From Pseudomonas wuhanensis (GTDB lineage Bacteria; Pseudomonadota; Gammaproteobacteria; Pseudomonadales; Pseudomonadaceae): 64,000 nucleotides of DNA. The stretch is from NCBI RefSeq assembly GCF_030687395.1, contig NZ_CP117430.1, forward strand, positions 2,542,001-2,606,000, written 5' to 3'. The notes below the pieces were generated by a model, which searched no databases, was not told the DNA's origin, and worked only from the letters and a program-made list of their open reading frames with translations. This document shows, one piece after another, positions 1 through 64,000 of this stretch (position 1 is the stretch's first letter; each line of letters opens with the position of its first letter). Made by a program: the position numbers and the translations under genes.

Positions 1-172
1 CTGGAATCGTCAGCTACAACGTGCAAACTGCGGTCGACACCACCATTTGATCGTTGCGCATGAGGTGACCAACGTCGGTTCCGATCGCGATCAACTCAGC
101 TCGATGGCCAAGCAAGTCCGCGAGATGAATCCACAGCCGAATGCAGACATTAGTCGCTATCGCAAAGGTTAG
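1..172 (+). pseudogene. Remnant of an IS1182/IS5-type transposase
   Basis: The first 172 bases encode the C-terminal part of a DDE transposase in two frames. Frame 3 reads GIVSYNVQTAVDT and then stops at 48-50. From about 41 the reading continues one frame lower as HHLIVAHEVTNVGSDRDQL..., ending at TAG 170-172. Together these match the conserved YNVQ-AVD--HHLIVAHEVTN block of this family. A single base has probably been lost near 39-43. The left part lies outside the window, so only a dead fragment can be described. Confidence 0.7.
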
Positions 173-222
173 CGAATCAGAATACCCGGACTGACAGCAA
201 ACCAATCGTATGTCTGAAAAGG

Positions 223-708
223 GTGAGGCCATTGAAATTAAAGTTCAGCCACGTGGATGTTCTCGTCGAAGACCTCGAGGAAGCGTGCAGGTATTACGCC
301 CGAGTCTTCAGCGCCAGGATTTCCAAGACACTTGATTGGCAGCGCGACGGTTTGCATGTGCGCTATGCGATCGTCATGTTTGGAACGGAGCGCCTTATGT
401 TAGTGCAACCGTTTACCGGAAATCTCAAGGCGCTAATGGACTCCAACGGCGAAGGCACGATCTACCGTCACTGCTATTCCACGCCAGACATTGAGGCCGT
501 CTACGACGAATTGATCGATGCAGGCGTCCAGCCGGAAAATGAGAACGGAAAACCACTGTCTCGCGACAATCTCCAATCGCCCAGTGGGACACGCATCATT
601 TGGTTACCGAAACGCTTTGGGCATTTTTCTATTGAGCTGCTTGAAGAGAAAGAGCTGGAGGCATTTATCAAGGATGCATTTGCCGAGGAACCTGCACAAA
701 TCTTCTAA
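223..708 (+). CDS. VOC (glyoxalase/bleomycin-resistance fold) family protein
   Basis: The product is 161 residues starting at GTG; a TTG three codons further is an alternative. The N-terminal HVDVLVEDLEEACRYYARVF is the opening beta-alpha of a vicinal-oxygen-chelate module. The C-terminal half carries SPSGTRIIWLP and FSIELLEE, where VOC metal ligands sit. This is the size of a single-chain two-module VOC protein, related to methylmalonyl-CoA epimerase and lactoylglutathione lyase. The substrate cannot be told. It stands alone between a transposase remnant and an AraC gene, which suggests acquired DNA. Confidence 0.75.
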   Translation: MRPLKLKFSHVDVLVEDLEEACRYYARVFSARISKTLDWQRDGLHVRYAIVMFGTERLMLVQPFTGNLKALMDSNGEGTIYRHCYSTPDIEAVYDELIDAGVQPENENGKPLSRDNLQSPSGTRIIWLPKRFGHFSIELLEEKELEAFIKDAFAEEPAQIF

Positions 709-783
709 ACGTTCTTTTCCATTGCGCGGTAATTTAGTCGTTCGCACAGATCAACGCTGAACCATTACCTTTGGAGCCTATCC

Positions 784-1620
784 GTGGATAGACGCAACTG
801 GATTGAGCTGTCCCAGGACGCCGATACCGGGATTGAATCGATTCGTGCCCATTTTCAGGGGCATGCCTACGATCCGCATTGGCATGACAGTTTTTTGGTC
901 GGGGTTACCGAGCAGGGGGTGCAGCAGTTCAATTGCCGGCGCGTTCGCCACCTCAGTACGCCGGGCAAGGTATTCATGCTGGAGCCGGGGGAGATCCACG
1001 ATGGGCATGCGCCGACCGAGGAGGGGTTTACCTATTCCATGCTCTACCTCGATCCGCACTGGCTGGAGCGGGAGTTGCACGCGTTGTTCGAGCACGCACC
1101 GACCAACAGTCAGCCGGGTTTTGCCGACACCCTGAGCCAGGATCCGCGCCTGGCCACTGCCATTTTTCAAGCCTTCCACGCGCTCCATGAGGGCGACTTG
1201 CGCATCGTGCGCCAGAGCGCCATCGACACCTTGTTGGGTTCGCTCACTTGCCACCTTGATTGGCGCAAGCGTCAGGCCTTTGATCCGCGCCTGCCGTGGG
1301 TGGCCCAGGTTGCGCGTGATTATTTGCATGCCCATGTCTACGAAGACATCGGGCTGGATGATCTGGCCCAAGCCTGTGGTGTTGATCGCTTTCGCCTGAC
1401 GCGGGCCTTCAAGGCAGCCTTTGGGCTGGCGCCTCATGCTTATTTGATCCAGCTGCGCCTGGCCAAGGCGCGACAGCTGCTGGCGCGGGGCGAGTCGCCG
1501 GCGCAGGTGGCCAGTGCTCTCGGGTTCGCCGATCAAAGCCATATGGGGCGCTGGTTCCGCCGCGCCTATCAGCTCACACCCGCGGATTACCGCAAGCGCT
1601 GCTCAAACCTTCCAGACTGA
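784..1620 (+). CDS. AraC-family transcriptional regulator with cupin sensor domain
   Basis: A 278-residue regulator beginning at GTG, with GGAG about seven bases upstream. Residues 1-150 form an AraC_binding cupin; HAYDPHWHDSFLVGV and EPGEIHDGHAP are its conserved strands. The last 100 residues hold two helix-turn-helix motifs (DIGLDDLAQACGVDRFRLTRAF, then SPAQVASALGFADQSHMGRWF) and end in the typical TPADYRK. The LysE-type exporter starts 51 bases downstream on the same strand. AraC plus LysE/RhtB is a recurrent pair, so it probably controls export of an amino acid or analogue; that is inference. Confidence 0.88.
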   Translation: MDRRNWIELSQDADTGIESIRAHFQGHAYDPHWHDSFLVGVTEQGVQQFNCRRVRHLSTPGKVFMLEPGEIHDGHAPTEEGFTYSMLYLDPHWLERELHALFEHAPTNSQPGFADTLSQDPRLATAIFQAFHALHEGDLRIVRQSAIDTLLGSLTCHLDWRKRQAFDPRLPWVAQVARDYLHAHVYEDIGLDDLAQACGVDRFRLTRAFKAAFGLAPHAYLIQLRLAKARQLLARGESPAQVASALGFADQSHMGRWFRRAYQLTPADYRKRCSNLPD

Positions 1621-1671
1621 ATCCCGCTGACTCGCGATCATGGTTTCCTTTCTGATCAAGGAGTCCATGCC

Positions 1672-2268
1672 ATGGAATCGTTGCTGCCTTTCCTGTTGTT
1701 TGCATTCGTTGCCTCGATTACCCCGGGACCGACCAATATTCTGGTGTTGAGCCACAGTTCACGGCGAGGGCTGGGTGCCACATTGCCGATCATTTTTGGC
1801 GCATGCGGGGCGGCGGCGCTGATTGTGTTTGCAGTCGGGCTCGGTGTGGGCGAAACGCTGCTGCGGTTTCCCCGTGTGCAGCAGGCGATGGCTTGGGCCG
1901 GGGTGCTCTGGTTGAGTTGGCTGGCCTGGCAAATCTTTCAAAGCGCGCCGCCGTCCCTGGACCCGACCACCCCGCGCGACGAAGGTCTCAGCGTGTTCGG
2001 CGCCGCCACTCTGCAATTGGTCAACCCCAAGGTCTGGATGATGGCGGCGGCGGTGGTTAGCGTATTTGTCGGTGGCGGTGACAAGACCCTGCGACTGGTG
2101 GTGTTGTCGCTGATGTTTCTGTTGGTCTCCTTGCCATGCATGACCCTGTGGGCGTTGCTCGGCGTGGGTAGCGCTCGGGCTTTTGGTTCGCCACAGGCGT
2201 TCAAACGCATGAACACTGCACTGGCTTTTTTACTGCTGGTGTCGGCGTGGTTGACCGTGCTGGTGTAG
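1672..2268 (+). CDS. LysE/RhtB-family amino-acid exporter
   Basis: A 198-residue inner-membrane protein of about six membrane segments. It opens with the LysE signature FVASITPGPTNILVLSHSSRRG and has the mid-protein LQLVNPKVWMMA, the usual N-P-K turn. Start is ATG, with AAGGAG nine bases upstream. The family exports amino acids or their derivatives by proton antiport. The AraC gene just upstream is the likely regulator. An IS256-type element lies 32 bases past the stop, so any original downstream partner has been displaced. Confidence 0.85.
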   Translation: MESLLPFLLFAFVASITPGPTNILVLSHSSRRGLGATLPIIFGACGAAALIVFAVGLGVGETLLRFPRVQQAMAWAGVLWLSWLAWQIFQSAPPSLDPTTPRDEGLSVFGAATLQLVNPKVWMMAAAVVSVFVGGGDKTLRLVVLSLMFLLVSLPCMTLWALLGVGSARAFGSPQAFKRMNTALAFLLLVSAWLTVLV

Positions 2269-2299
2269 GTCGAACACTGCTTGGGCAGGGCGAAGCAAG

Positions 2300-3671
2300 G
2301 GGACTGTCAGAAATTTTGTGTTCGGGCATAACATGTTGAAAAGGAGCATGTATGCCGACCAAAAAGAAACCGGCCTCGGAGGCCAAAACCCAGCTTCCTT
2401 CGATTCCGAAGGAGCTGATCGATCAGTTCGTTAAAGGCCCAATGAGCGCCGAGGCGATTCAGGACGCATCCATGGCGTTCAAAAAGGCGCTTATCGAGCG
2501 AGCCCTTGGCGCGGAGCTGGGTCACCACCTTGGCTACCCTCAGGGCGCGGAGCGCCCTGAGGAGTCGAGTAACCAGCGCAACGGCAAAAGCAGCAAGACC
2601 GTGCTGACCGATGATGGCCCGCTGCGTCTGGACATTCCTCGGGATCGCGATGGCAGCTTCGCGCCAATGCTGATCCCCAAGCATGAGCGTCGGTTCACGG
2701 GCTTCGACGACAAAATCATTGCCATGTACGCCCGTGGCATGACCGTCCGAGAGATCCGGGCATTCCTTTCGGAGCAGTACGGGACCGATGTTTCCCATGA
2801 TTTCATCAGCTCGGTCACTGACGCAGTGTTGGAGGAAGTGACTGCCTGGCAACAACGCCCGCTTGAGCCGATGTATCCGGTGATTTTCTTCGATGCGCTG
2901 CGGGTCAAAATCCGTGAGGAAGGACTGGTTCGCAACAAGGCCATCTACCTGGCTCTGGGCGTGCTGCCGGACGGCACCCGAGACATTTTGGGCATCTGGA
3001 TTGAGACCACTGAGGGGGCCAAGTTCTGGATGAAGGTCTTCAACGACCTCAAGACCCGTGGCGTTGAGGATGTATTGATCGCGGTAACTGACGGCCTTAA
3101 AGGCATGCCAGAAGCCTTGAGTGCGGTGTTTCCGACGACGACCTTGCAGACCTGCATCGTGCACCTGATCCGTAACAGTCTTGATTACGCCTCCTGGGAC
3201 AAGCGCCGCGAGTTGGCCAAAGCCCTCAAGCGGTTTATCAGGCGCTTAACGTTGAAGCTGCCGAGCAAGCTCTGGACGCATTTGAAACGGGGCCTTGGGG
3301 CAAACAATACCCAACAGTCGTAGCCGCTTGGAGACGTGCCTGGGATCGAGTCATCCCGTTTTTTGTCTTCCCGCCTGCCATCCGAAAAGTGATCTACACC
3401 ACTAACGCCATCGAGAGCATCAATGCTCAGTTGCGCAAGATCATCAAGACAAGAGGCCACTTCCCGACTGATGATGCAGCGACGAAGCTGATCTGGCTGG
3501 CACTGCAAAACATCACGGCCAATTGGGGCAGCGCAGCGCACGACTGGAAGAGCGCAATGAATCAGTTTGCGATTCTTTATGGCGATCGATTTACCAGGTC
3601 AAACTGGTGAAATGAGGGCTTGCCTTATGGCAGGCCGTTACCGGCCCGCACACAAAAAATCTGACACTCCC
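2300..3671 (+). mobile_element. IS256-family insertion sequence with inverted ends and target duplication
   Basis: The element is 1372 bp. Its ends, 2300-2327 and the reverse complement of 3644-3671, match at 24 of 28 positions and begin GGGA-TGTCAGA. The same 8 bases, GAAGCAAG, flank it at 2292-2299 and 3672-3679 (9 bases if the adjoining C is counted). This is the duplication length IS256-type transposases make. Intact ends and duplication suggest a fairly recent insertion, but its single transposase gene is frameshifted. Confidence 0.9.
2352..3610 (+). pseudogene. IS256-family transposase, frameshifted
   Basis: The reading opens MPTKKKPASEAKTQLPSIPK at ATG 2352 and stays in frame to about 3230. 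It then shifts by -1 and continues as YQALNVEAAEQALDAFE... to TGA 3608-3610, ending FTRSNW. In the first frame translation stops at 3321-3323 after a nonsense tail. The first two catalytic aspartates (FFDALRVKI, AVTDGLKGM) lie before the break; the glutamate (TTNAIESINAQLRK) lies after it. The element is therefore unlikely to move without a transposase supplied in trans. A one-base deletion near 3233 (CGCATTTAT to CGGTTTAT) is the simplest cause. Confidence 0.88.
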
Positions 3672-3700
3672 GAAGCAAGTCACAGCTTACTGTCACTCAT

Positions 3701-4201
3701 CTAAATCGAAAGGCCAAACCGATATTCGTGCTCTGTCCCTTCATGCCGGGATACAGGCTCGATCAAGAAGCCACACCGTTTGAGTACTTTTGCCGAGCCT
3801 ATATTTGCAGCGTATACGTTGGCAACCAGCTGTTTAAGGTTCCAATGCAACTGCGCTTCCTGGATCAGATGCCTCACCGCCAGCGTTGCCAGTCCCTGTC
3901 CGCAAGCGCTTTGAGCAATTCGATAGCCGACTTCTGCCGACCGCTCGGACGTGTCGATACCTTTCAGGTTCGCCCGACCCACTATTTTTCCGCCAGCCTC
4001 TTCGATGATAAATGGGTGCCAGGTTCCGGCGGCAAAATCAGACAAATAAGCCGCAATGTGCTCGGTGACGCCTTGTACCGAATAAAAAGCCGCATTGCGC
4101 GCGTCAATGAAACGCTCGAACCACTCGCGATTGTCCAGTTCAAATGTCAGCAACGCCTCAGCATCAGTACTTTGGAGGGTACGAATTCTGACGGGTTTCA
4201 T
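3701..4201 (-). CDS. GNAT-family N-acetyltransferase (RimJ/RimL type)
   Basis: A 166-residue protein starting MKPVRIRTLQSTDAEAL. AAGGGA lies about nine bases before the ATG; the open frame extends further upstream, but that part has no family character. The GNAT core is clear: EVGYRIAQSACGQGLATLAV is the acetyl-CoA-binding loop (Q-x-x-G-x-G/A) and ANIGSAKVLKRCGF is the late conserved helix. This layout is that of the RimJ/RimL subgroup, which acetylates protein N-termini, amino acids or antibiotics. The substrate is unknown. Confidence 0.85.
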   Translation of the reverse strand: MKPVRIRTLQSTDAEALLTFELDNREWFERFIDARNAAFYSVQGVTEHIAAYLSDFAAGTWHPFIIEEAGGKIVGRANLKGIDTSERSAEVGYRIAQSACGQGLATLAVRHLIQEAQLHWNLKQLVANVYAANIGSAKVLKRCGFLIEPVSRHEGTEHEYRFGLSI

Positions 4202-4253
4202 AAGGTCGCTTCCCTTTCTGGTAGAACTACTTGAATAGTTGCGCAGTGGAACA

Positions 4254-4319
4254 ACTGTCCGCTCTCGGCCGATTTTTACCTGCATCGACCGGTTGAATCC
4301 GCAACCGAAAGCGGACAGC
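4254..4319. repeat. Dispersed imperfect inverted repeat, copy 1
   Basis: CTGTCCGCTCTCGG at the left and the inverse of CTGTCCGCTTTCGG at the right pair over 14 bases with one mismatch. They enclose about 38 bases. The pattern is a ~65-bp element with GTCCGCTTTTGGCCGATTT-like arms that recurs elsewhere in this window. It lies between the GNAT and PchB-like genes and carries no gene. Confidence 0.7.
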
Positions 4320-4333
4320 CCGGACACCCAGAA

Positions 4334-4654
4334 TCAGGTTTCGGATTGATGAGCCGCCCAGTGTTTCATCTCTTCGGCAATGAAGTGGTTCACCAGGTCG
4401 CTGTACATTTTCTCGATTGCATCCGCGCTCAAGCCCTCGGCCTCGGCCCACTCGCGACGTGTCGCCAGCATCGCCTTGAAACGCTCCGGCGCACGCACCG
4501 AAGTCGCTGAGGTCTTGAACTTGGAGGCCGCCAGCACGTAATGAAAACGCTTGCCCAACAGCTTGATAACAACCTGATCAAGGGCATCGATTTCGCGTCG
4601 GATGTCCTCCATGTCTGCACACTCTGCGGGCTGCAACTGATTGATGACTTCCAT
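4334..4654 (-). CDS. Chorismate mutase / isochorismate-pyruvate lyase family protein (PchB-like)
   Basis: A 106-residue all-helical AroQ-fold protein with the PchB layout: MEDIRREIDALDQVVIKLLGKR, then YVLAASKFK, then APERFKAML, and a C-terminal YSDLVNHFIAEEMKHW. PchB splits isochorismate to salicylate and pyruvate and has weak chorismate mutase activity. Arginine and lysine residues expected in the active site (RR, GKR, KFK) are present. Start is ATG with GGAG eight bases before. No isochorismate synthase or salicylate-siderophore gene is nearby, so its partner must be elsewhere, or it acts as a chorismate mutase. Confidence 0.75.
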   Translation of the reverse strand: MEVINQLQPAECADMEDIRREIDALDQVVIKLLGKRFHYVLAASKFKTSATSVRAPERFKAMLATRREWAEAEGLSADAIEKMYSDLVNHFIAEEMKHWAAHQSET

Positions 4655-4729
4655 GTAAGTGACTCCGTTTGCTGAAAAAGATCGTGGGCTTCAGAAGAGG
4701 TATTGGTGGGTTACCGCGTGAGGCACCTC

Positions 4730-5293
4730 TCAAACACCGCCATATTGATACACCGTCGCACTCCAATACTGGCTGCCGTTACGTTCTTGGCGAGTCCATC
4801 CATCTGCCACCAGTTGTTTGGCGATCATTCGATTCATAAAGCCATGACCAAGCAGCAGAACCGGTCCTTCACTGGCAAGGGACTGAAGTCGTTGAGCTGC
4901 CGAGCTGGCGCGCATCCTCGCAGTGCCGACGGATTCGACTCTGCGCGAGTAACCGCACAACCATAAGACTCGAAGGATAAATGCCCAGGTAAACGGCGAT
5001 AGCCGTGGCAGTTTCCAGTGACCATAAGGCAGTTGCGCTTCACAGAAAAGCGCGTCGACGAGGGCGGGCTTCAGGCCAAGAGCCTGGACGGAGGTCAGCG
5101 CACGAGGCGCGTTGCTTGAGACAATCACCGTGGCGGTTGCAGCGAGCTGCATGCTGGCATCCGGGACGGGGTGGTTAGTAATTTCAGACCGGTTGTATTT
5201 TTCGATCCAGTCTTTCATTTCGAGCGCTGACATTTTGTCGGCTGCGACCAACTTTGGCTGGCCGTGACGCATCAGGATTATTGTCCTACTCAC
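4730..5293 (-). CDS. Histidine phosphatase superfamily protein
   Basis: From GTG 5293 the product is 187 residues and opens SRTIILMRHGQPK, the RHG phosphohistidine signature of the phosphoglycerate-mutase-like superfamily. The second catalytic histidine is in VLLLGHGFMNRMIA near the C-terminus, and VIVSSNAPRALTSVQAL supplies the mid-protein arginine. Small soluble members dephosphorylate sugars, nucleotides or proteins; the substrate is not inferable. The in-frame extension upstream to 5347 lacks family sequence. The reductase gene ends 68 bases upstream on the same strand. Confidence 0.8.
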   Translation of the reverse strand: MSRTIILMRHGQPKLVAADKMSALEMKDWIEKYNRSEITNHPVPDASMQLAATATVIVSSNAPRALTSVQALGLKPALVDALFCEAQLPYGHWKLPRLSPFTWAFILRVLWLCGYSRRVESVGTARMRASSAAQRLQSLASEGPVLLLGHGFMNRMIAKQLVADGWTRQERNGSQYWSATVYQYGGV

Positions 5294-5361
5294 AGTATGT
5301 TTACGTCCTTGTCCTGGTATGCGGTGAATGTGGGGCCCGACGGTCATCTTATCTGCGAAAG

Positions 5362-6429
5362 TCAGTCGTCGGCCATGACGGATGTACGTTTTTCCGGCGA
5401 CGGAGGCGCACTGTGGTTTTCAAACCAATCGTGATCGCGGTACCACGCCACGGTGTCAGTGAGTGTCAGCTCCAGCGGCCGGAAACTCAGGCCAAGCTCT
5501 TGTTCACTCTTGCTGTGGTTGAAACAGGTGCGGTCCTTCTCTCGTACCAACAGGCGCAACGTGGCCATGCTCAGCAGAATGGGCTTGCCGGTAATACGCG
5601 CATAGATCTCCTGCACAGCCGCCAAGGTGTATAGCAAGGGCAGCGGTAGTTGTCGAACGGGTGTCTTGACGCCCGCTATACGTCCCAGCATAGGCACCAG
5701 CTCACGCATGGTCATATGCCGGCCCGCCGCGAGATAGCGCTCACCGCGCCGGCCATGTCTGGCTGCGGCAATCTGCGCCAATGCCACATCGCGGGCATCG
5801 ACAACGGAGAAGCTGCCGGGGATCAGTCCGGGCAATTTGCCGCGCACGACATCGTTAACCAGCTGCCCCGAGGAGGTCGGGCCAATGTCGGCAGGGCCCC
5901 ACATCCAGCCAGGCAGGACCATGCAGGCATGCATCTGGGGATGGCGTTTCAGGAACGACAAGACGACACGGTCGGCGAGGATCTTGCTACGGTAGTAGTC
6001 ATCCGCGTCGGCGTCGGCCCGCAGGCAAGTTTCATCGATCGACGTGCCGGGGGCGCCGTCGAGCACGGCAATGGACGACGTATGGATGAAACGTCGGATA
6101 CCAGCGTGGTCGGCCCGGACAAGCAAGCGCCGCGTACCCTCCACGTTAATCTTTTCGAGTTCCTTCCAGTGACTGCCGCCCTTGTAGTTGTCGCGAAAGA
6201 ACGCGGCGGTGTGAAACACCGTATCGCAGCCTTGCAACGACATTGCGAACGCGTCGACATCGGCCATGTCGCCAACGACCAGTTCCACACCCTGCAAATG
6301 CTTGAACTGTTGTTCACCTTTGGCTCTTGAACGAACCAGGGCTTTGACCGCGCAACCACGAGCGACCAGCTCACGCACCAGGTTGTTGCCCAACAAGCCG
6401 GTTGCGCCAGTAACGAATACGCTGTGCAT
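5362..6429 (-). CDS. NAD(P)-dependent epimerase/dehydratase, dihydroflavonol-reductase-like
   Basis: A 355-residue extended short-chain dehydrogenase. GATGLLGNNLVRELV at the N-terminus is the Rossmann G-x-x-G-x-x-G. VELVVGDMAD is the adenine-binding acidic strand, TSSIAVLDG holds the catalytic serine and DYYRSKILAD the Y-x-x-x-K pair. VLPGWMWGP is the usual downstream motif. Such enzymes reduce aldehyde or ketone groups of secondary metabolites or steroid-like compounds. The NTF2-like gene lies 10 bases upstream on the same strand, so the two are probably one transcript controlled from the 6857-6977 region. Confidence 0.82.
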   Translation of the reverse strand: MHSVFVTGATGLLGNNLVRELVARGCAVKALVRSRAKGEQQFKHLQGVELVVGDMADVDAFAMSLQGCDTVFHTAAFFRDNYKGGSHWKELEKINVEGTRRLLVRADHAGIRRFIHTSSIAVLDGAPGTSIDETCLRADADADDYYRSKILADRVVLSFLKRHPQMHACMVLPGWMWGPADIGPTSSGQLVNDVVRGKLPGLIPGSFSVVDARDVALAQIAAARHGRRGERYLAAGRHMTMRELVPMLGRIAGVKTPVRQLPLPLLYTLAAVQEIYARITGKPILLSMATLRLLVREKDRTCFNHSKSEQELGLSFRPLELTLTDTVAWYRDHDWFENHSAPPSPEKRTSVMADD

Positions 6430-6439
6430 CGCTCAACCC

Positions 6440-6856
6440 TCAGCCTGCTCGGCTAAAAAATGACATCAACACCGCACTGTCGAAGAAGACCTCTTCACGG
6501 ATGGCCAACCCATCCTTGAAGGTGAAGTGTGCGGCGTAGTACACGGCAATGTGGCGGCCATGGGGTGGAATCACCCGGTCCGGCAGCACTAATGGTGCGG
6601 TGAAGGTGCCGGTCAGGAAGGCGGTCAGTGCTAAACGATCATCACCGACGGCAAATGGGCTGAAGGTCAGCTGGGCATCGGGGAAGGCTTCGAGTAATGC
6701 GGTTTCTCGTTTGCGCATGGATTCGCGACCGGTTTGCATCCCCATTCCGTCGAAGTAGATGAAGTCTTCGCAAACCAGCGTAAGCATCGCCTCCACATCA
6801 CGGCGATTGAAGGCACTGGCGGCGCGTTCCGCAAAGTCGTTGGGGCCAGTAGTCAT
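6440..6856 (-). CDS. NTF2-like / SnoaL-like protein
   Basis: A 138-residue protein of one cone-shaped alpha+beta barrel. FAERAASAFNRRDVEAMLTLVCEDFIYFDG is the typical helix and first strand of SnoaL-like folds, and YYAAHFTFKDGLAIREEVFFD the closing strands. Members are small cyclases, isomerases or ligand-binding proteins acting on aldehydes and ketides. It is first in a two-gene unit with the reductase and divergent from a LysR gene 121 bases away. Together they suggest conversion of a small carbonyl compound under LysR control. Confidence 0.75.
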   Translation of the reverse strand: MTTGPNDFAERAASAFNRRDVEAMLTLVCEDFIYFDGMGMQTGRESMRKRETALLEAFPDAQLTFSPFAVGDDRLALTAFLTGTFTAPLVLPDRVIPPHGRHIAVYYAAHFTFKDGLAIREEVFFDSAVLMSFFSRAG

Positions 6857-6942
6857 ACAGTCCGTTCCATTCCATTCGTTTCAAGGGCGTGTAGATATAC
6901 CGTTGACGCCTCGCCCGAAAAACAGCGACTGCTGCATAATGG

Positions 6943-6960
6943 ATTTGCAAATTTGCAAAT
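6943..6960. promoter_or_regulatory. Perfect 18-bp palindrome in a divergent LysR promoter region
   Basis: ATTTGCAAATTTGCAAAT is its own reverse complement. It lies 17 bases before the ATG of the LysR gene and 86 bases from the start of the divergent NTF2-like gene. It is also two direct ATTTGCAA units. Position and symmetry fit an operator for the neighbouring LysR protein, where binding would block its own gene. The T-N11-A pattern expected of LysR boxes fits inside it. Function is inferred only from position and symmetry. Confidence 0.6.
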
Positions 6961-6977
6961 CAGGGAAGATAGGAAGC

Positions 6978-7868
6978 ATGGCTTTGCAAGCAAACTGGGA
7001 CGATCTTCGGCTGCTGTTGGCCGTCTCGCGACGAGGCAGTTTTCTTCAGGCCGGCCAATTGCTGGGGGTCGCTGCGTCTACTGTGTCGCGACGGCTGACC
7101 CAACTTGAAGGCGCACTTGGCGAGCCACTTGTCGAGCGGGGCGTTGAAGGATGTTGGTTGACCCCGCGAGGCCAATCCCTCGTCGAAGTTGCCCTGGCTG
7201 CAGAAGCGGGCTTGAGGCGTCAAACCGTTACGGGCATGTCTGAGCTACACACAGAGCTATCTGGCAGTGTCGTGGTCAGTGCGGGGGAGGGGTTCTCTTC
7301 TTGCGTGCTGGAGGCCGCGAGTCGCTTCACCTCTGTGCACCCGCGATGCTCGGTGGAGTTGCTGATAACAGCCGACTTTCACAAGATCGTCCGCGGCGTC
7401 GCAGACATTGCTGTGCGCACAGCTCATCTGGGCGAGCCGTCGCTGATTTATCGCCCCATAGGCAAACTCGCTTACGGTGTTTTCGCCGATGCAAGCTATC
7501 TGAAGCGGTTTCCAGGGGTGACTCCGGCCACTGCGGTCAATATTGCTTTGCTTCCTCCGCTGGATAGGTTGCCGCAAATGTGTGCGGCAAAGGCCGCGGG
7601 TCTGGAACGCACGCAGATCAGTGTGAACTCGTTCGCGGCTCAACTCGAATCGGTGAGGCGAGGTATGGGTGTGGCAGTGCTGCCCCGTATTCTGGCGAAG
7701 GACCTGATCGGGTTGTTCCCGGATCTCCAGCTTCCAGATATGGAGGTCTATCTGGTGACCCGGCCGCAGGCGTTGAAACAGGCTCACATCAAATGTTTTT
7801 TTGTGATCCTGGAACAGGTGCTGCTTGAAGCCATTTCCGGGGAGGCGCCCCGAAATGGGGGCAAATAG
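6978..7868 (+). CDS. LysR-family transcriptional regulator
   Basis: A 296-residue regulator. ATG 6978 is chosen because MALQANWDDLRLLLAVSRRG starts the winged helix-turn-helix exactly; the open frame runs far upstream without family sequence. FLQAGQLLGVAASTVSRRLTQLEGALGEPLVER is the DNA-binding helix region. From about residue 90 it is a periplasmic-binding-protein-like sensor domain. It is divergent from the NTF2-like/reductase pair, its likely target, and shares a perfect palindrome with them. A LysE exporter begins 99 bases downstream. Confidence 0.87.
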   Translation: MALQANWDDLRLLLAVSRRGSFLQAGQLLGVAASTVSRRLTQLEGALGEPLVERGVEGCWLTPRGQSLVEVALAAEAGLRRQTVTGMSELHTELSGSVVVSAGEGFSSCVLEAASRFTSVHPRCSVELLITADFHKIVRGVADIAVRTAHLGEPSLIYRPIGKLAYGVFADASYLKRFPGVTPATAVNIALLPPLDRLPQMCAAKAAGLERTQISVNSFAAQLESVRRGMGVAVLPRILAKDLIGLFPDLQLPDMEVYLVTRPQALKQAHIKCFFVILEQVLLEAISGEAPRNGGK

Positions 7869-7967
7869 ATCTTCTCAAATTCAGTGGCTTTGACTTTGCA
7901 ATCTGGTACGGGCACAGTCTGGCGCTACGTGAGGATGGATGCCTCGGTGAAGCTTAAGGAGAATGCC

Positions 7968-8594
7968 GTGTTTCCGATCAATATCTGGCTTGCCTATACT
8001 GCCGCGTGCTTGCTTTTGGTACTCGCACCAGGCCCGGACAATCTGCTGGCCGTAGGCCGAGGACTCAGTCAGGGCAGGATAGCCGCTATCGTATCGGGCA
8101 TGGCATCCGGTACCGGAATTCTCTTTCATGTGGCAACCGCTTCACTCGGACTGACTTTGCTTATGCAGACGTCCGCAGTTGCCTTCTGGGTCGTCAAGCT
8201 CATCGGCGCCGGTTACTTACTTTGGCTTGGCATAAAAGTCCTGCGCTCTCGTAGCCTGATTAGCTTCCAGCCAGCGACTCGGCAATCACTGCCGAGCATT
8301 TTCCTCACTGGACTACTCTCGGCGGCACTCAATCCGAAGCCTGGGTTTTTTGTCCTTGCGTTCATCCCGCAGTTCGTCGACCCACAACGCGGCTCAGTGA
8401 GCGTGCAGATGCTGGTGTACGGCATATGGTTCGCCGCACTTACGGCAGTGGGATTCGCACTTATGGGCGTATTTGCCACTGCACTGTCCCGATTTTTGCG
8501 TCAGAGGCCACGACTGGTAAATGGCCTGAATGTAGGGGCAGGACTCACCTTCGTTGCTTCGGGAGTATCGATAGCGGCACTCAGTCAAAAATAG
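7968..8594 (+). CDS. LysE-family exporter
   Basis: A 208-residue membrane protein starting at GTG 7968, with AAGGAG correctly spaced before it; the frame is open further upstream but without hydrophobic sequence. Family motifs are LLLVLAPGPDNLLAVGRGLSQG near the N-terminus and LLSAALNPKPGFFVLAFIPQF in the middle. About six membrane segments are visible. It would export an amino acid or related amphiphile. Its 3' end overlaps the convergent kinase gene by 10 bases. Confidence 0.85.
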   Translation: MFPINIWLAYTAACLLLVLAPGPDNLLAVGRGLSQGRIAAIVSGMASGTGILFHVATASLGLTLLMQTSAVAFWVVKLIGAGYLLWLGIKVLRSRSLISFQPATRQSLPSIFLTGLLSAALNPKPGFFVLAFIPQFVDPQRGSVSVQMLVYGIWFAALTAVGFALMGVFATALSRFLRQRPRLVNGLNVGAGLTFVASGVSIAALSQK

Positions 8595-9103
8595 GATCGG
8601 TCCCCGGATAAAAATCGTTTGGTGATCATTGCCACTGCCTCCGCCGGAGAGGTCAGGGCTGTGTCTATATTAAACGGGGCGTTATCCCACGCCTCATATT
8701 CATGATCCAATACAGACTGCCAGGTTGGTGGCGTCAGCCCGGGAATATCAGTCTTCCTGGTTTCTACCCGTCGCCGGTGTTCATGTTTATCAGAGCAAAC
8801 CACCTGGATATTCACTAATGGAGCACCCGAGCGTGTGGCGATTTCGCTCCACGCCTTTCGGCTTTCGATGACTGGGTTAACACAGTCGACTATGACCGTG
8901 CTGCCGAAACGAAGATTGCTCAGAGCAAGCTCATTAGCGACCATGTAACCGCTCCGCCCCACGTCTTGTGCCAGAGCACCGGAATTTCGGATAGCCTGCT
9001 CAATCGTATCGATCCGCAGATACACAGCACTTGTTCTGGTGGCAAGGTCACTTGCGATAGTCGTCTTTCCGGTACCTGGAAGGCCGCTGAAGACAATGAG
9101 CAT
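8585..9103 (-). CDS. P-loop kinase (zeta-toxin / chloramphenicol-phosphotransferase-like AAA_33)
   Basis: A 172-residue single-domain protein. MLIVFSGLPGTGKTTIASDL holds the Walker A loop at residues 7-15. VIVDCVNPVIESRKAW is the Walker B region and HRRRVETRK the arginine-rich lid. This is the layout of small-molecule kinases such as gluconate kinase, chloramphenicol phosphotransferase and zeta toxins. No antitoxin-like small gene is adjacent, so a metabolic or resistance kinase is more likely than a toxin. The substrate is unknown. Confidence 0.75.
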   Translation of the reverse strand: MLIVFSGLPGTGKTTIASDLATRTSAVYLRIDTIEQAIRNSGALAQDVGRSGYMVANELALSNLRFGSTVIVDCVNPVIESRKAWSEIATRSGAPLVNIQVVCSDKHEHRRRVETRKTDIPGLTPPTWQSVLDHEYEAWDNAPFNIDTALTSPAEAVAMITKRFLSGDRSYF

Positions 9104-9348
9104 TTTATGTCCTTCTATTAGTGAGTTAACCCAGTCCAGGCGGGTTGCCAGTGATGCGGCAGCAATAGCGGCTACCGACTGGCGAACATACCTACAAGGC
9201 TAAGGGCGAGTAAACGTCCGCTCTAGCTTGCTGCATGAGGCGAAATCAGGCATATCGTTCATCCATTAAAAAAAGCCCCCCTTAGCCCCAGATAACATGA
9301 TTTTTCACACGCTCAAGCCTTCCATATAGTCATCGCAAGCCCAATCGG

Positions 9349-9362
9349 AACACATTTGTGTT
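9349..9362. promoter_or_regulatory. Short inverted repeat before the gamma-family PLP enzyme gene
   Basis: AACACA-TT-TGTGTT lies 21 bases before the ATG of the PLP-enzyme gene. It is a 6-bp-arm palindrome at the position of an operator or leader element. The neighbouring cluster encodes one LysR and one Lrp regulator that could use it. Evidence is symmetry and position only. The rest of 9104-9348 shows no gene. Confidence 0.3.
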
Positions 9363-9383
9363 TCATCGATGCGAGATAAATTT

Positions 9384-10646
9384 ATGGATGACAAGATAAA
9401 ACCGAGTCAGAGCCAGAAGGCTGGTTTGGGGACGCGAGTGGTTTGGGGCGGGGAGCAAGTTCAGCATCCCTACAACGCTACCCAGACGCCCATCGTAGTC
9501 AGTGCCGCCTACGGTTACCAAGACATCGATCAATGGTATGACGTGGCGCTGGGTAAAGAGCCTGGTTTCATTTACAGCCGCATGAGCAACCCTACTGTCA
9601 CTGTCCTGGAAGACAAACTTTGCGAGCTGGAAAGCGCAGAATCGGCAGTCGCTTTCAGTACCGGGATGGCTGCCATCAGTGGTGTGCTGCATACCTTCTT
9701 GTCCAATGGTCAGCGTGTGGTTTCTACCCGCGACAGCTATGGTGGCACAAACAAGATCTTTGAAGAGTTTCTCCCTCGTATGGGAGTCGAGGTCACGCTT
9801 TGCGATACCCTCGACATAGAAGCTATCGAGCATGAGATCGCTAAAGGCTGCAATGTCCTTTACCTGGAAACCCCGACGAATCCAACACTCAAGGTTCTTG
9901 ATATCAGACGTCTCGTGGCGATGGCGAAGGGTGTTGGGGCTTTGGTCATAGCAGACAATACGTTCGCGACGCCTTTGAATCAGAATCCCCTTGCTCTTGG
10001 GGTTGACGTAGTAGTGCACAGTGCTACCAAGTTCCTGTCCGGTCATGGCGATGTGCTTGGCGGTGTGGTCTGCGGCACCGAGCATCTCATGTCTCAAGTT
10101 CGCCATTATCGCGAAATCAATGGGGCCTCGCTGGATCCGTTTTCGGCTTATCTCATCATCCGGGGCATCAAGACTCTGGCTTTGCGTCTTCGCCAGCAAC
10201 AGGCGAGCGCACAAGTACTGGCCGAATACCTATGCACTGAACCCCTAGTGGAATCTGTGAACTATCCGGGACTACCTCAACATCGAGGTCATGTCATTGC
10301 TCGTTCGCAAATGCGTGGATTTGGCGCAATTGTCAGCTTTGTGCTGGTAGGGGGTATGGACACAGTGACTCGTTTGTTGCCGCTGCTCAAATATGCACAT
10401 CGTGCGGGCAACCTGGGAGCGGTTGAAACCATCTACGGGCCGGCACGGACAACCAGCCACGTGGAAAACACCTTGGAGGAACGGCAGGCACTTGGGATTT
10501 CCGAGGGTTTGGTGAGGGTCTCCGTGGGTATTGAAGATACAGCCGACTTGTTGGCTGACCTTAAACAAGCATTTGCGTTAGTTCGCAGCAAACAAGGTGA
10601 TGCAATCCTCCATGCTGGCAAGCGTTTCACCGAGGTGGGAACCTGA
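9384..10646 (+). CDS. Cys/Met-metabolism PLP enzyme (cystathionine gamma-synthase/lyase family)
   Basis: From ATG 9384 (ATG 9369 is possible) the protein is 420 residues, a fold-type-I PLP enzyme of the gamma family. Landmarks are YSRMSNPT (residues 64-71, phosphate-binding Y-x-R from the partner subunit), FSTGMAAIS, YLETPTNPT, DNTFATP with Asp191, and SATKFLSGHGD with the PLP lysine at 216. At the position of the Cys after Tyr-Gly in bacterial methionine gamma-lyase there is Gly121 (YGGT), so it is not a standard methioninase. It probably does gamma-elimination or gamma-replacement on a homoserine derivative. It opens the island ending at 17694. Confidence 0.85.
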   Translation: MDDKIKPSQSQKAGLGTRVVWGGEQVQHPYNATQTPIVVSAAYGYQDIDQWYDVALGKEPGFIYSRMSNPTVTVLEDKLCELESAESAVAFSTGMAAISGVLHTFLSNGQRVVSTRDSYGGTNKIFEEFLPRMGVEVTLCDTLDIEAIEHEIAKGCNVLYLETPTNPTLKVLDIRRLVAMAKGVGALVIADNTFATPLNQNPLALGVDVVVHSATKFLSGHGDVLGGVVCGTEHLMSQVRHYREINGASLDPFSAYLIIRGIKTLALRLRQQQASAQVLAEYLCTEPLVESVNYPGLPQHRGHVIARSQMRGFGAIVSFVLVGGMDTVTRLLPLLKYAHRAGNLGAVETIYGPARTTSHVENTLEERQALGISEGLVRVSVGIEDTADLLADLKQAFALVRSKQGDAILHAGKRFTEVGT

Positions 10647-10658
10647 ACTCGGTAAAAC

Positions 10659-10678
10659 TTCCGATTTTATTATCGGAA
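10659..10678. promoter_or_regulatory. Inverted repeat between the PLP-enzyme and permease genes
   Basis: TTCCGAT-TTTATT-ATCGGAA has perfect 7-bp arms. It starts 13 bases after the PLP-enzyme stop. No run of T follows, so it may be an operator, an mRNA processing hairpin or a weak terminator separating two expression levels. Confidence 0.35.
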
Positions 10679-10786
10679 CGTCCTTCATGAATAGTGAAAA
10701 CAATAACAACTAGCGACAATTTAATTGTGCTGCCTAATGGTCGGTTACAAGAAATATTTGTCCGTGCATTTCATGAGTACATAGCG

Positions 10787-12226
10787 ATGACTATCCAAAC
10801 AAAGAATGATCAGTCCGATCCAGCCTTGAATTTCAAGAAAGAAATGCAAACCCGCCACATTGTCATGTTGGCGTTGGGTGGTGTAATCGGTACGGGATTA
10901 TTCCTTACCTCCGGCTACACCGTTAATCAGGCTGGGCCGCTTGGCGCAGTGATTGCCTACATCATCGGTGCGGTGATGGTGTATTTGGTAATGGTCTGTC
11001 TCGGTGAATTAGCGGTACAGATGCCAGAAACCGGATCTTTCAGTAGCTACGCAACTCGATACTTGGGCCCAGGTACGGGCTATACGGTGGCCTGGCTATA
11101 TTGGCTCACTTGGGCAGTCGCTATTGGCTCTGAATTTACGGCTGCGGGCATCCTGATGGTTCGGTGGTTCCCTGATACACCGGTCTGGATCTGGAGCGCG
11201 TTTTTTGCCATTGCAGTCTTTTTAAGCAACGTTGTATCTGTTCGTTTGTTTGCCGAGACTGAATTCTGGCTTTCGCTCATTAAAGTTCTGACTGTTATCA
11301 CGTTTATCGTCATTGGTGGTGGGGCCATTTGCGGTCTCTTCCAAGTACAGCATTTGCAAGGTGCCGGGCTCTCGAACTTTACCCGTGAGGGGCTTTTCCC
11401 GACAGGGTTCTTGCCCATTGCGATGACACTTCTAGCTGTCTCCTTTGCATTTTCCGGAACTGAGCTTATCGGGATTGCGGCAGGTGAAGCGCAAGATCCT
11501 CAGACAAGCGTACCCAAGGCGATACGGACGACGGTGGTACGTCTGGCGCTGTTCTTCGTGGGCACGATTTTCGTACTTGCTACCTTATTGCCCCGAGAGC
11601 AGGCGGGCGTTATAGAAAGTCCGTTCGTGATGGTGTTCGAGCTGATTGGCATCCCCTATTCAGCCGACATCATGAACTTTGTCATTCTCACGGCCCTGAT
11701 ATCCGCCGCTAACTCGGGACTGTATGCGGCTTCGCGCATGCTTTGGACATTGAGTGATCAAGGGCACATGCCTAAGCGCTACGCCAGGCTTTCGCGCCAG
11801 GGCACACCGGTTAATGCGATCGTTTTGAGTATGGCGGGGGCGATGGCGTCGCTGCTCAGCAGCGTGTTTGCCCCTGATACGGTTTACTTGGCTCTGGTAT
11901 CGATTTCAGGGCTCGCGGTGGTGATCGTCTGGATGAGCATCGCTGCGAGCCAAATCGCCTTCCGACGCCAATACGTCGCCAATGGCGGGCGGGTTGAGGA
12001 TCTGCATTTCCGTGTGCGCGGCTACCCTTGGGTTCCTATTGGTGCTCTGTTGTGTTGCTTGCTGGCCTGCGTTGGCATTGCTTTTGATCCTGAGCAGCGA
12101 GTGGCGCTTTACTTCGGTCTTCCGTTTATCGCGTGGTGTTACTTCGTTTATTGGATCACTCGCAAGAAGCGGGAAGAGCGGTTGGCATTAGCAGCGGCTG
12201 CACATCATTCCGCTGGTGCGGCGTGA
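10787..12226 (+). CDS. Amino-acid permease, S-methylmethionine-permease-like (APC/AAT family)
   Basis: A 479-residue, 12-segment transporter; ATG 10787 gives the usual short cytoplasmic N-terminus. [20 protein letters not shown] is the AAT-family entry motif. As remembered, the sequence follows E. coli MmuP unusually closely: [54 protein letters not shown] and [19 protein letters not shown] have near-identical counterparts. S-methylmethionine or a related homoserine-type amino acid is thus the best substrate guess. No mmuM-like methyltransferase is present; homoserine-handling enzymes follow instead. Confidence 0.82.
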
Positions 12227-12276
12227 GTAGCTCAGGAGATGATTGAGCAGAGATAAGTCCCAATGAGGTTGCGCCG

Positions 12277-13167
12277 ATGAGTCAAAAATCACTACCACCC
12301 TTGAATTGGCTGAGGGCATTCGAAGTATCGGCGCGGTATTTGAATTTCACCCATGCAGCGCTGGAGCTGCACCTGACTCAAGGTGCAGTAAGTCAGCAGA
12401 TCCGTCAGTTGGAGGGCCACCTCGGGGTGGCGCTATTCAAGCGCCTGCCCCGAGGGCTTGGCTTGACTGAAGAAGGGCAATCGTACCTACCGGTAGTACA
12501 AGACGCGATCAGCCGTCTTGCAGTGGGTACAAACGAGATTTTTGGCCAGCACAATCGAAGGCATGTGAAGGTGCGTGGCAGCCTTTCCTTCCTTCACTAT
12601 TGGTTGGCCCCGCGGCTCGCGGGTTTTTGTCGAGAGTATCCCCAAATCGACATCCGATATATCAGCAACATTTGGGTGAAGGAACCGGACGGAGAGGATG
12701 ACCTGGAGATTCGCTGGGGATGCGGTGAGTGGTCGGGATTGCACTCTCAGCGATTAACGTGGGACATCCTCCAGCCCGTTTGCTCACCTGAACTTATGAC
12801 CCGCTCACCGATACGTGAGCCTCGCGATTTGATGAACCATTCTTTGCTGCATGTATTGGGGTACGAGGAAGGTTGGGGTTACTGGTTGAAGCGGGTTGGA
12901 GCAGACGATGTCGATTATTCCCGTGGTCTTCAGTTCGACACACTGATTTCCACAATCCGTATGGCAGAACTGGGTCAGGGCGTTGCCTTGGCCCGGTCTT
13001 CCGTAGTGGAAGATTTGCTGAAGAGTGGGCACCTGATTACTCCATTCAGTCACCGAATCGAGGCCAGCGAGTCTTTTTATCTGGTGCGTGAGCAGGCCGA
13101 GGTGCTCTCGCCTGATGCCGCGACTTTTTCTACCTGGTTGGTGGCTCAAGCCCACCGCCTTTTGTAA
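12277..13167 (+). CDS. LysR-family regulator (GcvA-like)
   Basis: A 296-residue regulator. LPPLNWLRAFEVSARYLNFTHAA with LTQGAVSQQIRQLEGHLG is the GcvA-type N-terminus and recognition helix. The C-terminal effector domain includes LEIRWGCGEW and MAELGQGVALARS, typical of the subgroup. It lies inside the co-directional homoserine-type cluster between permease and threonine-synthase-like genes. It is therefore the likely pathway-specific activator. The following gene starts 18 bases after its stop. Confidence 0.87.
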   Translation: MSQKSLPPLNWLRAFEVSARYLNFTHAALELHLTQGAVSQQIRQLEGHLGVALFKRLPRGLGLTEEGQSYLPVVQDAISRLAVGTNEIFGQHNRRHVKVRGSLSFLHYWLAPRLAGFCREYPQIDIRYISNIWVKEPDGEDDLEIRWGCGEWSGLHSQRLTWDILQPVCSPELMTRSPIREPRDLMNHSLLHVLGYEEGWGYWLKRVGADDVDYSRGLQFDTLISTIRMAELGQGVALARSSVVEDLLKSGHLITPFSHRIEASESFYLVREQAEVLSPDAATFSTWLVAQAHRLL

Positions 13168-13185
13168 TTCTGTTCTGGAGTCATC

Positions 13186-14574
13186 ATGCATTACGTAAGC
13201 ACACGCGGCGGTGACGTACGGGCGGACTTTCGCAGTGTGGTTCTGTCGGGACTTGCCGAAGATGGCGGTCTCTACGTCCCGGCAAGTTTGCCTGTCTTCA
13301 CTGAGAAACAGATTGCCAGTTGGTCGTGGCTACCTTTCGATGAGCTGGTCTGGCGGGTGGTCTCACCCTACGTTGGCTCTTCCATGGACGAAAGCACCCT
13401 GCGTGCTTTGCTGAGCGACAGCTATCGAAACTTTAACCACCGCGCTATTACACCGCTTGAGCAGATTGGCCATAACGAGTGGATACTCCAGCTGTTTCAT
13501 GGCCCAACCCATTCGTCCAAAGATTTCGCTGCGCAACTGCAATCGCGTTTGGTGGAGCATTTTTTGGGGGAGGTCGGTGGAGAGGCGCTGATCGTCGGTG
13601 CGACCAATGGCGATACTGGGCTGGCAGCGCTTGAGGCGTTTTCTAACTGCCCGGGCACTCGCATGGCGATATTGTATCCGCGCAATGGGGTAGCGGCTGA
13701 GCAACTCTCTGCCCTGCAGGCGGCAGACCCTGAGCGGGTTCAGCTTTTTCCAGTAGACGGTAATTTCGACGACTGCCAGACGTTGGTCTCTCGACTCTTG
13801 CGCAACTGGCCGTTAGACGGGGTAATACCCATCAGTTTCAACTCCACCAACTGGGTCGGCGTCCTCGCACAGATCGTTCTTTATTTCCACGCTGCCTTGC
13901 AGCTGGGTGGCGGGACACGTCCTGTAGGCTTCAGCGTTCCAGCAGCCAGCTCTGCTGAGATCTGCGCCGGCTACATGGCTCAGAAAATGGGATTACCCAT
14001 CAATCAGGTGATCATTTCTACTAACAGCAATGATGCACTTCACCAGTTTATTCATCGCAATCGCTACTCGACCCGAGTAAGTAACCGAACGTTGTCTCCT
14101 GCGATGGATTTCTCCCTGTTCTCCAACCTGGAGCGGTTCGTTTGGGAGCTGTATGGGCACGATGGGAGTTCAGTAAAGGCGCTAATGGAGCACTTTGAAG
14201 GCTGCGGCGAGTTAAGCATTGGCAACGAGCAATGGCTCCGGGCCCGAGTTCTGTGCGATTCCTATGCAGTAGACGAATCACAGGTTCGCGACGAAGTCAT
14301 CAAGTTGTTCCGTGAGACCGGGTCTGCAATCGATCCACATACCGCTGTGGGCGTTCTGGCTGGCCGAATACATCGACGCAGTCTGGGGGCTCCGATGGTG
14401 ACCTTTGGGCAAATTGCTCCGGCCAGGTCTGCGGCCCTATTGTCCGAGTTAGGTGTCTGGCAGACAGAGGTACCAACGACTCCTGACATTTTTGCTCAGC
14501 CACCGTACTTGGGCAAAGGCGATCTGGACGGTCTGTGCCAGGCTCTCTTGTCGGCGCAGCAGAGGCACGTATGA
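13186..14574 (+). CDS. Divergent threonine synthase paralogue (PLP, fold type II)
   Basis: At 462 residues it has the length of proteobacterial ThrC, opens STRGGDV-ADF and keeps the PLP lysine (SKDFA, Lys112), VGAT-GDTG (138-145), FNSTNW and FSVP. Three conserved sites differ from ordinary ThrC: LAFKDF is HSSKDF, VGATSGDTG is VGATNGDTG, and the TGNFGD loop after FSVP is AASSAE (253-258). The late TAHPAKF is also changed to FGQIAPARS. No homoserine kinase is nearby. These changes suggest a new substrate or lost activity rather than threonine synthesis. Its stop overlaps the next start (ATGA). Confidence 0.82.
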   Translation: MHYVSTRGGDVRADFRSVVLSGLAEDGGLYVPASLPVFTEKQIASWSWLPFDELVWRVVSPYVGSSMDESTLRALLSDSYRNFNHRAITPLEQIGHNEWILQLFHGPTHSSKDFAAQLQSRLVEHFLGEVGGEALIVGATNGDTGLAALEAFSNCPGTRMAILYPRNGVAAEQLSALQAADPERVQLFPVDGNFDDCQTLVSRLLRNWPLDGVIPISFNSTNWVGVLAQIVLYFHAALQLGGGTRPVGFSVPAASSAEICAGYMAQKMGLPINQVIISTNSNDALHQFIHRNRYSTRVSNRTLSPAMDFSLFSNLERFVWELYGHDGSSVKALMEHFEGCGELSIGNEQWLRARVLCDSYAVDESQVRDEVIKLFRETGSAIDPHTAVGVLAGRIHRRSLGAPMVTFGQIAPARSAALLSELGVWQTEVPTTPDIFAQPPYLGKGDLDGLCQALLSAQQRHV

Positions 14575-15008
14575 AGCGCATTCTGGATCCGCTGGACGAG
14601 CGCATACTTGCCGAACTCACAGCGAATGCCCGAATCGCCCATGTTGAACTGGGCGCCAAGGTCAACTTGTCGCGCAATGCTGTGCGGCAGCGCATTGAGC
14701 GTCTTGAGCGAGACGGCGCCATCCAGGGTTATACGGTACGTCTCGGTGATTCCCGACGACCTTCATCGCTGATCAGTGCGGTGATCTTTGTCTATCGCTA
14801 CGACCGCATGCGTGGAGAGGAGGTACTTGCTGTGCTGCGCTCCATCCCCGAGGTGGTTCAGTGTGAAGTATTGAGCGGTGAATTCGATTTGATGCTTCGA
14901 GTCAATGCTGCCTCTCCTGAACGTGTTCACCTTGTCTGGAAGGAAATCTCTGCGATGCCCGGGGTGGAAAACACCGTCACTTCCTTCGTCCTTTCTGCAG
15001 TGTTTTAA
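14571..15008 (+). CDS. Lrp/AsnC-family transcriptional regulator
   Basis: A 145-residue protein starting at ATG 14571, overlapping the previous stop as ATGA, which predicts translational coupling. LDPLDERILAELTANARIAHVELGAKVNLSRNAVRQRIERLERDG is the AsnC helix-turn-helix, followed by the usual QGYTVRLG hinge. The C-terminal half is the RAM effector domain (VQCEVLSGEFDLMLRV). Family members bind amino acids and form octamers. Within this cluster it may sense the imported amino acid or its product. Confidence 0.88.
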   Translation: MKRILDPLDERILAELTANARIAHVELGAKVNLSRNAVRQRIERLERDGAIQGYTVRLGDSRRPSSLISAVIFVYRYDRMRGEEVLAVLRSIPEVVQCEVLSGEFDLMLRVNAASPERVHLVWKEISAMPGVENTVTSFVLSAVF

Positions 15009-15221
15009 GCAAAAAAAACAGAGGCGTTTTCCGTCCCTGTACCCACTTCCTTCGCCTTACGCAGTCACCTGGACGAAAAGCGGACAAGCCGTTTATGGGC
15101 TTTCTGGACGTCTTTCTGTACGGGCAAAACGGCCAACAAATACAGCACTCTGCCATATTCAACTGCCAGAGCTCGACTCTTACGATCTTTCTGTCGAACA
15201 ACGTCTAAGAGGACTGCTTTC

Positions 15222-16262
15222 ATGACTGAATACAAAATTGCCCTGGTGGGTTTTGGTGGCGTCAACCGTGGCCTGGCTCAACTGGTTGCAGATCGTAATG
15301 CCGAGTGGAAAGCCTCTCTGGGTTTTGGTATCAAAATCGTTGGTGTGACTGATCTTTTTCTCGGTTCCATCGTTGCTGAAGAGGGTCTGGATGCAAAGCA
15401 GTTGGTCGCTCTGCCTATCGAGAAGGGGGCACTCGCTCAAATGTCTGGAGGCACCGCTGAGGCGTTGAACGAAGCTGTCATTAAGCATTCTGGTGCGGAC
15501 ATGATTGCTGAAGCCACCTTCACCAACCCGGTCGATGGTGAGCCCGCTACTACGTTCTGCCGCTGGGCACTGGAAAGCGGCATCCATGTTGTGACCACCA
15601 ACAAGGGGCCAATTGCTCTGCACGGTGCTGAGCTTAAGGATTTGGCCCGTCGCAAGGGTGTTGCCTTCGAGTACGAAGGTTCGGTCATGAGCGGTACGCC
15701 CGTGATTCGCCTGGCACGACAGGCTCTGGCAGGCGTGGAGGTTCAAGGCTTTGAAGGCATCCTGAACGGGACTTCCAATTACGTGCTGACTCGCATGAAG
15801 GACGGCCTGGCTTTTAACGACGCCGTCGCTCAGGCTCAACAGCTCGGCTATGCCGAGGCCGACCCAACTGCCGATGTGGAGGGGTTTGACGTCCGCCTCA
15901 AGGTGGTGATTCTCGCCAATGAACTGCTCAACGCTCGATTGAGCGTCAGCGATGTGGCTTGTTCGGGGATTAGCCGCATCAGTCCAGAAGACATCGCTCA
16001 GGCAAGTGCCAACGGTGCAAGTTGGAAGCTGATCGGTTCTGCAAATCGCGAAGTTGATGGCTCGGTTCGAGCGAGTGTGGAAGCTCGACTGCTGCCGAAT
16101 TCGCATCCTCTTGCCGGAATTTCCGGTGCCACGAACGCGGTATCGTTCAAAACTACACTGCTGGGTGCCGTCACTGTATCCGGCCCTGGAGCAGGTCGTA
16201 TCGAGACGGCCTTTGCGTTGCTGTCAGACATCATCGCCATCCATACCACCCACGGCAAGTAA
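15222..16262 (+). CDS. Homoserine dehydrogenase, ACT-less
   Basis: A 346-residue oxidoreductase. [17 protein letters not shown] is the dinucleotide loop, [11 protein letters not shown] the hinge, [15 protein letters not shown] the homoserine-dehydrogenase signature and [22 protein letters not shown] the catalytic Asp/Lys segment. It stops before any C-terminal ACT domain, so the threonine feedback of biosynthetic Hom is absent. With an aldehyde dehydrogenase 13 bases downstream, it probably oxidises homoserine to aspartate semialdehyde. A 213-base gap before it may hold a separate promoter; it contains GAGG-type RBS sequence but no clear consensus boxes. Confidence 0.88.
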
Positions 16263-16275
16263 TAGGAGAGTCGTC

Positions 16276-17694
16276 ATGAGCGTATCCAGCATGGCCAGCA
16301 TCCAGCTTGTTGATGCCAAACAGATTGATGTGTTCAGTCCATTCGATGGTCGCCTGGTGGGGAGCGTACCGTGCCTTGATGCAACCGCTGTTCCTGGCTT
16401 GCTGGAGCGTGCGCGAATTGGCGTGCGTGAGAGTGCCGCAGCGCCTCGCCACCTTCGAGCACGGATCCTTGAGGAAACGGCTCGGCGTGTAGAGCTTGAG
16501 GCTGAAGCGTTTGCCAAACTCATTGTTGCAGAGGCGGGAAAGACGCTGCGGCAAGCAGAGAAGGAAGTGAAGCGTTGTGTGAACACGCTGAAGCTATCGG
16601 CGGAAGAAGCTCGTCGTAACGCCGGAGAAGTGATTCCATTTGAGGCATATGAAGGCTCCGAATCTCGCCAGGGCTGGTTCACTCGTGAACCGTTGGGGCT
16701 TATCGTCGCGATAACCCCATACAACGATCCGCTGAACTTGGTCGCCCATAAATTGGGCCCGGCCATCGCCGGTGGCAATGCTGTGATTCTGAAACCCTCA
16801 GAGCTCGCACCGTTGTCGGCTCTCAAGCTGGTTGAGTGCCTGGTGGCCGCGGGCCTGCCTCCGTCCGTGGTAACCCTGGCGACCGGAAGCGTCGATCTGG
16901 GTAAAGCATTGGTGGAACTGCGCGAAGTGCGGATGATTTCCTTCACGGGTGGTTTTGCAACTGGAGAGTCCATTGCTCGTAGTGCAGGCTTGAAGAAGCT
17001 GGCCATGGATCTGGGGGGGAATGCCCCGGTTCTCGTGCTCGAAGACTGTGATCTTGAACCGACTGTAGAATCTTGTGTATCCGGTGCTTTCTGGGCTGCA
17101 GGGCAGAATTGCATCGGCACACAGCGCATCCTTGTTCATCGTTCAATTTATGAGGACTTCCGTGAGCGTTTTGTCAGCCAAACGCGTGCATTGGTGGTGG
17201 GTGATCCGGACCAGCGAGCAACAGATGTAGGCCCGATGATCACGGAACAGGCGGCGCGTCGTACCGAACAATTGGTAAATGATGCGCTGGCCGAGGGTGC
17301 CGTTCTTCTGTGTGGGCACCATCGCCAAGCGGGAAGCTATGCGCCAACCGTGCTGGAGCGTGTAAGCCATAACAGTCGGATATGGCAACAGGAAGTCTTC
17401 GCGCCGGTGGTCATCCTGGAGCCTTTTGACCACCTGGATGATGCTGTTGCTCTGGCCAACGCTCCAGAATATAGCTTGCATGCGGGACTCTTCACCCGTG
17501 ATCTTTCCAAAGCCCTGAAATTGGCGCGCCAAATTGAAGCCGGTGGCGTGATGATCAATGATTCTTCCGACTATCGTTTTGATGCCATGCCTTTCGGTGG
17601 CTTCAAGTACGGAAGTCTGGGGCGAGAAGGTGTTCGATTTGCCTACGAGGACATGACGCAACCCAAAGTGGTCTGCATCAACGAAATGGGTTGA
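16276..17694 (+). CDS. NAD(P)-dependent aldehyde dehydrogenase (semialdehyde type)
   Basis: From ATG 16276 (AGGAGAG upstream) the enzyme is 472 residues. [29 protein letters not shown] is the Rossmann core, FTGG (223-226) the NAD loop and GQNCIGTQR holds catalytic Cys279. The usual general-base glutamate in LELGG is aspartate here (MDLGG, Asp245). The nearest relatives by pattern are lactaldehyde/phosphonoacetaldehyde and succinate-semialdehyde enzymes. Placed 13 bases after homoserine dehydrogenase, it probably oxidises aspartate semialdehyde to aspartate. It is the last gene of the island. Confidence 0.85.
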
Positions 17695-17757
17695 GCGCTT
17701 AAGGCGATGGTGTCCATCTAAATTTGATCTGTACCCCAAAAACCTTTATGCGCTCGG

Positions 17758-18498
17758 CTATCGGTCCAGCAGAGGTGCCAGCAGCGCACACATGCTGCGC
17801 CAGTGCGAACCCTCCCAGTAAACCCGTTGGCAGTTGTCGCAGCGCAGGAAGTGCGAATAGAGGGCGCCAACGCGTGGCGGCACCTGCTGTCGGGCCAGTT
17901 CCGGGCTGATCTCGTGCAGCGGCAGGTTGCAATGAAGGCACAGGCTGAATGGCCGTGCGCTACGCGCCAGGTCGAGGCGCTCGTACAATTCGCGCAACTG
18001 CAGCGACGGTTTCAGGGCGTGCACGTAACAGCCGTGGCTGATGATCCGCCGCTTGAGCAGTTCGCGGTCGCGGGTTAGCACGATGCGTCCTTGCTGCGCA
18101 GCGATTTCGGCGATCTCGCTGTCCTCGAAGCCATTGTCGTAGAGGGTGTCGAAGCCGCTCATGCGCAGCAGGTTGGCCAGCCCGCCAAGGTGCGCATCCG
18201 CGACGAAGCGCAGCACCCGTAGAGGTTGCGCACGAACCTTTAGCAGCGGGCTGATGTCCAGCGCTTCGAACTTGGGATACACCGCCAGGCGGTCACTGTC
18301 GAAGATCACCCGCTCGAAGCCCACCGATTCGCCGTTGAGCAGCACCAGCTCGACCTCGGTGTGCGGTATCCCGAGCGCCTCGATCATGTGCTTGACCGTT
18401 GCCCCTCGCGCGCACTTGCAGGTGAAAGACTGCCGCCGCCGTTCGGCCGGCAGGAAATCGTTGAGCTCCTCGTAGAAGCGGAAGGTTGCACTGGTCAT
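17758..18498 (-). CDS. Mut7-C RNase domain protein with N-terminal ubiquitin-like domain
   Basis: A 246-residue protein in two parts. Residues 1-85 are a ThiS/MoaD-like ubiquitin fold (ATFRFYEELNDFLP, ELVLLNGESVGFERVI). From about 90 it is the Mut7-C domain: FVADAHLGGLANLLRMSGFDTLYDN and IVLTRDRELLKRR carry the acidic PIN-like residues. A C-terminal zinc ribbon follows (SLCLHCNLPL with FLRCDNCQRVYW). It is a widespread single-copy gene in pseudomonads. It marks return to core DNA after the island, and nothing nearby explains its target. Confidence 0.87.
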   Translation of the reverse strand: MTSATFRFYEELNDFLPAERRRQSFTCKCARGATVKHMIEALGIPHTEVELVLLNGESVGFERVIFDSDRLAVYPKFEALDISPLLKVRAQPLRVLRFVADAHLGGLANLLRMSGFDTLYDNGFEDSEIAEIAAQQGRIVLTRDRELLKRRIISHGCYVHALKPSLQLRELYERLDLARSARPFSLCLHCNLPLHEISPELARQQVPPRVGALYSHFLRCDNCQRVYWEGSHWRSMCALLAPLLDR

Positions 18499-18644
18499 GT
18501 TGAACAGTATGGCAGGGCTGCAGGATGAGCGAGTCTAGTCCGGACATCTTCTCCGGCAGACCCCAAATGAACGGTAGGGCGCGCGGATACACCAGAAAAC
18601 GAGTCCATCACCGAGCTGGTCAGTTCACAATAGGCTGAGCAAGT

Positions 18645-18723
18645 CAGCTTTTTGGCCGTTAGCGCACTACATGACCGGCAGCTGTCGACCGAGGCCGTGT
18701 AAAAACGTAAGCAGTCATTGAGA
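18645..18723. repeat. Dispersed imperfect inverted repeat, copy 2 (diverged)
   Basis: AGCTTTTTGGCCGTTAGCG at the left, GACCGGCAGCTGTCGACC in the middle and GCAGTCATT at the right follow the layout of the other copies, though the arms are eroded. It sits in the 275-base gap between the Mut7-C gene and the DJ-1/PfpI gene. No gene is seen in that gap. Confidence 0.45.
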
Positions 18724-18773
18724 TCTATTTGTTGCCGCTTTATGTTGTTCGTTTTCATGGAGGATTCTGACTG

Positions 18774-19409
18774 ATGGCACGCGTGGGCTTGATACTGGCA
18801 CCCGGTTTTGCGGACTGGGAATACGCTTTCATTGCAGGAACCGCATCCCCGTTTTACGGGATCGACGTCAGGTTTTTCGCCGCTACTACGGGGCAGTTCC
18901 GCTCGCAGGGTGGATTGGCTGTAACTGTGGATAGCAGCTTGCAACAATGCCTGGACTGGAAGCCGGACGTTGTTGTCGTCATCGGTGGAATGATCTGGGA
19001 GCATGCAGATGCACCGGATATTCGGGACTTTCTTCAGGCTAGTCGTTCAAGTGGAGCGACAATTGCCGGTATCTGTGGGGGAACGCTGGCACTTGCGAGG
19101 GCCGGGCTTCTCGATACGGTTCCTCATACCTCGAACAGCGCTGACTTCATACAACAGAATGCCGTAGGTTATGAAGGCGCCACGCTTTATCGAAGCAGCC
19201 AAGTAGCTGTGGTTGCCGACCGCATCATAACGGCTCCAGGCCCTGCACCCGTTAGTTTTACCTGCGCAGTGTTCGAAGCTGCCGGACTCTCTTCAGAGAG
19301 CGTTTCGCAGTTCAGGTCATTGTTGGCGGCGGAACACATTTCTGTCAGTCGCGCTGAAGAGTTGTCTGGATCTAATCTAACCACTGAGTCGCCAAGGGGC
19401 GGGTCCTGA
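18774..19409 (+). CDS. DJ-1/PfpI-family (class I glutamine amidotransferase-like) protein
   Basis: A 211-residue protein opening ARVGLILAPGFADWEYAFIAG. The nucleophile elbow is IAGICGGTLALARAGLL, with the usual Ala after Cys replaced by Gly. The glutamate that partners the cysteine lies in GFADWEYAF. FTCAVFEAAGLSSES closes the domain. No AraC DNA-binding tail is present. Family members are glyoxalases, chaperones or isonitrile hydratases; no activity can be assigned. Start is ATG with GGAGG ten bases upstream. Confidence 0.83.
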   Translation: MARVGLILAPGFADWEYAFIAGTASPFYGIDVRFFAATTGQFRSQGGLAVTVDSSLQQCLDWKPDVVVVIGGMIWEHADAPDIRDFLQASRSSGATIAGICGGTLALARAGLLDTVPHTSNSADFIQQNAVGYEGATLYRSSQVAVVADRIITAPGPAPVSFTCAVFEAAGLSSESVSQFRSLLAAEHISVSRAEELSGSNLTTESPRGGS

Positions 19410-19457
19410 CGAAATGTTTATTTGCAGGACCAGGATTCATCCCTCTATCCAAGAGAC

Positions 19458-19880
19458 TCATACGCCGTAACAAGCGGCTATAACAATGAGCGCGAGAAAA
19501 CAGGCCAACTGAACGAAAAAGAAGGCAAACCGAACCGCCACGAACGTATTGGTTTGCACATGGGATACGTGAACCAGAGACTGGCACACGCGGGCAATCA
19601 GGACGATTACGGACAAGTAGCTCACCGCAGGGTCGTCGATACCAAGGGTTGAAATAACCAACACGATGGCGCCAAAGACAGGCAGATTTTCCACACAGTT
19701 CGCGTGTGCTCTTATCCCACGCCGATACCAATCCTCGCCTTCGAGCTGATCGCATCGGAAAGAGGCAATCGGAACATTCGAGAACAAGATTCTGACCCAG
19801 CGATACACCCCGACGGTTGCCATCAACAGCAGCAAAGTCCAGGTCGCAAATCCAAGCAACATCCACATCGGTATTGTCAT
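19458..19880 (-). CDS. MAPEG-family membrane protein
   Basis: A 140-residue protein with four hydrophobic segments. FRCDQLEGEDWYRRGIRAHANCVENLPVF carries the MAPEG signature R-x-x-x-N-x-x-E-N. Members are glutathione-dependent or orphan integral membrane enzymes. It lies 80 bases downstream of the diiron-enzyme gene on the same strand, so the two may be co-transcribed and act on a lipophilic substrate. The adjacent DJ-1 gene is convergent. Confidence 0.83.
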   Translation of the reverse strand: MTIPMWMLLGFATWTLLLLMATVGVYRWVRILFSNVPIASFRCDQLEGEDWYRRGIRAHANCVENLPVFGAIVLVISTLGIDDPAVSYLSVIVLIARVCQSLVHVSHVQTNTFVAVRFAFFFVQLACFLALIVIAACYGV

Positions 19881-19960
19881 GGCTGCCAGCCTCGATAAAT
19901 CATTTTCAGCACGTCATCCCACAGCCGCGCGGCCAACGCACGGTCGGCCGCCCCAGTCGA

Positions 19961-20914
19961 TCAATTGCTCATGATTGGTGCCAATGCGGTCTGAATCGTG
20001 GACATCTGTGCCGGTGTTGTCATGCGCGTAAGCAGCCGGCCAAAGTGTGGATGCTCCACACCCGAGATTATGTATTGCCAGCGGTAAGCGCTCAGCACAG
20101 AGGCTTTGATTTGCGCTGTCTCATCGACACTGAATGATCGTGAAACAGTGCGAATAAAGTAGTCGGCATCGGATGCCGATTGGGCCTGCAGGATTCCATC
20201 GACGGCCGCCACCAGCGCAATCAGATCGTTCACTGCCTGGTCGCGCTCGGCTGGCGAGAGTTTCGCGTGCTCCGCCTTCCACTCCAGTTCATCGAGTACG
20301 ACGTGCCGGCTTTCATCCTTCCAGTGAAATTTGAAAACATCCTTGAACAGTGGGCACAACTCCTCACGCGGGGCGATGCTTTGCACGTAGTGCGCCTGAA
20401 CAAACAGCTCGATATGACAGGTCAGCGCGAGCACCGACCAAGTGCTGGCCGCAAGCACCGAGCGCGCCACATCGTTGGGATCGGCAACTTGACGATATCC
20501 CGCTGGCAATTGCAAACCAATCATCGTCTCCATGCGCCGGAACAACTCCTGGTGCTTGATCTCGTCGTTAGAAAAGCGCACCAGCGCTTCGAGTGCGAGC
20601 TGATCGTCAAAGACACGGGCACGACCTTGATCGAGCATTTTGGCACTGATAAAACGCTCGACCAGGCCAAAGATATACGCATAGGTTCGGCCCTGAATCT
20701 GACTGAGCAGGCGCGCCTCATCCGCAGCGAGAAAGGTCAGGCGGTCGATCCGCGACAGTCCATCCGGCAAGAATTTGCGCGAGAAGTCAAAACTCCGGTC
20801 CTGTAGCAAATCACGATCGATCTGCCATTCCGCTTTCTTCGATGATCTGACAAGTTGAGCATAACGGTCGGCGTTGTCCGAATCTGAGCTGGGCATGGTA
20901 GCAACGGTGTTCAT
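19961..20914 (-). CDS. Ferritin-like diiron protein (AurF/long-chain diiron oxygenase-like)
   Basis: A 317-residue helical protein. ATG 20914 is preferred because AGGAG lies eight bases before it. Four iron-ligand helices are visible in order: GLVERFI (Glu), SNDEIKHQELF (E-x-x-H), TCHIELFV (Glu), KDESRHVVLDE (E-x-x-H). This is the double E...ExxH pattern of dinuclear-iron oxygenases and rubrerythrin-like proteins. It is divergent from an AraC gene 200 bases away, its likely regulator, and upstream of a MAPEG gene. An oxygenation or N-oxygenation reaction is likely; the substrate is unknown. Confidence 0.75.
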   Translation of the reverse strand: MNTVATMPSSDSDNADRYAQLVRSSKKAEWQIDRDLLQDRSFDFSRKFLPDGLSRIDRLTFLAADEARLLSQIQGRTYAYIFGLVERFISAKMLDQGRARVFDDQLALEALVRFSNDEIKHQELFRRMETMIGLQLPAGYRQVADPNDVARSVLAASTWSVLALTCHIELFVQAHYVQSIAPREELCPLFKDVFKFHWKDESRHVVLDELEWKAEHAKLSPAERDQAVNDLIALVAAVDGILQAQSASDADYFIRTVSRSFSVDETAQIKASVLSAYRWQYIISGVEHPHFGRLLTRMTTPAQMSTIQTALAPIMSN

Positions 20915-21114
20915 ATCGATCTCCTGCTTGCCTGGTCGAGTTGGAAATGGAGCAATTACGGTTAACGTCGGAGCCAATGACCAGCGGTGAAGCCTCTGGG
21001 GACAGTCTCGATCACTGTGTCCGCGTTGGTGCTAATCTAGGCCTCGCAGTTCAGGCGATGAATGACCAGTGCGCCTGATTACATGCTCCGGACTCCGGAA
21101 CGGAGGGCTGGCAC

Positions 21115-22071
21115 TTGTTGGATGCGTTTTCTGATGTGTTGCGTGTAATTCGGCTGTCTGGAGGCGTCTTCCTCGAGTCGGAATTCACTGCGCCCTGGTG
21201 CATCAAGGGAAGAATCTCTGCGGACGATTGCAAACCGTTCCTGGAGGCACCTCGACATATCATTGCGTCGCATTTTGTCGCCGCGGGGCATATGCAATTA
21301 CAAGTCGACGGTGGTACTGCCATTGACGTGCGGGCAGGCGAACTCGTTCTGCTTCCTCACAATGACGCCCATTCTTTTGGCAGCGATTTAAGCATTGCAC
21401 CCATGCCGGCGGGCGAAGTTATCCAGCCGCCAGAAGTCGGCGCTATTTCACGAATCAAGTACGGCGGGGGCGGCGAGGTTACGCAGCTACTGTGCGGATT
21501 CCTCGGCTCTGAAACCCCCTTCAGTCCGTTGCTTTCTTCGCTGCCATCCTTATTGAAATTAGACTTGCGCGCGACGGCTTCGGGAGCCTGGATTGAAAGC
21601 TCATTCCGTTTCGCTGTCAGTGAGATTGCGGCGGGGCGCCTCGGCTCGACAACGGTCATCGCCAAGCTCTCCGAATTGCTATTCGTCGAAGCCGTCAGCC
21701 AGTATGTCGCGAGCCTCCCCGCTGAGCGGCGCGGGTGGCTGGCGGGTTTGCGAGATCCGCATATCGGGCGCGCACTGGCACTGCTCCATGCCCGTCCAAC
21801 CGAGGGCTGGACGGCAGAAGCCCTGGCGCTTGAAGTGGGCATGTCGCGTTCGGTATTCGCGGAGCGATTCACGGCATTGGTCGGACAGCCACCGATGCAA
21901 TACCTGACGCTCTGGCGTATGCACGTGGCGGCTCAACAGCTGCGTGAAGGTCGCGGTAATGTGGCGCAAATCGGCTTTGCAGTTGGCTATGAATCCGAAG
22001 CCGCGTTCAGTCGCGCATTCAAACGCCAGTTCGGCACATCACCTGGCACTTGGCGCAGACAATCAGCATGA
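21115..22071 (+). CDS. AraC-family regulator with Cupin_6 sensor domain
   Basis: A 318-residue regulator, probably starting at TTG 21115 (or 21118) ten bases after GGAGG; no in-frame ATG fits. DAFSDVLRVIRLSGGVFLES starts the Cupin_6 domain, with RAGELVLLPHNDAHSFGSD as its cupin motif. The C-terminus has the double helix-turn-helix (WTAEALALEVGMSRSVFAERF, NVAQIGFAVGYESEAAFSRAF) and ends GTSPGTWRR. It diverges from the diiron-enzyme gene, the likely target. Its last 53 bases overlap the small lipoprotein gene on the other strand. Confidence 0.85.
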   Translation: MLDAFSDVLRVIRLSGGVFLESEFTAPWCIKGRISADDCKPFLEAPRHIIASHFVAAGHMQLQVDGGTAIDVRAGELVLLPHNDAHSFGSDLSIAPMPAGEVIQPPEVGAISRIKYGGGGEVTQLLCGFLGSETPFSPLLSSLPSLLKLDLRATASGAWIESSFRFAVSEIAAGRLGSTTVIAKLSELLFVEAVSQYVASLPAERRGWLAGLRDPHIGRALALLHARPTEGWTAEALALEVGMSRSVFAERFTALVGQPPMQYLTLWRMHVAAQQLREGRGNVAQIGFAVGYESEAAFSRAFKRQFGTSPGTWRRQSA

Positions 22072-22282
22072 GAAGGTCCGGTGCCGATGGATACTCCCGG
22101 ACGAAATCTGCCGTGCTAGCAAGTCGGTTGGCATCGGTCGCAAAGGCCCATTCCCGGAGGCTCACGTCATGCAGATTGCCGCCACGTTCCCACCCATCGG
22201 CGAAGCGGTTTGGCTTGTCGCAACCTCCTAGTAGCGCAGACACTAATAAAACGACCAGCCCGTTCAGCGTTTTTATATGCAT
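22019..22282 (-). CDS. Small putative lipoprotein
   Basis: From ATG 22282 an 87-residue product begins MHIKTLNGLVVLLVSALLGGC, a good lipoprotein signal with the lipobox Cys at residue 21. The mature part (FADGWERGGNLHDVSLREWAF...) ends LIVCAKCQVMCRTGV, with three closely spaced cysteines. I do not recognise the family. It overlaps the convergent AraC gene by 53 bases and follows the cytochrome c gene on the same strand after 119 bases. A remnant gene is possible, but the lipobox argues for a real one. Confidence 0.5.
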   Translation of the reverse strand: MHIKTLNGLVVLLVSALLGGCDKPNRFADGWERGGNLHDVSLREWAFATDANRLASTADFVREYPSAPDLLMLIVCAKCQVMCRTGV

Positions 22283-22401
22283 TCGAGATTGTTCATTAGC
22301 GATATGCCCGCGAGAGGTCGACTGGCTCACCGGCATGGCCCCGCAAGCCCTCAAACCTGAAATGGCTTTTAGATCTCTGTGCCTACCTCTCATCTCAAAA
22401 A

Positions 22402-22779
22402 TCATCGATTTTTTGAAATCACATCACCCATGTATTGATTTAAATCGCGCAGATCTTTAATCCTCCATGAGTACGGCGATAGCTTTACACCATTCTCTCG
22501 CAAAGTTTTTGGAATCAAGTCTCCATTTGGACGAAGTATTATCGATGATACAATTACGCCCGGATAATCATTTAATCGTTTTTTGAAAGCGGATGTTGTT
22601 AGATTAGGTGTAGGAGGATTGCTTTTATTAGCCAATGGTCCTGTTGCTTTGAGATCTGTTCCGTGGCACATGGCGCATCGCTGTAAATAGAGATTTTTTC
22701 CATTAACATTATCTGCGAAGGATAGTGATGTTTGAATTAGCGATAAAATTCCTAGCGAAGCGATGAATAATATTTTCAT
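22402..22779 (-). CDS. Small periplasmic c-type cytochrome
   Basis: A 125-residue protein with a signal peptide (MKILFIASLGILSLIQTSLSFA) and one haem-binding motif CAMCH about 15 residues into the mature chain. A methionine near the C-terminus (QYMGDVI) is the probable sixth ligand. It is a class I monohaem electron carrier of the cytochrome_CBB3 type. The gene is visibly AT-rich compared with all neighbours, a sign of transfer. No oxidase or dehydrogenase partner is adjacent. Confidence 0.8.
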   Translation of the reverse strand: MKILFIASLGILSLIQTSLSFADNVNGKNLYLQRCAMCHGTDLKATGPLANKSNPPTPNLTTSAFKKRLNDYPGVIVSSIILRPNGDLIPKTLRENGVKLSPYSWRIKDLRDLNQYMGDVISKNR

Positions 22780-22857
22780 TGTTTTTATCTTCCTTGATTG
22801 GGTCAGTGTCGACTGGACGCGATTTGGTGCGCGGGAAAGATATCAGCCATCGTGTCG

Positions 22858-22892
<35 letters not shown>

Positions 22893-22938
22893 CCTTTCTG
22901 ATGCCCATTGAATCAACTCGTTTTTCACGCGCATCCCG

Positions 22939-23002
22939 GTGACCGCGTCTGGCCGATTTCTGCCTGTCACGAAGAGCAGCAACCGACCCAAAGCGGCCCG
23001 TC
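22939..23002. repeat. Dispersed imperfect inverted repeat, copy 3
   Basis: GTGACCGCGTCTGGCCGATT at the left and ACCGACCCAAAGCGGCCCGTC at the right, with CTGCCTGTCACGAAGAGCAG between, give the fullest form of the ~65-bp family. The arms pair imperfectly. It follows the end of the YCII pseudogene. Confidence 0.65.
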
Positions 23003-23022
23003 ATGATATTTGAGTCTGGCCG

Positions 23023-23324
23023 TTAGGTGTGGGGCAGCTCTCGAATCTCCACTGTACCGCCAGCCTCATAAACTGGATTACCAGCAAGCAACTCCTTAGC
23101 CCCATCGAGATTGGCTGCACGTACTCGAATGAATCCACTGAGATGAGTATCGCTAGGCTGACTCAATTGACTTTCCGTAGGCGCTCCCCCTGACCAATCG
23201 AGCTATCGGCATCGAATTTACCGGTGCTGCGTAGCTGGGTGATATATCGAGCCCACTGGTCTGGGTCATATGCAGCCTCCAAGTTGGAGGCATCCTGATG
23301 CATCAACAGTATGTATTCGTTCAC
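23023..23324 (-). pseudogene. YCII/DGPF-domain protein, frameshifted
   Basis: Starting at GTG 23324 the reading is VNEYILLMHQDASN...STGKFDADSSIGQGERLRKVN and then stops. One frame over it continues QPSDTHLSGFIRVRAANLDGAKELLAGNPVYEAGGTVEIRELPHT to TAA 23023-23025. Joined, this is a complete YCII-type protein of about 98 residues, a family often paired with ECF sigma factors. A one-base deletion after LRKVN is the likely cause. Neither half would be a working protein. Confidence 0.8.
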
Positions 23325-23410
23325 TTGTTCCCCTTTGTTCACGTAATGCAGGTGATGCTGCTAAATCAGTGGTTAAGTTGATCAGCCTTGTGTCGAATGA
23401 TACTAACGCG

Positions 23411-23440
23411 GAAATGACCGCTTTTGGCCGATTGCATCCA
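23411..23440. repeat. Half copy of the dispersed inverted repeat
   Basis: GAAATGACCGCTTTTGGCCG plus ATTGCATCC is the left arm of the dispersed element. The expected right arm is not found within 100 bases. It lies in the gap between the YCII pseudogene and the HEAT-repeat gene. Confidence 0.5.
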
Positions 23441-23485
23441 GGGACACGAGTGCTGTCGATCAATATGTCCCGCTTTACTTACAAG

Positions 23486-24841
23486 TCATTCTGCAATACG
23501 GGCTACGCTGTCGCTGCGGATGAATCCTGTCGCGGCCAAGTTCCGGAGCTTTTGCACCAATGTTTCTCGCTCGGCCTTTGAGGTGACCGGATCGACGATT
23601 TGATATTGGCGATCGCACCACATCCCAACCTGACGTAGCCAAAAAGCCTGTGCACCCGTTTCAGCGCTCAGCCGCTCCAGCAGGTACGCCACCTGCTGCC
23701 AACCCGGCCTCAATTGAAGTATCGCCTGGCGGCGTGCCGTCGACAGTTCATGCCAATCCCGATCTAATTTTTCGCCTGATCCAGGGATCACAGATTTCCA
23801 AGGTAGCTTGTTCAGTTGAGTGATTGCGGCGTAAAACACTTTGTCCGACGGGTCGTCAAGCGCCCTCAGCAACTCGGACAATTGGTTGTCGCCAAGCAGG
23901 CGTATGGCCGCTTGCCGCACGGAGGAATAGCGAGAGCGCATCGCTTCTGTTAGCCACAGCTTGTCGAGAGCGACTTTAAGTTCGGTTGCCAAGCCAATAA
24001 TACCGAGCCAATCCTGTTTCCGTGGTGGAAAGCCCTGATTCAATTTCTCCGTCAGGATGGCGCTTGCATCGACGTTATGGCGTACTGCTGCCCAGCGCGC
24101 CAAACTACGGATCGAGGCCGATGCATCCAGCAAGGCCTGGCGCAATAATAGCTTCGGATCGTCGACCAACGGCAATAGGGCGCGCAGCACGCAAACACGC
24201 ACTTTGGCGCCGGGTCGTGATAGGGCTTCAAGTAACAGTGGTGATGCTTGCGCAGCTGGTAAATCTTGACATGCTGATACGGCAGCTAACCGTACGGTCA
24301 GCTCGCGATGGGCCAAGGCGTCCCTTAAAAGCACCTCCGGCGCTGAGTCCTTTTCCAGCAATAGCGCAAACAGATAGCGCGCAGCTTTACCTTGTTGCGA
24401 AAGGAAATTGGCGTAGACCTCAGCCTTGATCTCGGGTGACTGCAGTACTGTGCGAGCGGCCATGAGCGTGGGACCATGATCGGCTCTTCGGCGCGCAGCC
24501 AACGCTATGAGAGGTTCCAGCGCGAACAATAGCGCCTGAGCCTGGGATGGAGTCATATAGTGATTCAGCCCCTCCAACGCCAGATCGCGAATCTGGGGTA
24601 CCCAGTCGTTCAAACGCTGTATCAAAGCTACTAACGCTTCAGGAGAAGGATTATCGCACAGCCCCCTGACAGCGACTTCTCGAATGAAGCCGTTGTAGTG
24701 AGCACTGACCTCTATCCATTTTCCATTGTCCTCAGCATTCCCTAGCAGTTCCAACGCTTCGTTTCGCCGCTGCTCCGCCAATGAGGAGGCCGGCATCTGC
24801 TTGTTCTTCAGCCTACCCAGCCATTCCCTTATTAAGTTCAC
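23486..24841 (-). CDS. HEAT-repeat protein
   Basis: A 451-residue soluble protein of repeated paired helices. Repeat cores include FIREVAVRGLCDNPSPEALVALI, DWVPQIRDLALEGLNHY, HRELTVRLAAVSACQDLPAAQ, PGAKVRVCVLRALLPLVDDPKLLL, ASASIRSLARWAAVRH and RYSSVRQAAIRLLGDNQLSELL. This is a protein-binding solenoid without a catalytic motif. No signal peptide is seen. The neighbouring gene on the same strand looks like a contact-inhibition immunity protein, so a role in protection or toxin binding is possible but unproven. Confidence 0.75.
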   Translation of the reverse strand: MNLIREWLGRLKNKQMPASSLAEQRRNEALELLGNAEDNGKWIEVSAHYNGFIREVAVRGLCDNPSPEALVALIQRLNDWVPQIRDLALEGLNHYMTPSQAQALLFALEPLIALAARRRADHGPTLMAARTVLQSPEIKAEVYANFLSQQGKAARYLFALLLEKDSAPEVLLRDALAHRELTVRLAAVSACQDLPAAQASPLLLEALSRPGAKVRVCVLRALLPLVDDPKLLLRQALLDASASIRSLARWAAVRHNVDASAILTEKLNQGFPPRKQDWLGIIGLATELKVALDKLWLTEAMRSRYSSVRQAAIRLLGDNQLSELLRALDDPSDKVFYAAITQLNKLPWKSVIPGSGEKLDRDWHELSTARRQAILQLRPGWQQVAYLLERLSAETGAQAFWLRQVGMWCDRQYQIVDPVTSKAERETLVQKLRNLAATGFIRSDSVARIAE

Positions 24842-24982
24842 TTTTTAATCCTTTTAATGCTCGTGCGGGCTGTCTTGTTAACACTTTAAGCAATTTCTCA
24901 GGTCGACTGCATTCAGTTGGAAAGGATGCTTTCGACCCAAAGCTGGCATGCCGTGTCAAACGTAAAAACCCGTTGGAATGAA

Positions 24983-25252
24983 TTAATCCCCAGATTGCAC
25001 GCGCTCTATAGCTTCGAAAAGCTGGCCGTCGAAGTACTCGGTTCCATTTCGTTCCTGTTCTGCCATGCGGCGTTTTGCCTCGATGAGCAGGTGTTTGGTC
25101 GCGATGTTCTGATTCAAAAAAGTAGCGACCATAAGGTCATTCAAACTCTCTAGAGGTGTGTCCCATGCCTCCCTGCAACGCTGCATTAACCCTGTATGGT
25201 CATCCCCATTCCATGGATCTAAAAGATTCGAGACTGTCAGGTTGGAGGTCAT
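24983..25252 (-). CDS. Small protein resembling contact-dependent-inhibition immunity proteins
   Basis: From ATG 25252 the product is 89 residues. The pattern RCREAWDTPLESLNDLMVATFLNQNIATKHLLIEAKRRM...EYFDGQLFEAI resembles the small CdiI-type immunity family (P-L...L-x-D-L...Q-x-I...H-L...A...F-x-G-x-L), recognised from memory only. No cdiA, cdiB or toxin C-terminus is present. It would be an orphan immunity gene of the kind kept against rivals' toxins. The frame open upstream is not family sequence. Confidence 0.5.
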   Translation of the reverse strand: MTSNLTVSNLLDPWNGDDHTGLMQRCREAWDTPLESLNDLMVATFLNQNIATKHLLIEAKRRMAEQERNGTEYFDGQLFEAIERVQSGD

Positions 25253-25325
25253 GACCCTACCTTTGAGAGAATTGACGGGTTGGTAATTTCTCACGCCCGG
25301 GATATATATGAAAAGCGATATTGAA

Positions 25326-25384
25326 GGACCGCTTTTGGCTGTGTTGCCTGTCGCCAAGGGCAGTAAACGACCCAAAACTGACGG
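25326..25384. repeat. Dispersed imperfect inverted repeat, copy 4
   Basis: AGGACCGCTTTTGGCTGTGT and ACGACCCAAAACTGACGG flank CCTGTCGCCAAGGGCAG. The arms match the other copies though the right one has drifted. It sits between the immunity-like gene and the GNAT gene, which diverge here. Confidence 0.6.
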
Positions 25385-25479
25385 TGAAGCAGAGCCAGCT
25401 ACTGGTTCGTACTTGGGCGCAAGCGTATTGTTCGATGCGCTTTCCCTCCCTTGGAAATCTTCAAAAAAGGACGACTTAC

Positions 25480-26280
25480 ATGGATGTTGAACTGGCACAT
25501 CAGATTGAGGCCGCAGAAAGCGAGTATTTGCGTTCGCGTGTTCAGAACTTGGCAGGGATAAGTGGAAATCCTTATGGCGCACGTGTTTTTTCCAACGGAG
25601 ACTTTCCGTGCTTTCAGGTGAACGCATCACCTAGCCCAATGTTCAACCGCATCTACGGCGACAGCGCCCGTGATCCCCAGGCACTTTTGAAGTTGCTCAA
25701 AGATTCAGCGGAACATTCGGTCGTAACTCCCCTTATCGGGAAACCTTCCGCGTTGGGACAGTACTCACTTGTGGGCGAAACGCAGCTTGAGCGTTTGAGG
25801 GGCTGGACTCACTTGCAGTTCGCGTGTGCCATCGAGAAGGTGGTCTTGAGTCGCCACTCATTCCAAATCGAGGAAGTCACGTCAAAAACTCTTGCTCAGT
25901 TCGCAGATGTGCATGCGGGTGGTTTTCATACCAAACCAGAGTACCGATTACTGAATCAAGCATCCTTCGCAGAGCAGACGTCGAGCGGACGTCTGAAAAT
26001 CTGCGTCCTGAAGGCTGATGGGAAAGTCGTGGCAGGAGCCTCAATGTATTTGGCCAGTAATGGCATTGCCTACCTTGGAACGGCTGCCACCCGAAAGGAT
26101 GCCCGGGGCCTTGGCTACCATGGAGCACTGATATCTCATCGAATTGAGCAAGCGAAGAAGCATGGCTGCCACTTGATCGCCGCGACCGCGCTGGCCAGCT
26201 CCCAAAGTCGCCGAAATCTGCAACGTGCCGGGTTGACGACATCTCATGCCCAGGCACTGTACCGCCTCGCAGATAACTAA
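25480..26280 (+). CDS. GNAT-family N-acetyltransferase
   Basis: A 266-residue protein starting at ATG 25480 (AAGG nine bases before). The GNAT fold is in the C-terminal half: VLKADGKVVAGASMYLASNGIAYLGTAATRKDARGLGYHGALISHRIEQAKKHG has the beta4 strand and the R-x-x-G-x-G/A pyrophosphate loop, and SSQSRRNLQRAGL the late helix. The N-terminal 130 residues look like a substrate-side extension (ASPSPMFNRIYG), as in two-part GNATs. The substrate is unknown. It is followed by another copy of the dispersed repeat. Confidence 0.8.
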   Translation: MDVELAHQIEAAESEYLRSRVQNLAGISGNPYGARVFSNGDFPCFQVNASPSPMFNRIYGDSARDPQALLKLLKDSAEHSVVTPLIGKPSALGQYSLVGETQLERLRGWTHLQFACAIEKVVLSRHSFQIEEVTSKTLAQFADVHAGGFHTKPEYRLLNQASFAEQTSSGRLKICVLKADGKVVAGASMYLASNGIAYLGTAATRKDARGLGYHGALISHRIEQAKKHGCHLIAATALASSQSRRNLQRAGLTTSHAQALYRLADN

Positions 26281-26298
26281 GATAAACGGCTGAACACG

Positions 26299-26355
26299 AT
26301 CGTCCGTTTTTGGCCGATTTCTGTCTGTCGCGACTGACCGAAATCGACCCGCAGG
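26299..26355. repeat. Dispersed imperfect inverted repeat, copy 5
   Basis: ATCGTCCGTTTTTGGCCGAT with TTCTGTCTGTCGCGACTGACC and GAAATCGACCCGCAGGC: the left arm is well conserved and the right arm drifted. It lies in the gap between convergent genes. Confidence 0.6.
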
Positions 26356-26373
26356 CAACTGACTTAACCTGGC

Positions 26374-26727
26374 TCATGGGAGAACTGACGTTGTTGTTTG
26401 AGCAGCTGGGTATGCACTGTCAAGATCGGTAGCCAGACCCCAATAGCCCAGTTTCAAAAGGTGCTTTTTTAAGCCGAAGATGTAGTTGCTTTCGGGAATG
26501 CGAATTTCTTTGTGGTCACCGTCCCAGTACATTATTTCGACAAATCCTTCAGGGATGAACGCACCTTCAACGGTCCGCTCAAACTCATCGAGATCGGAAC
26601 GAAATCTCATTCCGTAGTAGCCATCATCCCCCACATATCCGTGATGACTTATTGCGTAGCTGGCCAGTTCCTCAGCCTTAGGCCAATCATTGGAAAAAAG
26701 CCAAGACAGAATCTCTGCCTCAGTCAT
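26374..26727 (-). CDS. Hypothetical acidic protein, immunity-like size
   Basis: A 117-residue protein beginning MTEAEILSWLFSNDWPKAEEL, with AGGTG six bases upstream; GTG 26736 is an alternative. It is acidic and aromatic, with no signal or membrane segment (GYVGDDGYYGMRFRSDLDEFER, IMYWDGDHKEIRIPES). I do not recognise the family; size and composition recall immunity proteins of secreted toxins. Its start overlaps the end of the VOC gene by eight bases, so the two are translated together. Confidence 0.6.
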   Translation of the reverse strand: MTEAEILSWLFSNDWPKAEELASYAISHHGYVGDDGYYGMRFRSDLDEFERTVEGAFIPEGFVEIMYWDGDHKEIRIPESNYIFGLKKHLLKLGYWGLATDLDSAYPAAQTTTSVLP

Positions 26728-27133
26728 GGGGAACACCTGATTTATGCATCACCGGTGTGCAGAGTTCCACCAGCGTCCCGTCAGGGCATCGAACGTAGGA
26801 AATGGTTTGCCCCCAGGGCTTGGTGCTTGGGGCGGACATTTCAGTAGCGCCCGCTTGCAGCGCTCTGGCATGAGCCGCTGGAACGTCCTCAGTCACTAGT
26901 CCGACTTCGATGCCTAGCGGTTTGGGGCGCGAGTGTGCCGAAACATGGCCGGTACTGAAGTTCATTGCGGCCAGTTCATTGGCGGCGAATGCCAGTGCAG
27001 TTTCTCCTGTTTCGAGTTCGCCATAGGTGGCGGATTCATGGAGGAATCGAATGTTGAGCCCGAAGGCTGATGAAAAGAACTGAAGTGAGGCAGCAACGTC
27101 CGGGACGTAGATGATCATGTAGCCAAATTTCAT
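26720..27133 (-). CDS. VOC-family protein (glyoxalase superfamily)
   Basis: From ATG 27133 (AAGGA ten bases before) the protein is 137 residues. MKFGYMIIYVPDVAASLQFFSSAFGL is the opening VOC module. GELETGETALAFAANEL and PWGQTISYVRCPDGTLVELCTPV are the later strands with the metal-ligand glutamates. Such small VOC enzymes include fosfomycin-type thiol transferases and dioxygenase-like proteins. It heads a two-gene overlap with the hypothetical gene downstream, and the GFA-family gene lies just upstream on the same strand. Confidence 0.82.
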   Translation of the reverse strand: MKFGYMIIYVPDVAASLQFFSSAFGLNIRFLHESATYGELETGETALAFAANELAAMNFSTGHVSAHSRPKPLGIEVGLVTEDVPAAHARALQAGATEMSAPSTKPWGQTISYVRCPDGTLVELCTPVMHKSGVPHD

Positions 27134-27201
27134 GAGCGAGCATTCCTTGTTGTGCCAATCCAGCACATTGAAGTCGGATGCCTGCTTTCGGCTTTCAGAG
27201 C

Positions 27202-27603
27202 TCACTGGAATTGCGGCCAATGATCCTGAATTTCATACCATGGAGCCTTGGACGCCACCTCGATGTGTTTCTGCTTATCCGAGGTGAATGTAGTGTCCAG
27301 GGCGCCCAGCGCTATCGAGATCCAATTGGAGTATTCACCTTGGTTTCTTGACCAGAACAGCGAAGAGCCGCACTGGGCGCAGAACTGGCGCAATACTGAT
27401 TCAGAGGATCTGTACGACTTGATGCCATCGGCGCCTTGGATGAGGTGCAGATCGCCACGCAATACACTGCCATAGCTGGCGAATGCGGCTCCATGGCTTT
27501 TGCGGCATTGGCTGCAATGGCAGTGAGAAAGCGCTTTTGGTCGTGACCGGATTTCGTATTTGACGGCGCCGCAAAGGCAGCTGCCCTGGAAGACGTCAGT
27601 CAT
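27202..27603 (-). CDS. GFA-family (glutathione-dependent formaldehyde-activating-like) protein
   Basis: A 133-residue protein from ATG 27603. The GFA zinc sites are complete: GSCLCGAVKYE (C-x-C), HCHCSQCRKSHG (C-x-C-x2-C) and FCAQCGSSLFW (C-x2-C). The domain binds two zincs. Only some members act on S-hydroxymethylglutathione; most are of unknown role, so the name is a family label. It is followed on the same strand by the VOC gene. Confidence 0.87.
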   Translation of the reverse strand: MTDVFQGSCLCGAVKYEIRSRPKALSHCHCSQCRKSHGAAFASYGSVLRGDLHLIQGADGIKSYRSSESVLRQFCAQCGSSLFWSRNQGEYSNWISIALGALDTTFTSDKQKHIEVASKAPWYEIQDHWPQFQ

Positions 27604-27644
27604 TTTGGAGCACACCTGAGAACGAAGAGACGGCCATTTAAACC

Positions 27645-27695
27645 GCGAACAGCTTCGGTGTCGACCGGCAGCATCTGGCCGAAAGCAGCTGTTCG
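27645..27695. repeat. Dispersed imperfect inverted repeat, copy 6 (reversed)
   Basis: GCGAACAGCTTCGG at the left and CCGAAAGCAGCTGTTCGC at the right pair around GACCGGCAGCATCTGG. A further CGACCGCTTCCGACCCCGAAC adjoins the right side. It lies in the 212-base gap between the GFA and hydrolase genes, where no gene is seen. Confidence 0.55.
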
Positions 27696-27815
27696 CGACC
27701 GACCGCTTCCGACCCCGAACGCTCATCCCTGGCCAACCGATCTGACAGATTGCGCGCGCGCTAAAACTGCTCCAGCGTTTTTTAGTTGAGCTGCGGCAGT
27801 TCTCGTACCACGAGT

Positions 27816-28868
27816 TTACAAACTGTCTTCTTTGTTGATAGATGACTGAAGAAACTCTGCTATCAGCGATGTAATCTGCTGTTGAATCACCCCACGCGAG
27901 CGAGCGCTGTCGCCATCCCGGCAAATGATGCCATCGCCGGGTACTTCTTCTTCGAGCATTACTTGCGCACCAGGTTTGCACACCGACATGAAGCTGAAAT
28001 GGCTTGCGTCGCTGATTTCGACGTAACGGCTTGACGCTGCAGGCAGGCGTTTGGCCAGGTTGGCAGACTCCAACTCAGCGGGAAGCTCGCGCGAGGGAAC
28101 GCCGGCAGCGATCACCAGTGCGGGTACCGGCAGCGCCGCCAGGCTTGCATCGGTCAGGCCCCGTGAAAGGCCCAAGTCCAATGTAACCACAGCAGTGACG
28201 CGTTTATCGCGCAAATCGGCGGCCAACGCGGCCTTTGATTCTGAGGTGCTTGCGGGGTTTATCTTTCCATAGACGGTGCAACTTGCTAACTGCGGGTGGG
28301 CTTTGCAGTCATGGGCGAAGCGGTCTGGATCGAAACGCGCACCGGCGATCTCCAGGGCGGTCCATCCGCCGAGTGAATGGCCCACCACTGCAATTCGGTC
28401 ATTGGCGACCAAGCCGAATTTTTCAGGTTGAGTCGTGACCCTATCAATGGCTCGGCGCAAATCAACGGGCCGCTGCCATAACTGCGCCGCTGCTTGAGGG
28501 CTACGGTCATGAGTGGTGGTGCCAGGGTGATTGATTGCGGCGACGATGTAACCCCTTTGAGCCAGAGCACTGGCGAGCCAGATCTGGTTGCTCCAGTTCC
28601 CCCTGTATCCGTGGGAGAGCACCAGCAATGGATGCTTGCCAGCAGCTGGCGGCGCGTCACGAACGGCAGAAGCACCGACAAACACCGCATTATCGCCGAT
28701 CAATTCCGTCGCGGCGGTAGTTGCACTGGGGTACCAGACGACCATCTCCAGTGAGCGGTCATTGTGCGGGTCCGACAGTGTGGAAGATTGGAAGCCGACA
28801 GGGTTCTCGTCAGCGAGTGCGATAGTAGTCAGCCAGGTCAACAGCAGGGCGCCGAAAGCTATTTTCAA
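27816..28868 (-). CDS. Secreted alpha/beta hydrolase (dienelactone-hydrolase/PAF-acetylhydrolase-like)
   Basis: Starting at TTG 28868, with AAGGAAG eight bases before, the protein is 350 residues and opens with a signal peptide (KIAFGALLLTWLTTIALA). LLVLSHGYRGNWSNQ supplies the oxyanion region, VVGHSLGGWTALE the nucleophile serine, and ISDASHFSF the catalytic histidine. It resembles predicted dienelactone hydrolases that cleave small esters in the periplasm. Four cysteines in the mature part (KAHPQLASCTVYG, CKPGAQ, IICRDGD) could form disulfides. Confidence 0.82.
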   Translation of the reverse strand: MKIAFGALLLTWLTTIALADENPVGFQSSTLSDPHNDRSLEMVVWYPSATTAATELIGDNAVFVGASAVRDAPPAAGKHPLLVLSHGYRGNWSNQIWLASALAQRGYIVAAINHPGTTTHDRSPQAAAQLWQRPVDLRRAIDRVTTQPEKFGLVANDRIAVVGHSLGGWTALEIAGARFDPDRFAHDCKAHPQLASCTVYGKINPASTSESKAALAADLRDKRVTAVVTLDLGLSRGLTDASLAALPVPALVIAAGVPSRELPAELESANLAKRLPAASSRYVEISDASHFSFMSVCKPGAQVMLEEEVPGDGIICRDGDSARSRGVIQQQITSLIAEFLQSSINKEDSL

Positions 28869-29184
28869 TGTCGTTTCTTCCTTGATTAGACAAGTGCATA
28901 GCAACCTGAACCCGCCGTTAGGCGCATCCATCTTCGTACGGAGTCGAAGCTAATGTGGCTGCATATATAAGCACGAACATTAAAGCCCACATTCGAATCG
29001 CCGCGCATAATTTTCATCGTTAACTCTGTTCGCGGCCTTTAGTGAGAAGGCTGAACGTCTGCTTTTGGGCCCGAAAGCAGACATTAATTCTGCTCCCCCA
29101 AATCCGCAAAACAGGAGCGCGTTATTCCCGGCTCCGTAGCGTAGAATTTCCCAAACGCCAGCCCCCACCCGAGACGGAACCTCA
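28869..29184. other. Intergenic region with one inverted-repeat copy
   Basis: This 316-base stretch between divergent hydrolase and MATE genes holds no convincing gene. At 29055-29085 is a compact copy of the dispersed element, in which GTCTGCTTTTGGGCCCGAAAGCAGAC folds into one hairpin. The rest is presumably promoter sequence for both flanking genes; no clear consensus boxes were identified. Confidence 0.6.
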
Positions 29185-30543
29185 ATGCAAACCCCCACCA
29201 CCCAACACCCCCTCTGGCAAACCTACCTCCTATTCCTCGCTCCCATGGTCCTCTCCAATTTCCTCCAATCCATGTCGGGCACCATCAACAGCATCTACAT
29301 CGGCCAAATGCTCGGCACCCAGGCTCTCGCGGCGGTATCGGGCATGTTCCCCGTGGTGTTCTTCTTCATCGCCCTGGTCATTGGCCTCGGCGCGGGTGCC
29401 GGGGTGTTGATCGGTCAAGCCTGGGGCGCTCGCGAGTTGCATTTGGTGAAGGCGATTGCTGGTTCGACGTTGCTGTTGGGGGCGATGATCGGGTTGGTGG
29501 CGGCGGTGTTGGGGAGTGTGTTCGCCCGGCCGGCGTTGCAGGGTTTGGGCACGCCGGCGGATGTGCTGGACGATGCGGTGGCGTATGCGCATGTGATGAT
29601 GTGGATTTTGCCGTCGCTGTTGGTGTTTGTGTTGTTCACGCAGTTGCTGCGCGGGGTGAGCGATACGGTGTCGCCGTTGTTGGCGCTGGTGGTGTCGACG
29701 TGTGTCGGGCTGGCGCTGACGCCGGCGTTGATTCTCGGGTGGTTGGGGTTGCCGCCGATGGGGATTCAGAGTGCGGCGTGGGCGGGGTTGGCGGGTAATT
29801 TGTCGGCGATGGGGTGGTTGGCGTGGCGATTAATTAGCAAGGGACATCCGTTGGCGCCGGATCGGGAGATGTTTGCGGCAATGCGCCTGGATATGGAGAT
29901 CCTCGGCAAGGTGTTGCGCATCGGGCTGCCGACCGGGTTGCAGATGGTGGTGCTGTCGTTATCGGAGCTGGTGATTCTGGCGCTGGTGAACCAGCATGGT
30001 TCCCAGGCGACGGCGGCGTATGGGGCGGTGACGCAGATCGTCAATTACGTGCAGTTCCCGGCGCTGTCGATTGCGATCACGGCGTCGATCCTTGGCGCGC
30101 AGGCTATCGGGGCCGGACGCATCGAGCGCATGGGGCCGATTTTGCGCACGGGGCTGTTGATCAACGTGTGCCTGACCGGTGGCCTGGTGGTGTTGGGCTA
30201 CCTGTTGTCGCACTGGTTGCTGGGGTTGTTCCTCACGGATGATTCCACCCGGGCGATGGCCGAACACCTGTTGCACATCATGCTCTGGAGCCTGTTGGTG
30301 TTTGGCTTCCAGGCGATTGTCGGCGGCATCATGCGCGCCAGCGGCACGGTGTTGGTGCCGGTGGCGGTTTCGATCGTTTGTGTGGTCGGGGTGCAGTTGC
30401 CGGTGGCGTATTTGCTGGATGCGCGCTTTGGGCTGCAAGGTGTCTGGATGGCGTTTCCGGTGGCATATTTGGGCATGCTGATCCTGCAGACGCTGTATTA
30501 CAAAATGGTCTGGCAGCATCAGAAGATTGAGCGGTTGGTGTAA
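29185..30543 (+). CDS. MATE-family multidrug/cation efflux protein
   Basis: A 452-residue, 12-segment transporter with two similar halves. LFLAPMVLSNFLQSMSGTINSIYIG in the first half mirrors VLRIGLPTGLQMVVLSLSELVILALVN in the second, the duplicated MATE opening. Members extrude cationic drugs and metabolites using sodium or proton gradients. The first 30 codons are unusually rich in C and the rest in G at third positions. It stands alone; the next gene on the same strand begins 143 bases on. Confidence 0.88.
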   Translation: MQTPTTQHPLWQTYLLFLAPMVLSNFLQSMSGTINSIYIGQMLGTQALAAVSGMFPVVFFFIALVIGLGAGAGVLIGQAWGARELHLVKAIAGSTLLLGAMIGLVAAVLGSVFARPALQGLGTPADVLDDAVAYAHVMMWILPSLLVFVLFTQLLRGVSDTVSPLLALVVSTCVGLALTPALILGWLGLPPMGIQSAAWAGLAGNLSAMGWLAWRLISKGHPLAPDREMFAAMRLDMEILGKVLRIGLPTGLQMVVLSLSELVILALVNQHGSQATAAYGAVTQIVNYVQFPALSIAITASILGAQAIGAGRIERMGPILRTGLLINVCLTGGLVVLGYLLSHWLLGLFLTDDSTRAMAEHLLHIMLWSLLVFGFQAIVGGIMRASGTVLVPVAVSIVCVVGVQLPVAYLLDARFGLQGVWMAFPVAYLGMLILQTLYYKMVWQHQKIERLV

Positions 30544-30685
30544 GGAGGGCTTGGCCTCGATGACATAGTCAACGCTGCCTTTCAAATCCGCGAAAGTCGA
30601 CCATAATCTGTTGTGCGCACACAGGCCCGTTAGTTTACGTGTCTTGCTGCGAATGGCAGCAGATTACAGTCCAGGGAGTGGCGCG

Positions 30686-31618
30686 ATGCATTTATGGCAC
30701 GGGGTGGTCACCAAACTGACTAAGGGACGCAAGGCGGCCGTTGTCAAAGATCTGCATAGTAAACAGGAGCAACTGGTCAGCTTCAGCATCAACGCACTCC
30801 TTGAGATAGACTTCGACGATGACGCATTGGTTAACGCCAGTGATAGCGCGCCGTGGGCCAATGCGGACGAACAAAAACTCGTTGAAGTCGGAACCGAAGT
30901 GTTTCTGACAACATTGGTAGACCACTTTCCTACGCGTGCGGACGAAGTGGTTTCCATGAACTTCCGTTATGCCGTCGAGTTGACCTCGGATGAAACGACT
31001 ACCACAGTCCCCAGAGGCGGCGTGGTGGTTATTTATCACGACTTTATCGGTGACCGCAGCAGTGGCGATTCCGGTGAGCTCTTCGCCGGGTCAGTCAGTG
31101 CTTGGTGCAAGGACAAATTGTTTCGGCCGTGCTTTCTCATAAAAGCCGATACCACCCTTGCCGCAGTGATTGCCTCGCTGGAAAAACTCGCCGCCGAGGA
31201 TAAAAAGGGCGCCGTTATCGATACCATTCTGATCGTCACCCATGGTGGCCCAGGACGTCTGTACATCGGCAACCCTGACGATCCTAAGGATGCAAACTTT
31301 ATTGCTGAAGCCGAATCCGGAAAGCTCTATACCAGCGCCCAGTCGTTCGGTGCCAAGCTGCAGAGTCTATTTGGCCCAAGCTTGGCTATCGGTATTTATT
31401 CGTGCGATTTCGTCAAGAACGCCGCAGGCTCCCGGTTGGCGATTGAACTCAGAACGTCTTCAGCCGCCAGGGCGGTGTATGCCGCCAAGGGGACTGTTCT
31501 GCTTATGCCCAACAAAAACGGCCGGCCGACGGCGCTCTGCACCACCTCTCATGTGGTTTACTCGGGGAACAAAATAGAGGGCTATGCGGACGGTCAGATC
31601 CCGATTTTTGATATTTGA
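30686..31618 (+). CDS. Stand-alone protein with caspase/CHAT-like His-Cys dyad
   Basis: From ATG 30686 (AGGGAG eight bases before) the protein is 310 residues. The C-terminal 180 residues alternate strands and helices, with ILIVTHGGPGRLYIG (His186) and IGIYSCDFVKNAAGSRLA (Cys240). An H-G after one core strand and a Cys at the end of the next is the caspase-clan (CD) active-site pattern, as in CHAT and C80-like domains. The N-terminal ~110 residues (MHLWHGVVTKLTKGRKAAVVKD...) look like a small beta domain. There is no signal peptide. No partner gene is seen; the assignment rests on motif and order, not a family match. Confidence 0.6.
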   Translation: MHLWHGVVTKLTKGRKAAVVKDLHSKQEQLVSFSINALLEIDFDDDALVNASDSAPWANADEQKLVEVGTEVFLTTLVDHFPTRADEVVSMNFRYAVELTSDETTTTVPRGGVVVIYHDFIGDRSSGDSGELFAGSVSAWCKDKLFRPCFLIKADTTLAAVIASLEKLAAEDKKGAVIDTILIVTHGGPGRLYIGNPDDPKDANFIAEAESGKLYTSAQSFGAKLQSLFGPSLAIGIYSCDFVKNAAGSRLAIELRTSSAARAVYAAKGTVLLMPNKNGRPTALCTTSHVVYSGNKIEGYADGQIPIFDI

Positions 31619-31639
31619 CCTGGACAAGTTTTAGGAGAG

Positions 31640-31750
31640 GGCGCGTTGGATTGTCGCCCTTCTGGGTCGATCAACATGAAGAGGCCATTCACTGCAAGGA
31701 ACAAACCGTTGAGCGCAACCAGCGCCAAGAGTGCGTGCCAGAGTACTCAT
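31640..31750 (-). pseudogene. Frameshifted, truncated remnant of a small hydrophobic protein
   Basis: A strong GGAGG lies eight bases before ATG 31750, and the reading starts MSTLARTL. One frame over it continues ALLALVALNGLFLAVNGLFM, then LIDPEGRQ, which looks like the N-terminal membrane helix of a small pseudomonad membrane protein. The sequence that should follow is missing; a short unrelated tail runs toward the caspase-like gene. A lost base near 31727 and a 3' truncation would explain it. Confidence 0.4.
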
Positions 31751-31772
31751 GGTGTAAACCTCCGTTTGAGTA

Positions 31773-32522
31773 TCAAACGCAGCTCTTGAGCCAGCTCTCG
31801 AAGCGCGTCGGCCCGACGATGGGGTGCTCTCCCGGCGTGAGCGAATGGTCATTGATTGGCGCACCGAAGTAGGGGACCGTGTCGTCGGCTTGGGCCTGGC
31901 GCGGGTCGTTGGTGTGTTGCAAAAACAGGCGCACGAATTCCACCAGCGGCCAGCGTTCAGGGCCGGCCACTTCCAGGGTCTGATTGCTCGGTGCTCGCAC
32001 GGCGACCTTCGTCAATGCCATCGCGACATCGACTGCAGCAATCGGTTGCAGCTCGGCGGAGGTCAAACGCACGGTGTCGCCTTCCTGCACGCCGGAGTGC
32101 GAAATGGCCCCGATGAATTCGAAGAACTGCGTGGCCCGCAAGATGGTGTAGGGGATGCCCGAGTCTTTGATGAGTTTTTCCTGCGCCATTTTCGCCCGGA
32201 AGTAACCGCTGTCGAGCATGCGCTCGGTGCCCACCACCGACAGGGCGACATGGTGTTTGATGCCGGCGGTTTTCTCGGCAGCGAGCAGGTTACGCCCGCT
32301 GGTCTCGAAGAACTTGAGCACGGCAGCGTCTTCGAAGGAGGGTGAGTTGGCCACGTCGACCACCACGTCGGCGCCTTGCAAAGCGGTTTGCAAGCCTTCG
32401 CCGGTGAGGGCGTTGACGCCGGTGCTCGGTGATGCGGGCAGGGTTTCATGCCCCAGGTCTTGCAGGTTTTTGCAGAGGTGCCTGCCGATCAGCCCGGTGC
32501 CGCCAATGACGACGATTTTCAT
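31773..32522 (-). CDS. NAD(P)H-binding (NmrA-like atypical SDR) protein
   Basis: A 249-residue protein from ATG 32522, preceded by GGGAGA. MKIVVIGGTGLIGRHLCKNL is the G-x-x-G-x-x-G dinucleotide loop. HHVALSVVGTERMLDSGYFRAKMAQEKLI keeps the serine-Y-x-x-x-K positions in part, and YTILRATQFFEF is typical of NmrA-like proteins. Members act as reductases or redox-sensing regulators. It is divergent from the macroglobulin operon. Confidence 0.83.
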   Translation of the reverse strand: MKIVVIGGTGLIGRHLCKNLQDLGHETLPASPSTGVNALTGEGLQTALQGADVVVDVANSPSFEDAAVLKFFETSGRNLLAAEKTAGIKHHVALSVVGTERMLDSGYFRAKMAQEKLIKDSGIPYTILRATQFFEFIGAISHSGVQEGDTVRLTSAELQPIAAVDVAMALTKVAVRAPSNQTLEVAGPERWPLVEFVRLFLQHTNDPRQAQADDTVPYFGAPINDHSLTPGEHPIVGPTRFESWLKSCV

Positions 32523-32842
32523 GACGAGTCTCCCGATGCGCGCGCAGAGATTGCGGTGTGTCTGCCTGGGGCTTTTAATCCTGGAACCATTAAAGACCCG
32601 GAATGAGCTCAATGGCTGCGGGGGCGAGAACTTGTTCGGGTTGTCCGATAAATGGTGCGATCAGCGGGTGTAAGTCGGTGCCCATCGGGTTATCGAATAA
32701 ATGCCTCTATAAGCAGAAAAAGATCGGAAAATTACTCCGCTGGCAATGTTATATTGCCGGCCTGTGGCGTAATGCCAGTCAGATCAAATAACGCGCCGAG
32801 GATCGGGCGCCAGGTTTCGTTATGCATGGCAGGAGGCGTTAC
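32523..32842. promoter_or_regulatory. Leader/promoter region of the macroglobulin operon
   Basis: This 320-base region separates the divergent NmrA-like gene from the six-gene operon. At 32739-32761 is an inverted repeat, GCTGGCAAT-GTTAT-ATTGCCGGC, with nine-base arms and one mismatch, about 80 bases before the first ATG. A GCAGGAGGCG at 32826-32835 forms the ribosome-binding site of the first gene; its exposed AGGA resembles an RsmA/CsrA target. The mag operon of P. aeruginosa is under Gac/Rsm control, so the same is plausible here. No gene is seen. Confidence 0.45.
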
Positions 32843-33634
32843 ATGCGTTGTGTTCTTTCACTGCTGATCACGCTGATCTGCGCCCAGGTGGCATGGGCCG
32901 AGCCCACGGCCGAGTTGTCGGAACCGGTGGGCGGCTGGCGCTATCACGGGCTGCTGGACCGCAGTGAAAACCCTCGAGTCGCCTATCCCACGCCGCCCAT
33001 CGACCGCGGCGTGCAGCGCAATCGCACAATGATCGAAGGCCAGCTCAAAGCCCTCGGCACCCTCCGACCGCCGCACAGCCTGGCGGTCAACGGCAATCCC
33101 CTGAATCTGTACACCGACGACCAAGGGCGTTTTGCCCGGCCGTATGCGTTCGGCGCCGGGTCCAATAGCGTCGAAGTGCGCAGTTCCGAGGGCAAGTCGC
33201 TCAAGCGCGTTCAATTCTATGAAGCCAACAACCTGCGCACGCCGGCACGCATTCGCGTGGTGCTGGGTTGGGACGACCCCAAGGCCGAACTCGATCTGCA
33301 CATCATTACCCCCGACGGCCAGCATGCGTTCTGGGCTCGCCCGGCGATGAGCAACGGCGGTGGCCTGGACCCGGACGGGGTCGATGGCCCCGGTCCGGAA
33401 ATGTTCACCATGACCGCGCCGATGCATGGCACTTATCTGGTTTACGTGAACTATTGGGGCAACTTCGGCAGCGGCGGCTATAACTTCGATGAGACCAGCA
33501 ACCAGAACGAGGTGATCACCTCGCAAATCAATCTGGTGCTCAACGAAAACACCGTCGACGAAAAACGCGAGACCTTCATCGTGCCTTTGCGGGCGATCGG
33601 CGACCTGCTGCTGGTCAAGACTTTCAACTATTAA
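32843..33634 (+). CDS. magA: MagA/YfaP-like DUF2135 periplasmic protein
   Basis: A 263-residue secreted protein. ATG 32843 is chosen for the AGGAGG six bases before it; the signal peptide is MRCVLSLLITLICAQVAWA. The DUF2135 core is VLGWDDPKAELDLHIITPDG with a following GPGPEMFTM and GTYLVYVNYWGN. The domain looks like a calcium-type beta-sandwich with the D-x-D-L-H...T-P-D-G motif. It heads the six-gene macroglobulin operon and is a paralogue of the last gene. It probably assembles with the macroglobulin in the periplasm; that role is inferred. Confidence 0.85.
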   Translation: MRCVLSLLITLICAQVAWAEPTAELSEPVGGWRYHGLLDRSENPRVAYPTPPIDRGVQRNRTMIEGQLKALGTLRPPHSLAVNGNPLNLYTDDQGRFARPYAFGAGSNSVEVRSSEGKSLKRVQFYEANNLRTPARIRVVLGWDDPKAELDLHIITPDGQHAFWARPAMSNGGGLDPDGVDGPGPEMFTMTAPMHGTYLVYVNYWGNFGSGGYNFDETSNQNEVITSQINLVLNENTVDEKRETFIVPLRAIGDLLLVKTFNY

Positions 33635-33667
33635 ACATCCCGCACCACGGATGAATTGGGTTTGAAC

Positions 33668-35365
33668 ATGAGTGATAACACTGTTTCCCCGGCCGCCAAC
33701 ACTTCCCGTCGCTGGCCGGCGCTGGTAATCGGGCTGTGCCTGGTAGCCGGCGTGGCAGGCGGGTTGGGTTGGTTTCTGAACAAACCCAAGGCTCCGCCTG
33801 CGGAACTGGCCAGTGACAAACTGGGCATGAGCCGGCCAGACGGGTTGCTCGAAACCCATTCCCTGAGCCAGTTGCCCAAGGATTTGCTGGCCGTGCCGTT
33901 TCTCAAGGAAACCCTGACCGAAGATTTCGTCTTCTATTACGAAGCCCACGCCGACCGTCTCGGCCTGATCGGCAGTCTGCGGCGGATTATTTACGAGCAT
34001 GACTTGAAGTTGCAGGACAGCCTGATCGAGCAGATGTTCGATCAACCGGCGGATGTGGCGCTGTGGCGCGGGGCGGATGGGCGACTCAAGGATTTCCTGT
34101 TGGTGATGGATCGCGGCGGGCTGGCCAAGGTGCTGGAGCCACTGGCTAAAGTGGCGCTGGGTGATACGCAGCTGAGCAAACTCAGCGAGGTGAAAGTCGG
34201 CGCCGACGCCGTCACGCTTTATCAGCTCAACTACAACGCCAGCAAGTCATTGGTGTTCGCTTCCCATGGCGACAAACTGGTGGTGCTGTCCAATCCGGCC
34301 AAGCTCTACGATCCGGAAAACGGCGCATCAGAGGACACCGGCAGCGTTTCGACCAAGGCCATCGCCGCCTTGCTCAACGGCGACAAACTGTTCCCCGAAG
34401 CCTTCGGCCTGCCACCGCGTACGCCCGAGGTAAAACAACGCCTCTCGGTCAATTCCAGCGTTTTGGCCATGGGTTATCAGCGCTTCATCCCGAATTTCGC
34501 CGGCCTGCGATTCGACATGGACGACAAGGGCTGGCACAGCTTCCTCGCCATGGATGAACTGGAAAACCAGCCGGACTTCGACTTCAAACCGATCTGGCAA
34601 GCCATGCCGATGGGCGCCAGCGCCTGCGTGGCCTTGCCATTGGCCGCCGAACAACAGAAACCGCTGCTGGTGAAACTCGGCGCCGACGACGCCGTGGCCC
34701 AAGCCCTGACCGAACACATGGCCGGTGCCGCCGGCTTGTGCTGGTACGCCGATTCGCGGCTGTACACGCCGCTGCTGGTGGCCAGCCTGAATGACGATGA
34801 CAGCGCCAAACTCGACGGCGACCTGGGCAACCTGTTCGGCTCGATGGTCGGCGCCTACGAAGGCAAGGTCGCTGAGCATGCGTTCCCGGTGGTCGAGAAG
34901 CAGGAAGGTAATACCCATCAGTGGCAGCGCCAGGTCAGCTCCAACTTCGGTCCCTATAAGGCCAAGGATGCCGAGCAACCGGACGCGATCACCGGCAAAG
35001 CCTTTATGCGCGTGAGCCTGGCTCGCCACGGTTCGACGCTGCTGTTCTCCCTCGACGACAAATTGGTCGACAAAGCTCTCGGCACCCTCGACAAACGTTT
35101 CCCGCCGCTGGCTGACGTGCTGCCCAAAGACCTGCTGATGCCGATCTATTTCGGCCCCGATTCCATGGCGCAACTGATGCAGCAGGAAACCCTCGACAGC
35201 CTGCCGCAGGACATGGAGCCGGTGTTCTACAACGCCGCACAAACCTACCTGATCCCAAAACTGCGCACCCTCGGCGGCTACGGCAAATACGCCCTGACGT
35301 TGCCCAAAGGCAGCGAGCCCGACGGCCACTGGCAGTGGCTGCCGCTGGAGTGGAAAGCCCTGTGA
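33668..35365 (+). CDS. magB: MagB/YfaA-like DUF2138 protein
   Basis: A 565-residue protein from ATG 33668. It has an N-terminal membrane anchor ([22 protein letters not shown]) and a long periplasmic part. Conserved DUF2138 stretches include [25 protein letters not shown] and [21 protein letters not shown]. No enzyme motif is apparent. The 3' end overlaps the next gene (GTGA), so translation is coupled. By position it corresponds to magB of P. aeruginosa and yfaA of E. coli. It may hold the macroglobulin complex at the inner membrane. Confidence 0.85.
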
Positions 35366-36000
35366 CCGCACTCATCCGAGGCCTCGGCCTGCTGGCGTTG
35401 CTGCTGGGGACTCGCACCTTTGCCAGCGAAGCCCCGGCGCTCGACCTGCAGCAATCCCAGGTATTCCGCGCCTGGTTCGTGCGCATCGCCCAGGAACAAC
35501 TGACCCAAGGCCCGAGCCCGCGCTGGTATCAGCAGGACTGCGCCGGGCTGGTGCGGTTTGCCGCCAACGAAGCGCTGAAAGTCCATGACGACAAATGGCT
35601 GCGCAGCAATGGCCTGTCCAATCGCTACCTGCCGCCGGAACTGCAACTGAGCGACGCCCAACGCGGCCTTGCCCAGCAATGGCAGCAGGGCGGCGGCAAA
35701 GTCGGGCCTTACGTCAACGCGATCAAATTGATTCAGTTCAACAGTCATCTGATCGGCCGCGATCTGGCCCAGGCCCGGCCCGGCGACCTGATGTTTTTCG
35801 ATCAGGGCGACGACCAGCACCTGATGATCTGGATGGGCCGCTTCATCGCCTATCACACCGGCACCACCACCCCCACTGACAACGGCATGCGCTCCGCAAG
35901 CCTGCAACAACTCATGACATGGAAGGACACCCGATGGATACCCGACGCAGCCAACCCCAACTTCATCGGCGTCTATCGACTGAACTTCCTCTCCCAATGA
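35362..36000 (+). CDS. magC: MagC/YfaT-like DUF1175 protein
   Basis: A 212-residue protein starting at GTG 35362, which overlaps the magB stop. A signal peptide ([20 protein letters not shown]) precedes the domain. [42 protein letters not shown] and FIAYHTG give Cys...His...acid spacing like NlpC/P60-type cysteine peptidases, to which DUF1175 looks related. If so, it would cleave peptidoglycan stem peptides or a partner protein. Its stop overlaps the macroglobulin start (ATGA). Confidence 0.85.
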
Positions 36001-39000
36001 TCGGTGCCCGCATGCTGCGCATTTGCTCTCGAATTCCATTGTTGTTGGCGTTGGTGCTGCCCTTGTCGGCGGTGAATGCCGAAGACACCGTCGAGCCGAG
36101 CGGCTACACGCCGGTGGCCGGTGAGAGTTTTTTCCTGCTGGCCGACAGCAGTTTCGCCAGCGACGAACAGGCGATGGTTCGTCTCGAAGCGCCGGGCCGC
36201 GATTACCGCCGGTTCCGCATGGAGCCTTATGGCGGCGCCGACATTCGGGTGTATCGAATCGACAAGCCGCTGGATTTCCTCAAGCGCCAGAAGAACCTGC
36301 ACCGCGTGGTCAGCGACGGCCAGTTCAAGGGCGAAGGCCTGTCGAACACCCTCGCGTACCTGTGGGACAACTGGTACCGCAAATCCCGTCGGGTGATGCA
36401 GCGGGCGTTTTCCTACGAGTCGCGCAAACAAGTCACCGAGGAAGTTCCGGAACTGAAAATGGGCACCGCCATCTCCGCGCCAACGCCCTACGACGCTCAG
36501 CCGCAATTCGCGTTGATTCCGGGCTTGCCGGTGGTCAGTCAATTCCGTTATCCGCTGTGGCAAGCCAAACCGATCCAGCCGCCTGTGGGCGTGAACCTGG
36601 CCGGTTCTTCCAGCGAGTTCGTCAGTGTTTCGCCGGGCAACGTGTACATCCCGTTGGGCAACCTGAAGCCGGGCCTGTATCTGGTGGAAGCGCTGATCGG
36701 CAAGTACCGCGCGACCACCATGGTTTTCGTCTCCAACACCGTGGCCGTGAGCAAGATTGCCGGCGATGAATTGCTGGTGTGGGCCGCGCGCAAACACGAA
36801 GGCAGTTCGGTGCCCAAGGTCAATGTGCTGTGGACCGACGGCCTGGGTGTGATGAGCAGTGGCGCTACTGACGCCGATGGTTTGCTGCGTCTGAAACACG
36901 TCAGCCCGGAGCGTTCGTTCGTGATTGGCGAGGACGAAGAGGGCGGGGTGTTCGTCTCCGAGAACTTCTATTACGACAGCGAAATCTACGACACCAAACT
37001 CTATGCGTTCACCGACCGGCCGCTGTATCGGCCGGGGGATTGGGTGTCGCTGAAAATCGTCGGCCGCGAGTTCAAGAATGCACGGGATTCCGTGGCACCG
37101 ACCGCTGCCGACGTCAATGTGACCGTGCTCGATGCCACGGGCACGGCGCTGCAATCGTTGGCACTGAAACTCGATTCCAAGGCCGGCACCCAAGGCCGTT
37201 TCCAGTTGCCGGACAACGCGGTGGCGGGCGGTTATGAATTGCGTTTCAGCTACAAGGATCAGGCCTACAGCAGTGCTTTTCGTGTCGCTGAATACATCAA
37301 GCCGCACTTCGAGATTTCCCTGAACCTGGCCAAGCAGGATTACCGCACCGGCGAAGCGGTGAAGGGCAGTCTGGTGTTGCTGTACCCGGATGGCAAACCG
37401 GTGGCCAACGCCAAGTTGAGCCTGAGCCTGCGCGCCCAACAATTGTCGATGGTCGATAACGAGCTGCAATACCTCGGGCAATTCCCGGTGGAACTGACCA
37501 GCGCCGAACTGACCACCGACGCCAAGGGCAACGCGAGCCTCGATCTGCCCGCCGCCGAGAAACCGAGCCGCTACATGCTCACCGTGTTCGCCAGCGATGG
37601 CGCGGCGTATCGGGTCAAGACCACCAAGGAAATCCTCATCGACCGTGGCGCCGCCAGTTTCCGCTTGAGCGCGCCGCAGCGGTTCAGCGCGGTGGGCGGC
37701 AAGGTTGCATTCAGCTATGCCAACGAAGGTGGCAGCGAGCAGAGCAAAGCGGTCAACCCGAGCAGCTACAGTTGGGTGCGACTCGAAGATCAAACCACTG
37801 GCGAAGGTAAACTCGCCGCCAAAGATAAAGGCTTCACCCTGGCCTTCGACCGTCCGGGCACTTACAACCTGACGCTGAAGGATGATCACGGCCGCGTACT
37901 TGGCGCGACCGGTCATTCGGTCACCGGCGATGGCGTCAAAGCCGTGCCCGGCACTGTGGAAATTGTCCTCGATAAACCCGAGTACAAGGCCGGCGACGAA
38001 GCCCTCGCGTTGATCACTTTCCCCGAGCCGATCATCGATGCGCTGTTGTCGCTGGAACGCGACAAGGTCGAGGCCACGGCGCTGCTGTCCAAGGGCAGCG
38101 ACTGGCTGAAGATGGAAAAACTCAGCGACACCCAATACCGCGCACGCATCCTAGTGAAGGACAACTTCGCGCCGAACCTGACCTTCTCCGTGCTCTACAC
38201 CAAGGGCGGCCAATACAGCTTCCAGAACGCCGGGATCAAAGTTGTCGCACCCCAGATCGATGTGGCGATCAGCACCGATAAAGAGGCGTATCAGCCGGGC
38301 GATACGGTGTCCGTGGACCTCACGACGCAGTTCGCCGGCAAGCCGATTCCCGCGCACCTGACGGTCAGCGTGGTTGATGAAATGGTCTACGCGCTGCAAC
38401 CGGAAGTCGCGCCTACCATCGACCAGTTCTTCTATCACCCACGCCGCAACAACGTGCGCACCAGCGCCAGTTTGTCGTTTATCAGCTACGACGTGGCACT
38501 GCCGGGCAGCCCAGGCGCACCGGGCAAAGCCAACCGCAGCGAGCGGGGCGTGAAAGTGCTGGAGCGGCCACGTCGCGAAGACGTCGACACCGCCGCGTGG
38601 CAGCCTGAATTGATCACCGATGCGAATGGCAAAACCCGCTTCACTTTCAAAATGCCGGACTCGCTGACTCGCTGGCGCATCACCGCCCGCGCCATCGCCG
38701 ATGACGGCCAGGTCGGGCAGAAGAAGCAATTCGTGCGCTCGGAAAAACCGCTGTACCTGAAGTGGAGTGGCCCGACGAAATTCCGCAACAGCGACAAACC
38801 GGATCTCGGTGTGTTCGCGTTCAGTCAGGCCGAGAAACCGGTCAAGGCTGAGCTGGTGATTCATTACGCGGGCGCCGAACAACGGGTGCCGGTCACGTTG
38901 AACAACGGCATCAACTACCTCGCATTGCCGGCGTTCACCGTGGCCAATGGCGAGTGGACCGCCGAGCTGGTGCAGGACGGTAAAACTGCTGACGCCCTGG

Positions 39001-40571
39001 CCGTGCGCCTGACCGCGACCGGCGAAGGCTGGCAGGTGACTCAGAGCCAAAGCCTGGACGTGGCCAGCGGTGATACGCCGCTGACCTTGCCGGCAGACGC
39101 CACGGATATTCGCCTGCGTCTGGATGACAGCCCGCAAGCGCTGTTCCGTTCGGCACTTGATGATCTGCTGAGCTATCCGTACGGCGGCGTCGAACAAACC
39201 GCCAGCCGTCTGCTGCCGCTGAGCATCGCCTATCCAACGCTGTCGTCGAATCCACAGATCCGCGATCGCTTGCGTTTGATCATGCAGAACAGTCGTCTGC
39301 GACTGGTGCAAATGGCCGGCCCATCGGCGAGCTTCACCTGGTGGGGCTACGACGGTGAGCCGGATGCGTTCCTGACCGCGTATGCCTATTACGCCGATTG
39401 GCACGCCAGCAAAGCGCTGGAACTGAGCCTGCCGCCGGAGCATTGGCAGCGGGTGCTGGAGGTGTACGCAAAACAAGCGCAGAACACGCCGCTGTTGCAG
39501 CGGGCGTTGATTCTGTCGTTTGCCAAGCAGATGCAATTGCCGGTGAACACGCTGCTCAGTGGTTTGATCGACGACTTGGTGAAAGCCGGCGAAGGCCATG
39601 CGGCGAGCGTGATGGACGATGGCGCAGAGAGCCTGGTCATGAGCGATCCGGATTCGGCGTTGGGGCTGGCCAGCGCTCGGGTGCTGACCGCGTCTTTGGC
39701 GCGTCAGGCCAAGGTCAATCTGCCGTCGGCGTTCAATGGTCAATTGGAAGTTGCGCAACAACAAGTGGCCGCCAGCTCTCAACCGTTTGTCGAAGCGCTG
39801 AACCTGTCGCTGCAAGCCTTCGATCAGGCTCACGCTCAAGCGTTGTTGCAACGCCTGTTGCCACAGCAATCGACCCTGGAACGCGCCTTGGCGCTGACCT
39901 GGCTGCAACGCAGCATCGAGCAGGCCTCGCCGACCATCGCGCTGGCACCGGGTGAAGGGTGGAAGAAACAACACAGTGCTACCGGTGAGATGTATTGGAC
40001 GTGGCAGGGTGCTGCGCCCGTGCCGGCAGTGTTGTCGCTGACCGGGGAGCAAGAACGTCCGCTTCGTGCCGCGTTGAGCTTCCAGAGCAAGCAACCGCCG
40101 GTGAACCCGATGGCCGTGACCATCACTCGTCGTCTGTCGCGTCTGGTGCCGGGTGACGAAGCGTTCGAATTCAAACTCGAAGCGGTCGGCAGCAAACCGT
40201 TGTCCAGCGACAGCCTGTATCTGGACGAAGTGATCATCACCAGCAAGGCCGCGAAACCGCTGCGCTACGGCATGCTCGAAGTGCCGCTGCCACCGGGCGC
40301 GGACGTCGAGCGCACCACGTGGGGCATCAAGCTGATGGGCAAGGCCGGCACCGAGCCGACTGCGCTGGAGAAGGCCCGTTTCGAACCGGGGCAACTGGCT
40401 TACGCGATCCCGGTGGATGCCTTGAGCGGTGAATTGCGCCTGCGTCATCTGGTGCGCTTCTCGCAAAAGGGTCAGTTCAATCTGCCGCCGGTGCGTTTCA
40501 CGCAGGTCTATGCACCACAGCATCAGGCCCAGGAACAGAAGCCGGCGCTCGGTCAGGTCACGGTCCACTGA
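35997..40571 (+). CDS. magD: MagD/YfaS-type bacterial alpha-2-macroglobulin, thioester-less
   Basis: A 1524-residue periplasmic protein from ATG 35997, with signal peptide [19 protein letters not shown]-type beta domains fill the first two thirds ([52 protein letters not shown]). [27 protein letters not shown] is the conserved MG7-MG8 segment. At the thioester position the sequence is [13 protein letters not shown] (Gly-Val-Glu-Gln, 1064-1067) in place of C-G-E-Q, so no thioester can form, as in MagD and YfaS. It would trap or restrain proteases by the bait mechanism, in complex with the other operon products. Confidence 0.93.
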
Positions 40572-40572
40572 C

Positions 40573-42192
40573 ATGACCCGGCGTTTGGTCTGGTTACTGC
40601 TGTGCTTGATGCCTGCGCTGGCGACAGCGCAGGACGAGCCGTTGCACCTGGGCTTCAAAGGTGAATGGCTTGCGTTGAGCCAGACGCAGGTGATCTCGCG
40701 TGAGCCATTGCCTGCTGATGTGCAGACGCCACTGGGTAGTGTGTGGAAGCTGTTTGTCTACGGCTGGCTGGTGGATACCGGCGCGCATGAACCGGCGTAT
40801 GAGTGTCGCGGGCAATCGAAGGAAGAAGTGTATTGCTGCACGGCGGGCGGCAGGATTGAGCGCGATCAGGCATTGGTGAAGTCTTGCGGGTTGTATTTCG
40901 AGCCTGCGCGTCTGGGCATTGCTGGCGCGCAATGGCGCGAGTATTGGCAGGCGAGACAAGCGCCGACGTGGTTGCTGGATTTGCCGTCGTTGCAACCGCA
41001 GGCCCGGGTTTCGGTGGCTGAGTTGTTGAAGGCATTGGCCGTGATGCCGGCGCAGGATCAGGCGCGCCGGGTGTTGCTCGATGTGGTGCTGAACGCTGCT
41101 GACGGTAACGTCGTGGGCGAACTCGGTGGTCGGTTGCGGGTGAAAACCTGGAGCTGGTTGGGGGATCAGGACCCTTCGTCGCGTCAGGGCGGATTTGCTG
41201 GCTGGACGGCGGACGGCACACCGATCTGGGCCGGTGGGCGCGGTACCAGTCAAATGGTCTTGCGCAATTACGGTCAGGCACTGGCGACGGTGTTGCCTTC
41301 GTCATGGCCCGCCGAGGCGGGGAAGTGCGTCGAGGTCGGTCTGTTCGCGCGTTATCCGCTGAAACGCGTGCTGTCGGGGGATCGCGTGATAACGCCCGGG
41401 CCCTTGCAAGGCGACTATCGCGTCGAGTTCGCCAATGGCAATCAACTCGATATCCATAGCGACGGCGAGTTGTTCTTGCTCAAAGACAAACTCGTCGCTC
41501 GCCTGGACCGCGAAGAATACGTCGCCCGTGTCCTGCAGCGCGAAGCCAGACCGGAACCCGCCGAAGCCGCCAAAGCCTTGAGCGTCGCGATCCGCACCTA
41601 CCTGCTGCAAAACGCCACCCGCAACGGCGACTGCCTGAGCATCGATGACAGCAGCAACCGACAGCGCGTCGCCCCACGCCCGGCCGCGACCGAGTCGCGC
41701 AACATCGCCGCGTGGACCAGCGACCTGGTCCTCGCCGGCAGCAACGTCACCTATCACTCTGACCAACCGGGGCCGGACAAACTCTCCTGGCAGCAAGCCG
41801 TCGAACAAGCCAATGCCGGCCAACGCTACGACGCCATTCTGCTGCACGCCTACCCACGCGCCAGCCTCAGCCGCTGGGACAATCCCGTGGCGTCCTGCGA
41901 AGCGCTGCCCGCCGCGCAAGACTGGCTGCAAAAACAACGTCGCGGCTGGCGTCCACGGCTGGAAAGCGAGGTTGGCTACAACGAAGTCAGCACCTTCGCC
42001 GTTTGCCGCCTGGCCTTCGGCCGTCCTTTCGTCGACCGCGAACGCCAGCGCATTTACGTGCGCGGCGTGCTGTCGCTGCAAGACCGCCTCGACCTGACCC
42101 ACGAATACCTGCACCTGGCCTTCGAAGCACACCCCAACGGCCAGGATGAAACCTACATCGAAGGGCTCGCCCGCCACCTCTTGCTGGAATAG
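40573..42192 (+). CDS. magE: MagE/YfaQ-like DUF2300 protein (SxxK + SpoIID-like)
   Basis: A 539-residue secreted protein starting one base after the macroglobulin stop; signal peptide RLVWLLLCLMPALATA. Three segments stand out. PLGSVWKLFVYGW (Ser56-x-x-Lys59) resembles the active-site tetrad of penicillin-binding proteins. REEYVARVLQREARPEPAEAAKALSVAIRTYLL, in the middle, is a good match to SpoIID peptidoglycan lytic domains. HEYLHLAFEAHPNGQDETYIEGLARH at the C-terminus is an H-E-x-x-H with a following Glu. Cysteines are frequent (CRGQSKEEVYCC). It probably works on peptidoglycan beside MagD. Confidence 0.82.
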   Translation: MTRRLVWLLLCLMPALATAQDEPLHLGFKGEWLALSQTQVISREPLPADVQTPLGSVWKLFVYGWLVDTGAHEPAYECRGQSKEEVYCCTAGGRIERDQALVKSCGLYFEPARLGIAGAQWREYWQARQAPTWLLDLPSLQPQARVSVAELLKALAVMPAQDQARRVLLDVVLNAADGNVVGELGGRLRVKTWSWLGDQDPSSRQGGFAGWTADGTPIWAGGRGTSQMVLRNYGQALATVLPSSWPAEAGKCVEVGLFARYPLKRVLSGDRVITPGPLQGDYRVEFANGNQLDIHSDGELFLLKDKLVARLDREEYVARVLQREARPEPAEAAKALSVAIRTYLLQNATRNGDCLSIDDSSNRQRVAPRPAATESRNIAAWTSDLVLAGSNVTYHSDQPGPDKLSWQQAVEQANAGQRYDAILLHAYPRASLSRWDNPVASCEALPAAQDWLQKQRRGWRPRLESEVGYNEVSTFAVCRLAFGRPFVDRERQRIYVRGVLSLQDRLDLTHEYLHLAFEAHPNGQDETYIEGLARHLLLE

Positions 42193-42195
42193 GCC

Positions 42196-43011
42196 ATGAA
42201 ACTCCGTTACCCACAGGTCCTCCTGTTCCTTTGTTCTTTTTGCGTATGGCCGACCACGTTCGCCGCCGATAGCGCGGTCAAACTCGACACGCCCGTCGGC
42301 GGCTGGCGCACGGGTGCGCCCGAAGGCGAAGGCGAAAACTTTCGTCAGACGGTTAATTACCCGGCGTCCTCGGTCAACACGCCGGTGGGGCAGGCCAATA
42401 CCGCTCGCATCACCGGCCAGATCAAATCCGCCCCGAAGGGCAATGAACCCGGCAAGCTGATCGTCAACGGCGTCAGCATGCCGCTGAAAATCGACCCCGC
42501 CGGCCGCTACGATCGCCCGTTCTCATTCCCCAACGGCAGCAACAGCGTTGAAGTCCGCAGCCCCGATGGTCAACAACGCCACCGCACCCAGTTCCTCAAC
42601 ACCAGCGGCGGCGCCACCCCGGCCAAGTTGCGGGTATTACTGGCCTGGGACAGCGACGGCACCGACCTCGACCTGCATGTCGTCACGCCTGACGGCGGCC
42701 ACATCTGGTACGGCGACCGCGTCGCGGCCAACGGCGGCGCACTCGACGTCGACGTCACCACCGGCTACGGCCCCGAAATCTTCGCCATGCCGGCGCCGAT
42801 CAAGGGGCAATACCTGGTGTACGTGAACTACTACGGTGGCGGGTATCGCAGTGATGATGAAGGGCAGGAAGAGGCACAGCAGCCGCTGACCACTGCGCAC
42901 ATCACGGTGATTACGGAAGAGGGGACACCGAACGAAAAGATGGAAACGTTCCTGGTGCCGATGCGGGCGGTGGGGGAGTTGACGTTGGTTAAGGGGTTTA
43001 GTTATCCGTGA
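42196..43011 (+). CDS. magF: MagF/YfaP-like DUF2135 periplasmic protein
   Basis: A 271-residue secreted protein, start ATG 42196 three bases after the magE stop, with signal peptide LLFLCSFCVWPTTFA. It shares with MagA the order PVGGWR, FPNGSNSVEVRSPDG, AWDSDGTDLDLHVVTPDGGH, GYGPEIFAM, GQYLVYVNYYGG and ETFLVPMRAVGEL. The two are clearly paralogues at opposite ends of the operon. The middle acidic loop (SDDEGQEEAQQ) differs. It is the last gene before a 23-base hairpin. Confidence 0.87.
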   Translation: MKLRYPQVLLFLCSFCVWPTTFAADSAVKLDTPVGGWRTGAPEGEGENFRQTVNYPASSVNTPVGQANTARITGQIKSAPKGNEPGKLIVNGVSMPLKIDPAGRYDRPFSFPNGSNSVEVRSPDGQQRHRTQFLNTSGGATPAKLRVLLAWDSDGTDLDLHVVTPDGGHIWYGDRVAANGGALDVDVTTGYGPEIFAMPAPIKGQYLVYVNYYGGGYRSDDEGQEEAQQPLTTAHITVITEEGTPNEKMETFLVPMRAVGELTLVKGFSYP

Positions 43012-43047
43012 GGGGGGCATTGTGACGGCAGTGCTGACACGATTGAA

Positions 43048-43070
43048 TTGGGCAGCAGGTTGCTGCCCAA
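43048..43070. terminator. Hairpin after the macroglobulin operon (weak terminator candidate)
   Basis: TTGGGCAGCA-GGT-TGCTGCCCAA is a perfect 10-bp stem with a 3-base loop, 37 bases after the magF stop. No run of T follows, so intrinsic termination would be weak; 3'-end protection of the mRNA is an alternative. Confidence 0.5.
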
Positions 43071-43178
43071 TACCGTGATCACAGTGGCACTGTTTCACGC
43101 CGAAACACTTCGTGATTTTTATTGTTTCAAGGTGAGGAGTACTAGAGAAGGTCGTCTACTAAACAGGAACGCCTTCAC

Positions 43179-44189
43179 GTGAATGACCTCAGCGCTACTG
43201 CACCGTCCGTTAGTGCAAGCTTTAACGAAATCACGCAACTGATCATCACTGCCCGGCAGCGAGCGGTGCAGGCAGTCAATACCGAGTTGATTGAACTGCA
43301 CTGGCAGGTCGGGGCTTACATCAGTCGGAAGATCGAAGCGGCGGAGTGGGGGGATGGAGTGGTCGCTCAATTGGCTACTCACCTCGCTCATACTCAGCCG
43401 GGATTGCGTGGTTTTACCAGAGCTAATCTCTTTCGCATGCGCAAGTTTTACGAGGCATACAGGCATGACCCAATTGTCGCAGCACTGCTGCGACAATTGC
43501 CCTGGACCCAAAACCTGATCATTCTCAACCAAAGCAAACATCCGGAAGAACGCGAGTTCTACCTGCGCATGGCGATTCAGGAGAAGTGGTCGAGCCGGGA
43601 GCTTGAACGCCAGTTCAAAGGCGCTCTGTTTGAGCGTAGCGTCATCAACCCCGCAAAAGTCTCGCCGTTGATGAGGCAAACGCATCCCGAAGCCTTGAGT
43701 GTGTTCAAGGACACCTACATGGTCGAATTTCTCGACTTGGCGCAAGGTCATGTCGAGGCCGATTTACATGGCGGGTTACTGCGCAGGCTCAGGGATTTTC
43801 TGATCGAGCTGGGGCGTGACTTTTGTTTCGTCGGTTCGCAGTATCCATTGCAGGTTGGTGGCCGCGACTTTGCGTTGGATCTGCTCTTCTTCCATCGTGG
43901 ACTCAATTGCCTGGTGGCGATTGAGCTCAAGGTCGGACGCTTCGAGCCAGAATACCTCGGCAAGCTGGACTTCTACCTTGAGGCTTTGGATCGCGATGTC
44001 CGCAAACCCCATGAAAACCCGGCGCTTGGTGTCTTGTTGTGCGCCAGCAAAGACGACGAAGTCGTCGAGTACGCCCTGAACCGTTCGCTTTCGCCAGCAT
44101 TGATCGCGGAATATCAGACTCAGCTGCCTGACAAGAAACTGTTGCAGGCCAAGTTGCATGAGTTTTATGCGCTGAATGCTGACGAGTAA
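43179..44189 (+). CDS. YhcG/DUF1016-family PDDEXK nuclease
   Basis: A 336-residue protein from GTG 43179. The N-terminal DUF1016 domain includes RQRAVQAVNTELIELHWQVGAYI and TRANLFRMRKFYEAY with TQNLIILNQSK. The C-terminal PDDEXK nuclease has FVGSQYPLQVGGRDFALDLLFFHRGLNCLVAIELKVGRF, with the acidic residue and the E-x-K of the active site, followed by FEPEYLGKLDFYLEALD. Members are DNA nucleases, sometimes found in defence or mobile contexts. No methylase or other defence gene is adjacent. Confidence 0.87.
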   Translation: MNDLSATAPSVSASFNEITQLIITARQRAVQAVNTELIELHWQVGAYISRKIEAAEWGDGVVAQLATHLAHTQPGLRGFTRANLFRMRKFYEAYRHDPIVAALLRQLPWTQNLIILNQSKHPEEREFYLRMAIQEKWSSRELERQFKGALFERSVINPAKVSPLMRQTHPEALSVFKDTYMVEFLDLAQGHVEADLHGGLLRRLRDFLIELGRDFCFVGSQYPLQVGGRDFALDLLFFHRGLNCLVAIELKVGRFEPEYLGKLDFYLEALDRDVRKPHENPALGVLLCASKDDEVVEYALNRSLSPALIAEYQTQLPDKKLLQAKLHEFYALNADE

Positions 44190-44214
44190 ACCAGCGGTTA
44201 TGTTTGAGGGGGTT

Positions 44215-44312
44215 CTTGGGGGCCTCTTCGCGAGCAAGCCCGCTCTCACCCCCAGTCTAATTCCTGCGCAAGACACAAGCGGGCTTGCTCGCGAAGAGGC
44301 CGGCCCATCCAA
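44215..44312. repeat. Pair of REP sequences in inverted orientation
   Basis: GGCCTCTTCGCGAGCAAGCC at about 44219-44238 and its inverse GGGCTTGCTCGCGAAGAGGC at about 44281-44300, with about 45 bases between. This is the Pseudomonas REP doublet (REPIN) layout, TCGCGAGCAAGCCCGCTC. The right half lies inside the 3' end of the minus-strand gene ending at 44246 and so encodes its last residues. Confidence 0.8.
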
Positions 44313-45262
44313 CACAAAACCCATTCACGCTTCGGCTGACTCTCTGCCACAGCCGTCTTCGATTTAGTGAACCGATAAAACAGATTGGGCTCACTCACAA
44401 CGTAAAGCTCGCCGTCGGCGTCCATGGTCATGCCTTCGGCTTGCGGTATGGTTTTTTCGAGATCATCCGTCAGGTGGAGCAGGGAACGGATGCTGACGAA
44501 GTTACCGTCCTGGTCGAGTTCGGTCAGGTTGGAAGACTGCTCGCTCAGTACCAGCAAGTGACCGGTCCTTGAATCGTAGTAGCCCTCGGAAAGATCCATG
44601 CCGAAGACGCTGCGGTCGATCCAGCTCGTCAAGTCCTTGATGCGCACCTGCAACGAGCCGTCAATGGAAGCCAGCATGCCGGTGACCGAATACAGTTGGC
44701 GCGGATCACGTTCCTTGATCGCAAAAATGCGATCATTGGCCGCATCATAGGCCACGCCTTCAAAGCCCTTGTTGTGTTCGCTCAGGTTGATTTCGATGGC
44801 GACAAACTGGGCATTTTCCACCTGAATGGGGCCGGCGCTGGCCGGCAAGGTGAGGACATACAGTCGCTGCAACACTTCATCGGCGATCACCACTCGCCCA
44901 TTACCCAAGTAAGCAATACCTTCGGTGTCCTGGAACCCGATCAGCGGATAACGTTCAAGCAGATCGCCGTTACGACTCAGCGCGACAATCTCCATGGAAG
45001 AACTATTGGTGATCCCCAGCAGACGATCCCGGTCCGGGTCATAGGTGATGCCGGACAAATCGGTGACGCTCGCAACAGGCTTGGCCTGGATCACGGCTTT
45101 ATAATCCGGCAGCCAGATATTTTTGTCGGGCGCCTGATTGCCATGCCAGCGGTTTTGCCAGTGCGCATACAGCTGCCGGTGGACCATGAAATGTGCGGAA
45201 ACCGCATAGGCGCCGAGCAGTACAACAATGAAAAATATTCCTGTTTTCCATCTCTTGCTCAT
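44246..45262 (-). CDS. SdiA-regulated-domain protein (beta-propeller-like)
   Basis: A 338-residue protein from ATG 45262, overlapping the previous gene as ATGA. An N-terminal membrane helix (GIFFIVVLLGAYAVSAHFMV) is followed by a six-bladed-type repeat domain: SVTDLSGITYDPDRDRLLGIT, GFQDTEGIAYLGNGRVVIADE, NKGFEGVAYDAANDRIFAIKE, IPQAEGMTMDADGELYVVSEPN. This is the SdiA-regulated/YjiK pattern. The last ~20 residues (MGRPLREQARL...) are read from an inserted REP sequence. It is the last gene of the envelope-glycan operon. Confidence 0.83.
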   Translation of the reverse strand: MSKRWKTGIFFIVVLLGAYAVSAHFMVHRQLYAHWQNRWHGNQAPDKNIWLPDYKAVIQAKPVASVTDLSGITYDPDRDRLLGITNSSSMEIVALSRNGDLLERYPLIGFQDTEGIAYLGNGRVVIADEVLQRLYVLTLPASAGPIQVENAQFVAIEINLSEHNKGFEGVAYDAANDRIFAIKERDPRQLYSVTGMLASIDGSLQVRIKDLTSWIDRSVFGMDLSEGYYDSRTGHLLVLSEQSSNLTELDQDGNFVSIRSLLHLTDDLEKTIPQAEGMTMDADGELYVVSEPNLFYRFTKSKTAVAESQPKREWVLCWMGRPLREQARLCLAQELDWG

Positions 45263-46779
45263 GACTTTTCTTTGTCCCAGCTGAAGCGATAGACCTTGGG
45301 CGGCTGTCCGGGATGGCAACGACCGTTGTCGGCATCGGCACCTACAATCGACCACCGCGCACGAGACGTTTCGCCCAGCGCATGGGCAGCTTCAGGATTG
45401 AAACACTGGCTTAACACTGCGCCTGGGACCAAGGCGTACGCCTCACGGTGGTCGCGCAGCCACTGCGCTGCCTGTTCGACCGAGGAGTTTCTGACGCCGA
45501 AATGCACGATCGGCTGTCGGGCATATAACCAGTGGCCCTCGCGCCAGTTAACCAACACCAGGTCGGCGCCGTGGGTCATGGTCGCTGCCTGCGTCATGAT
45601 CGCTTCGTGGGGATTGCGACCGTCCTTGATCGGCTCGATGAAGCCGCGGGCAAACCACAGGACAAACCAGGTCACCACCAGCGCCTGGAATACTCGCCGA
45701 CCACGCGGGCGTTTGCCGAACCAGCGCTTGAGCAGCCATGGCATCAGCGGCGCTGCCGCCAGCACCAGCCCTGGCAGCGCCGGATAGATGTACAACTTGC
45801 GTTTGCCGCTGCTCAAGCAGAAGAACAGCACCACCAACACAACCCAGCCCAGCAGTACCAGCACTCGACCGTCGTGTTTGCGCAGTTGCCGGCGCCAGGC
45901 TGGCACCAGCCACGGCAGGGCCAGCACCAATGGCAACCAGTATTGCGGGATGACGTTGACGAAGAAATACCAGAACGGTTCGCGGTGGTCCCACGCGGCG
46001 GCATAGCGTGCGGCTGTCTGGCGCAGCAGGATTTCTCGCGCATAGGCGATTTCATCCGCAGTGCCATTGAGCACAATGGAAAGCGCCAGGGGCAGCAGCC
46101 AGATTGCGATGGCGCCGAGGGCGACCAAGAAGCCCAGGAACCACTTGCGCGCCTCGCCCGGCATGGCTACCACGCCGGGCCAGTTTTTGCGCACCGCATA
46201 GGCATATGGAATCAGCATCAGGACCGGAACGAAGCCGACCCCTTTGGTGATCACGCCAATGCCCATGGCGGCGCAGCCCACATAGAACCAGCGCCACGCC
46301 GGCCCAAGCAGCAGATGTCGCGCCAACCCGTACAAGCCCAGCGATGTGAACAGAATCAAAAAGCTGTCGATCTGCCCGGTACGCAAGATGCTGTAAGTCT
46401 GATACGTGGCCAGGTACAAGAGCGCCGCCGTCCGACCGATGCGCTGATTCCATAGCCTGCGGCCCAGATCGTAGACCATGGCCGTGACCGTCGCGGCCGA
46501 CAAAAGCCCCGGAATGTAAAGGGCGAGGGCGGGCAGGCCGGTGAGCCACGCGAAGAACGCCACCGTCCACATAAAGATCGGCGGCTTATCGCCGTATATT
46601 TCCGCGGCGCGGTGAGGGATGAGCCACGCGCCGTTGTGCAGCATTTCCAGGGCCACGCCGAGGAAGCGTTCCTCGTCCACATTCTGCGGTTGACGCAGCC
46701 CTAGCCCGGCGCCGATCAACAGTAGGGCAAGCAGCATCAGACCCAGGCATTCGATCCCGGGCGACAGGCTTTTGCGCAT
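45259..46779 (-). CDS. ArnT-like glycosyltransferase (GT39/GT83, lipid-linked sugar donor)
   Basis: A 506-residue inner-membrane protein of about a dozen segments. NVDEERFLGVALEML is the first periplasmic loop with the catalytic acidic D-E, GDKPPIFMW and RTGQIDSFLILF follow, and LSSGKRKLYIYPALPGL is the usual late loop. ArnT and RgtA-type enzymes move a sugar from an undecaprenyl carrier to lipid A or LPS core. It starts three bases after the LAB_N gene ends, within a four-gene run that makes the donor. The sugar is probably galacturonate rather than aminoarabinose, because arn-type aminotransferase genes are absent. Confidence 0.85.
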   Translation of the reverse strand: MRKSLSPGIECLGLMLLALLLIGAGLGLRQPQNVDEERFLGVALEMLHNGAWLIPHRAAEIYGDKPPIFMWTVAFFAWLTGLPALALYIPGLLSAATVTAMVYDLGRRLWNQRIGRTAALLYLATYQTYSILRTGQIDSFLILFTSLGLYGLARHLLLGPAWRWFYVGCAAMGIGVITKGVGFVPVLMLIPYAYAVRKNWPGVVAMPGEARKWFLGFLVALGAIAIWLLPLALSIVLNGTADEIAYAREILLRQTAARYAAAWDHREPFWYFFVNVIPQYWLPLVLALPWLVPAWRRQLRKHDGRVLVLLGWVVLVVLFFCLSSGKRKLYIYPALPGLVLAAAPLMPWLLKRWFGKRPRGRRVFQALVVTWFVLWFARGFIEPIKDGRNPHEAIMTQAATMTHGADLVLVNWREGHWLYARQPIVHFGVRNSSVEQAAQWLRDHREAYALVPGAVLSQCFNPEAAHALGETSRARWSIVGADADNGRCHPGQPPKVYRFSWDKEKS

Positions 46780-46782
46780 GGC

Positions 46783-47061
46783 TCAGTCCTTTAAATGTCT
46801 GCTGCGGGCAATCAACTGCAAGTTGCGCAAATAGACGATGGAGCCAAACGCCTGACCGACAATGAAGACCGGGTCTTGCCGGTAAATGGCGTAAGCGAAC
46901 AGCAGGGTGCTGCCGACGATGCTCAGGTACCAGAAGCTCACCGGGATCACGCTGCGTTTCTTGTATTCGCTGTACAGCCATTGCAAGACGAAGCGACCGG
47001 TAAAGGCGATCTGGCCACTGAAGCCGATCATCAGCCACAGGGTTTCGCGGGAGAGGTTCAT
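46783..47061 (-). CDS. LAB_N (lipid A biosynthesis N-terminal) domain protein
   Basis: A 92-residue membrane protein from ATG 47061, overlapping the GT2 stop as ATGA. MIGFSGQIAFTGRFVLQWLYSEYKKRSVIPVSFWYLSIVGS is the LAB_N signature, with three hydrophobic segments. The domain occurs at the N-terminus of some LpxB proteins and as short proteins beside lipid-linked sugar synthases. Here it is probably an accessory or flippase-like partner of the GT2 and ArnT-like enzymes. Confidence 0.85.
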   Translation of the reverse strand: MNLSRETLWLMIGFSGQIAFTGRFVLQWLYSEYKKRSVIPVSFWYLSIVGSTLLFAYAIYRQDPVFIVGQAFGSIVYLRNLQLIARSRHLKD

Positions 47062-47798
47062 CCTTCGATCTCCTGTGCATTGGTGTTCAACCGCGTACGC
47101 TTGATCAGCCACCAAACGCCGAACAGGTCGAGAATGCCCACCAGGGCGCGGTCGATGTTGCCGTATTTGGACACCCCGGCCGTGCGGGGGCGGTGATTGA
47201 CCGGATGGACGATCATGCGGCCGTTGTGACGCTGGATCAGCGCAGGAATGAACCGATGCATATGGTCGAAGTACGGCAAGCGCAGAAACGCCGCACGCTC
47301 GATCAGTTTCAGTCCGCAGCCGGTGTCCGGCGTGGCGTCCTTGAGCAGGCGGCTGCGCAGACCATTGGCAAAACGCGAGGCCCAGCGCTTGCTCGCGGTA
47401 TCGCGGCGGTTGACCCGGTGCCCGGCCACCAACTGAACGTCGACCAGACCCTGTTCACCGCGCACCAGCGCCAACATCCCGGGGATGTCCGCGGGATCGT
47501 TTTGACCGTCGCCATCGAGTGTCGCCAGCCATTGCCCTTGAGCCGCGAGCGCCGCATGGTAGAGCGAAGTGCTTTGCCCCAGCGAACGCTCATGACGCAG
47601 GATGCGCAATGCGCTCAGGCCGTTGTTTTTGATCTGCCGCAGTTCATGCAAGGTGGAATCGGTACTGCCATCGTCCACGACAATGATTTCGTAAGCCTCA
47701 CCGGCTAACGCGGTGTGGATTTCCTCAAGTAAAGGTTTGAGGTTGTTCGCTTCGTTTTTTGCTGGAATCAATACAGATACAAAAATGTCTTGGCTCAT
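47058..47798 (-). CDS. GT2-family polyprenyl-phosphate glycosyltransferase
   Basis: A 246-residue GT-A enzyme. VSVLIPAKNEANNLKPLLEEI opens it, YEIIVVDDGSTDSTL is the nucleotide-sugar site, and LATLDGDGQNDPADI the D-x-D region. TGCGLKLIERAAFLRLPYFDHMHRFIPALIQRHN and HRPRTAGVSKYG are typical of DPM1/ArnC-like synthases. Only one C-terminal hydrophobic stretch is seen. It would load a sugar on undecaprenyl phosphate for the ArnT-like enzyme. It lies 46 bases after the epimerase gene. Confidence 0.88.
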   Translation of the reverse strand: MSQDIFVSVLIPAKNEANNLKPLLEEIHTALAGEAYEIIVVDDGSTDSTLHELRQIKNNGLSALRILRHERSLGQSTSLYHAALAAQGQWLATLDGDGQNDPADIPGMLALVRGEQGLVDVQLVAGHRVNRRDTASKRWASRFANGLRSRLLKDATPDTGCGLKLIERAAFLRLPYFDHMHRFIPALIQRHNGRMIVHPVNHRPRTAGVSKYGNIDRALVGILDLFGVWWLIKRTRLNTNAQEIEG

Positions 47799-47844
47799 AG
47801 AGTCCCCCTTGCTCCTCGGTTTTTTATTATCAAGGGCTTACGTT

Positions 47845-48822
47845 TCATATCTGATAGAAATGGCGATACCACTTCACAAATTCCGCCACGCCTGTTTCAA
47901 CCGTTACCTGAGGGCGGAAGTCGACCCATTCGGCCAGTGCCGAAACATCGGCCCAGGTCTTGACCACATCGCCCGCCTGTAGCGGCAGAAAGTTGCGCCG
48001 GGCCTTGATGCCCAATGCCGTTTCCAGGCAGTCGACGAATTCCAGCAGCGGTACCGGTTGGCCACGGCCTATGTTGAAGATGCGGTTTACGCCATCCTCT
48101 GGCCCGTTCGGCACCGGTGGTTTTGAGCGCAGGCGAGCGATGCTTTCGACGATGTCGTCGATGTAAGTGAAGTCGCGCGACATCTGGCCATGGTTATAGA
48201 TGTCGATCGGCAAGCCTTTGATGATCGCCTCGGTAAACTTGAACAACGCCATGTCGGGGCGACCCCAAGGACCGAAAACGGTGAAAAAGCGCAGGCCGCT
48301 GGCCTTCAGGCCATAGAGGTGGCAGTAGCTGTGCGCCAACAATTCATTGGCTCGTTTAGTGGCGGCATACAGCGAAATGGGATGATCGACGCTGTCTTCG
48401 ACGCTGAACGGCATTTTGCTGTTGGAGCCATACACCGAGCTGCTCGAGGCGTAGATCAAATGCGCGGGGCGATGGTGCCGACAGGCTTCCAGCACATTCA
48501 GAAAACCCACCAGATTCGACTGCGCATAGACATCCGGGGTGTCCAGTGAATAGCGAACGCCCGGCTGGGCCGCCAAGTGCACAACCTCGGTGAAAGCATG
48601 GTCTTGGAACAACGCCATCAAGGCCGGTTTGTCGACGATGTCCAGGGTCTGGAAACGAAAGCCCGGCAAGGATTCCAATACCTTGAGCCGTGCGTGCTTG
48701 AGTTCCACGCTGTAGTAGTCGTTGAGATTGTCGATACCGACCACTTCAAGGCCTTCCCGACACAAACGCTTGACGGTGTGATACCCGATGAAACCGGCGG
48801 CGCCCGTGACCAGAACCGTCAT
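47845..48822 (-). CDS. UDP-glucuronate 4-epimerase-like NAD-dependent epimerase
   Basis: A 325-residue extended SDR. GAAGFIGYHTVKRL is the dinucleotide loop, IDNLNDYYSVELKHARL is the diagnostic opening of UDP-glucuronate 4-epimerases, HLAAQPGVRYSL the usual block, SSSSVYG the serine and YAATKRANELLAHSY the Y-x-x-x-K. FFTVFGPWGRPDMALFKFTEAI also fits this subgroup. It would make UDP-galacturonate for the downstream GT2 and ArnT-like enzymes. It is the first gene of the run; its promoter must lie in the 257 bases upstream, which hold no gene. Confidence 0.9.
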   Translation of the reverse strand: MTVLVTGAAGFIGYHTVKRLCREGLEVVGIDNLNDYYSVELKHARLKVLESLPGFRFQTLDIVDKPALMALFQDHAFTEVVHLAAQPGVRYSLDTPDVYAQSNLVGFLNVLEACRHHRPAHLIYASSSSVYGSNSKMPFSVEDSVDHPISLYAATKRANELLAHSYCHLYGLKASGLRFFTVFGPWGRPDMALFKFTEAIIKGLPIDIYNHGQMSRDFTYIDDIVESIARLRSKPPVPNGPEDGVNRIFNIGRGQPVPLLEFVDCLETALGIKARRNFLPLQAGDVVKTWADVSALAEWVDFRPQVTVETGVAEFVKWYRHFYQI

Positions 48823-49079
48823 GAGGCTCGCGCCTGTACGCGACTAATCCCTGCCCTGCGCAAAGGCCTTTGCATGACAATCACCCCTGAGTGCTGATCA
48901 GCGTATGTGTTTGGGTCGATACCACCGTTGGCTCCATGCCTCTTGATCCATTGCCCTGCCAAAAGTCTGCGCGGCGTTCATCATGAGCAGTAGCGCCCGC
49001 AGCCACGCATAACGTGCCTGCGGAGTTGTAAAAAAAACGTTAAGCAATCATGTCGTTTTTGTGACCGTGCTACCGGCCC

Positions 49080-49868
49080 TCACAACGTGGAACCCAGCAG
49101 CTTGAGGTACTGCGGGCTCTCGGATATCGAATTGTGGCCCGTGCCCGGTATCACCTGCATAGAGGCCACGCCCTTGGCGAAATTCGTGTAGAGCTTTTCC
49201 GTGCTTGAGCGCGGTATGACTTCGTCGTGCTCGGCGACGACAAACAGTGTTGGTACGGTGATGTGAGCGGCGTATTTCCAGGATTCAAATTTGTCCTGAA
49301 GCAGCCACTTCACCGGGAACCAGCGGAACTGGCGGGCGGCGAGGTCTTCAAGGCTGTTGTAGGGCGTGATCAGGATCAGCCGCGACGCCGGGCGTTGGCT
49401 GGCCAGGCGCACGGCAACGCCCGAACCCAGGCTGCGCCCGACCACGGCGATGGAAGGATGGGTGTTGTAGACCATGTCGAACAAGGTCATGGCATCTTGC
49501 TGAATCGCCTCCTCGGACGGCGACCCGGAGCTGCCACCGTAGCCTCGGTAATGCAGCAAGTAGATCGCATGATCGGCAAAGGCCTGCGAAAACCCGGGCA
49601 GGCTGCGGGAAACGTCCTCGGCATTGCCACCAAAGTAGATCAACGCCTTCGGGCCGTCGTGCGGCCTGACGGTCACCAGCACTTGTGCATCGGCGACTTG
49701 CAGCGTCAGCAGCGTTTCGGGTGCGTCGATAGCGCGTGGTTGCGGGTAGTAGATCAGGGTGCGTTGAAATACGAACAGCGCGGCGCAGAGCACCAGGTAC
49801 GCAATTGCAATGAAAGCGAAGAGAGACACCAGGGTTCGCAACATTCGGCTAAGTTTAGTGGACGACAT
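49080..49868 (-). CDS. Membrane-anchored alpha/beta hydrolase
   Basis: A 262-residue protein with an N-terminal membrane helix (LVSLFAFIAIAYLVLCAALFVF) and a hydrolase domain outside or inside the membrane. YFGGNAEDVSRSL supplies the oxyanion region, LHYRGYGGSSGSPSE is the BEM46/YfhR-type loop, VVGRSLGSGVAVRLA holds the nucleophile serine, VVAEHDEVIP the acid and GTGHNSI the histidine. This is the ABHD13/BEM46-like family. The substrate is unknown. It lies apart from the glycan operon upstream. Confidence 0.84.
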   Translation of the reverse strand: MSSTKLSRMLRTLVSLFAFIAIAYLVLCAALFVFQRTLIYYPQPRAIDAPETLLTLQVADAQVLVTVRPHDGPKALIYFGGNAEDVSRSLPGFSQAFADHAIYLLHYRGYGGSSGSPSEEAIQQDAMTLFDMVYNTHPSIAVVGRSLGSGVAVRLASQRPASRLILITPYNSLEDLAARQFRWFPVKWLLQDKFESWKYAAHITVPTLFVVAEHDEVIPRSSTEKLYTNFAKGVASMQVIPGTGHNSISESPQYLKLLGSTL

Positions 49869-49951
49869 TGACTGCTTTGGGCCTTGAGACAGCTATTGCT
49901 TGAGTGCCGTCAGAGTGTAGTTCAGCAATTTCAGCTGTACAGGAGAGGTGC

Positions 49952-50098
49952 CCAATGCCAGTCAGTTAAGCGCAACCCCTGTGGGAGCGAGCCTGCTCGC
50001 GAATGCGGTGTGTCAGGCAGCACTAATGTCGACTGACACTTCCTCTTCGCGAGCAGGCTCGCTCCCACAGGTTCCGCCCCTTCACTGACTGGCATTGG
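49952..50098. repeat. REPIN with an outer 15-bp inverted repeat
   Basis: Outer arms CCAATGCCAGTCAGT (49952-49966) and its exact inverse (50084-50098) enclose a REP doublet. In it, CCTGTGGGAGCGAGCCTGCT and its inverse lie at about 49977-50000 and 50047-50071, with about 45 bases between. The whole 147-bp unit can fold into one long hairpin. It is placed between a hydrolase and an aldo/keto reductase gene. Confidence 0.85.
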
Positions 50099-50107
50099 TC
50101 TTTGCCT

Positions 50108-51043
50108 ATGATTGTTTTCAGCCGCAGAAAAATACTCACGTTGGCTGCCGGTGTTTCGGCGGTCTTCACCTTCGATCCGGCCTTTGCTACATCGGTGCCA
50201 TCGACGGAAACAGGAGGCAAGAACATGCTGACCCGAGCCATTCCTTCCAGCAACGAGCCGTTACCCATGGTCGGGTTGGGCACCTATCGCGGCTTTGATG
50301 TCGCGCCTTCCGACGATGCCTACAAGCAGTTACCCGCTGTGCTCAGAGCGTTGTTCGAGAAGGGCGGGACGGTAATCGACAGCTCGCCCATGTACGGTCG
50401 CGCCGAGCAGACGACCGGCGAATTGCTGTCGATTCATCGGCCTCGTTCGCCTGCGTTTCTGGCCACCAAAGTCTGGACCCAGGGTCGCGAAGAAGGCATC
50501 GCGCAGATGGAGCAGTCGTTCAAGCTGTTGCAGACCGACCGCATCGATCTGATGCAGATTCACAACCTGCTGGACTGGAAAACCCACCTGCCCACCCTGC
50601 GCCAATGGAAGGCGGAAGGGCGCATCCGCTACATCGGCATCACCCATTACACGGCGTCGGCCTACGACGAAGTGGAAGCCGTGTTGAAAGCCGAGCCGCT
50701 GGACTTTTTGCAGATCAACTATGCCCTGGACGACCGCGGCGTCGAGAAACGAATCCTGCCCCTGTGTCGCGAACGTGGCGTAGCGGTGATCTGCAATCGG
50801 CCTTTCGGCGGCGGTGGCTTGCTTGCTCGATTGAAAGGCAAACCGCTGCCGGGATGGGCCGCGCAAGTGGGGGTCAATAGCTGGGCGCAACTGGCGCTCA
50901 AGTTCCTGCTGGCTCATCCGGCGGTGACTTGCGTCATCCCCGGCACCAGCAACCCGCGCTACATGGCGGAAAATGCCGGTGCCGGTTTCGGCCCGATGCT
51001 CACGGATGCGCAGCGTCAACAGCTGATGGCTCTGATGGGTTAG
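50108..51043 (+). CDS. Aldo/keto reductase with twin-arginine-type signal
   Basis: A 311-residue protein. The N-terminus MIVFSRRKILTLAAGVSAVF is a Tat-like signal, so the enzyme is probably periplasmic. The reductase has VGLGTYRGFDV, GTVIDSSPMYGRAEQTTGELL with catalytic Asp and Tyr, TKVW with the lysine, and IDLMQIHNLLDW. VIPGTSNPRYMAENAGA near the end is the NADPH site. ATG 50108 begins ten bases after the REPIN; TTG 50102 is an alternative. The physiological substrate is unknown. Confidence 0.83.
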   Translation: MIVFSRRKILTLAAGVSAVFTFDPAFATSVPSTETGGKNMLTRAIPSSNEPLPMVGLGTYRGFDVAPSDDAYKQLPAVLRALFEKGGTVIDSSPMYGRAEQTTGELLSIHRPRSPAFLATKVWTQGREEGIAQMEQSFKLLQTDRIDLMQIHNLLDWKTHLPTLRQWKAEGRIRYIGITHYTASAYDEVEAVLKAEPLDFLQINYALDDRGVEKRILPLCRERGVAVICNRPFGGGGLLARLKGKPLPGWAAQVGVNSWAQLALKFLLAHPAVTCVIPGTSNPRYMAENAGAGFGPMLTDAQRQQLMALMG

Positions 51044-51085
51044 TCGTGTTGGCGGGGCGACTAATGATAGTGAGTAAAGCCACAA

Positions 51086-51118
51086 TCCCTGTGGGAGCGG
51101 GCTTAACTGACTGACATT
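51086..51118. repeat. Single truncated REP sequence
   Basis: CCCTGTGGGAGCGGGCTTAA continues as CTGACTGACATTCC. It is one REP half joined directly to the ACTGACTG-CATT border seen outside the REPIN at 49952-50098. Its end encodes the last residues and stop codon of the minus-strand histidine kinase. Confidence 0.65.
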
Positions 51119-52923
51119 CCAGCGGTCGGCAATGCGTCGGCTGTCTCCAGCGGTATCTCCAGGGTGAAAACCGCCCCGTGACCCGGTCCATCGCTATGGA
51201 CGCGAAGATGCCCGTTCATCTCTACCGCCGCGAGCGCGCAACTGTGCAGGCCAAAACCATGACCTTCCTTGCGGGTGGTGAAGCCGTGATTAAAGATGCG
51301 GGTCAAGTTCTCGGCAGCGATTCCTTCGCCCTGATCCTCTACGCTGAGGCGCAGCGTTGCGTTATCGATAATCTTGACGCCCAGCGTCATATGACGCTGA
51401 CGGTCGCTGACCTTGGACATTGCATATTTGGCATTGCTGATCAGGTTGATCAGGATTAACAGCAGTCGGTGTTTGTCGCCAATGATCGTCGGCGTGTCCT
51501 GGTAGTCCTTGGTGACGACGACATGGTGCCGACTCAACGCGCCGGAATTCATGCGTAACGCATCCTCGAACAGATCAACGATGTTCAACGGCTCGACCAA
51601 TCTGGCGGCGCCGGCATAGGCCTGTTGCGTGGACACGATGTCCTTGATGTGATCGATGCTTTTGGTGAGTTGCGACAGTTCGTCAACGATGCTCGATTGC
51701 TCGGCCGCGATGGAGTCGACCAATTGATTGAGGTAAAGGGGTAGCAATTTTCCTTTTTCGTCGAGCGTGATGAACTGCCCCAGGTCTTCGGCATGCTCGT
51801 TCATCATGTTCACCGCTTTACCCAAGCCAAGGGTTTTGCTGGCCGCCAATTTGCGGGTGATCAAGTCTGCCGAGACGTTAACGCTGTTCAGCACATTGCC
51901 GACGTTGTGCAACACATTGGTCGCGATCTCCGCCATGCCGGCCATCCGCGCGGCTTCGACCAGTTCGCGCTCGGCTTCCAGCAGTTCGTGGGTGCGTTCT
52001 TCTACGCGTTGTTCCAGCCGTTCGTTTGCCGTTTGCAACTCATTGTTCATCTTGTTGATCAGGGCATAACTGCGTATCAGGCGGGCGGCCAGATACAACA
52101 GCAGCAGCGCCATAATGCCGGCGCATATTCCCAGGTAAAGATGATATTGGCGGTCTGTCGCGCCTGTGCGCCGTTGTTTCTCGTTCAATAATTCGTTGAT
52201 GCCGTCCAACTGCCGTCCGACCGGAATCACACTGATGCGCTCAACCAGGTCATTGACGATGGGCTGCTCTCGCACAATGGCATTCACAGCGTCTAGAAAG
52301 GCAGTAAAAGGCGGGCGCCGTTCAGGCGGTAGTTGACTGATGTATTCATTCAGGTATTTCAGGTGCCCGGAGATTTCCTCAGCCCTTTCGGTGGTGACAT
52401 AGAGGGAGTATTCAAGGGTGTCCAAGGTAAGATCGAACACCACTGAGGCCGCCCGAGCGTCCACCAACGGGCGTTTGTCATTGGTGTCTTCCAGCAACAC
52501 CCGAATCGCATCTTCCAGCGCAGGCAGAGCCTCGAATGCTGTTCGCAAGGCCATGTTGTGTTGTTTGAATTGCTCAACCAGCCGGGTTTTGTTTTCTACC
52601 GCCTCCAGATACCCCTGGCGTCGGGTGTGCCAAAGGGTCGACAGCGGGCCGACCGCGTTGAGGCTATCGAGTTGCGCCCAGCGCTCTTCCGCTTCAGGAG
52701 GTGCCACCAGCAGCAGGTTGTTGTTCATGCCGATTTTGGCCCGCAGGAGCTTCACGCTCCAGTTGGCATCGTACTGCTTGAGTTGACGCACGAAGTCGCG
52801 CGACTCGAAGTAGGCCGATGTGTCGTACGAGTAGGATTTGATCAGCAAAAATATCAGTACGCTGAAGAGGGTCAGTGCAATGGCGGCTAAGGCAGACCAT
52901 TTGTAATGATTAGAAATCTGCAT
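51103..52923 (-). CDS. Membrane sensor histidine kinase with DAHL-type periplasmic domain
   Basis: A 606-residue kinase from ATG 52923 (GGAGG nine bases before). Membrane helices at about 8-30 and 262-283 flank a helical periplasmic domain of DAHL type (RDFVRQLKQYDANWSVKLLRAKIG). A coiled coil leads to EIATNVLHNVGNVLNSV with the phosphoacceptor His339. The ATPase part has ILINLISNAKYAM, VEDQGEGI and GHGFGLHS. No response regulator or receiver domain is adjacent, so it is an orphan kinase. The C-terminal AGMSVS and stop lie in a REP border sequence. Confidence 0.87.
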   Translation of the reverse strand: MQISNHYKWSALAAIALTLFSVLIFLLIKSYSYDTSAYFESRDFVRQLKQYDANWSVKLLRAKIGMNNNLLLVAPPEAEERWAQLDSLNAVGPLSTLWHTRRQGYLEAVENKTRLVEQFKQHNMALRTAFEALPALEDAIRVLLEDTNDKRPLVDARAASVVFDLTLDTLEYSLYVTTERAEEISGHLKYLNEYISQLPPERRPPFTAFLDAVNAIVREQPIVNDLVERISVIPVGRQLDGINELLNEKQRRTGATDRQYHLYLGICAGIMALLLLYLAARLIRSYALINKMNNELQTANERLEQRVEERTHELLEAERELVEAARMAGMAEIATNVLHNVGNVLNSVNVSADLITRKLAASKTLGLGKAVNMMNEHAEDLGQFITLDEKGKLLPLYLNQLVDSIAAEQSSIVDELSQLTKSIDHIKDIVSTQQAYAGAARLVEPLNIVDLFEDALRMNSGALSRHHVVVTKDYQDTPTIIGDKHRLLLILINLISNAKYAMSKVSDRQRHMTLGVKIIDNATLRLSVEDQGEGIAAENLTRIFNHGFTTRKEGHGFGLHSCALAAVEMNGHLRVHSDGPGHGAVFTLEIPLETADALPTAGMSVS

Positions 52924-53094
52924 GGCGGCATTCCTCCCTGATACAGGTTGTCCTGAGAGAGAGAGGCTGCCAATGGTCAATTAATTCCATTTTTTGCGCT
53001 CCCTGCAAAATGACGAGTCATCGCCACGTCATCCGTAAGCCTAGCGTTGTTGGCGAACGGTGCCGGAAACAACACCGCACGGCTGGGTCGAGCG

Positions 53095-54078
53095 TCAGGG
53101 GACGAGCACGATCGCCCCCTTGACCTGACCGGCCCTCAGGCTTGCCAGCGCCTGATTGGCATCGTCCAGGGCAAAACAAGTGACGTCGCTGTGCACGGGC
53201 GTATGGTGCAGCTCTGCAAAAAACGCGGTGCCGTCTTCGCGGGTCAGGTTCGCCACCGAGCGGACGCTGCGTTCGCCCCACAGCAGTCGATAGGGGAAGC
53301 CGGGGATGTCGCTCATGTGGATGCCCGCGCAAATCACACAGCCGCCCTTGACGGTGGCTTCCAGCGCCAACGGCACTAGCGCACCGACGGGGGCGAAAAT
53401 CAGGCTGGCGTCGAGCGGGTGCGGCGGTGGCTGATCCGAAGGGCCTGCCCACACGGCTCCCAGAGTCCGGGCATAGGCCTGGCCCTCGCTGTCGCCCAGT
53501 CGAGTGAAGGCGTACACCTGTTGCCCTCGGCCCCGCGCCACCTGAATCGCCAGATGCGCTGCCGCGCCGAAGCCATAGAGGCCCAGGTGACGCGCGCCTT
53601 TGGCCATTTGCAAGGCGCGAAAACCGATCAGCCCGGCACACAGCAGTGGTGCGGCTTCGGTGGCCGAGAGCGCGTCCGGGAGGGGGAAACAGAAGCGCGC
53701 GTCGGCAACTGTGTAGTCGGCATAACCGCCATCCAGATGACAGCCGGTGAACTGTGCCCGGTCGCAGAGGTTTTCCCGGCCCGAGCAGCAGAACGTGCAC
53801 TCACCGCAGGTCCAACCGAGCCAGGGAACCCCGACGCGCTTGCCAACCCAGTCGGACGCGACGTCGGCACCTGCCGCGCTCACTTCACCGACGATTTCAT
53901 GGCCCGGCACCCGCGGAAGCACTGCTTGCGGCAATTCACCGTCCACCAAATGCAGGTCGGTGCGGCACACGCCGCAGGCCAACACCTTGATCAACAGTTG
54001 CTGCGCGCCAGGCCGCGGCACGGGGCGTTCTTCCCGTTGCAGCGGCTGGCCGGGGGCATGCAGAACCATGGCGCGCAT
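53095..54078 (-). CDS. Zinc-dependent alcohol dehydrogenase (AdhP/AdhA-like)
   Basis: A 327-residue medium-chain dehydrogenase from ATG 54078 (GGAG eight bases before). CGVCRTDLHLVDGEL and PGHEIVGEVSAAG carry the catalytic-zinc Cys and His-Glu, and CGECTFCCSGRENLC the four structural-zinc cysteines. LGLYGFGAAAHLAIQVA is the nucleotide loop. It probably reduces acetaldehyde to ethanol or the reverse. It lies 33 bases after the ANR-like gene on the same strand, so it belongs to the low-oxygen unit. Confidence 0.88.
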   Translation of the reverse strand: MRAMVLHAPGQPLQREERPVPRPGAQQLLIKVLACGVCRTDLHLVDGELPQAVLPRVPGHEIVGEVSAAGADVASDWVGKRVGVPWLGWTCGECTFCCSGRENLCDRAQFTGCHLDGGYADYTVADARFCFPLPDALSATEAAPLLCAGLIGFRALQMAKGARHLGLYGFGAAAHLAIQVARGRGQQVYAFTRLGDSEGQAYARTLGAVWAGPSDQPPPHPLDASLIFAPVGALVPLALEATVKGGCVICAGIHMSDIPGFPYRLLWGERSVRSVANLTREDGTAFFAELHHTPVHSDVTCFALDDANQALASLRAGQVKGAIVLVP

Positions 54079-54111
54079 GACTAATCTCCAAAACCGATGC
54101 ACCGCAAGGCG

Positions 54112-54858
54112 TCAGAGGGGCGGCTCCCGGTGGCAGCCGGCGACCAGTTGCTTGAGTCCGTCCAGATTCAGTACTTTGACGTTGCGCCCGGAAATCTCGA
54201 CCAGTTCCGAGTCCCGCAGATGAGCGATGCCCCGACAGATGGTTTCCAGGCGCAGACCCAGATAGGAGCCGATCTCTTCGCGACGCATCTTCAGTACAAA
54301 GTTTCGGGACGAGTACCCCCGAATGCTCAACCGTTGCGACAGGTTCAGCAGGAAGGCCGCCAAGCGTTCATCGGAGTTCATGTTGCCCATCATCATCAGC
54401 AGGTTGTGCTCACGCACGATTTCCCGGCTCAAGATCTTGTTCATGTTGTGTTGCAACGAGGGCAGCTCCAGAGCGAGCTTCTCCAGTTGGGCGAAGTTGA
54501 AGGGGCAAACTTCGCTGTCCTCCAGGGCAAAGGCACTGCAGGTGTGCCGATCGTCGCTGATGGCGTCCAGGCCGAGCATCTCGCCGGGTATCTGAAACCC
54601 GGTGACCTGTTCACGACCGTCGACCGACAGCATGCTGGTCTTGAATGAACCGATCCGTACCGCATAGAGCGAGCGCAATGGATCCCCGGCCCGGTACAGG
54701 GCGGCGCCTTTTTTAACCTTTACACGCTGAATGATCAGGGTATCCAGCCGTTCGACTTCGTGGCTGGTCAGGCCAATCGGCAGACACAACTCCAGAACGC
54801 TGCAATTGGCACACGCGGCTTTCAGATAATGATGTTGATACGGCCGGGTTTCAGGCAT
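54112..54858 (-). CDS. ANR/FNR-family oxygen-responsive regulator (Crp superfamily)
   Basis: A 248-residue regulator from ATG 54858. CANCSVLELCLP near residue 18 gives the N-terminal cysteine cluster, and HTCSAFALEDSEVCPF adds the distal cysteine, so an oxygen-labile Fe-S cluster like that of FNR/ANR is likely. The C-terminal helix-turn-helix is MRREEIGSYLGLRLETICRGIAHL; ANR and FNR have E-T-V-S-R where this has E-T-I-C-R. It is divergent from the phosphoketolase gene, with an ANR box between. It appears to be a second, locus-specific ANR paralogue. Confidence 0.85.
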   Translation of the reverse strand: MPETRPYQHHYLKAACANCSVLELCLPIGLTSHEVERLDTLIIQRVKVKKGAALYRAGDPLRSLYAVRIGSFKTSMLSVDGREQVTGFQIPGEMLGLDAISDDRHTCSAFALEDSEVCPFNFAQLEKLALELPSLQHNMNKILSREIVREHNLLMMMGNMNSDERLAAFLLNLSQRLSIRGYSSRNFVLKMRREEIGSYLGLRLETICRGIAHLRDSELVEISGRNVKVLNLDGLKQLVAGCHREPPL

Positions 54859-54989
54859 CGCAAAAATTCCCCCTGACAGGAGCTTAGAGCATAGTTCGGA
54901 TCGCCATTTCAATCAGGTGTTTAACCAGGCTCAATAGACGAGCGGGAAAAGGCGTGTCCCCGTTCATCCGGGGGCGGACCGCGCAAGGC

Positions 54990-55003
54990 TTGATGTAAAT
55001 CAA
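54990..55003. promoter_or_regulatory. ANR/FNR box upstream of phosphoketolase
   Basis: TTGAT-GTAA-ATCAA is a perfect FNR/ANR consensus within the longer CTTGATGTAAATCAAG palindrome. Its centre is about 40 bases before a predicted start near 55037, with CAGAAT at 55025-55030 as a -10 element: a class II activated promoter reading rightward into the phosphoketolase gene. It is 132 bases from the divergent regulator start and may serve both. Confidence 0.85.
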
Positions 55004-55075
55004 GTCTTGTGCGGTGCAGACACCCAGAATCGACGCATGTCTTGCGGTTTACCCCAGGCCCTGGTGGAGGACGTC

Positions 55076-57457
55076 ATGAGCGATTTTCTGAGTGCCGAGC
55101 AACTGGAAGGGCTGGATGCCTACTGGCGGGCGTCCAATTACCTGGCGGTCGGGCAGATCTACCTCAAGGACAACCCGCTGATGAAGGCGCCGCTGACGCT
55201 GGCGCATGTAAAGCCACGGTTACTGGGACACTGGGGCACGACGCCAGGGTTGAACCTGATCTATACGCACCTCAATCGCCTGATCACAACCCACGACCTG
55301 AACATGATCTTCATCGCCGGCCCCGGGCATGGCGGGCCGGCCGTCGTGGCGCAGACCTACCTGGAAGGCACGTACACCGAGTTCAACCCGTCGGTGGGGC
55401 GCAATACCAATGGCCTGGCCCGACTGTTTCGGCAGTTCTCCTGGCCTTATGGCATTTCCAGCCATGTGTCGGCACAGATTCCGGGGTCGATCCATGAAGG
55501 CGGCGAGCTGGGCTACAGCCTGGCCCATGCCTATGGCGCCGCGTTCGACAACCCGGACCTGATCGTGGCGTGTGTGATTGGCGACGGCGAGGCGGAAACC
55601 GGGACGCTGGCGGCCAGCTGGCATTCCAACAAATTCCTCAACCCGGCACGTGACGGGGCTGTGCTGCCGATTCTGCATTTGAACGGGTACAAAATCGCCA
55701 ACCCGACGGTGCTCTCCAGCATCAGCGAGGAGGAGTTGTCGGCGTTGATGTACGGCTATGGCTACGATCCGTATTTCGTCGAAGGCGATGACCCGACAGA
55801 GGTTCATCAAACCCTGGCCAGAACGCTGGACACCATCGTGCAGGATATTCACGACATTCAGCGGGGCGCGCGTCAACGATCGTCGGCCCGGGCAGTGGAG
55901 CGACCCCTGTGGCCAATGCTGATCTTGCGCACGCCCAAGGGCTGGACGGGGCCGACATTCGTCGATGGCCAGCGGGTCGAAGGCACCTGGCGGGCGCATC
56001 AAGTGCCCTTGGCCGACTTCCAGCAGCCGCAGCATTTGCGGCAACTGGAGGAATGGCTCAGCAGCTACCGCCCCGACGAATTGTTTGATGCCAATGGCAC
56101 CCTGTTACCCGAGATCGCGGCGTTGGCGCCCACCGGCCATCGGCGAATGAGCGCCAACCCCCACGCCAACGGCGGGCTGCTGTTGCGCGCACTGGATTTG
56201 CCACGGTTCACCCAGTATGCGGTGAACGTCGAGGCGCCCGGTGGCCTGCGGGCAGAGGCCACGCGGGTGCTGGGCCGGTTTTTGCGCGACGTGATGAAAT
56301 GCAATCTGACGTCGAGCAATTTTCGCCTGTTCGGCCCGGACGAAACCGCCTCAAACAGGCTGGATGCGGTGTATGAAGTCAGTGCCAAGGTGTGGATGGA
56401 GCCGCTGGGGCCTGATGATGTCAATCTGTCGACCGATGGCCGGGTCATGGAGATCCTGAGCGAACAGGTGTGCGAAGGCTGGCTCGAAGGTTATTTGCTG
56501 ACCGGCCGCCATGGTGTGTTTTCCTGTTATGAGGCGTTCATCCACATCGTCGATTCGATGTTCAACCAGCACGCCAAATTGCTGAAAACCGCCGCCGACG
56601 TGCCATGGCGCAAACCCGTGGCCTCGCTCAACTATGTGCTGACCTCCCATGTCTGGCGCCAGGACCATAACGGCTTCTCCCACCAGGACCCGGGGTTCAT
56701 CGATCTGGTGGCGAACAAAACGGCGGACGTGGTTCGGATCTACCTGCCCCCCGATGCCAATTGCCTGCTGTCAGTGGCCGATCACTGCCTCAGGAGCCGC
56801 AACTACATCAACGTGATCGTGGCCGGCAAGCAACCGGAGTGGCAGTGGCTGGACATCGATGCCGCCATTCGTCATTGCCAGGCCGGTATCGGACGCTGGG
56901 ACTGGGCCTGCCGGGATGACAGCGATCCGGACGTGGTGATGGCCTGTGCCGGCGACGTCCCGACCCTGGAAACCCTGGCTGCGGTCACTTTGCTGCGCGA
57001 CTACGTGCCGGATCTGCGGGTGCGGGTGGTCAATGTCGTCGACCTGATGGTGCTGCAGCCGTCGTACCACCATCCCCACGGTTTGCCCGACAGCGCTTTC
57101 GATGAGTTGTTTACCGTCGACCGGCCGGTGATCTTTGCCTTCCACGGCTACCCCGCGCTGATTCACCGGCTGCTGTACAAGCGCACCAATCATGAAAACT
57201 TCCATGTTCGCGGCTTCAAGGACGAGGGGGCGACCACCACACCGTTCGACATGGCAGTGCTCAATAACCTGGATCGGTATCAGTTGGCCCTGGATGTCAT
57301 TGAGCGCGTGCCCCGGCTGCACGATCAACTCCAGACTGCCCGGGCGCGCTACTGGGCGACGATGGAGAAACACAAGCTTTACCTCATCGAACACGGGCAG
57401 GACATGCCCGAAGTGATGCAGTGGCAATGGACGCCTGCGCCGGGCAATCAGGGCTGA
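55076..57457 (+). CDS. xfp: Xylulose-5-phosphate/fructose-6-phosphate phosphoketolase
   Basis: A 793-residue thiamine-diphosphate enzyme from ATG 55076 (GGAGG just before). [16 protein letters not shown] and [20 protein letters not shown] are the family opening, [24 protein letters not shown] the ThDP-binding motif, and [17 protein letters not shown] [12 protein letters not shown] the conserved C-terminal block. It splits xylulose-5-P or fructose-6-P with phosphate to acetyl phosphate, giving ATP-linked fermentation without oxygen. The gene has a perfect ANR box in its promoter. The convergent channel gene ends 17 bases past its stop. Confidence 0.93.
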
Positions 57458-57473
57458 TGGGCGGCGCCGGGCG

Positions 57474-57899
57474 TTACTTGCTCTTCCAGTACTTCTGCAT
57501 CTCCAGAAACAGAAATGAGGCGGTCCAGGAAATCAGCACCAGCCCCGTCAGTGCCTCCAGTCCGGTCAGGTACTTGAGGTTACCCATGGGTGAAATGTCG
57601 CCGAAACCGATGGTGGTGAACGTGGTGAAGGAAAAGTACACGCAGTCCATGAACGAGCCATCGAAATTGCCGCTCAGGCTGCCCCATTCACCGGAGCGGA
57701 TCAGCAGGTAATAGACCAGCGCGAAACACCAGACTTCTACCGCGTGAGCCACCATCGCGCCGAATACCCCGACGACGATCCGAAAGCGGCTCCAGAGTTT
57801 GAGCCTGGGCAGCCAATCGTTCAGGCGCAGCAGGCATTCGTAGTGGATCACTACCGTGATGACCACCACCAACGTGTTGATTAGCGTGACTGCAAACAT
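57474..57899 (-). CDS. Two-pore-helix potassium-channel-like protein (Ion_trans_2)
   Basis: A 141-residue membrane protein. Hydrophobic segments lie at about 5-20, 40-67 and 115-133. The pore loop is SFTTFTTIGFGDISPMG, with the T-x-G-F/Y-G-D potassium selectivity filter; Phe replaces the more usual Tyr, which is also found in natural K+ channels. No cytoplasmic RCK domain is present. In this cluster it may adjust membrane potential or pH under oxygen limitation; that is inference. It lies 55 bases downstream of the FtsH-paralogue gene. Confidence 0.82.
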   Translation of the reverse strand: MFAVTLINTLVVVITVVIHYECLLRLNDWLPRLKLWSRFRIVVGVFGAMVAHAVEVWCFALVYYLLIRSGEWGSLSGNFDGSFMDCVYFSFTTFTTIGFGDISPMGNLKYLTGLEALTGLVLISWTASFLFLEMQKYWKSK

Positions 57900-57954
57900 G
57901 ATGGGCCTTCAGCGATGGGGGCAGGGAGCCGTATCCGGGCGATTGATCGGTGCG

Positions 57955-59778
57955 TCACGGTGCTGGTAATGCCGGGGTGGGCTTGAACGGCATCAGCGGC
58001 GGGAACTCCTCGGGCGTGAGGGTTTCCTTTTCCAGCAACAGGCGGGCACCTTCGTCCAGGTCGGCCCGACGACTCTGGAGCAGCGCCTTGGCCCGTTGGT
58101 AGGCTTCATCCAGCAGGGCGCGAATACCCAGGTCGATTTCCCGAGCGGTCTGTTCCGAGTAATCCTTTTCGCCCATCGTGGCCATGCGATCTCCCAGGTA
58201 CGTTGGGGTTTGCTTCTCCAGCACCGACTGGCCGAGTTCGGGGCTCATGCCGAAGCGGGTGATCAGTTGCCGGGCGATATCGGTCGCACGGCCCAGATCG
58301 TCGGCGGCCCCGGTGGAGATTTGGCCGTAGACAAGGTCCTCGGCGGCGCGTCCGGCCATCAGTACGACAATCCGGTCCTTGAGCGTCTGGCAACTGATCA
58401 GAAAGTGATCCTCGGTCGGTCGCTGCAAGGTATAGCCCAGCGAACCGATGGCCCGGGGCACGATCGAGACTTTATGCACCGGGTCCATGGCCGGCAGGCT
58501 GCTGGCGGCCAGGGCATGTCCCATCTCGTGATAGGCCACCACCCGGCGTTCATCGGGATCGAGCAGGTTGCTCTTGCGTTCGAGCCCCGCGATCAGGCGT
58601 TCTACGGCGGCCGTGAAGTCATTCAGGTTGACGGCATCGGCGCCACGGCGGGTGGCGACGATGGCTGCTTCGTTCACCAGGTTGGCCAGGTCGGCGCCGG
58701 TGAAACCGGTGGTGATTTCGGCGATACGTGCGCCATCGAGCCCGGGTTCCACGGTGATTTTCTTGAGGTGAACCTTGAGGATCGCTTCCCGGCCTCTGCG
58801 ATCGGGGCGGTCGATCAGAATCTGCCGGTCGAAGCGCCCGGCGCGCAATAGCGCCGGATCAAGGACCTCCGGCCGGTTGGTCGCGGCCAGCAACACCACG
58901 CCCTCACGGGGGTCGAAACCGTCCAGCTCGGCCAGTAACTGGTTGAGGGTCTGTTCTTTTTCGTCATTGCCGCCTAACACGCCGACGCCACGCATCTTGC
59001 CCAGCGCGTCGAGTTCATCGATGAAAATGATGCAGGGTGATGCCTGGCGTGCCTGTTCGAACAGGTCGCGGACCCGGGCCGCACCGACCCCGACGAACAT
59101 CTCGACAAATTCGGACCCCGAAATCGAGAAAAACGGCACTCCGGCTTCACCGGCGATGGCTTTGGCCACCAGGGTCTTGCCGGTGCCTGGCGGGCCGACC
59201 AGCAAGGTGCCCTTGGGAATGTGCGCGCCCAGGCGTGCATATCGAGCTTTGTCCTTGAGGAACGAAACGATTTCCACCAGCTCGGCCTTGGCTTCGTCGA
59301 TGCCCGCGACATCGGCGAAGGTCACTCCGGTATCGCGTTCGACAAACACTTTGGCCCGGGATTTGCCGACATTCATCAGCCCGCCTAGGCCCTTGTCCGC
59401 CATCCCGCGAAACAGGAAATGCCAGAACACCATGATCAGCATGAACGGCAACAACCAGCCCAACAGGCCGCTCATAAAGGTATTTTGGTTGGTGCCAGTA
59501 AAACCGACCCCCGATTGGGAGAGTTCGGTCGCCAGCCCCGGATCGACCCGCACCGTGGAGAACCGTTCGCGTCCGTCGATGGGCTCCACCAATTTGCCGC
59601 TGATCCGGTCCTTGTCGATCTGCAAATCACTGACTTTTTGCTCGTTCAACAATTGCATGAACTGGCTGTAGGGGAGGGGCTGCACGGCCTGGCGCTCGAC
59701 AAAGAAAACCTGCATGAGGCCCATGACGATAAACGCGATCGCCAAGTAAGACAGGTTCCACTGGTCGTTCTTTTTCAT
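57955..59778 (-). CDS. FtsH-family ATP-dependent zinc metalloprotease (paralogue)
   Basis: A 607-residue AAA+ protease. Two N-terminal membrane helices ([37 protein letters not shown]) flank a periplasmic domain. The AAA+ part has [16 protein letters not shown] (Walker A), [11 protein letters not shown] (Walker B), [20 protein letters not shown] (second region of homology) and the pore [13 protein letters not shown]. The zinc site is HEMGHALAA with a later Glu. Housekeeping FtsH is longer (about 640) and normally sits beside rrmJ/folP, so this is a second, stress-island copy, possibly for membrane quality control. Confidence 0.9.
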
Positions 59779-59908
59779 GGCCTAGGCTCAGAGTGGGAAC
59801 GCGTATCGGTAAGCCAACGGCCAACCCGTTTAATAAAGATAGCCTGCTTCAGCTTCTCCCTCGCGCAGGGCGCTGGATGATGTACACAGATCACCTCACT
59901 GATGTCGG

Positions 59909-61525
59909 TCATTCAGGAAACGGTGGCTGGGCAGGTGATTCCTTTTCCGGAATATCCGTCATGGTCGCCTCGGTGAGCAGCAAGATACTGGCGACCGACA
60001 CGGCATTTTCCAGGGCAATGCGCACCACCTTGGTCGGGTCGATGATGCCGGCTTCGTACATGTCCACATAACTATTGGCCGCTGCATCGAAGCCCACGTT
60101 GCCCGGTTCGGCGAGCATGCGGGCAATGACCACGCCGGCATCCACCGCCGAGTTTTCAGCGATGAACCGGGCCGGTGCTTCCAAAGCCCGACGCAGAATC
60201 TGCAGGCCGGTTTTGACATCGCCCTCATGGCTGGCTTCCTCGGCGGCGATCATCGGCACAGCCTTGAGCAGCGCCAGGCCGCCGCCTGGAACAATGCCTT
60301 CGGCGATCGCCGCCCGGGTCGCGGAAATCGCATCGTCGAGTGCATCCTTGCGCGCTTTCATTTCAGCTTCGGAAGGTGCGCCGACGCGAATCACCGCCAC
60401 CCCGCCAGACAGCCTGGCCAGGCGTTCTTGAAGCTTTTCGCGGTCGTAATCGCTGGTGGTGTTGTCCATTTGCACGCGGATCTGTTGCAGGCGCGCCTCG
60501 ATAGCCTCGCGTGTACCTGCGCCGCCAATCAGCGCGGTGCTGTCTTTTTGCACCACGACTCGATGAGCCCGCCCCAATTGGCTCAACTCCACCTGTTCGA
60601 GGTTGATGCCCAGCTCACTGGAGATCACGGTTGCGCCGGTCAGAACGGCAATGTCCTGAAGCATTTCCTTGCGTCGATCACCGAAGCCCGGCGCCTTGAT
60701 CGCCACCGCGCGCAATACCCCCCGAATCTGGTTGACCACCAACGTGGTCAACGCTTCACCCTCGATGTCGTCGGCGATCAGGACCAGTGGCTGGCCGCTT
60801 TTGGCAATCAGTTCCAGCAATGGCAGCAGGTCTTTGAGCACGCCGATCTTATGGTCACAGAGCAGCAGGTAGGCATCGTCGAGTTCGGCCTGCATCTTCT
60901 CGGTATCGGTCACGAAGTAAGGCGAGACATATCCACGGTCCAGGCGCATCCCTTCCATGACCTCGACCACTGTTTCGGTGGTCTTGGACTCTTCGACACT
61001 GACCACACCTTCAATGCCGACCTTTTCCAGAGCGTCGGCCACCAGTTGACCGATGACCGCGTCGTTATGGGCCGAAAGCGTGGCCACCTGGGCCTTTTCC
61101 TTGGGCGTGCTGACCGGGCGCGATTGCGCCAGCAGCGATTGCATGACCAGAGAAAATCCCAGGTCCATGCCGCGTTTGAGGTCGATCGCACTGGCACCGG
61201 CGACGACATTGCGGATGCCGTCGGCCAGCATTGCATGGGCCAAAACCGTTGAAGTGCTGGTGCCGTCCCCGACGGCCTCACCGGTGCGTTCCGCTGCCTG
61301 ACGCAGCATTTGCGCACCCAGATTCTCCTCGGGGTCCAGCAGGTCGATGCGTTTGGCTATTGTCACGCCATCGTTGCAGACCGTCGGATTGCCCCATTTA
61401 TTCTGGATCAACACCGATTTCGATTTCGGTCCCAGGGTCACCCGGACAGCATCCGCCAATTGTGTGGCTCCGCTAAGGATTTTCTCGCGAGCGCCAGCAC
61501 GAAACAGGATTTTAGTGTGAGCCAT
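59909..61525 (-). CDS. GroEL/Cpn60 chaperonin paralogue
   Basis: A 538-residue chaperonin. [50 protein letters not shown] and [13 protein letters not shown] are the ATP-site and intermediate-domain motifs, and [26 protein letters not shown] the apical region. The C-terminus ends [12 protein letters not shown] in place of the usual GGM repeats, and no groES lies beside it, so it must borrow the housekeeping cochaperonin or act without it. An ANR box lies 62 bases upstream. It begins the groEL-ftsH-channel run, though gaps of 130 and 55 bases separate them. Confidence 0.92.
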
Positions 61526-61586
61526 CAGGTTGTTCTCCTGAAGAGTTCTGCATCGTTTCAGCTTCTATGAAATGGCACGTGCAGCG

Positions 61587-61600
61587 TTGATTTTTATCAA
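61587..61600. promoter_or_regulatory. ANR/FNR box upstream of the GroEL paralogue
   Basis: TTGAT-TTTT-ATCAA is a perfect consensus. On the minus strand it lies 62 bases before the groEL-paralogue ATG. CATAGA about 28 bases beyond its centre could be the -10 element of a class II promoter. Confidence 0.82.
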
Positions 61601-61697
61601 CAAAGCCACACTATCGCCGCGCCCCATTCGGATACCGGCAGGCATGCGGGCGCAGTACGTACCGTTCGGATGATCGACCGTCGGTTGTTGGCCCCAA

Positions 61698-61711
61698 TTG
61701 ACAAAAATCAA
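61698..61711. promoter_or_regulatory. ANR/FNR box (one mismatch) upstream of the zinc-ribbon gene
   Basis: TTGAC-AAAA-ATCAA differs from the consensus at one base. It lies 137 bases before ATG 61848 on the plus strand. A start some 40 bases beyond its centre would give a leader of about 100 bases, containing the 12-bp inverted repeat. Confidence 0.68.
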
Positions 61712-61847
61712 CCTGCGCCGCAGCAAACCGAGCCCAAATGAAATCTTCAAATCCACCGTGTTTTCAGCGGGCCTGACTGGAAGGGGGGCGATTTGAAAAC
61801 ACGGTTTCGCGTGGGATTTTTAGCTAACTCGTTTGCGAGGAAAGACC

Positions 61848-62345
61848 ATGGACAAGTTTCAGCAGAGTCAGAAAAACCAGCTGTTCAAAACACCGGCCCA
61901 TGATCCTTATTGCTTGCCGAAAATCGAAGGCTCTGCCGTCTGCCCGCAGTGTGGGGCCGCTTACCAGGCAGGTAACTGGACCTGGAAAATTCCTGAAAAT
62001 ACGGTGGTTCATGATGCGCAAACAGTGACCTGCCCAGCCTGTCAGCGCACCAATGACAACAAGCCGGCGGGTACGCTCACGCTATCGGGCAGCTTCTTGC
62101 CCGCGCATCGAAACGAAATCATCAACCTGATCGAGAACACCGAGAAAAACGAAAAAGCGGAGCATGCGCTGGAGCGCATCATCAGCCTGACCGATTCCGA
62201 GGGTGCACTGGTTGTAACCACCACTGGCATCCATCTCGCGAACCGCCTGGGCCATGCACTGAAAGCGGCTTTCAAAGGGCACGCCGATTATCAGTACAGC
62301 GATGACGAATTCGGGGTAAGCATCGACTGGATGCGTGACGAGTAG
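61848..62345 (+). CDS. BCAM0308-family zinc-ribbon protein
   Basis: A 165-residue soluble protein from ATG 61848 (AGGA seven bases before). VCPQCGAAYQAGNWTW and VTCPACQRTNDNKPAG give two C-P-x-C pairs, a zinc ribbon. The rest (GTLTLSGSFLPAHRNEIINLIENTEKNEKAEHALERI, VTTTGIHLANRLGHALKAAF) fits the BCAM0308 family as remembered. That family is named for a gene of the low-oxygen-activated locus of Burkholderia cenocepacia. The function is unknown; GIHLANRLGHAL resembles NMD3/ribosome-associated tails. It is led by an ANR box. Confidence 0.8.
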   Translation: MDKFQQSQKNQLFKTPAHDPYCLPKIEGSAVCPQCGAAYQAGNWTWKIPENTVVHDAQTVTCPACQRTNDNKPAGTLTLSGSFLPAHRNEIINLIENTEKNEKAEHALERIISLTDSEGALVVTTTGIHLANRLGHALKAAFKGHADYQYSDDEFGVSIDWMRDE

Positions 62346-62435
62346 AACCGGGCGAGGGTGTACTCGACGCTGCAAATGTGAAGAAACGACAGGAGGTCAG
62401 GATCGATTACAGGTACTTCCGGGAGGAGTACGACC

Positions 62436-62675
62436 ATGATCGTCAATGATTCAACGACTCAATCTGCCGCCTGTTCTGAATCAATCAATCGTTGTGCGGC
62501 ACTCTTTGCTGAAGCCGACCGGCTGAGCAAGCAAGCCTATGCGTTGTTGAACGAGCCTGTTTCGACTCAGACGATACAGCGATTTTCTGCAGCGAAAAAA
62601 CTGGCGGATGACAAATACCGTCAAGCCCGAAAGGAATGGTTGAAAACCATCAACAAGAGCGGCGGCGGTATTTGA
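62436..62675 (+). CDS. Small hypothetical helical protein
   Basis: A 79-residue protein with GGGAGG before its ATG, so it is very likely translated. It is mostly helical and charged (CAALFAEADRLSKQAYALLNEP, RFSAAKKLADDKYRQARKEWLK), with no signal or membrane segment. I do not recognise the family. It lies between the zinc-ribbon and universal-stress genes on the same strand, so it probably belongs to the low-oxygen regulon. Its stop codon lies inside the next ANR box. Confidence 0.7.
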   Translation: MIVNDSTTQSAACSESINRCAALFAEADRLSKQAYALLNEPVSTQTIQRFSAAKKLADDKYRQARKEWLKTINKSGGGI

Positions 62676-62685
62676 TTTATATCAA
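62672..62685. promoter_or_regulatory. ANR/FNR box upstream of the universal stress protein
   Basis: TTGAT-TTAT-ATCAA is a perfect consensus overlapping the stop codon of the 79-residue gene. It lies 123 bases before the universal-stress-protein ATG and would make that gene independently inducible. Confidence 0.82.
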
Positions 62686-62808
62686 CGCCAAAGCGATTCC
62701 AACGGAGGAGTCTGGGTTGACGCTGGTGCCTGATCCAGCGGGGGCGCAACGACCGCGCCCTCGCAACAGGCCATGTCGCGTTAAAGCCCACCTGCCTGGA
62801 GTCAGATC

Positions 62809-63693
62809 ATGAGCCAGTATCAACGGTTGTTATTGATCATCAACCCGGCCCTGCGCCACTCTCCTGCAATACAACATGCGGCGGCCCTGGCCAAGGCCAG
62901 CGGGGCACGCTTGCATATCGCTGCCTTGATAAAGTCGTTGGATATTCTGTCGCTGCTTGAAGAGGGCGTGCGGGAAACGGCGCGGGAGACCTACCTGCAA
63001 GACCATCGCGACTGGTTGGCGTATCAGGCAAAAAATATCCGTGGTCGGGGGATCGAAGTGACGGCGGAGGTGGCCTGGGCCGATGACCTGCAGCAGGACA
63101 TTCTGGATCACGTCACGGAAATGCAGCCCGACCTGTTGATCAAGGAGGTTCAGCATGAATCGGCGCTCAAGCGCGCGTTCTTCACCCCGCTGGATTGGCA
63201 CTTGCTGCGCCACTGTCCGGTGCCGGTCTATCTGATAGGCGGCAGTGGTCACACCTTGCCGCACAAGATCGTGGCCGCGGTTGACGCGTCGGGTACCGAC
63301 TCCGATAGCGAGCTGAATGACCGGATCATCCAGCAGGCCAATGGCCTGGCGCTGCAGTGCAATGCCGAGTTGCACCTGCTGTACGCCTGCGACACGACAG
63401 ACTATCTGGGCGATATGGGCGGCGACGGTCTGACACTGTCGGACCTGACCAAGCAGTTGCGTAGGGAACTGGAAAAATCGTTCCTGGCGCTGGCCGGTCG
63501 GTACGGTGTGGCCTCTGACCGTCGGCATTTCATTCTGGGGCACCCGGTCTCGGCGCTGAGTGAGTTTGCCGACGAACATCAGGTGGACGTGATCGTGATG
63601 GGCAGAGTCCAGTCCCATGGCCTGAACAAACTGGTGGGCAGCACGACCGAACATATTCTGTATCAGGTGCCTTGCAGCGTCCTGGCGGTCTAG
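62809..63693 (+). CDS. Tandem-domain universal stress protein (UspE-like)
   Basis: A 294-residue protein of two UspA domains. The first spans about 1-145 (RLLLIINPALRHSPAIQHAAALAKASGARLHIAAL, then PDLLIKEV). The second runs from about 150 (HKIVAAVDASGTDSDSELNDRIIQQANGLA) to the end. The C-terminal VDVIVMGRVQSHGLNKLVGSTTEHILYQVPCSVLAV has the G-x2-G-x9-G(S/T) nucleotide signature in the modified form seen in UspE. Such proteins support survival without oxygen in pseudomonads. A perfect ANR box precedes it. Confidence 0.9.
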   Translation: MSQYQRLLLIINPALRHSPAIQHAAALAKASGARLHIAALIKSLDILSLLEEGVRETARETYLQDHRDWLAYQAKNIRGRGIEVTAEVAWADDLQQDILDHVTEMQPDLLIKEVQHESALKRAFFTPLDWHLLRHCPVPVYLIGGSGHTLPHKIVAAVDASGTDSDSELNDRIIQQANGLALQCNAELHLLYACDTTDYLGDMGGDGLTLSDLTKQLRRELEKSFLALAGRYGVASDRRHFILGHPVSALSEFADEHQVDVIVMGRVQSHGLNKLVGSTTEHILYQVPCSVLAV

Positions 63694-63715
63694 GGACGGC
63701 CCCGTTCACGGTTGA

Positions 63716-63741
63716 TCACACCCTTGGGTGACGGGGTGTGA
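63716..63741. terminator. Hairpin between universal-stress and synthetase genes
   Basis: TCACACCC and GGGTGTGA pair perfectly around a 10-base loop, 23 bases after the stop of the universal stress gene. There is no T run, so partial termination or mRNA stabilisation is possible. Confidence 0.4.
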
Positions 63742-63765
63742 TGAACAGCCGTTGAGGTGAAGCCC

Positions 63766-64000
63766 ATGCATTTGCCGATGATCAAAAAGAAACTCACCAA
63801 TTTGCCGACAAAGCCCAATTGGCTGGACAGCGAGCAAGCCCGCGCAGCCTTTTCATGGCAGGTGGAGGCGCTCGAATTGGCCGGGTTGCCGGGGGGCGGC
63901 ATGAACCTCGCCTATGAGGCGGTGGATCGGCATGCGATGGGAGGGGCGCATGAACACACGGCGTTGCGCATTCTCGATCGCCATGGCGGGCACCGCGACA
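63766..64000 (+). CDS. AMP-forming acyl/acetyl-CoA synthetase, N-terminal part (runs off the window)
   Basis: From ATG 63766 (GAGGTG six bases before) 78 codons are open to the window end. The reading is MHLPMIKKKLTNLPTKPNWL, then SWQVEALELAGLPGGGMNLAYEAVDRHAMGG. The G-G-x-N-x-A-Y-E-A-V-D-R-H block is typical of the N-terminus of acetyl/propionyl-CoA-synthetase-like AMP-binding enzymes. With phosphoketolase and alcohol dehydrogenase in the same island, it may handle acetate or another short acid. The active site lies outside the window. Confidence 0.75.
   Translation, partial: MHLPMIKKKLTNLPTKPNWLDSEQARAAFSWQVEALELAGLPGGGMNLAYEAVDRHAMGGAHEHTALRILDRHGGHRD

Follow-up and report, generated by a model that had tools for sequence, protein, structure and literature searches.

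The 64,000-nucleotide window analyzed here, the whole stretch of DNA from Pseudomonas wuhanensis, carries a seven-gene island that probably constitutes a catabolic operon, in which an amino acid, with S-methylmethionine as first choice, would be imported, γ-lysed to homoserine and converted to aspartate. What can be read directly from the sequence is the gene content, the conserved gene order, the clade membership of the homoserine dehydrogenase (Hom) and the aldehyde dehydrogenase (ALDH), and a module that it shares with canavanine-type operons. The open reading frame list and family matches agree with the layout proposed in an earlier note, all seven genes lying on the plus strand between 9369 and 17694:

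9369..10646, plus strand, γ-family Cys/Met PLP enzyme (PRK08249/NF006097 type), proposed homoserine-yielding γ-lyase, PLP lysine K221
10787..12226, plus strand, APC amino-acid permease, MmuP-like, frame open from 10694
12277..13167, plus strand, LysR-family regulator, GcvA-like, proposed partner of the PLP enzyme and transporter
13186..14574, plus strand, threonine-synthase-like (ThrC-like) protein with altered loop and motifs, by family match and motif comparison
14571..15008, plus strand, Lrp/AsnC regulator, ATGA overlap with the ThrC-like gene
15222..16262, plus strand, ACT-less Hom of the catabolic clade, by family match and tree
16276..17694, plus strand, ALDH, proposed aspartate semialdehyde oxidizer, by family match and identity

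The PLP enzyme starts at 9369 or 9384. For the permease, 10787 is a possible start in place of 10694, given that the reading frame of its closest relative (L034) encodes 479 aa; across relatives the length ranges from 476 to 519 aa. The 13 bases previously counted between the Hom stop and the ALDH ATG were confirmed, as was the overlap of the ThrC-like and Lrp genes, which measures 40 bases from the first GTG; a start of Lrp at 14571 gives a 4-base ATGA overlap, and a matching 145-aa Lrp frame is present in 12 of 20 relatives. Promoter-like matches (5, versus 5.6 in shuffles) and terminator-like matches (12, versus 9.0) were near chance, and an Rfam scan of positions 8500-18500 gave no match.

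Conservation of the island

In a sample of 199 genomes of the genus, the PLP enzyme occurs in 32 and Hom in 33. The two are found together in 31 genomes versus 5.3 expected (hypergeometric 9e-33, a value that ignores shared ancestry), a pairing that exceeds chance. The order of the island genes is intact in 18 of the 20 relatives examined, and a permease at least 80% identical is present in 31 of the 32 PLP-enzyme genomes and in none of the remaining genomes of the sample. With the own genome counted in each, the enzyme was found in 4 of 369 genomes of the class and 3 of 398 of the phylum. Among five genomes examined outside the genus, G616 has the catabolic Hom along with the PLP enzyme and the other four (G705, G388, G463 and G559) have only a biosynthetic-type Hom match of ~40%; likewise, no Hom is annotated in the part read of a Klebsiella plasmid stretch bearing the PLP enzyme. 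Homoserine therefore need not be the product of this enzyme everywhere. In G705, the adjoining transporter is an ABC system and not the permease.

A predicted drain from homoserine to aspartate

Hom matches NF004912 at 466.4 bits (cut-off 373) and ALDH matches PF00171 at 468.7 bits; Hom is 346 aa long and its Pfam matches include no ACT domain, as first described. Both proteins group with a Hom-ALDH pair on the Rhizobium plasmid pRL8 (pRL80071; 63.5% and 65% identity, respectively) and with the canavanine-type pair, apart from biosynthetic Hom; the tree gives the proteobacterial Hom clade moderate support (91/87). The pRL8 pair also has Lrp nearby and is reportedly located near a published Rhizobium cluster for homoserine catabolism. 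Unlike the island, pRL8 has a homoserine-kinase-like gene in place of the ThrC-like gene, and no PRK08249-type enzyme is annotated in the pRL8 stretch read. An Lrp-Hom-ALDH unit recurs in five other Pseudomonas loci (L054-L058), each with a second γ-family PLP enzyme, and in four of these a ThrC-like gene directly precedes it. Because this unit recurs in canavanine-type loci and the Hom-ALDH pair on pRL8, the predicted drain from homoserine to aspartate is well supported, with Hom presumed to work in the direction of oxidation. Thus, the route through aspartate semialdehyde to aspartate put forward in the earlier note stands on the kinship of Hom and ALDH, and its proposal of free homoserine as a substrate has become less likely; a homoserine-yielding compound is likelier since a γ-family PLP enzyme, a permease and a LysR regulator head the operon. 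In P. putida, PP_0665 may be a counterpart of the island ALDH. Two published papers name PP_0665 as a glyceraldehyde-3-phosphate dehydrogenase isozyme.

The ThrC-like protein scores barely above the TIGR00260 cut-off (176.1 versus 167.1 bits). It keeps the PLP lysine, but the GNFGD loop, which has a role in threonine synthase, is replaced by AASSAE, and SGDTG has become NGDTG. We therefore rejected its assignment as a true threonine synthase despite the family match; given these changes, it probably does not function as a threonine synthase, and its role is among the least certain points of our reading.

The front end and a proposed pathway

The PLP enzyme matches NF006097, a model of a separate subfamily, at 727.6 bits (cut-off 600), and its scores against the named enzymes in the list of 25 models fall well short of their cut-offs. 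Identity as a methionine γ-lyase was rejected: the score against that model, 380.6 bits, misses the cut-off of 549.7, and the protein has YGG where methionine γ-lyase has YGC, the cysteine of which has a role in that enzyme.

The permease matches PF00324 at 430.6 bits. Its best NCBIfam model is the S-methylmethionine permease NF008484 (660.9 bits, just below the cut-off of 716), followed by PRK10836 (399.5 bits). It shares 57% identity with E. coli MmuP, and relatives in Niallia and Halomonas precede an MmuM-like gene; unlike E. coli mmuPM, however, the island has a γ-family PLP enzyme beside the permease instead of MmuM, for which the only match in the genome is a 46-bit partial one outside the island. 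The closest non-island permeases (64-69% identity) adjoin other PLP enzymes on K. variicola plasmids (L163 and L164) and an aminotransferase-type PLP enzyme in L169 and L170. Kinship to MmuP therefore does not fix the substrate, and we rejected S-methylmethionine as a settled assignment. The best model for the LysR protein is GcvA (269.1 bits, below the cut-off of 288), and in L159 a relative of it (67% identity) is found close to the PLP enzyme.

We propose that the permease would import a positively charged, γ-substituted 2-aminobutyrate. The PLP enzyme would remove the γ group (as dimethyl sulfide in the case of S-methylmethionine) via a vinylglycine-type PLP intermediate, to which water would be added to give homoserine; Hom would then form aspartate semialdehyde and ALDH would oxidize it to aspartate. 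LysR may govern the front genes, for the PLP enzyme and transporter, and Lrp the back genes, for Hom and ALDH. The direction of Hom, the identity of the aldehyde, homoserine as the PLP product and this division of labor between the regulators are what we infer, and the substrate and chemistry proposed for the island are putative. For the substrate, likewise among the least certain points, we lean tentatively toward S-methylmethionine; 2,4-diaminobutyrate, our second choice, appears rather unlikely, and other compounds take up the remaining probability. According to a published study (PMC10729969), methionine γ-lyases can form dimethyl sulfide from S-methylmethionine, and their yeast homologue HSU1 is situated close to an S-methylmethionine permease.

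The homoserine drain is already known from canavanine-type loci and is here joined to a different front-end enzyme. If our reading is true, different γ-lyases can be fitted to the same reusable catabolic module for draining homoserine, and the island supplies candidate genes for release of dimethyl sulfide from S-methylmethionine in pseudomonads. No recognizable description of the proposed routes was found in the literature searched, most subscription papers being beyond its reach.

Relationship to ectoine-type operons

The PLP enzyme is 60% identical to one from ectoine-type operons of Bacillota, and the Pseudomonas clade is nested inside the clade of these enzymes (the paralogue in the own genome, L153, is absent from the tree and blank in the motif comparison). 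The two groups share most of the pocket motifs compared (YGGTNK, R248, E249, N251 and R360). The family is accompanied by DoeA-like genes in 78 of 80 Bacillota loci, by Hom in 67 and by ALDH in 64, and no DoeD-like match at E<1e-8 was found in 76; the PLP enzyme may replace DoeD in these operons. Taken together, these observations raise the alternative that the island's substrate is L-2,4-diaminobutyrate, from which the PLP enzyme would expel the γ-ammonium group to yield homoserine, as we propose for the Bacillota ectoine-type operons. We consider this doubtful. Like the Bacillota operons, the island has Hom and ALDH alongside, but it lacks DoeA, DoeB and an ectoine transporter, its permease is MmuP-like, and the ectoine hydrolase DoeA/EutD was not found in the genome (one 23.5-bit partial match). 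Furthermore, the Pseudomonas clade sits on a long stem (1.31) with 24 near-fixed differences (e.g. N72M, T132E and A347G), which suggests a changed substrate. The absence of DoeD near the Bacillota enzyme is itself weak evidence, since DoeD is often not beside DoeA (of four further plasmid regions of the DoeA type that were inspected, one has a DoeD-like gene).

The 13 sampled Bacillota Hom proteins fall outside the proteobacterial clade, and the one compared with the window Hom is 45% identical, as if PLP enzyme and Hom had been paired separately. One speculative scheme, to which we give limited credence, is that the PRK08249 family represents a new class of PLP γ-lyases for γ-onium amino acids: the Bacillota enzymes would split ammonium off 2,4-diaminobutyrate and so sidestep the DoeD transaminase of ectoine degradation, and those of pseudomonads would have been retuned for S-methylmethionine, from which they would liberate dimethyl sulfide, the homoserine being drained to aspartate by separately recruited Hom and ALDH. 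If true, a transaminase-free ectoine route is predicted in Bacillota. A 2018 review describes ectoine consumers as restricted to Proteobacteria (PMC5924519); a 2023 paper reports doeA in the Aquibacillus-group genomes studied, as the sole degradation gene found across all taxa, but takes ectoine to serve chiefly as an osmolyte in them (PMC10203224).

Other explanations

Use of free homoserine, or of an O-acyl or otherwise O-substituted homoserine, with acylhomoserine or cystathionine as the substrate of the PLP enzyme, also seems unlikely to us. The family neighbors are enzymes of O-acetyl- and O-succinylhomoserine, cystathionine and methionine, and in one locus (L059) the module is accompanied by a CycA-like permease but lacks a γ-family PLP enzyme; however, the separate-subfamily assignment and the scores well below the named enzymes' cut-offs argue against it.

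The back half of the island is the same as that of canavanine-type operons, a system that we take to be that of Pseudomonas canavaninivorans and rhizobia, with a canavanine γ-lyase, the B3/4 protein CtdA and a homoserine intermediate. A role in canavanine utilization is nevertheless highly improbable, because the island enzyme is only ~36% identical to the canavanine type and no stand-alone B3/4 gene was found in the genome (only PheT) or in the 20 island stretches. The PLP enzymes of L054-L058 form a separate clade (35-37% identity to the window's); between Pseudomonas L054 and Agrobacterium, their type shows 75% conservation. Each of the five loci contains a B3/4 tRNA-editor-like gene that shares 58-61% identity with its annotated counterpart in Agrobacterium. 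The MmuP-like permease also differs in type from those of the two canavanine-type loci tested, canavanine transport being AnsP-like or ABC, and the aspartase gene found in the two rhizobial operons read, including the annotated Agrobacterium one, is missing from the island. Four genomes (G079, G112, G165 and G173) carry both loci. At least two B3/4 matches occur in 35 of the 199 genomes, the five canavanine-type genomes among them, and we rejected this per-genome count as a marker; the usable marker is a B3/4 gene adjacent to the PLP enzyme.

Finally, a biosynthetic or housekeeping set for threonine or methionine, which the enzyme names might suggest, is scarcely credible: asd, homoserine kinase and aspartokinase are absent from the seven genes, as noted earlier, the PLP enzyme is confined to the 32 genomes given above, Hom belongs to the catabolic clade, and a canonical Hom-ThrC pair is located elsewhere in the same genome (L002).

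Gene layout and conservation of the island

The features of the window that bear on the island are as follows:

9369-17694, + strand: ORFs for, in order, a Cys/Met-type gamma PLP enzyme, an APC permease, LysR, a threonine-synthase paralogue (ThrC-like), Lrp, an ACT-less homoserine dehydrogenase (Hom) and an aldehyde dehydrogenase (ALDH)
14571, + strand: probable start of Lrp
7884-8594: gene for a LysE/RhtB-type exporter, which precedes the island and is separated from it by a gene on the opposite strand
22001-28000: G+C of 0.51-0.54, below most of the window

The sequence confirmed the 13-base gap between Hom and ALDH claimed in the earlier note and also its overlap of ThrC-like and Lrp, which is an ATGA if Lrp starts at 14571; the Lrp ORF starts at the equivalent position in 12 of 20 relatives. 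Lrp and Hom are separated by 213 bases. The genome carrying the window is a single contig of 6.59 Mb, and the best named protein match, among the best 120 of 7516 matches, was Pseudomonas farris (97%). Among 199 genomes sampled from the genus, the host's included, the PLP enzyme was found in 32 (E≤1e-120), Hom in 33 (E≤1e-60) and both in 31. Three genomes depart from this pairing: in G076 a contig end cuts the island (L061), G111 combines ThrC-like/Lrp/Hom/ALDH and a CycA-like permease but lacks a gamma PLP enzyme (L059), and G134 has a canavanine-type locus (L058). The permease, at 80% identity or more, was present in 31 genomes, each of them bearing the PLP enzyme; the one PLP-enzyme genome of the 32 lacking this match was G076, in which the permease ORF is split in two. 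Long stretches were fetched for 20 of the 31 non-self genomes, and the seven genes were complete and in order in 18. In the other two, a contig end interrupts the island, with Hom and ALDH on a separate contig (L038, L060), or Hom-ALDH lies about 10 kb off (L048, L062).

A predicted drain from homoserine to aspartate

Comparison with plasmid pRL8 of R. johnstonii 3841 identified a Hom 63.5% identical to that of the window, followed by an ALDH 65% identical to the window's. We took this Hom for pRL80071 because nothing else in the plasmid record matched. pRL80071 is reported as a putative homoserine dehydrogenase raised specifically in the pea rhizosphere (PMC3333776), and its orthologue is assigned to a group of dehydrogenases said to work in a strongly one-way manner, oxidising homoserine (PMC10228743). 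A tree of 45 Hom sequences placed the catabolic Homs of proteobacteria in one clade with moderate support (91/87), with the 13 sampled Bacillota Homs outside it and the biosynthetic Hom distant. The window ALDH keeps the catalytic cysteine. Asp was found in the motif MDLGGN, at a site that is usually Glu, in the 26 island-, canavanine- and CycA-type ALDH copies compared and in two rhizobial ones; the Salinivibrio DoeC has Glu there, and the Priestia ALDH was not captured by the motif pattern in this comparison. The route from homoserine through aspartate semialdehyde to aspartate, as the earlier note had proposed, is likely, judging from the kinship of Hom and ALDH to the pRL8 and canavanine-type pairs; the two enzymes would drain homoserine to aspartate.

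A back half in common with canavanine-type operons

In four genomes (G079, G112, G165 and G173) the island is accompanied by a second Hom 65-67% identical to the window's, and G134 has a Hom of this second type (68%). Each of the five (L054-L058) sits in an Lrp-Hom-ALDH set accompanied by another gamma PLP enzyme, which is 35-37% identical to the window's and 78-100% identical to L054's across the five. The ThrC-like gene stands directly before Lrp in four loci (L054-L057) and about 8 kb further on in L058; a DapA-like gene occurs in four of the five, and a B3/4 gene in all five (58-61% to an annotated B3/4-domain protein of an Agrobacterium plasmid). The Agrobacterium operon contains Hom, ALDH, DapA, aspartase, a homoserine-kinase-like gene, Lrp and a PLP enzyme 75% identical to L054's, plus B3/4. 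According to PMC10018355, the B3/4 protein is a canavanyl-tRNA editor encoded directly before the canavanine degradation operon, whose enzyme yields homoserine and hydroxyguanidine. Because B3/4 lies beside the other gamma PLP enzyme in this way and the gene content is shared, we took L054-L058 for canavanine operons, with which the island has its back half in common. At least two B3/4 matches were present in 35 of the 199 genomes, so the B3/4 count alone proves nothing. The island itself is not a canavanine operon, since the only B3/4 match of the host genome is PheT; whereas the Lrp-Hom-ALDH half is the same, the gamma PLP enzyme differs, and the Agrobacterium B3/4 protein had no match in the 20 long stretches fetched for the island. 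The canavanine case is known to specialists; what is new is the different front end, the altered ThrC-like partner and a link, suggested by the comparisons below, of the PLP enzyme to Bacillota ectoine operons.

The ThrC-like protein of the island keeps the PLP lysine and has AASSAE in place of the canonical ThrC GNFGD, NGDTG for SGDTG and SSKD for AFKD. Its tight gene pairing with Lrp suggests that it may be a ligand-binding partner or have a new activity. In rhizobial operons a homoserine-kinase-like gene takes its place beside Lrp; L161, L167 and L168 have such a gene (or a phosphotransferase) there. In the canavanine-type L054-L057 the PLP lysine is replaced by Gln (VYQD), and that protein, paired with Lrp, resembles a pseudoenzyme.

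The PLP enzyme and a possible link to ectoine-type operons of Bacillota

In the plasmid collection, the nearest relatives of the PLP enzyme outside the pseudomonads came from Priestia (one protein, 59.8%) and Klebsiella (several, 53.4%), and the one region read from each is an ectoine-degradation operon. A genome-contig scan with these three sequences gave 536 confirmed loci, of which we analyzed the best 80, a set ordered by similarity to the Priestia sequence and so biased to Bacillota. Neighbours detected by tblastn (E≤1e-12 over half of the query; 7 of the 80 loci are shorter than 15 kb) were DoeA-like in 78, Hom in 67, an M20 deacetylase in 67, ALDH in 64, EutC in 38 and EutB in 31. A DoeD query matched in four of the 80 (E<1e-8; three Shouchella at about 28%, one at 23%) and a DoeB query in none. 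These data suggest that the PLP enzyme and Hom may take over the role of DoeD, and the M20 protein that of DoeB; in such loci they would convert 2,4-diaminobutyrate to homoserine and then the semialdehyde. The control for this is thin: among four other DoeA-type plasmid regions read, a DoeD-like gene lay near one (Salinivibrio) and the PLP enzyme near none. In a tree of 58 rows, including 20 of the 80 scan sequences, the Pseudomonas enzymes together with G616 and G705 formed a clade (100/100, stem 1.31) inside the Bacillota-scan clade (99/98), while the sequences from Klebsiella and marine sources fell outside; joins among the distant outgroups carry long branches. The Pseudomonas and Bacillota-scan enzymes are set apart by 24 positions at which each side is at least 95% uniform. 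Counted against a simple connection to ectoine are the genomes G705 (enzyme 78% identical), G388, G463 and G559, in which no catabolic Hom was found and whose contexts (L065-L067 and L159), judged by the references used, are not ectoine operons. On balance, production of homoserine by the PLP enzyme is fairly probable.

Loci L063 and L068-L147 are Bacillota ectoine-type operons with a PRK08249 PLP enzyme; most have Hom and ALDH and lack a DoeD-like gene nearby. One of them, L073, is titled Pseudomonas sp. ISL-84, yet its ectoine locus is of the Bacillota kind (91% to the Priestia one); the record is probably mislabelled or contaminated. In L159, of a sister family, the neighbours of the PLP enzyme are a LysR of 67% identity and an ABC transporter for amino acids, in a genome without catabolic Hom.

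Permease and candidate substrates

The permease is 57% identical to the S-methylmethionine permease MmuP of E. coli, and its relatives from Niallia and from Halomonas (where the ORF is fragmented) are followed by MmuM-like genes. According to PMC10729969, dimethyl sulfide is produced from S-methylmethionine by methionine gamma-lyases, and yeast HSU1, which is homologous to these enzymes, shares a segment with MMP1, an S-methylmethionine permease. S-methylmethionine is our best single guess at the substrate, a tentative one; 2,4-diaminobutyrate is less likely. Yet the nearest permeases outside the island (64-69%) adjoin another Cys/Met PLP enzyme, in K. variicola plasmids, or an aminotransferase-family enzyme, partners with which cationic amino acids would be compatible. 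In the permease tree the island proteins join the K. variicola one (97/100), apart from MmuP of E. coli and Niallia. The two K. variicola records read (L163 and L164) have the MmuP-like permease with LysR, the Cys/Met PLP enzyme and a DMT-type transporter; identities in L163 are 69% for the permease, 51% for LysR and 36% for the PLP enzyme, the one compared. In L169 and L170 the permease (64-65%) is directly beside the aminotransferase-family PLP enzyme, which scored over the cut-off of the PRK07324 model, with the GntC and VioD models next and under theirs.
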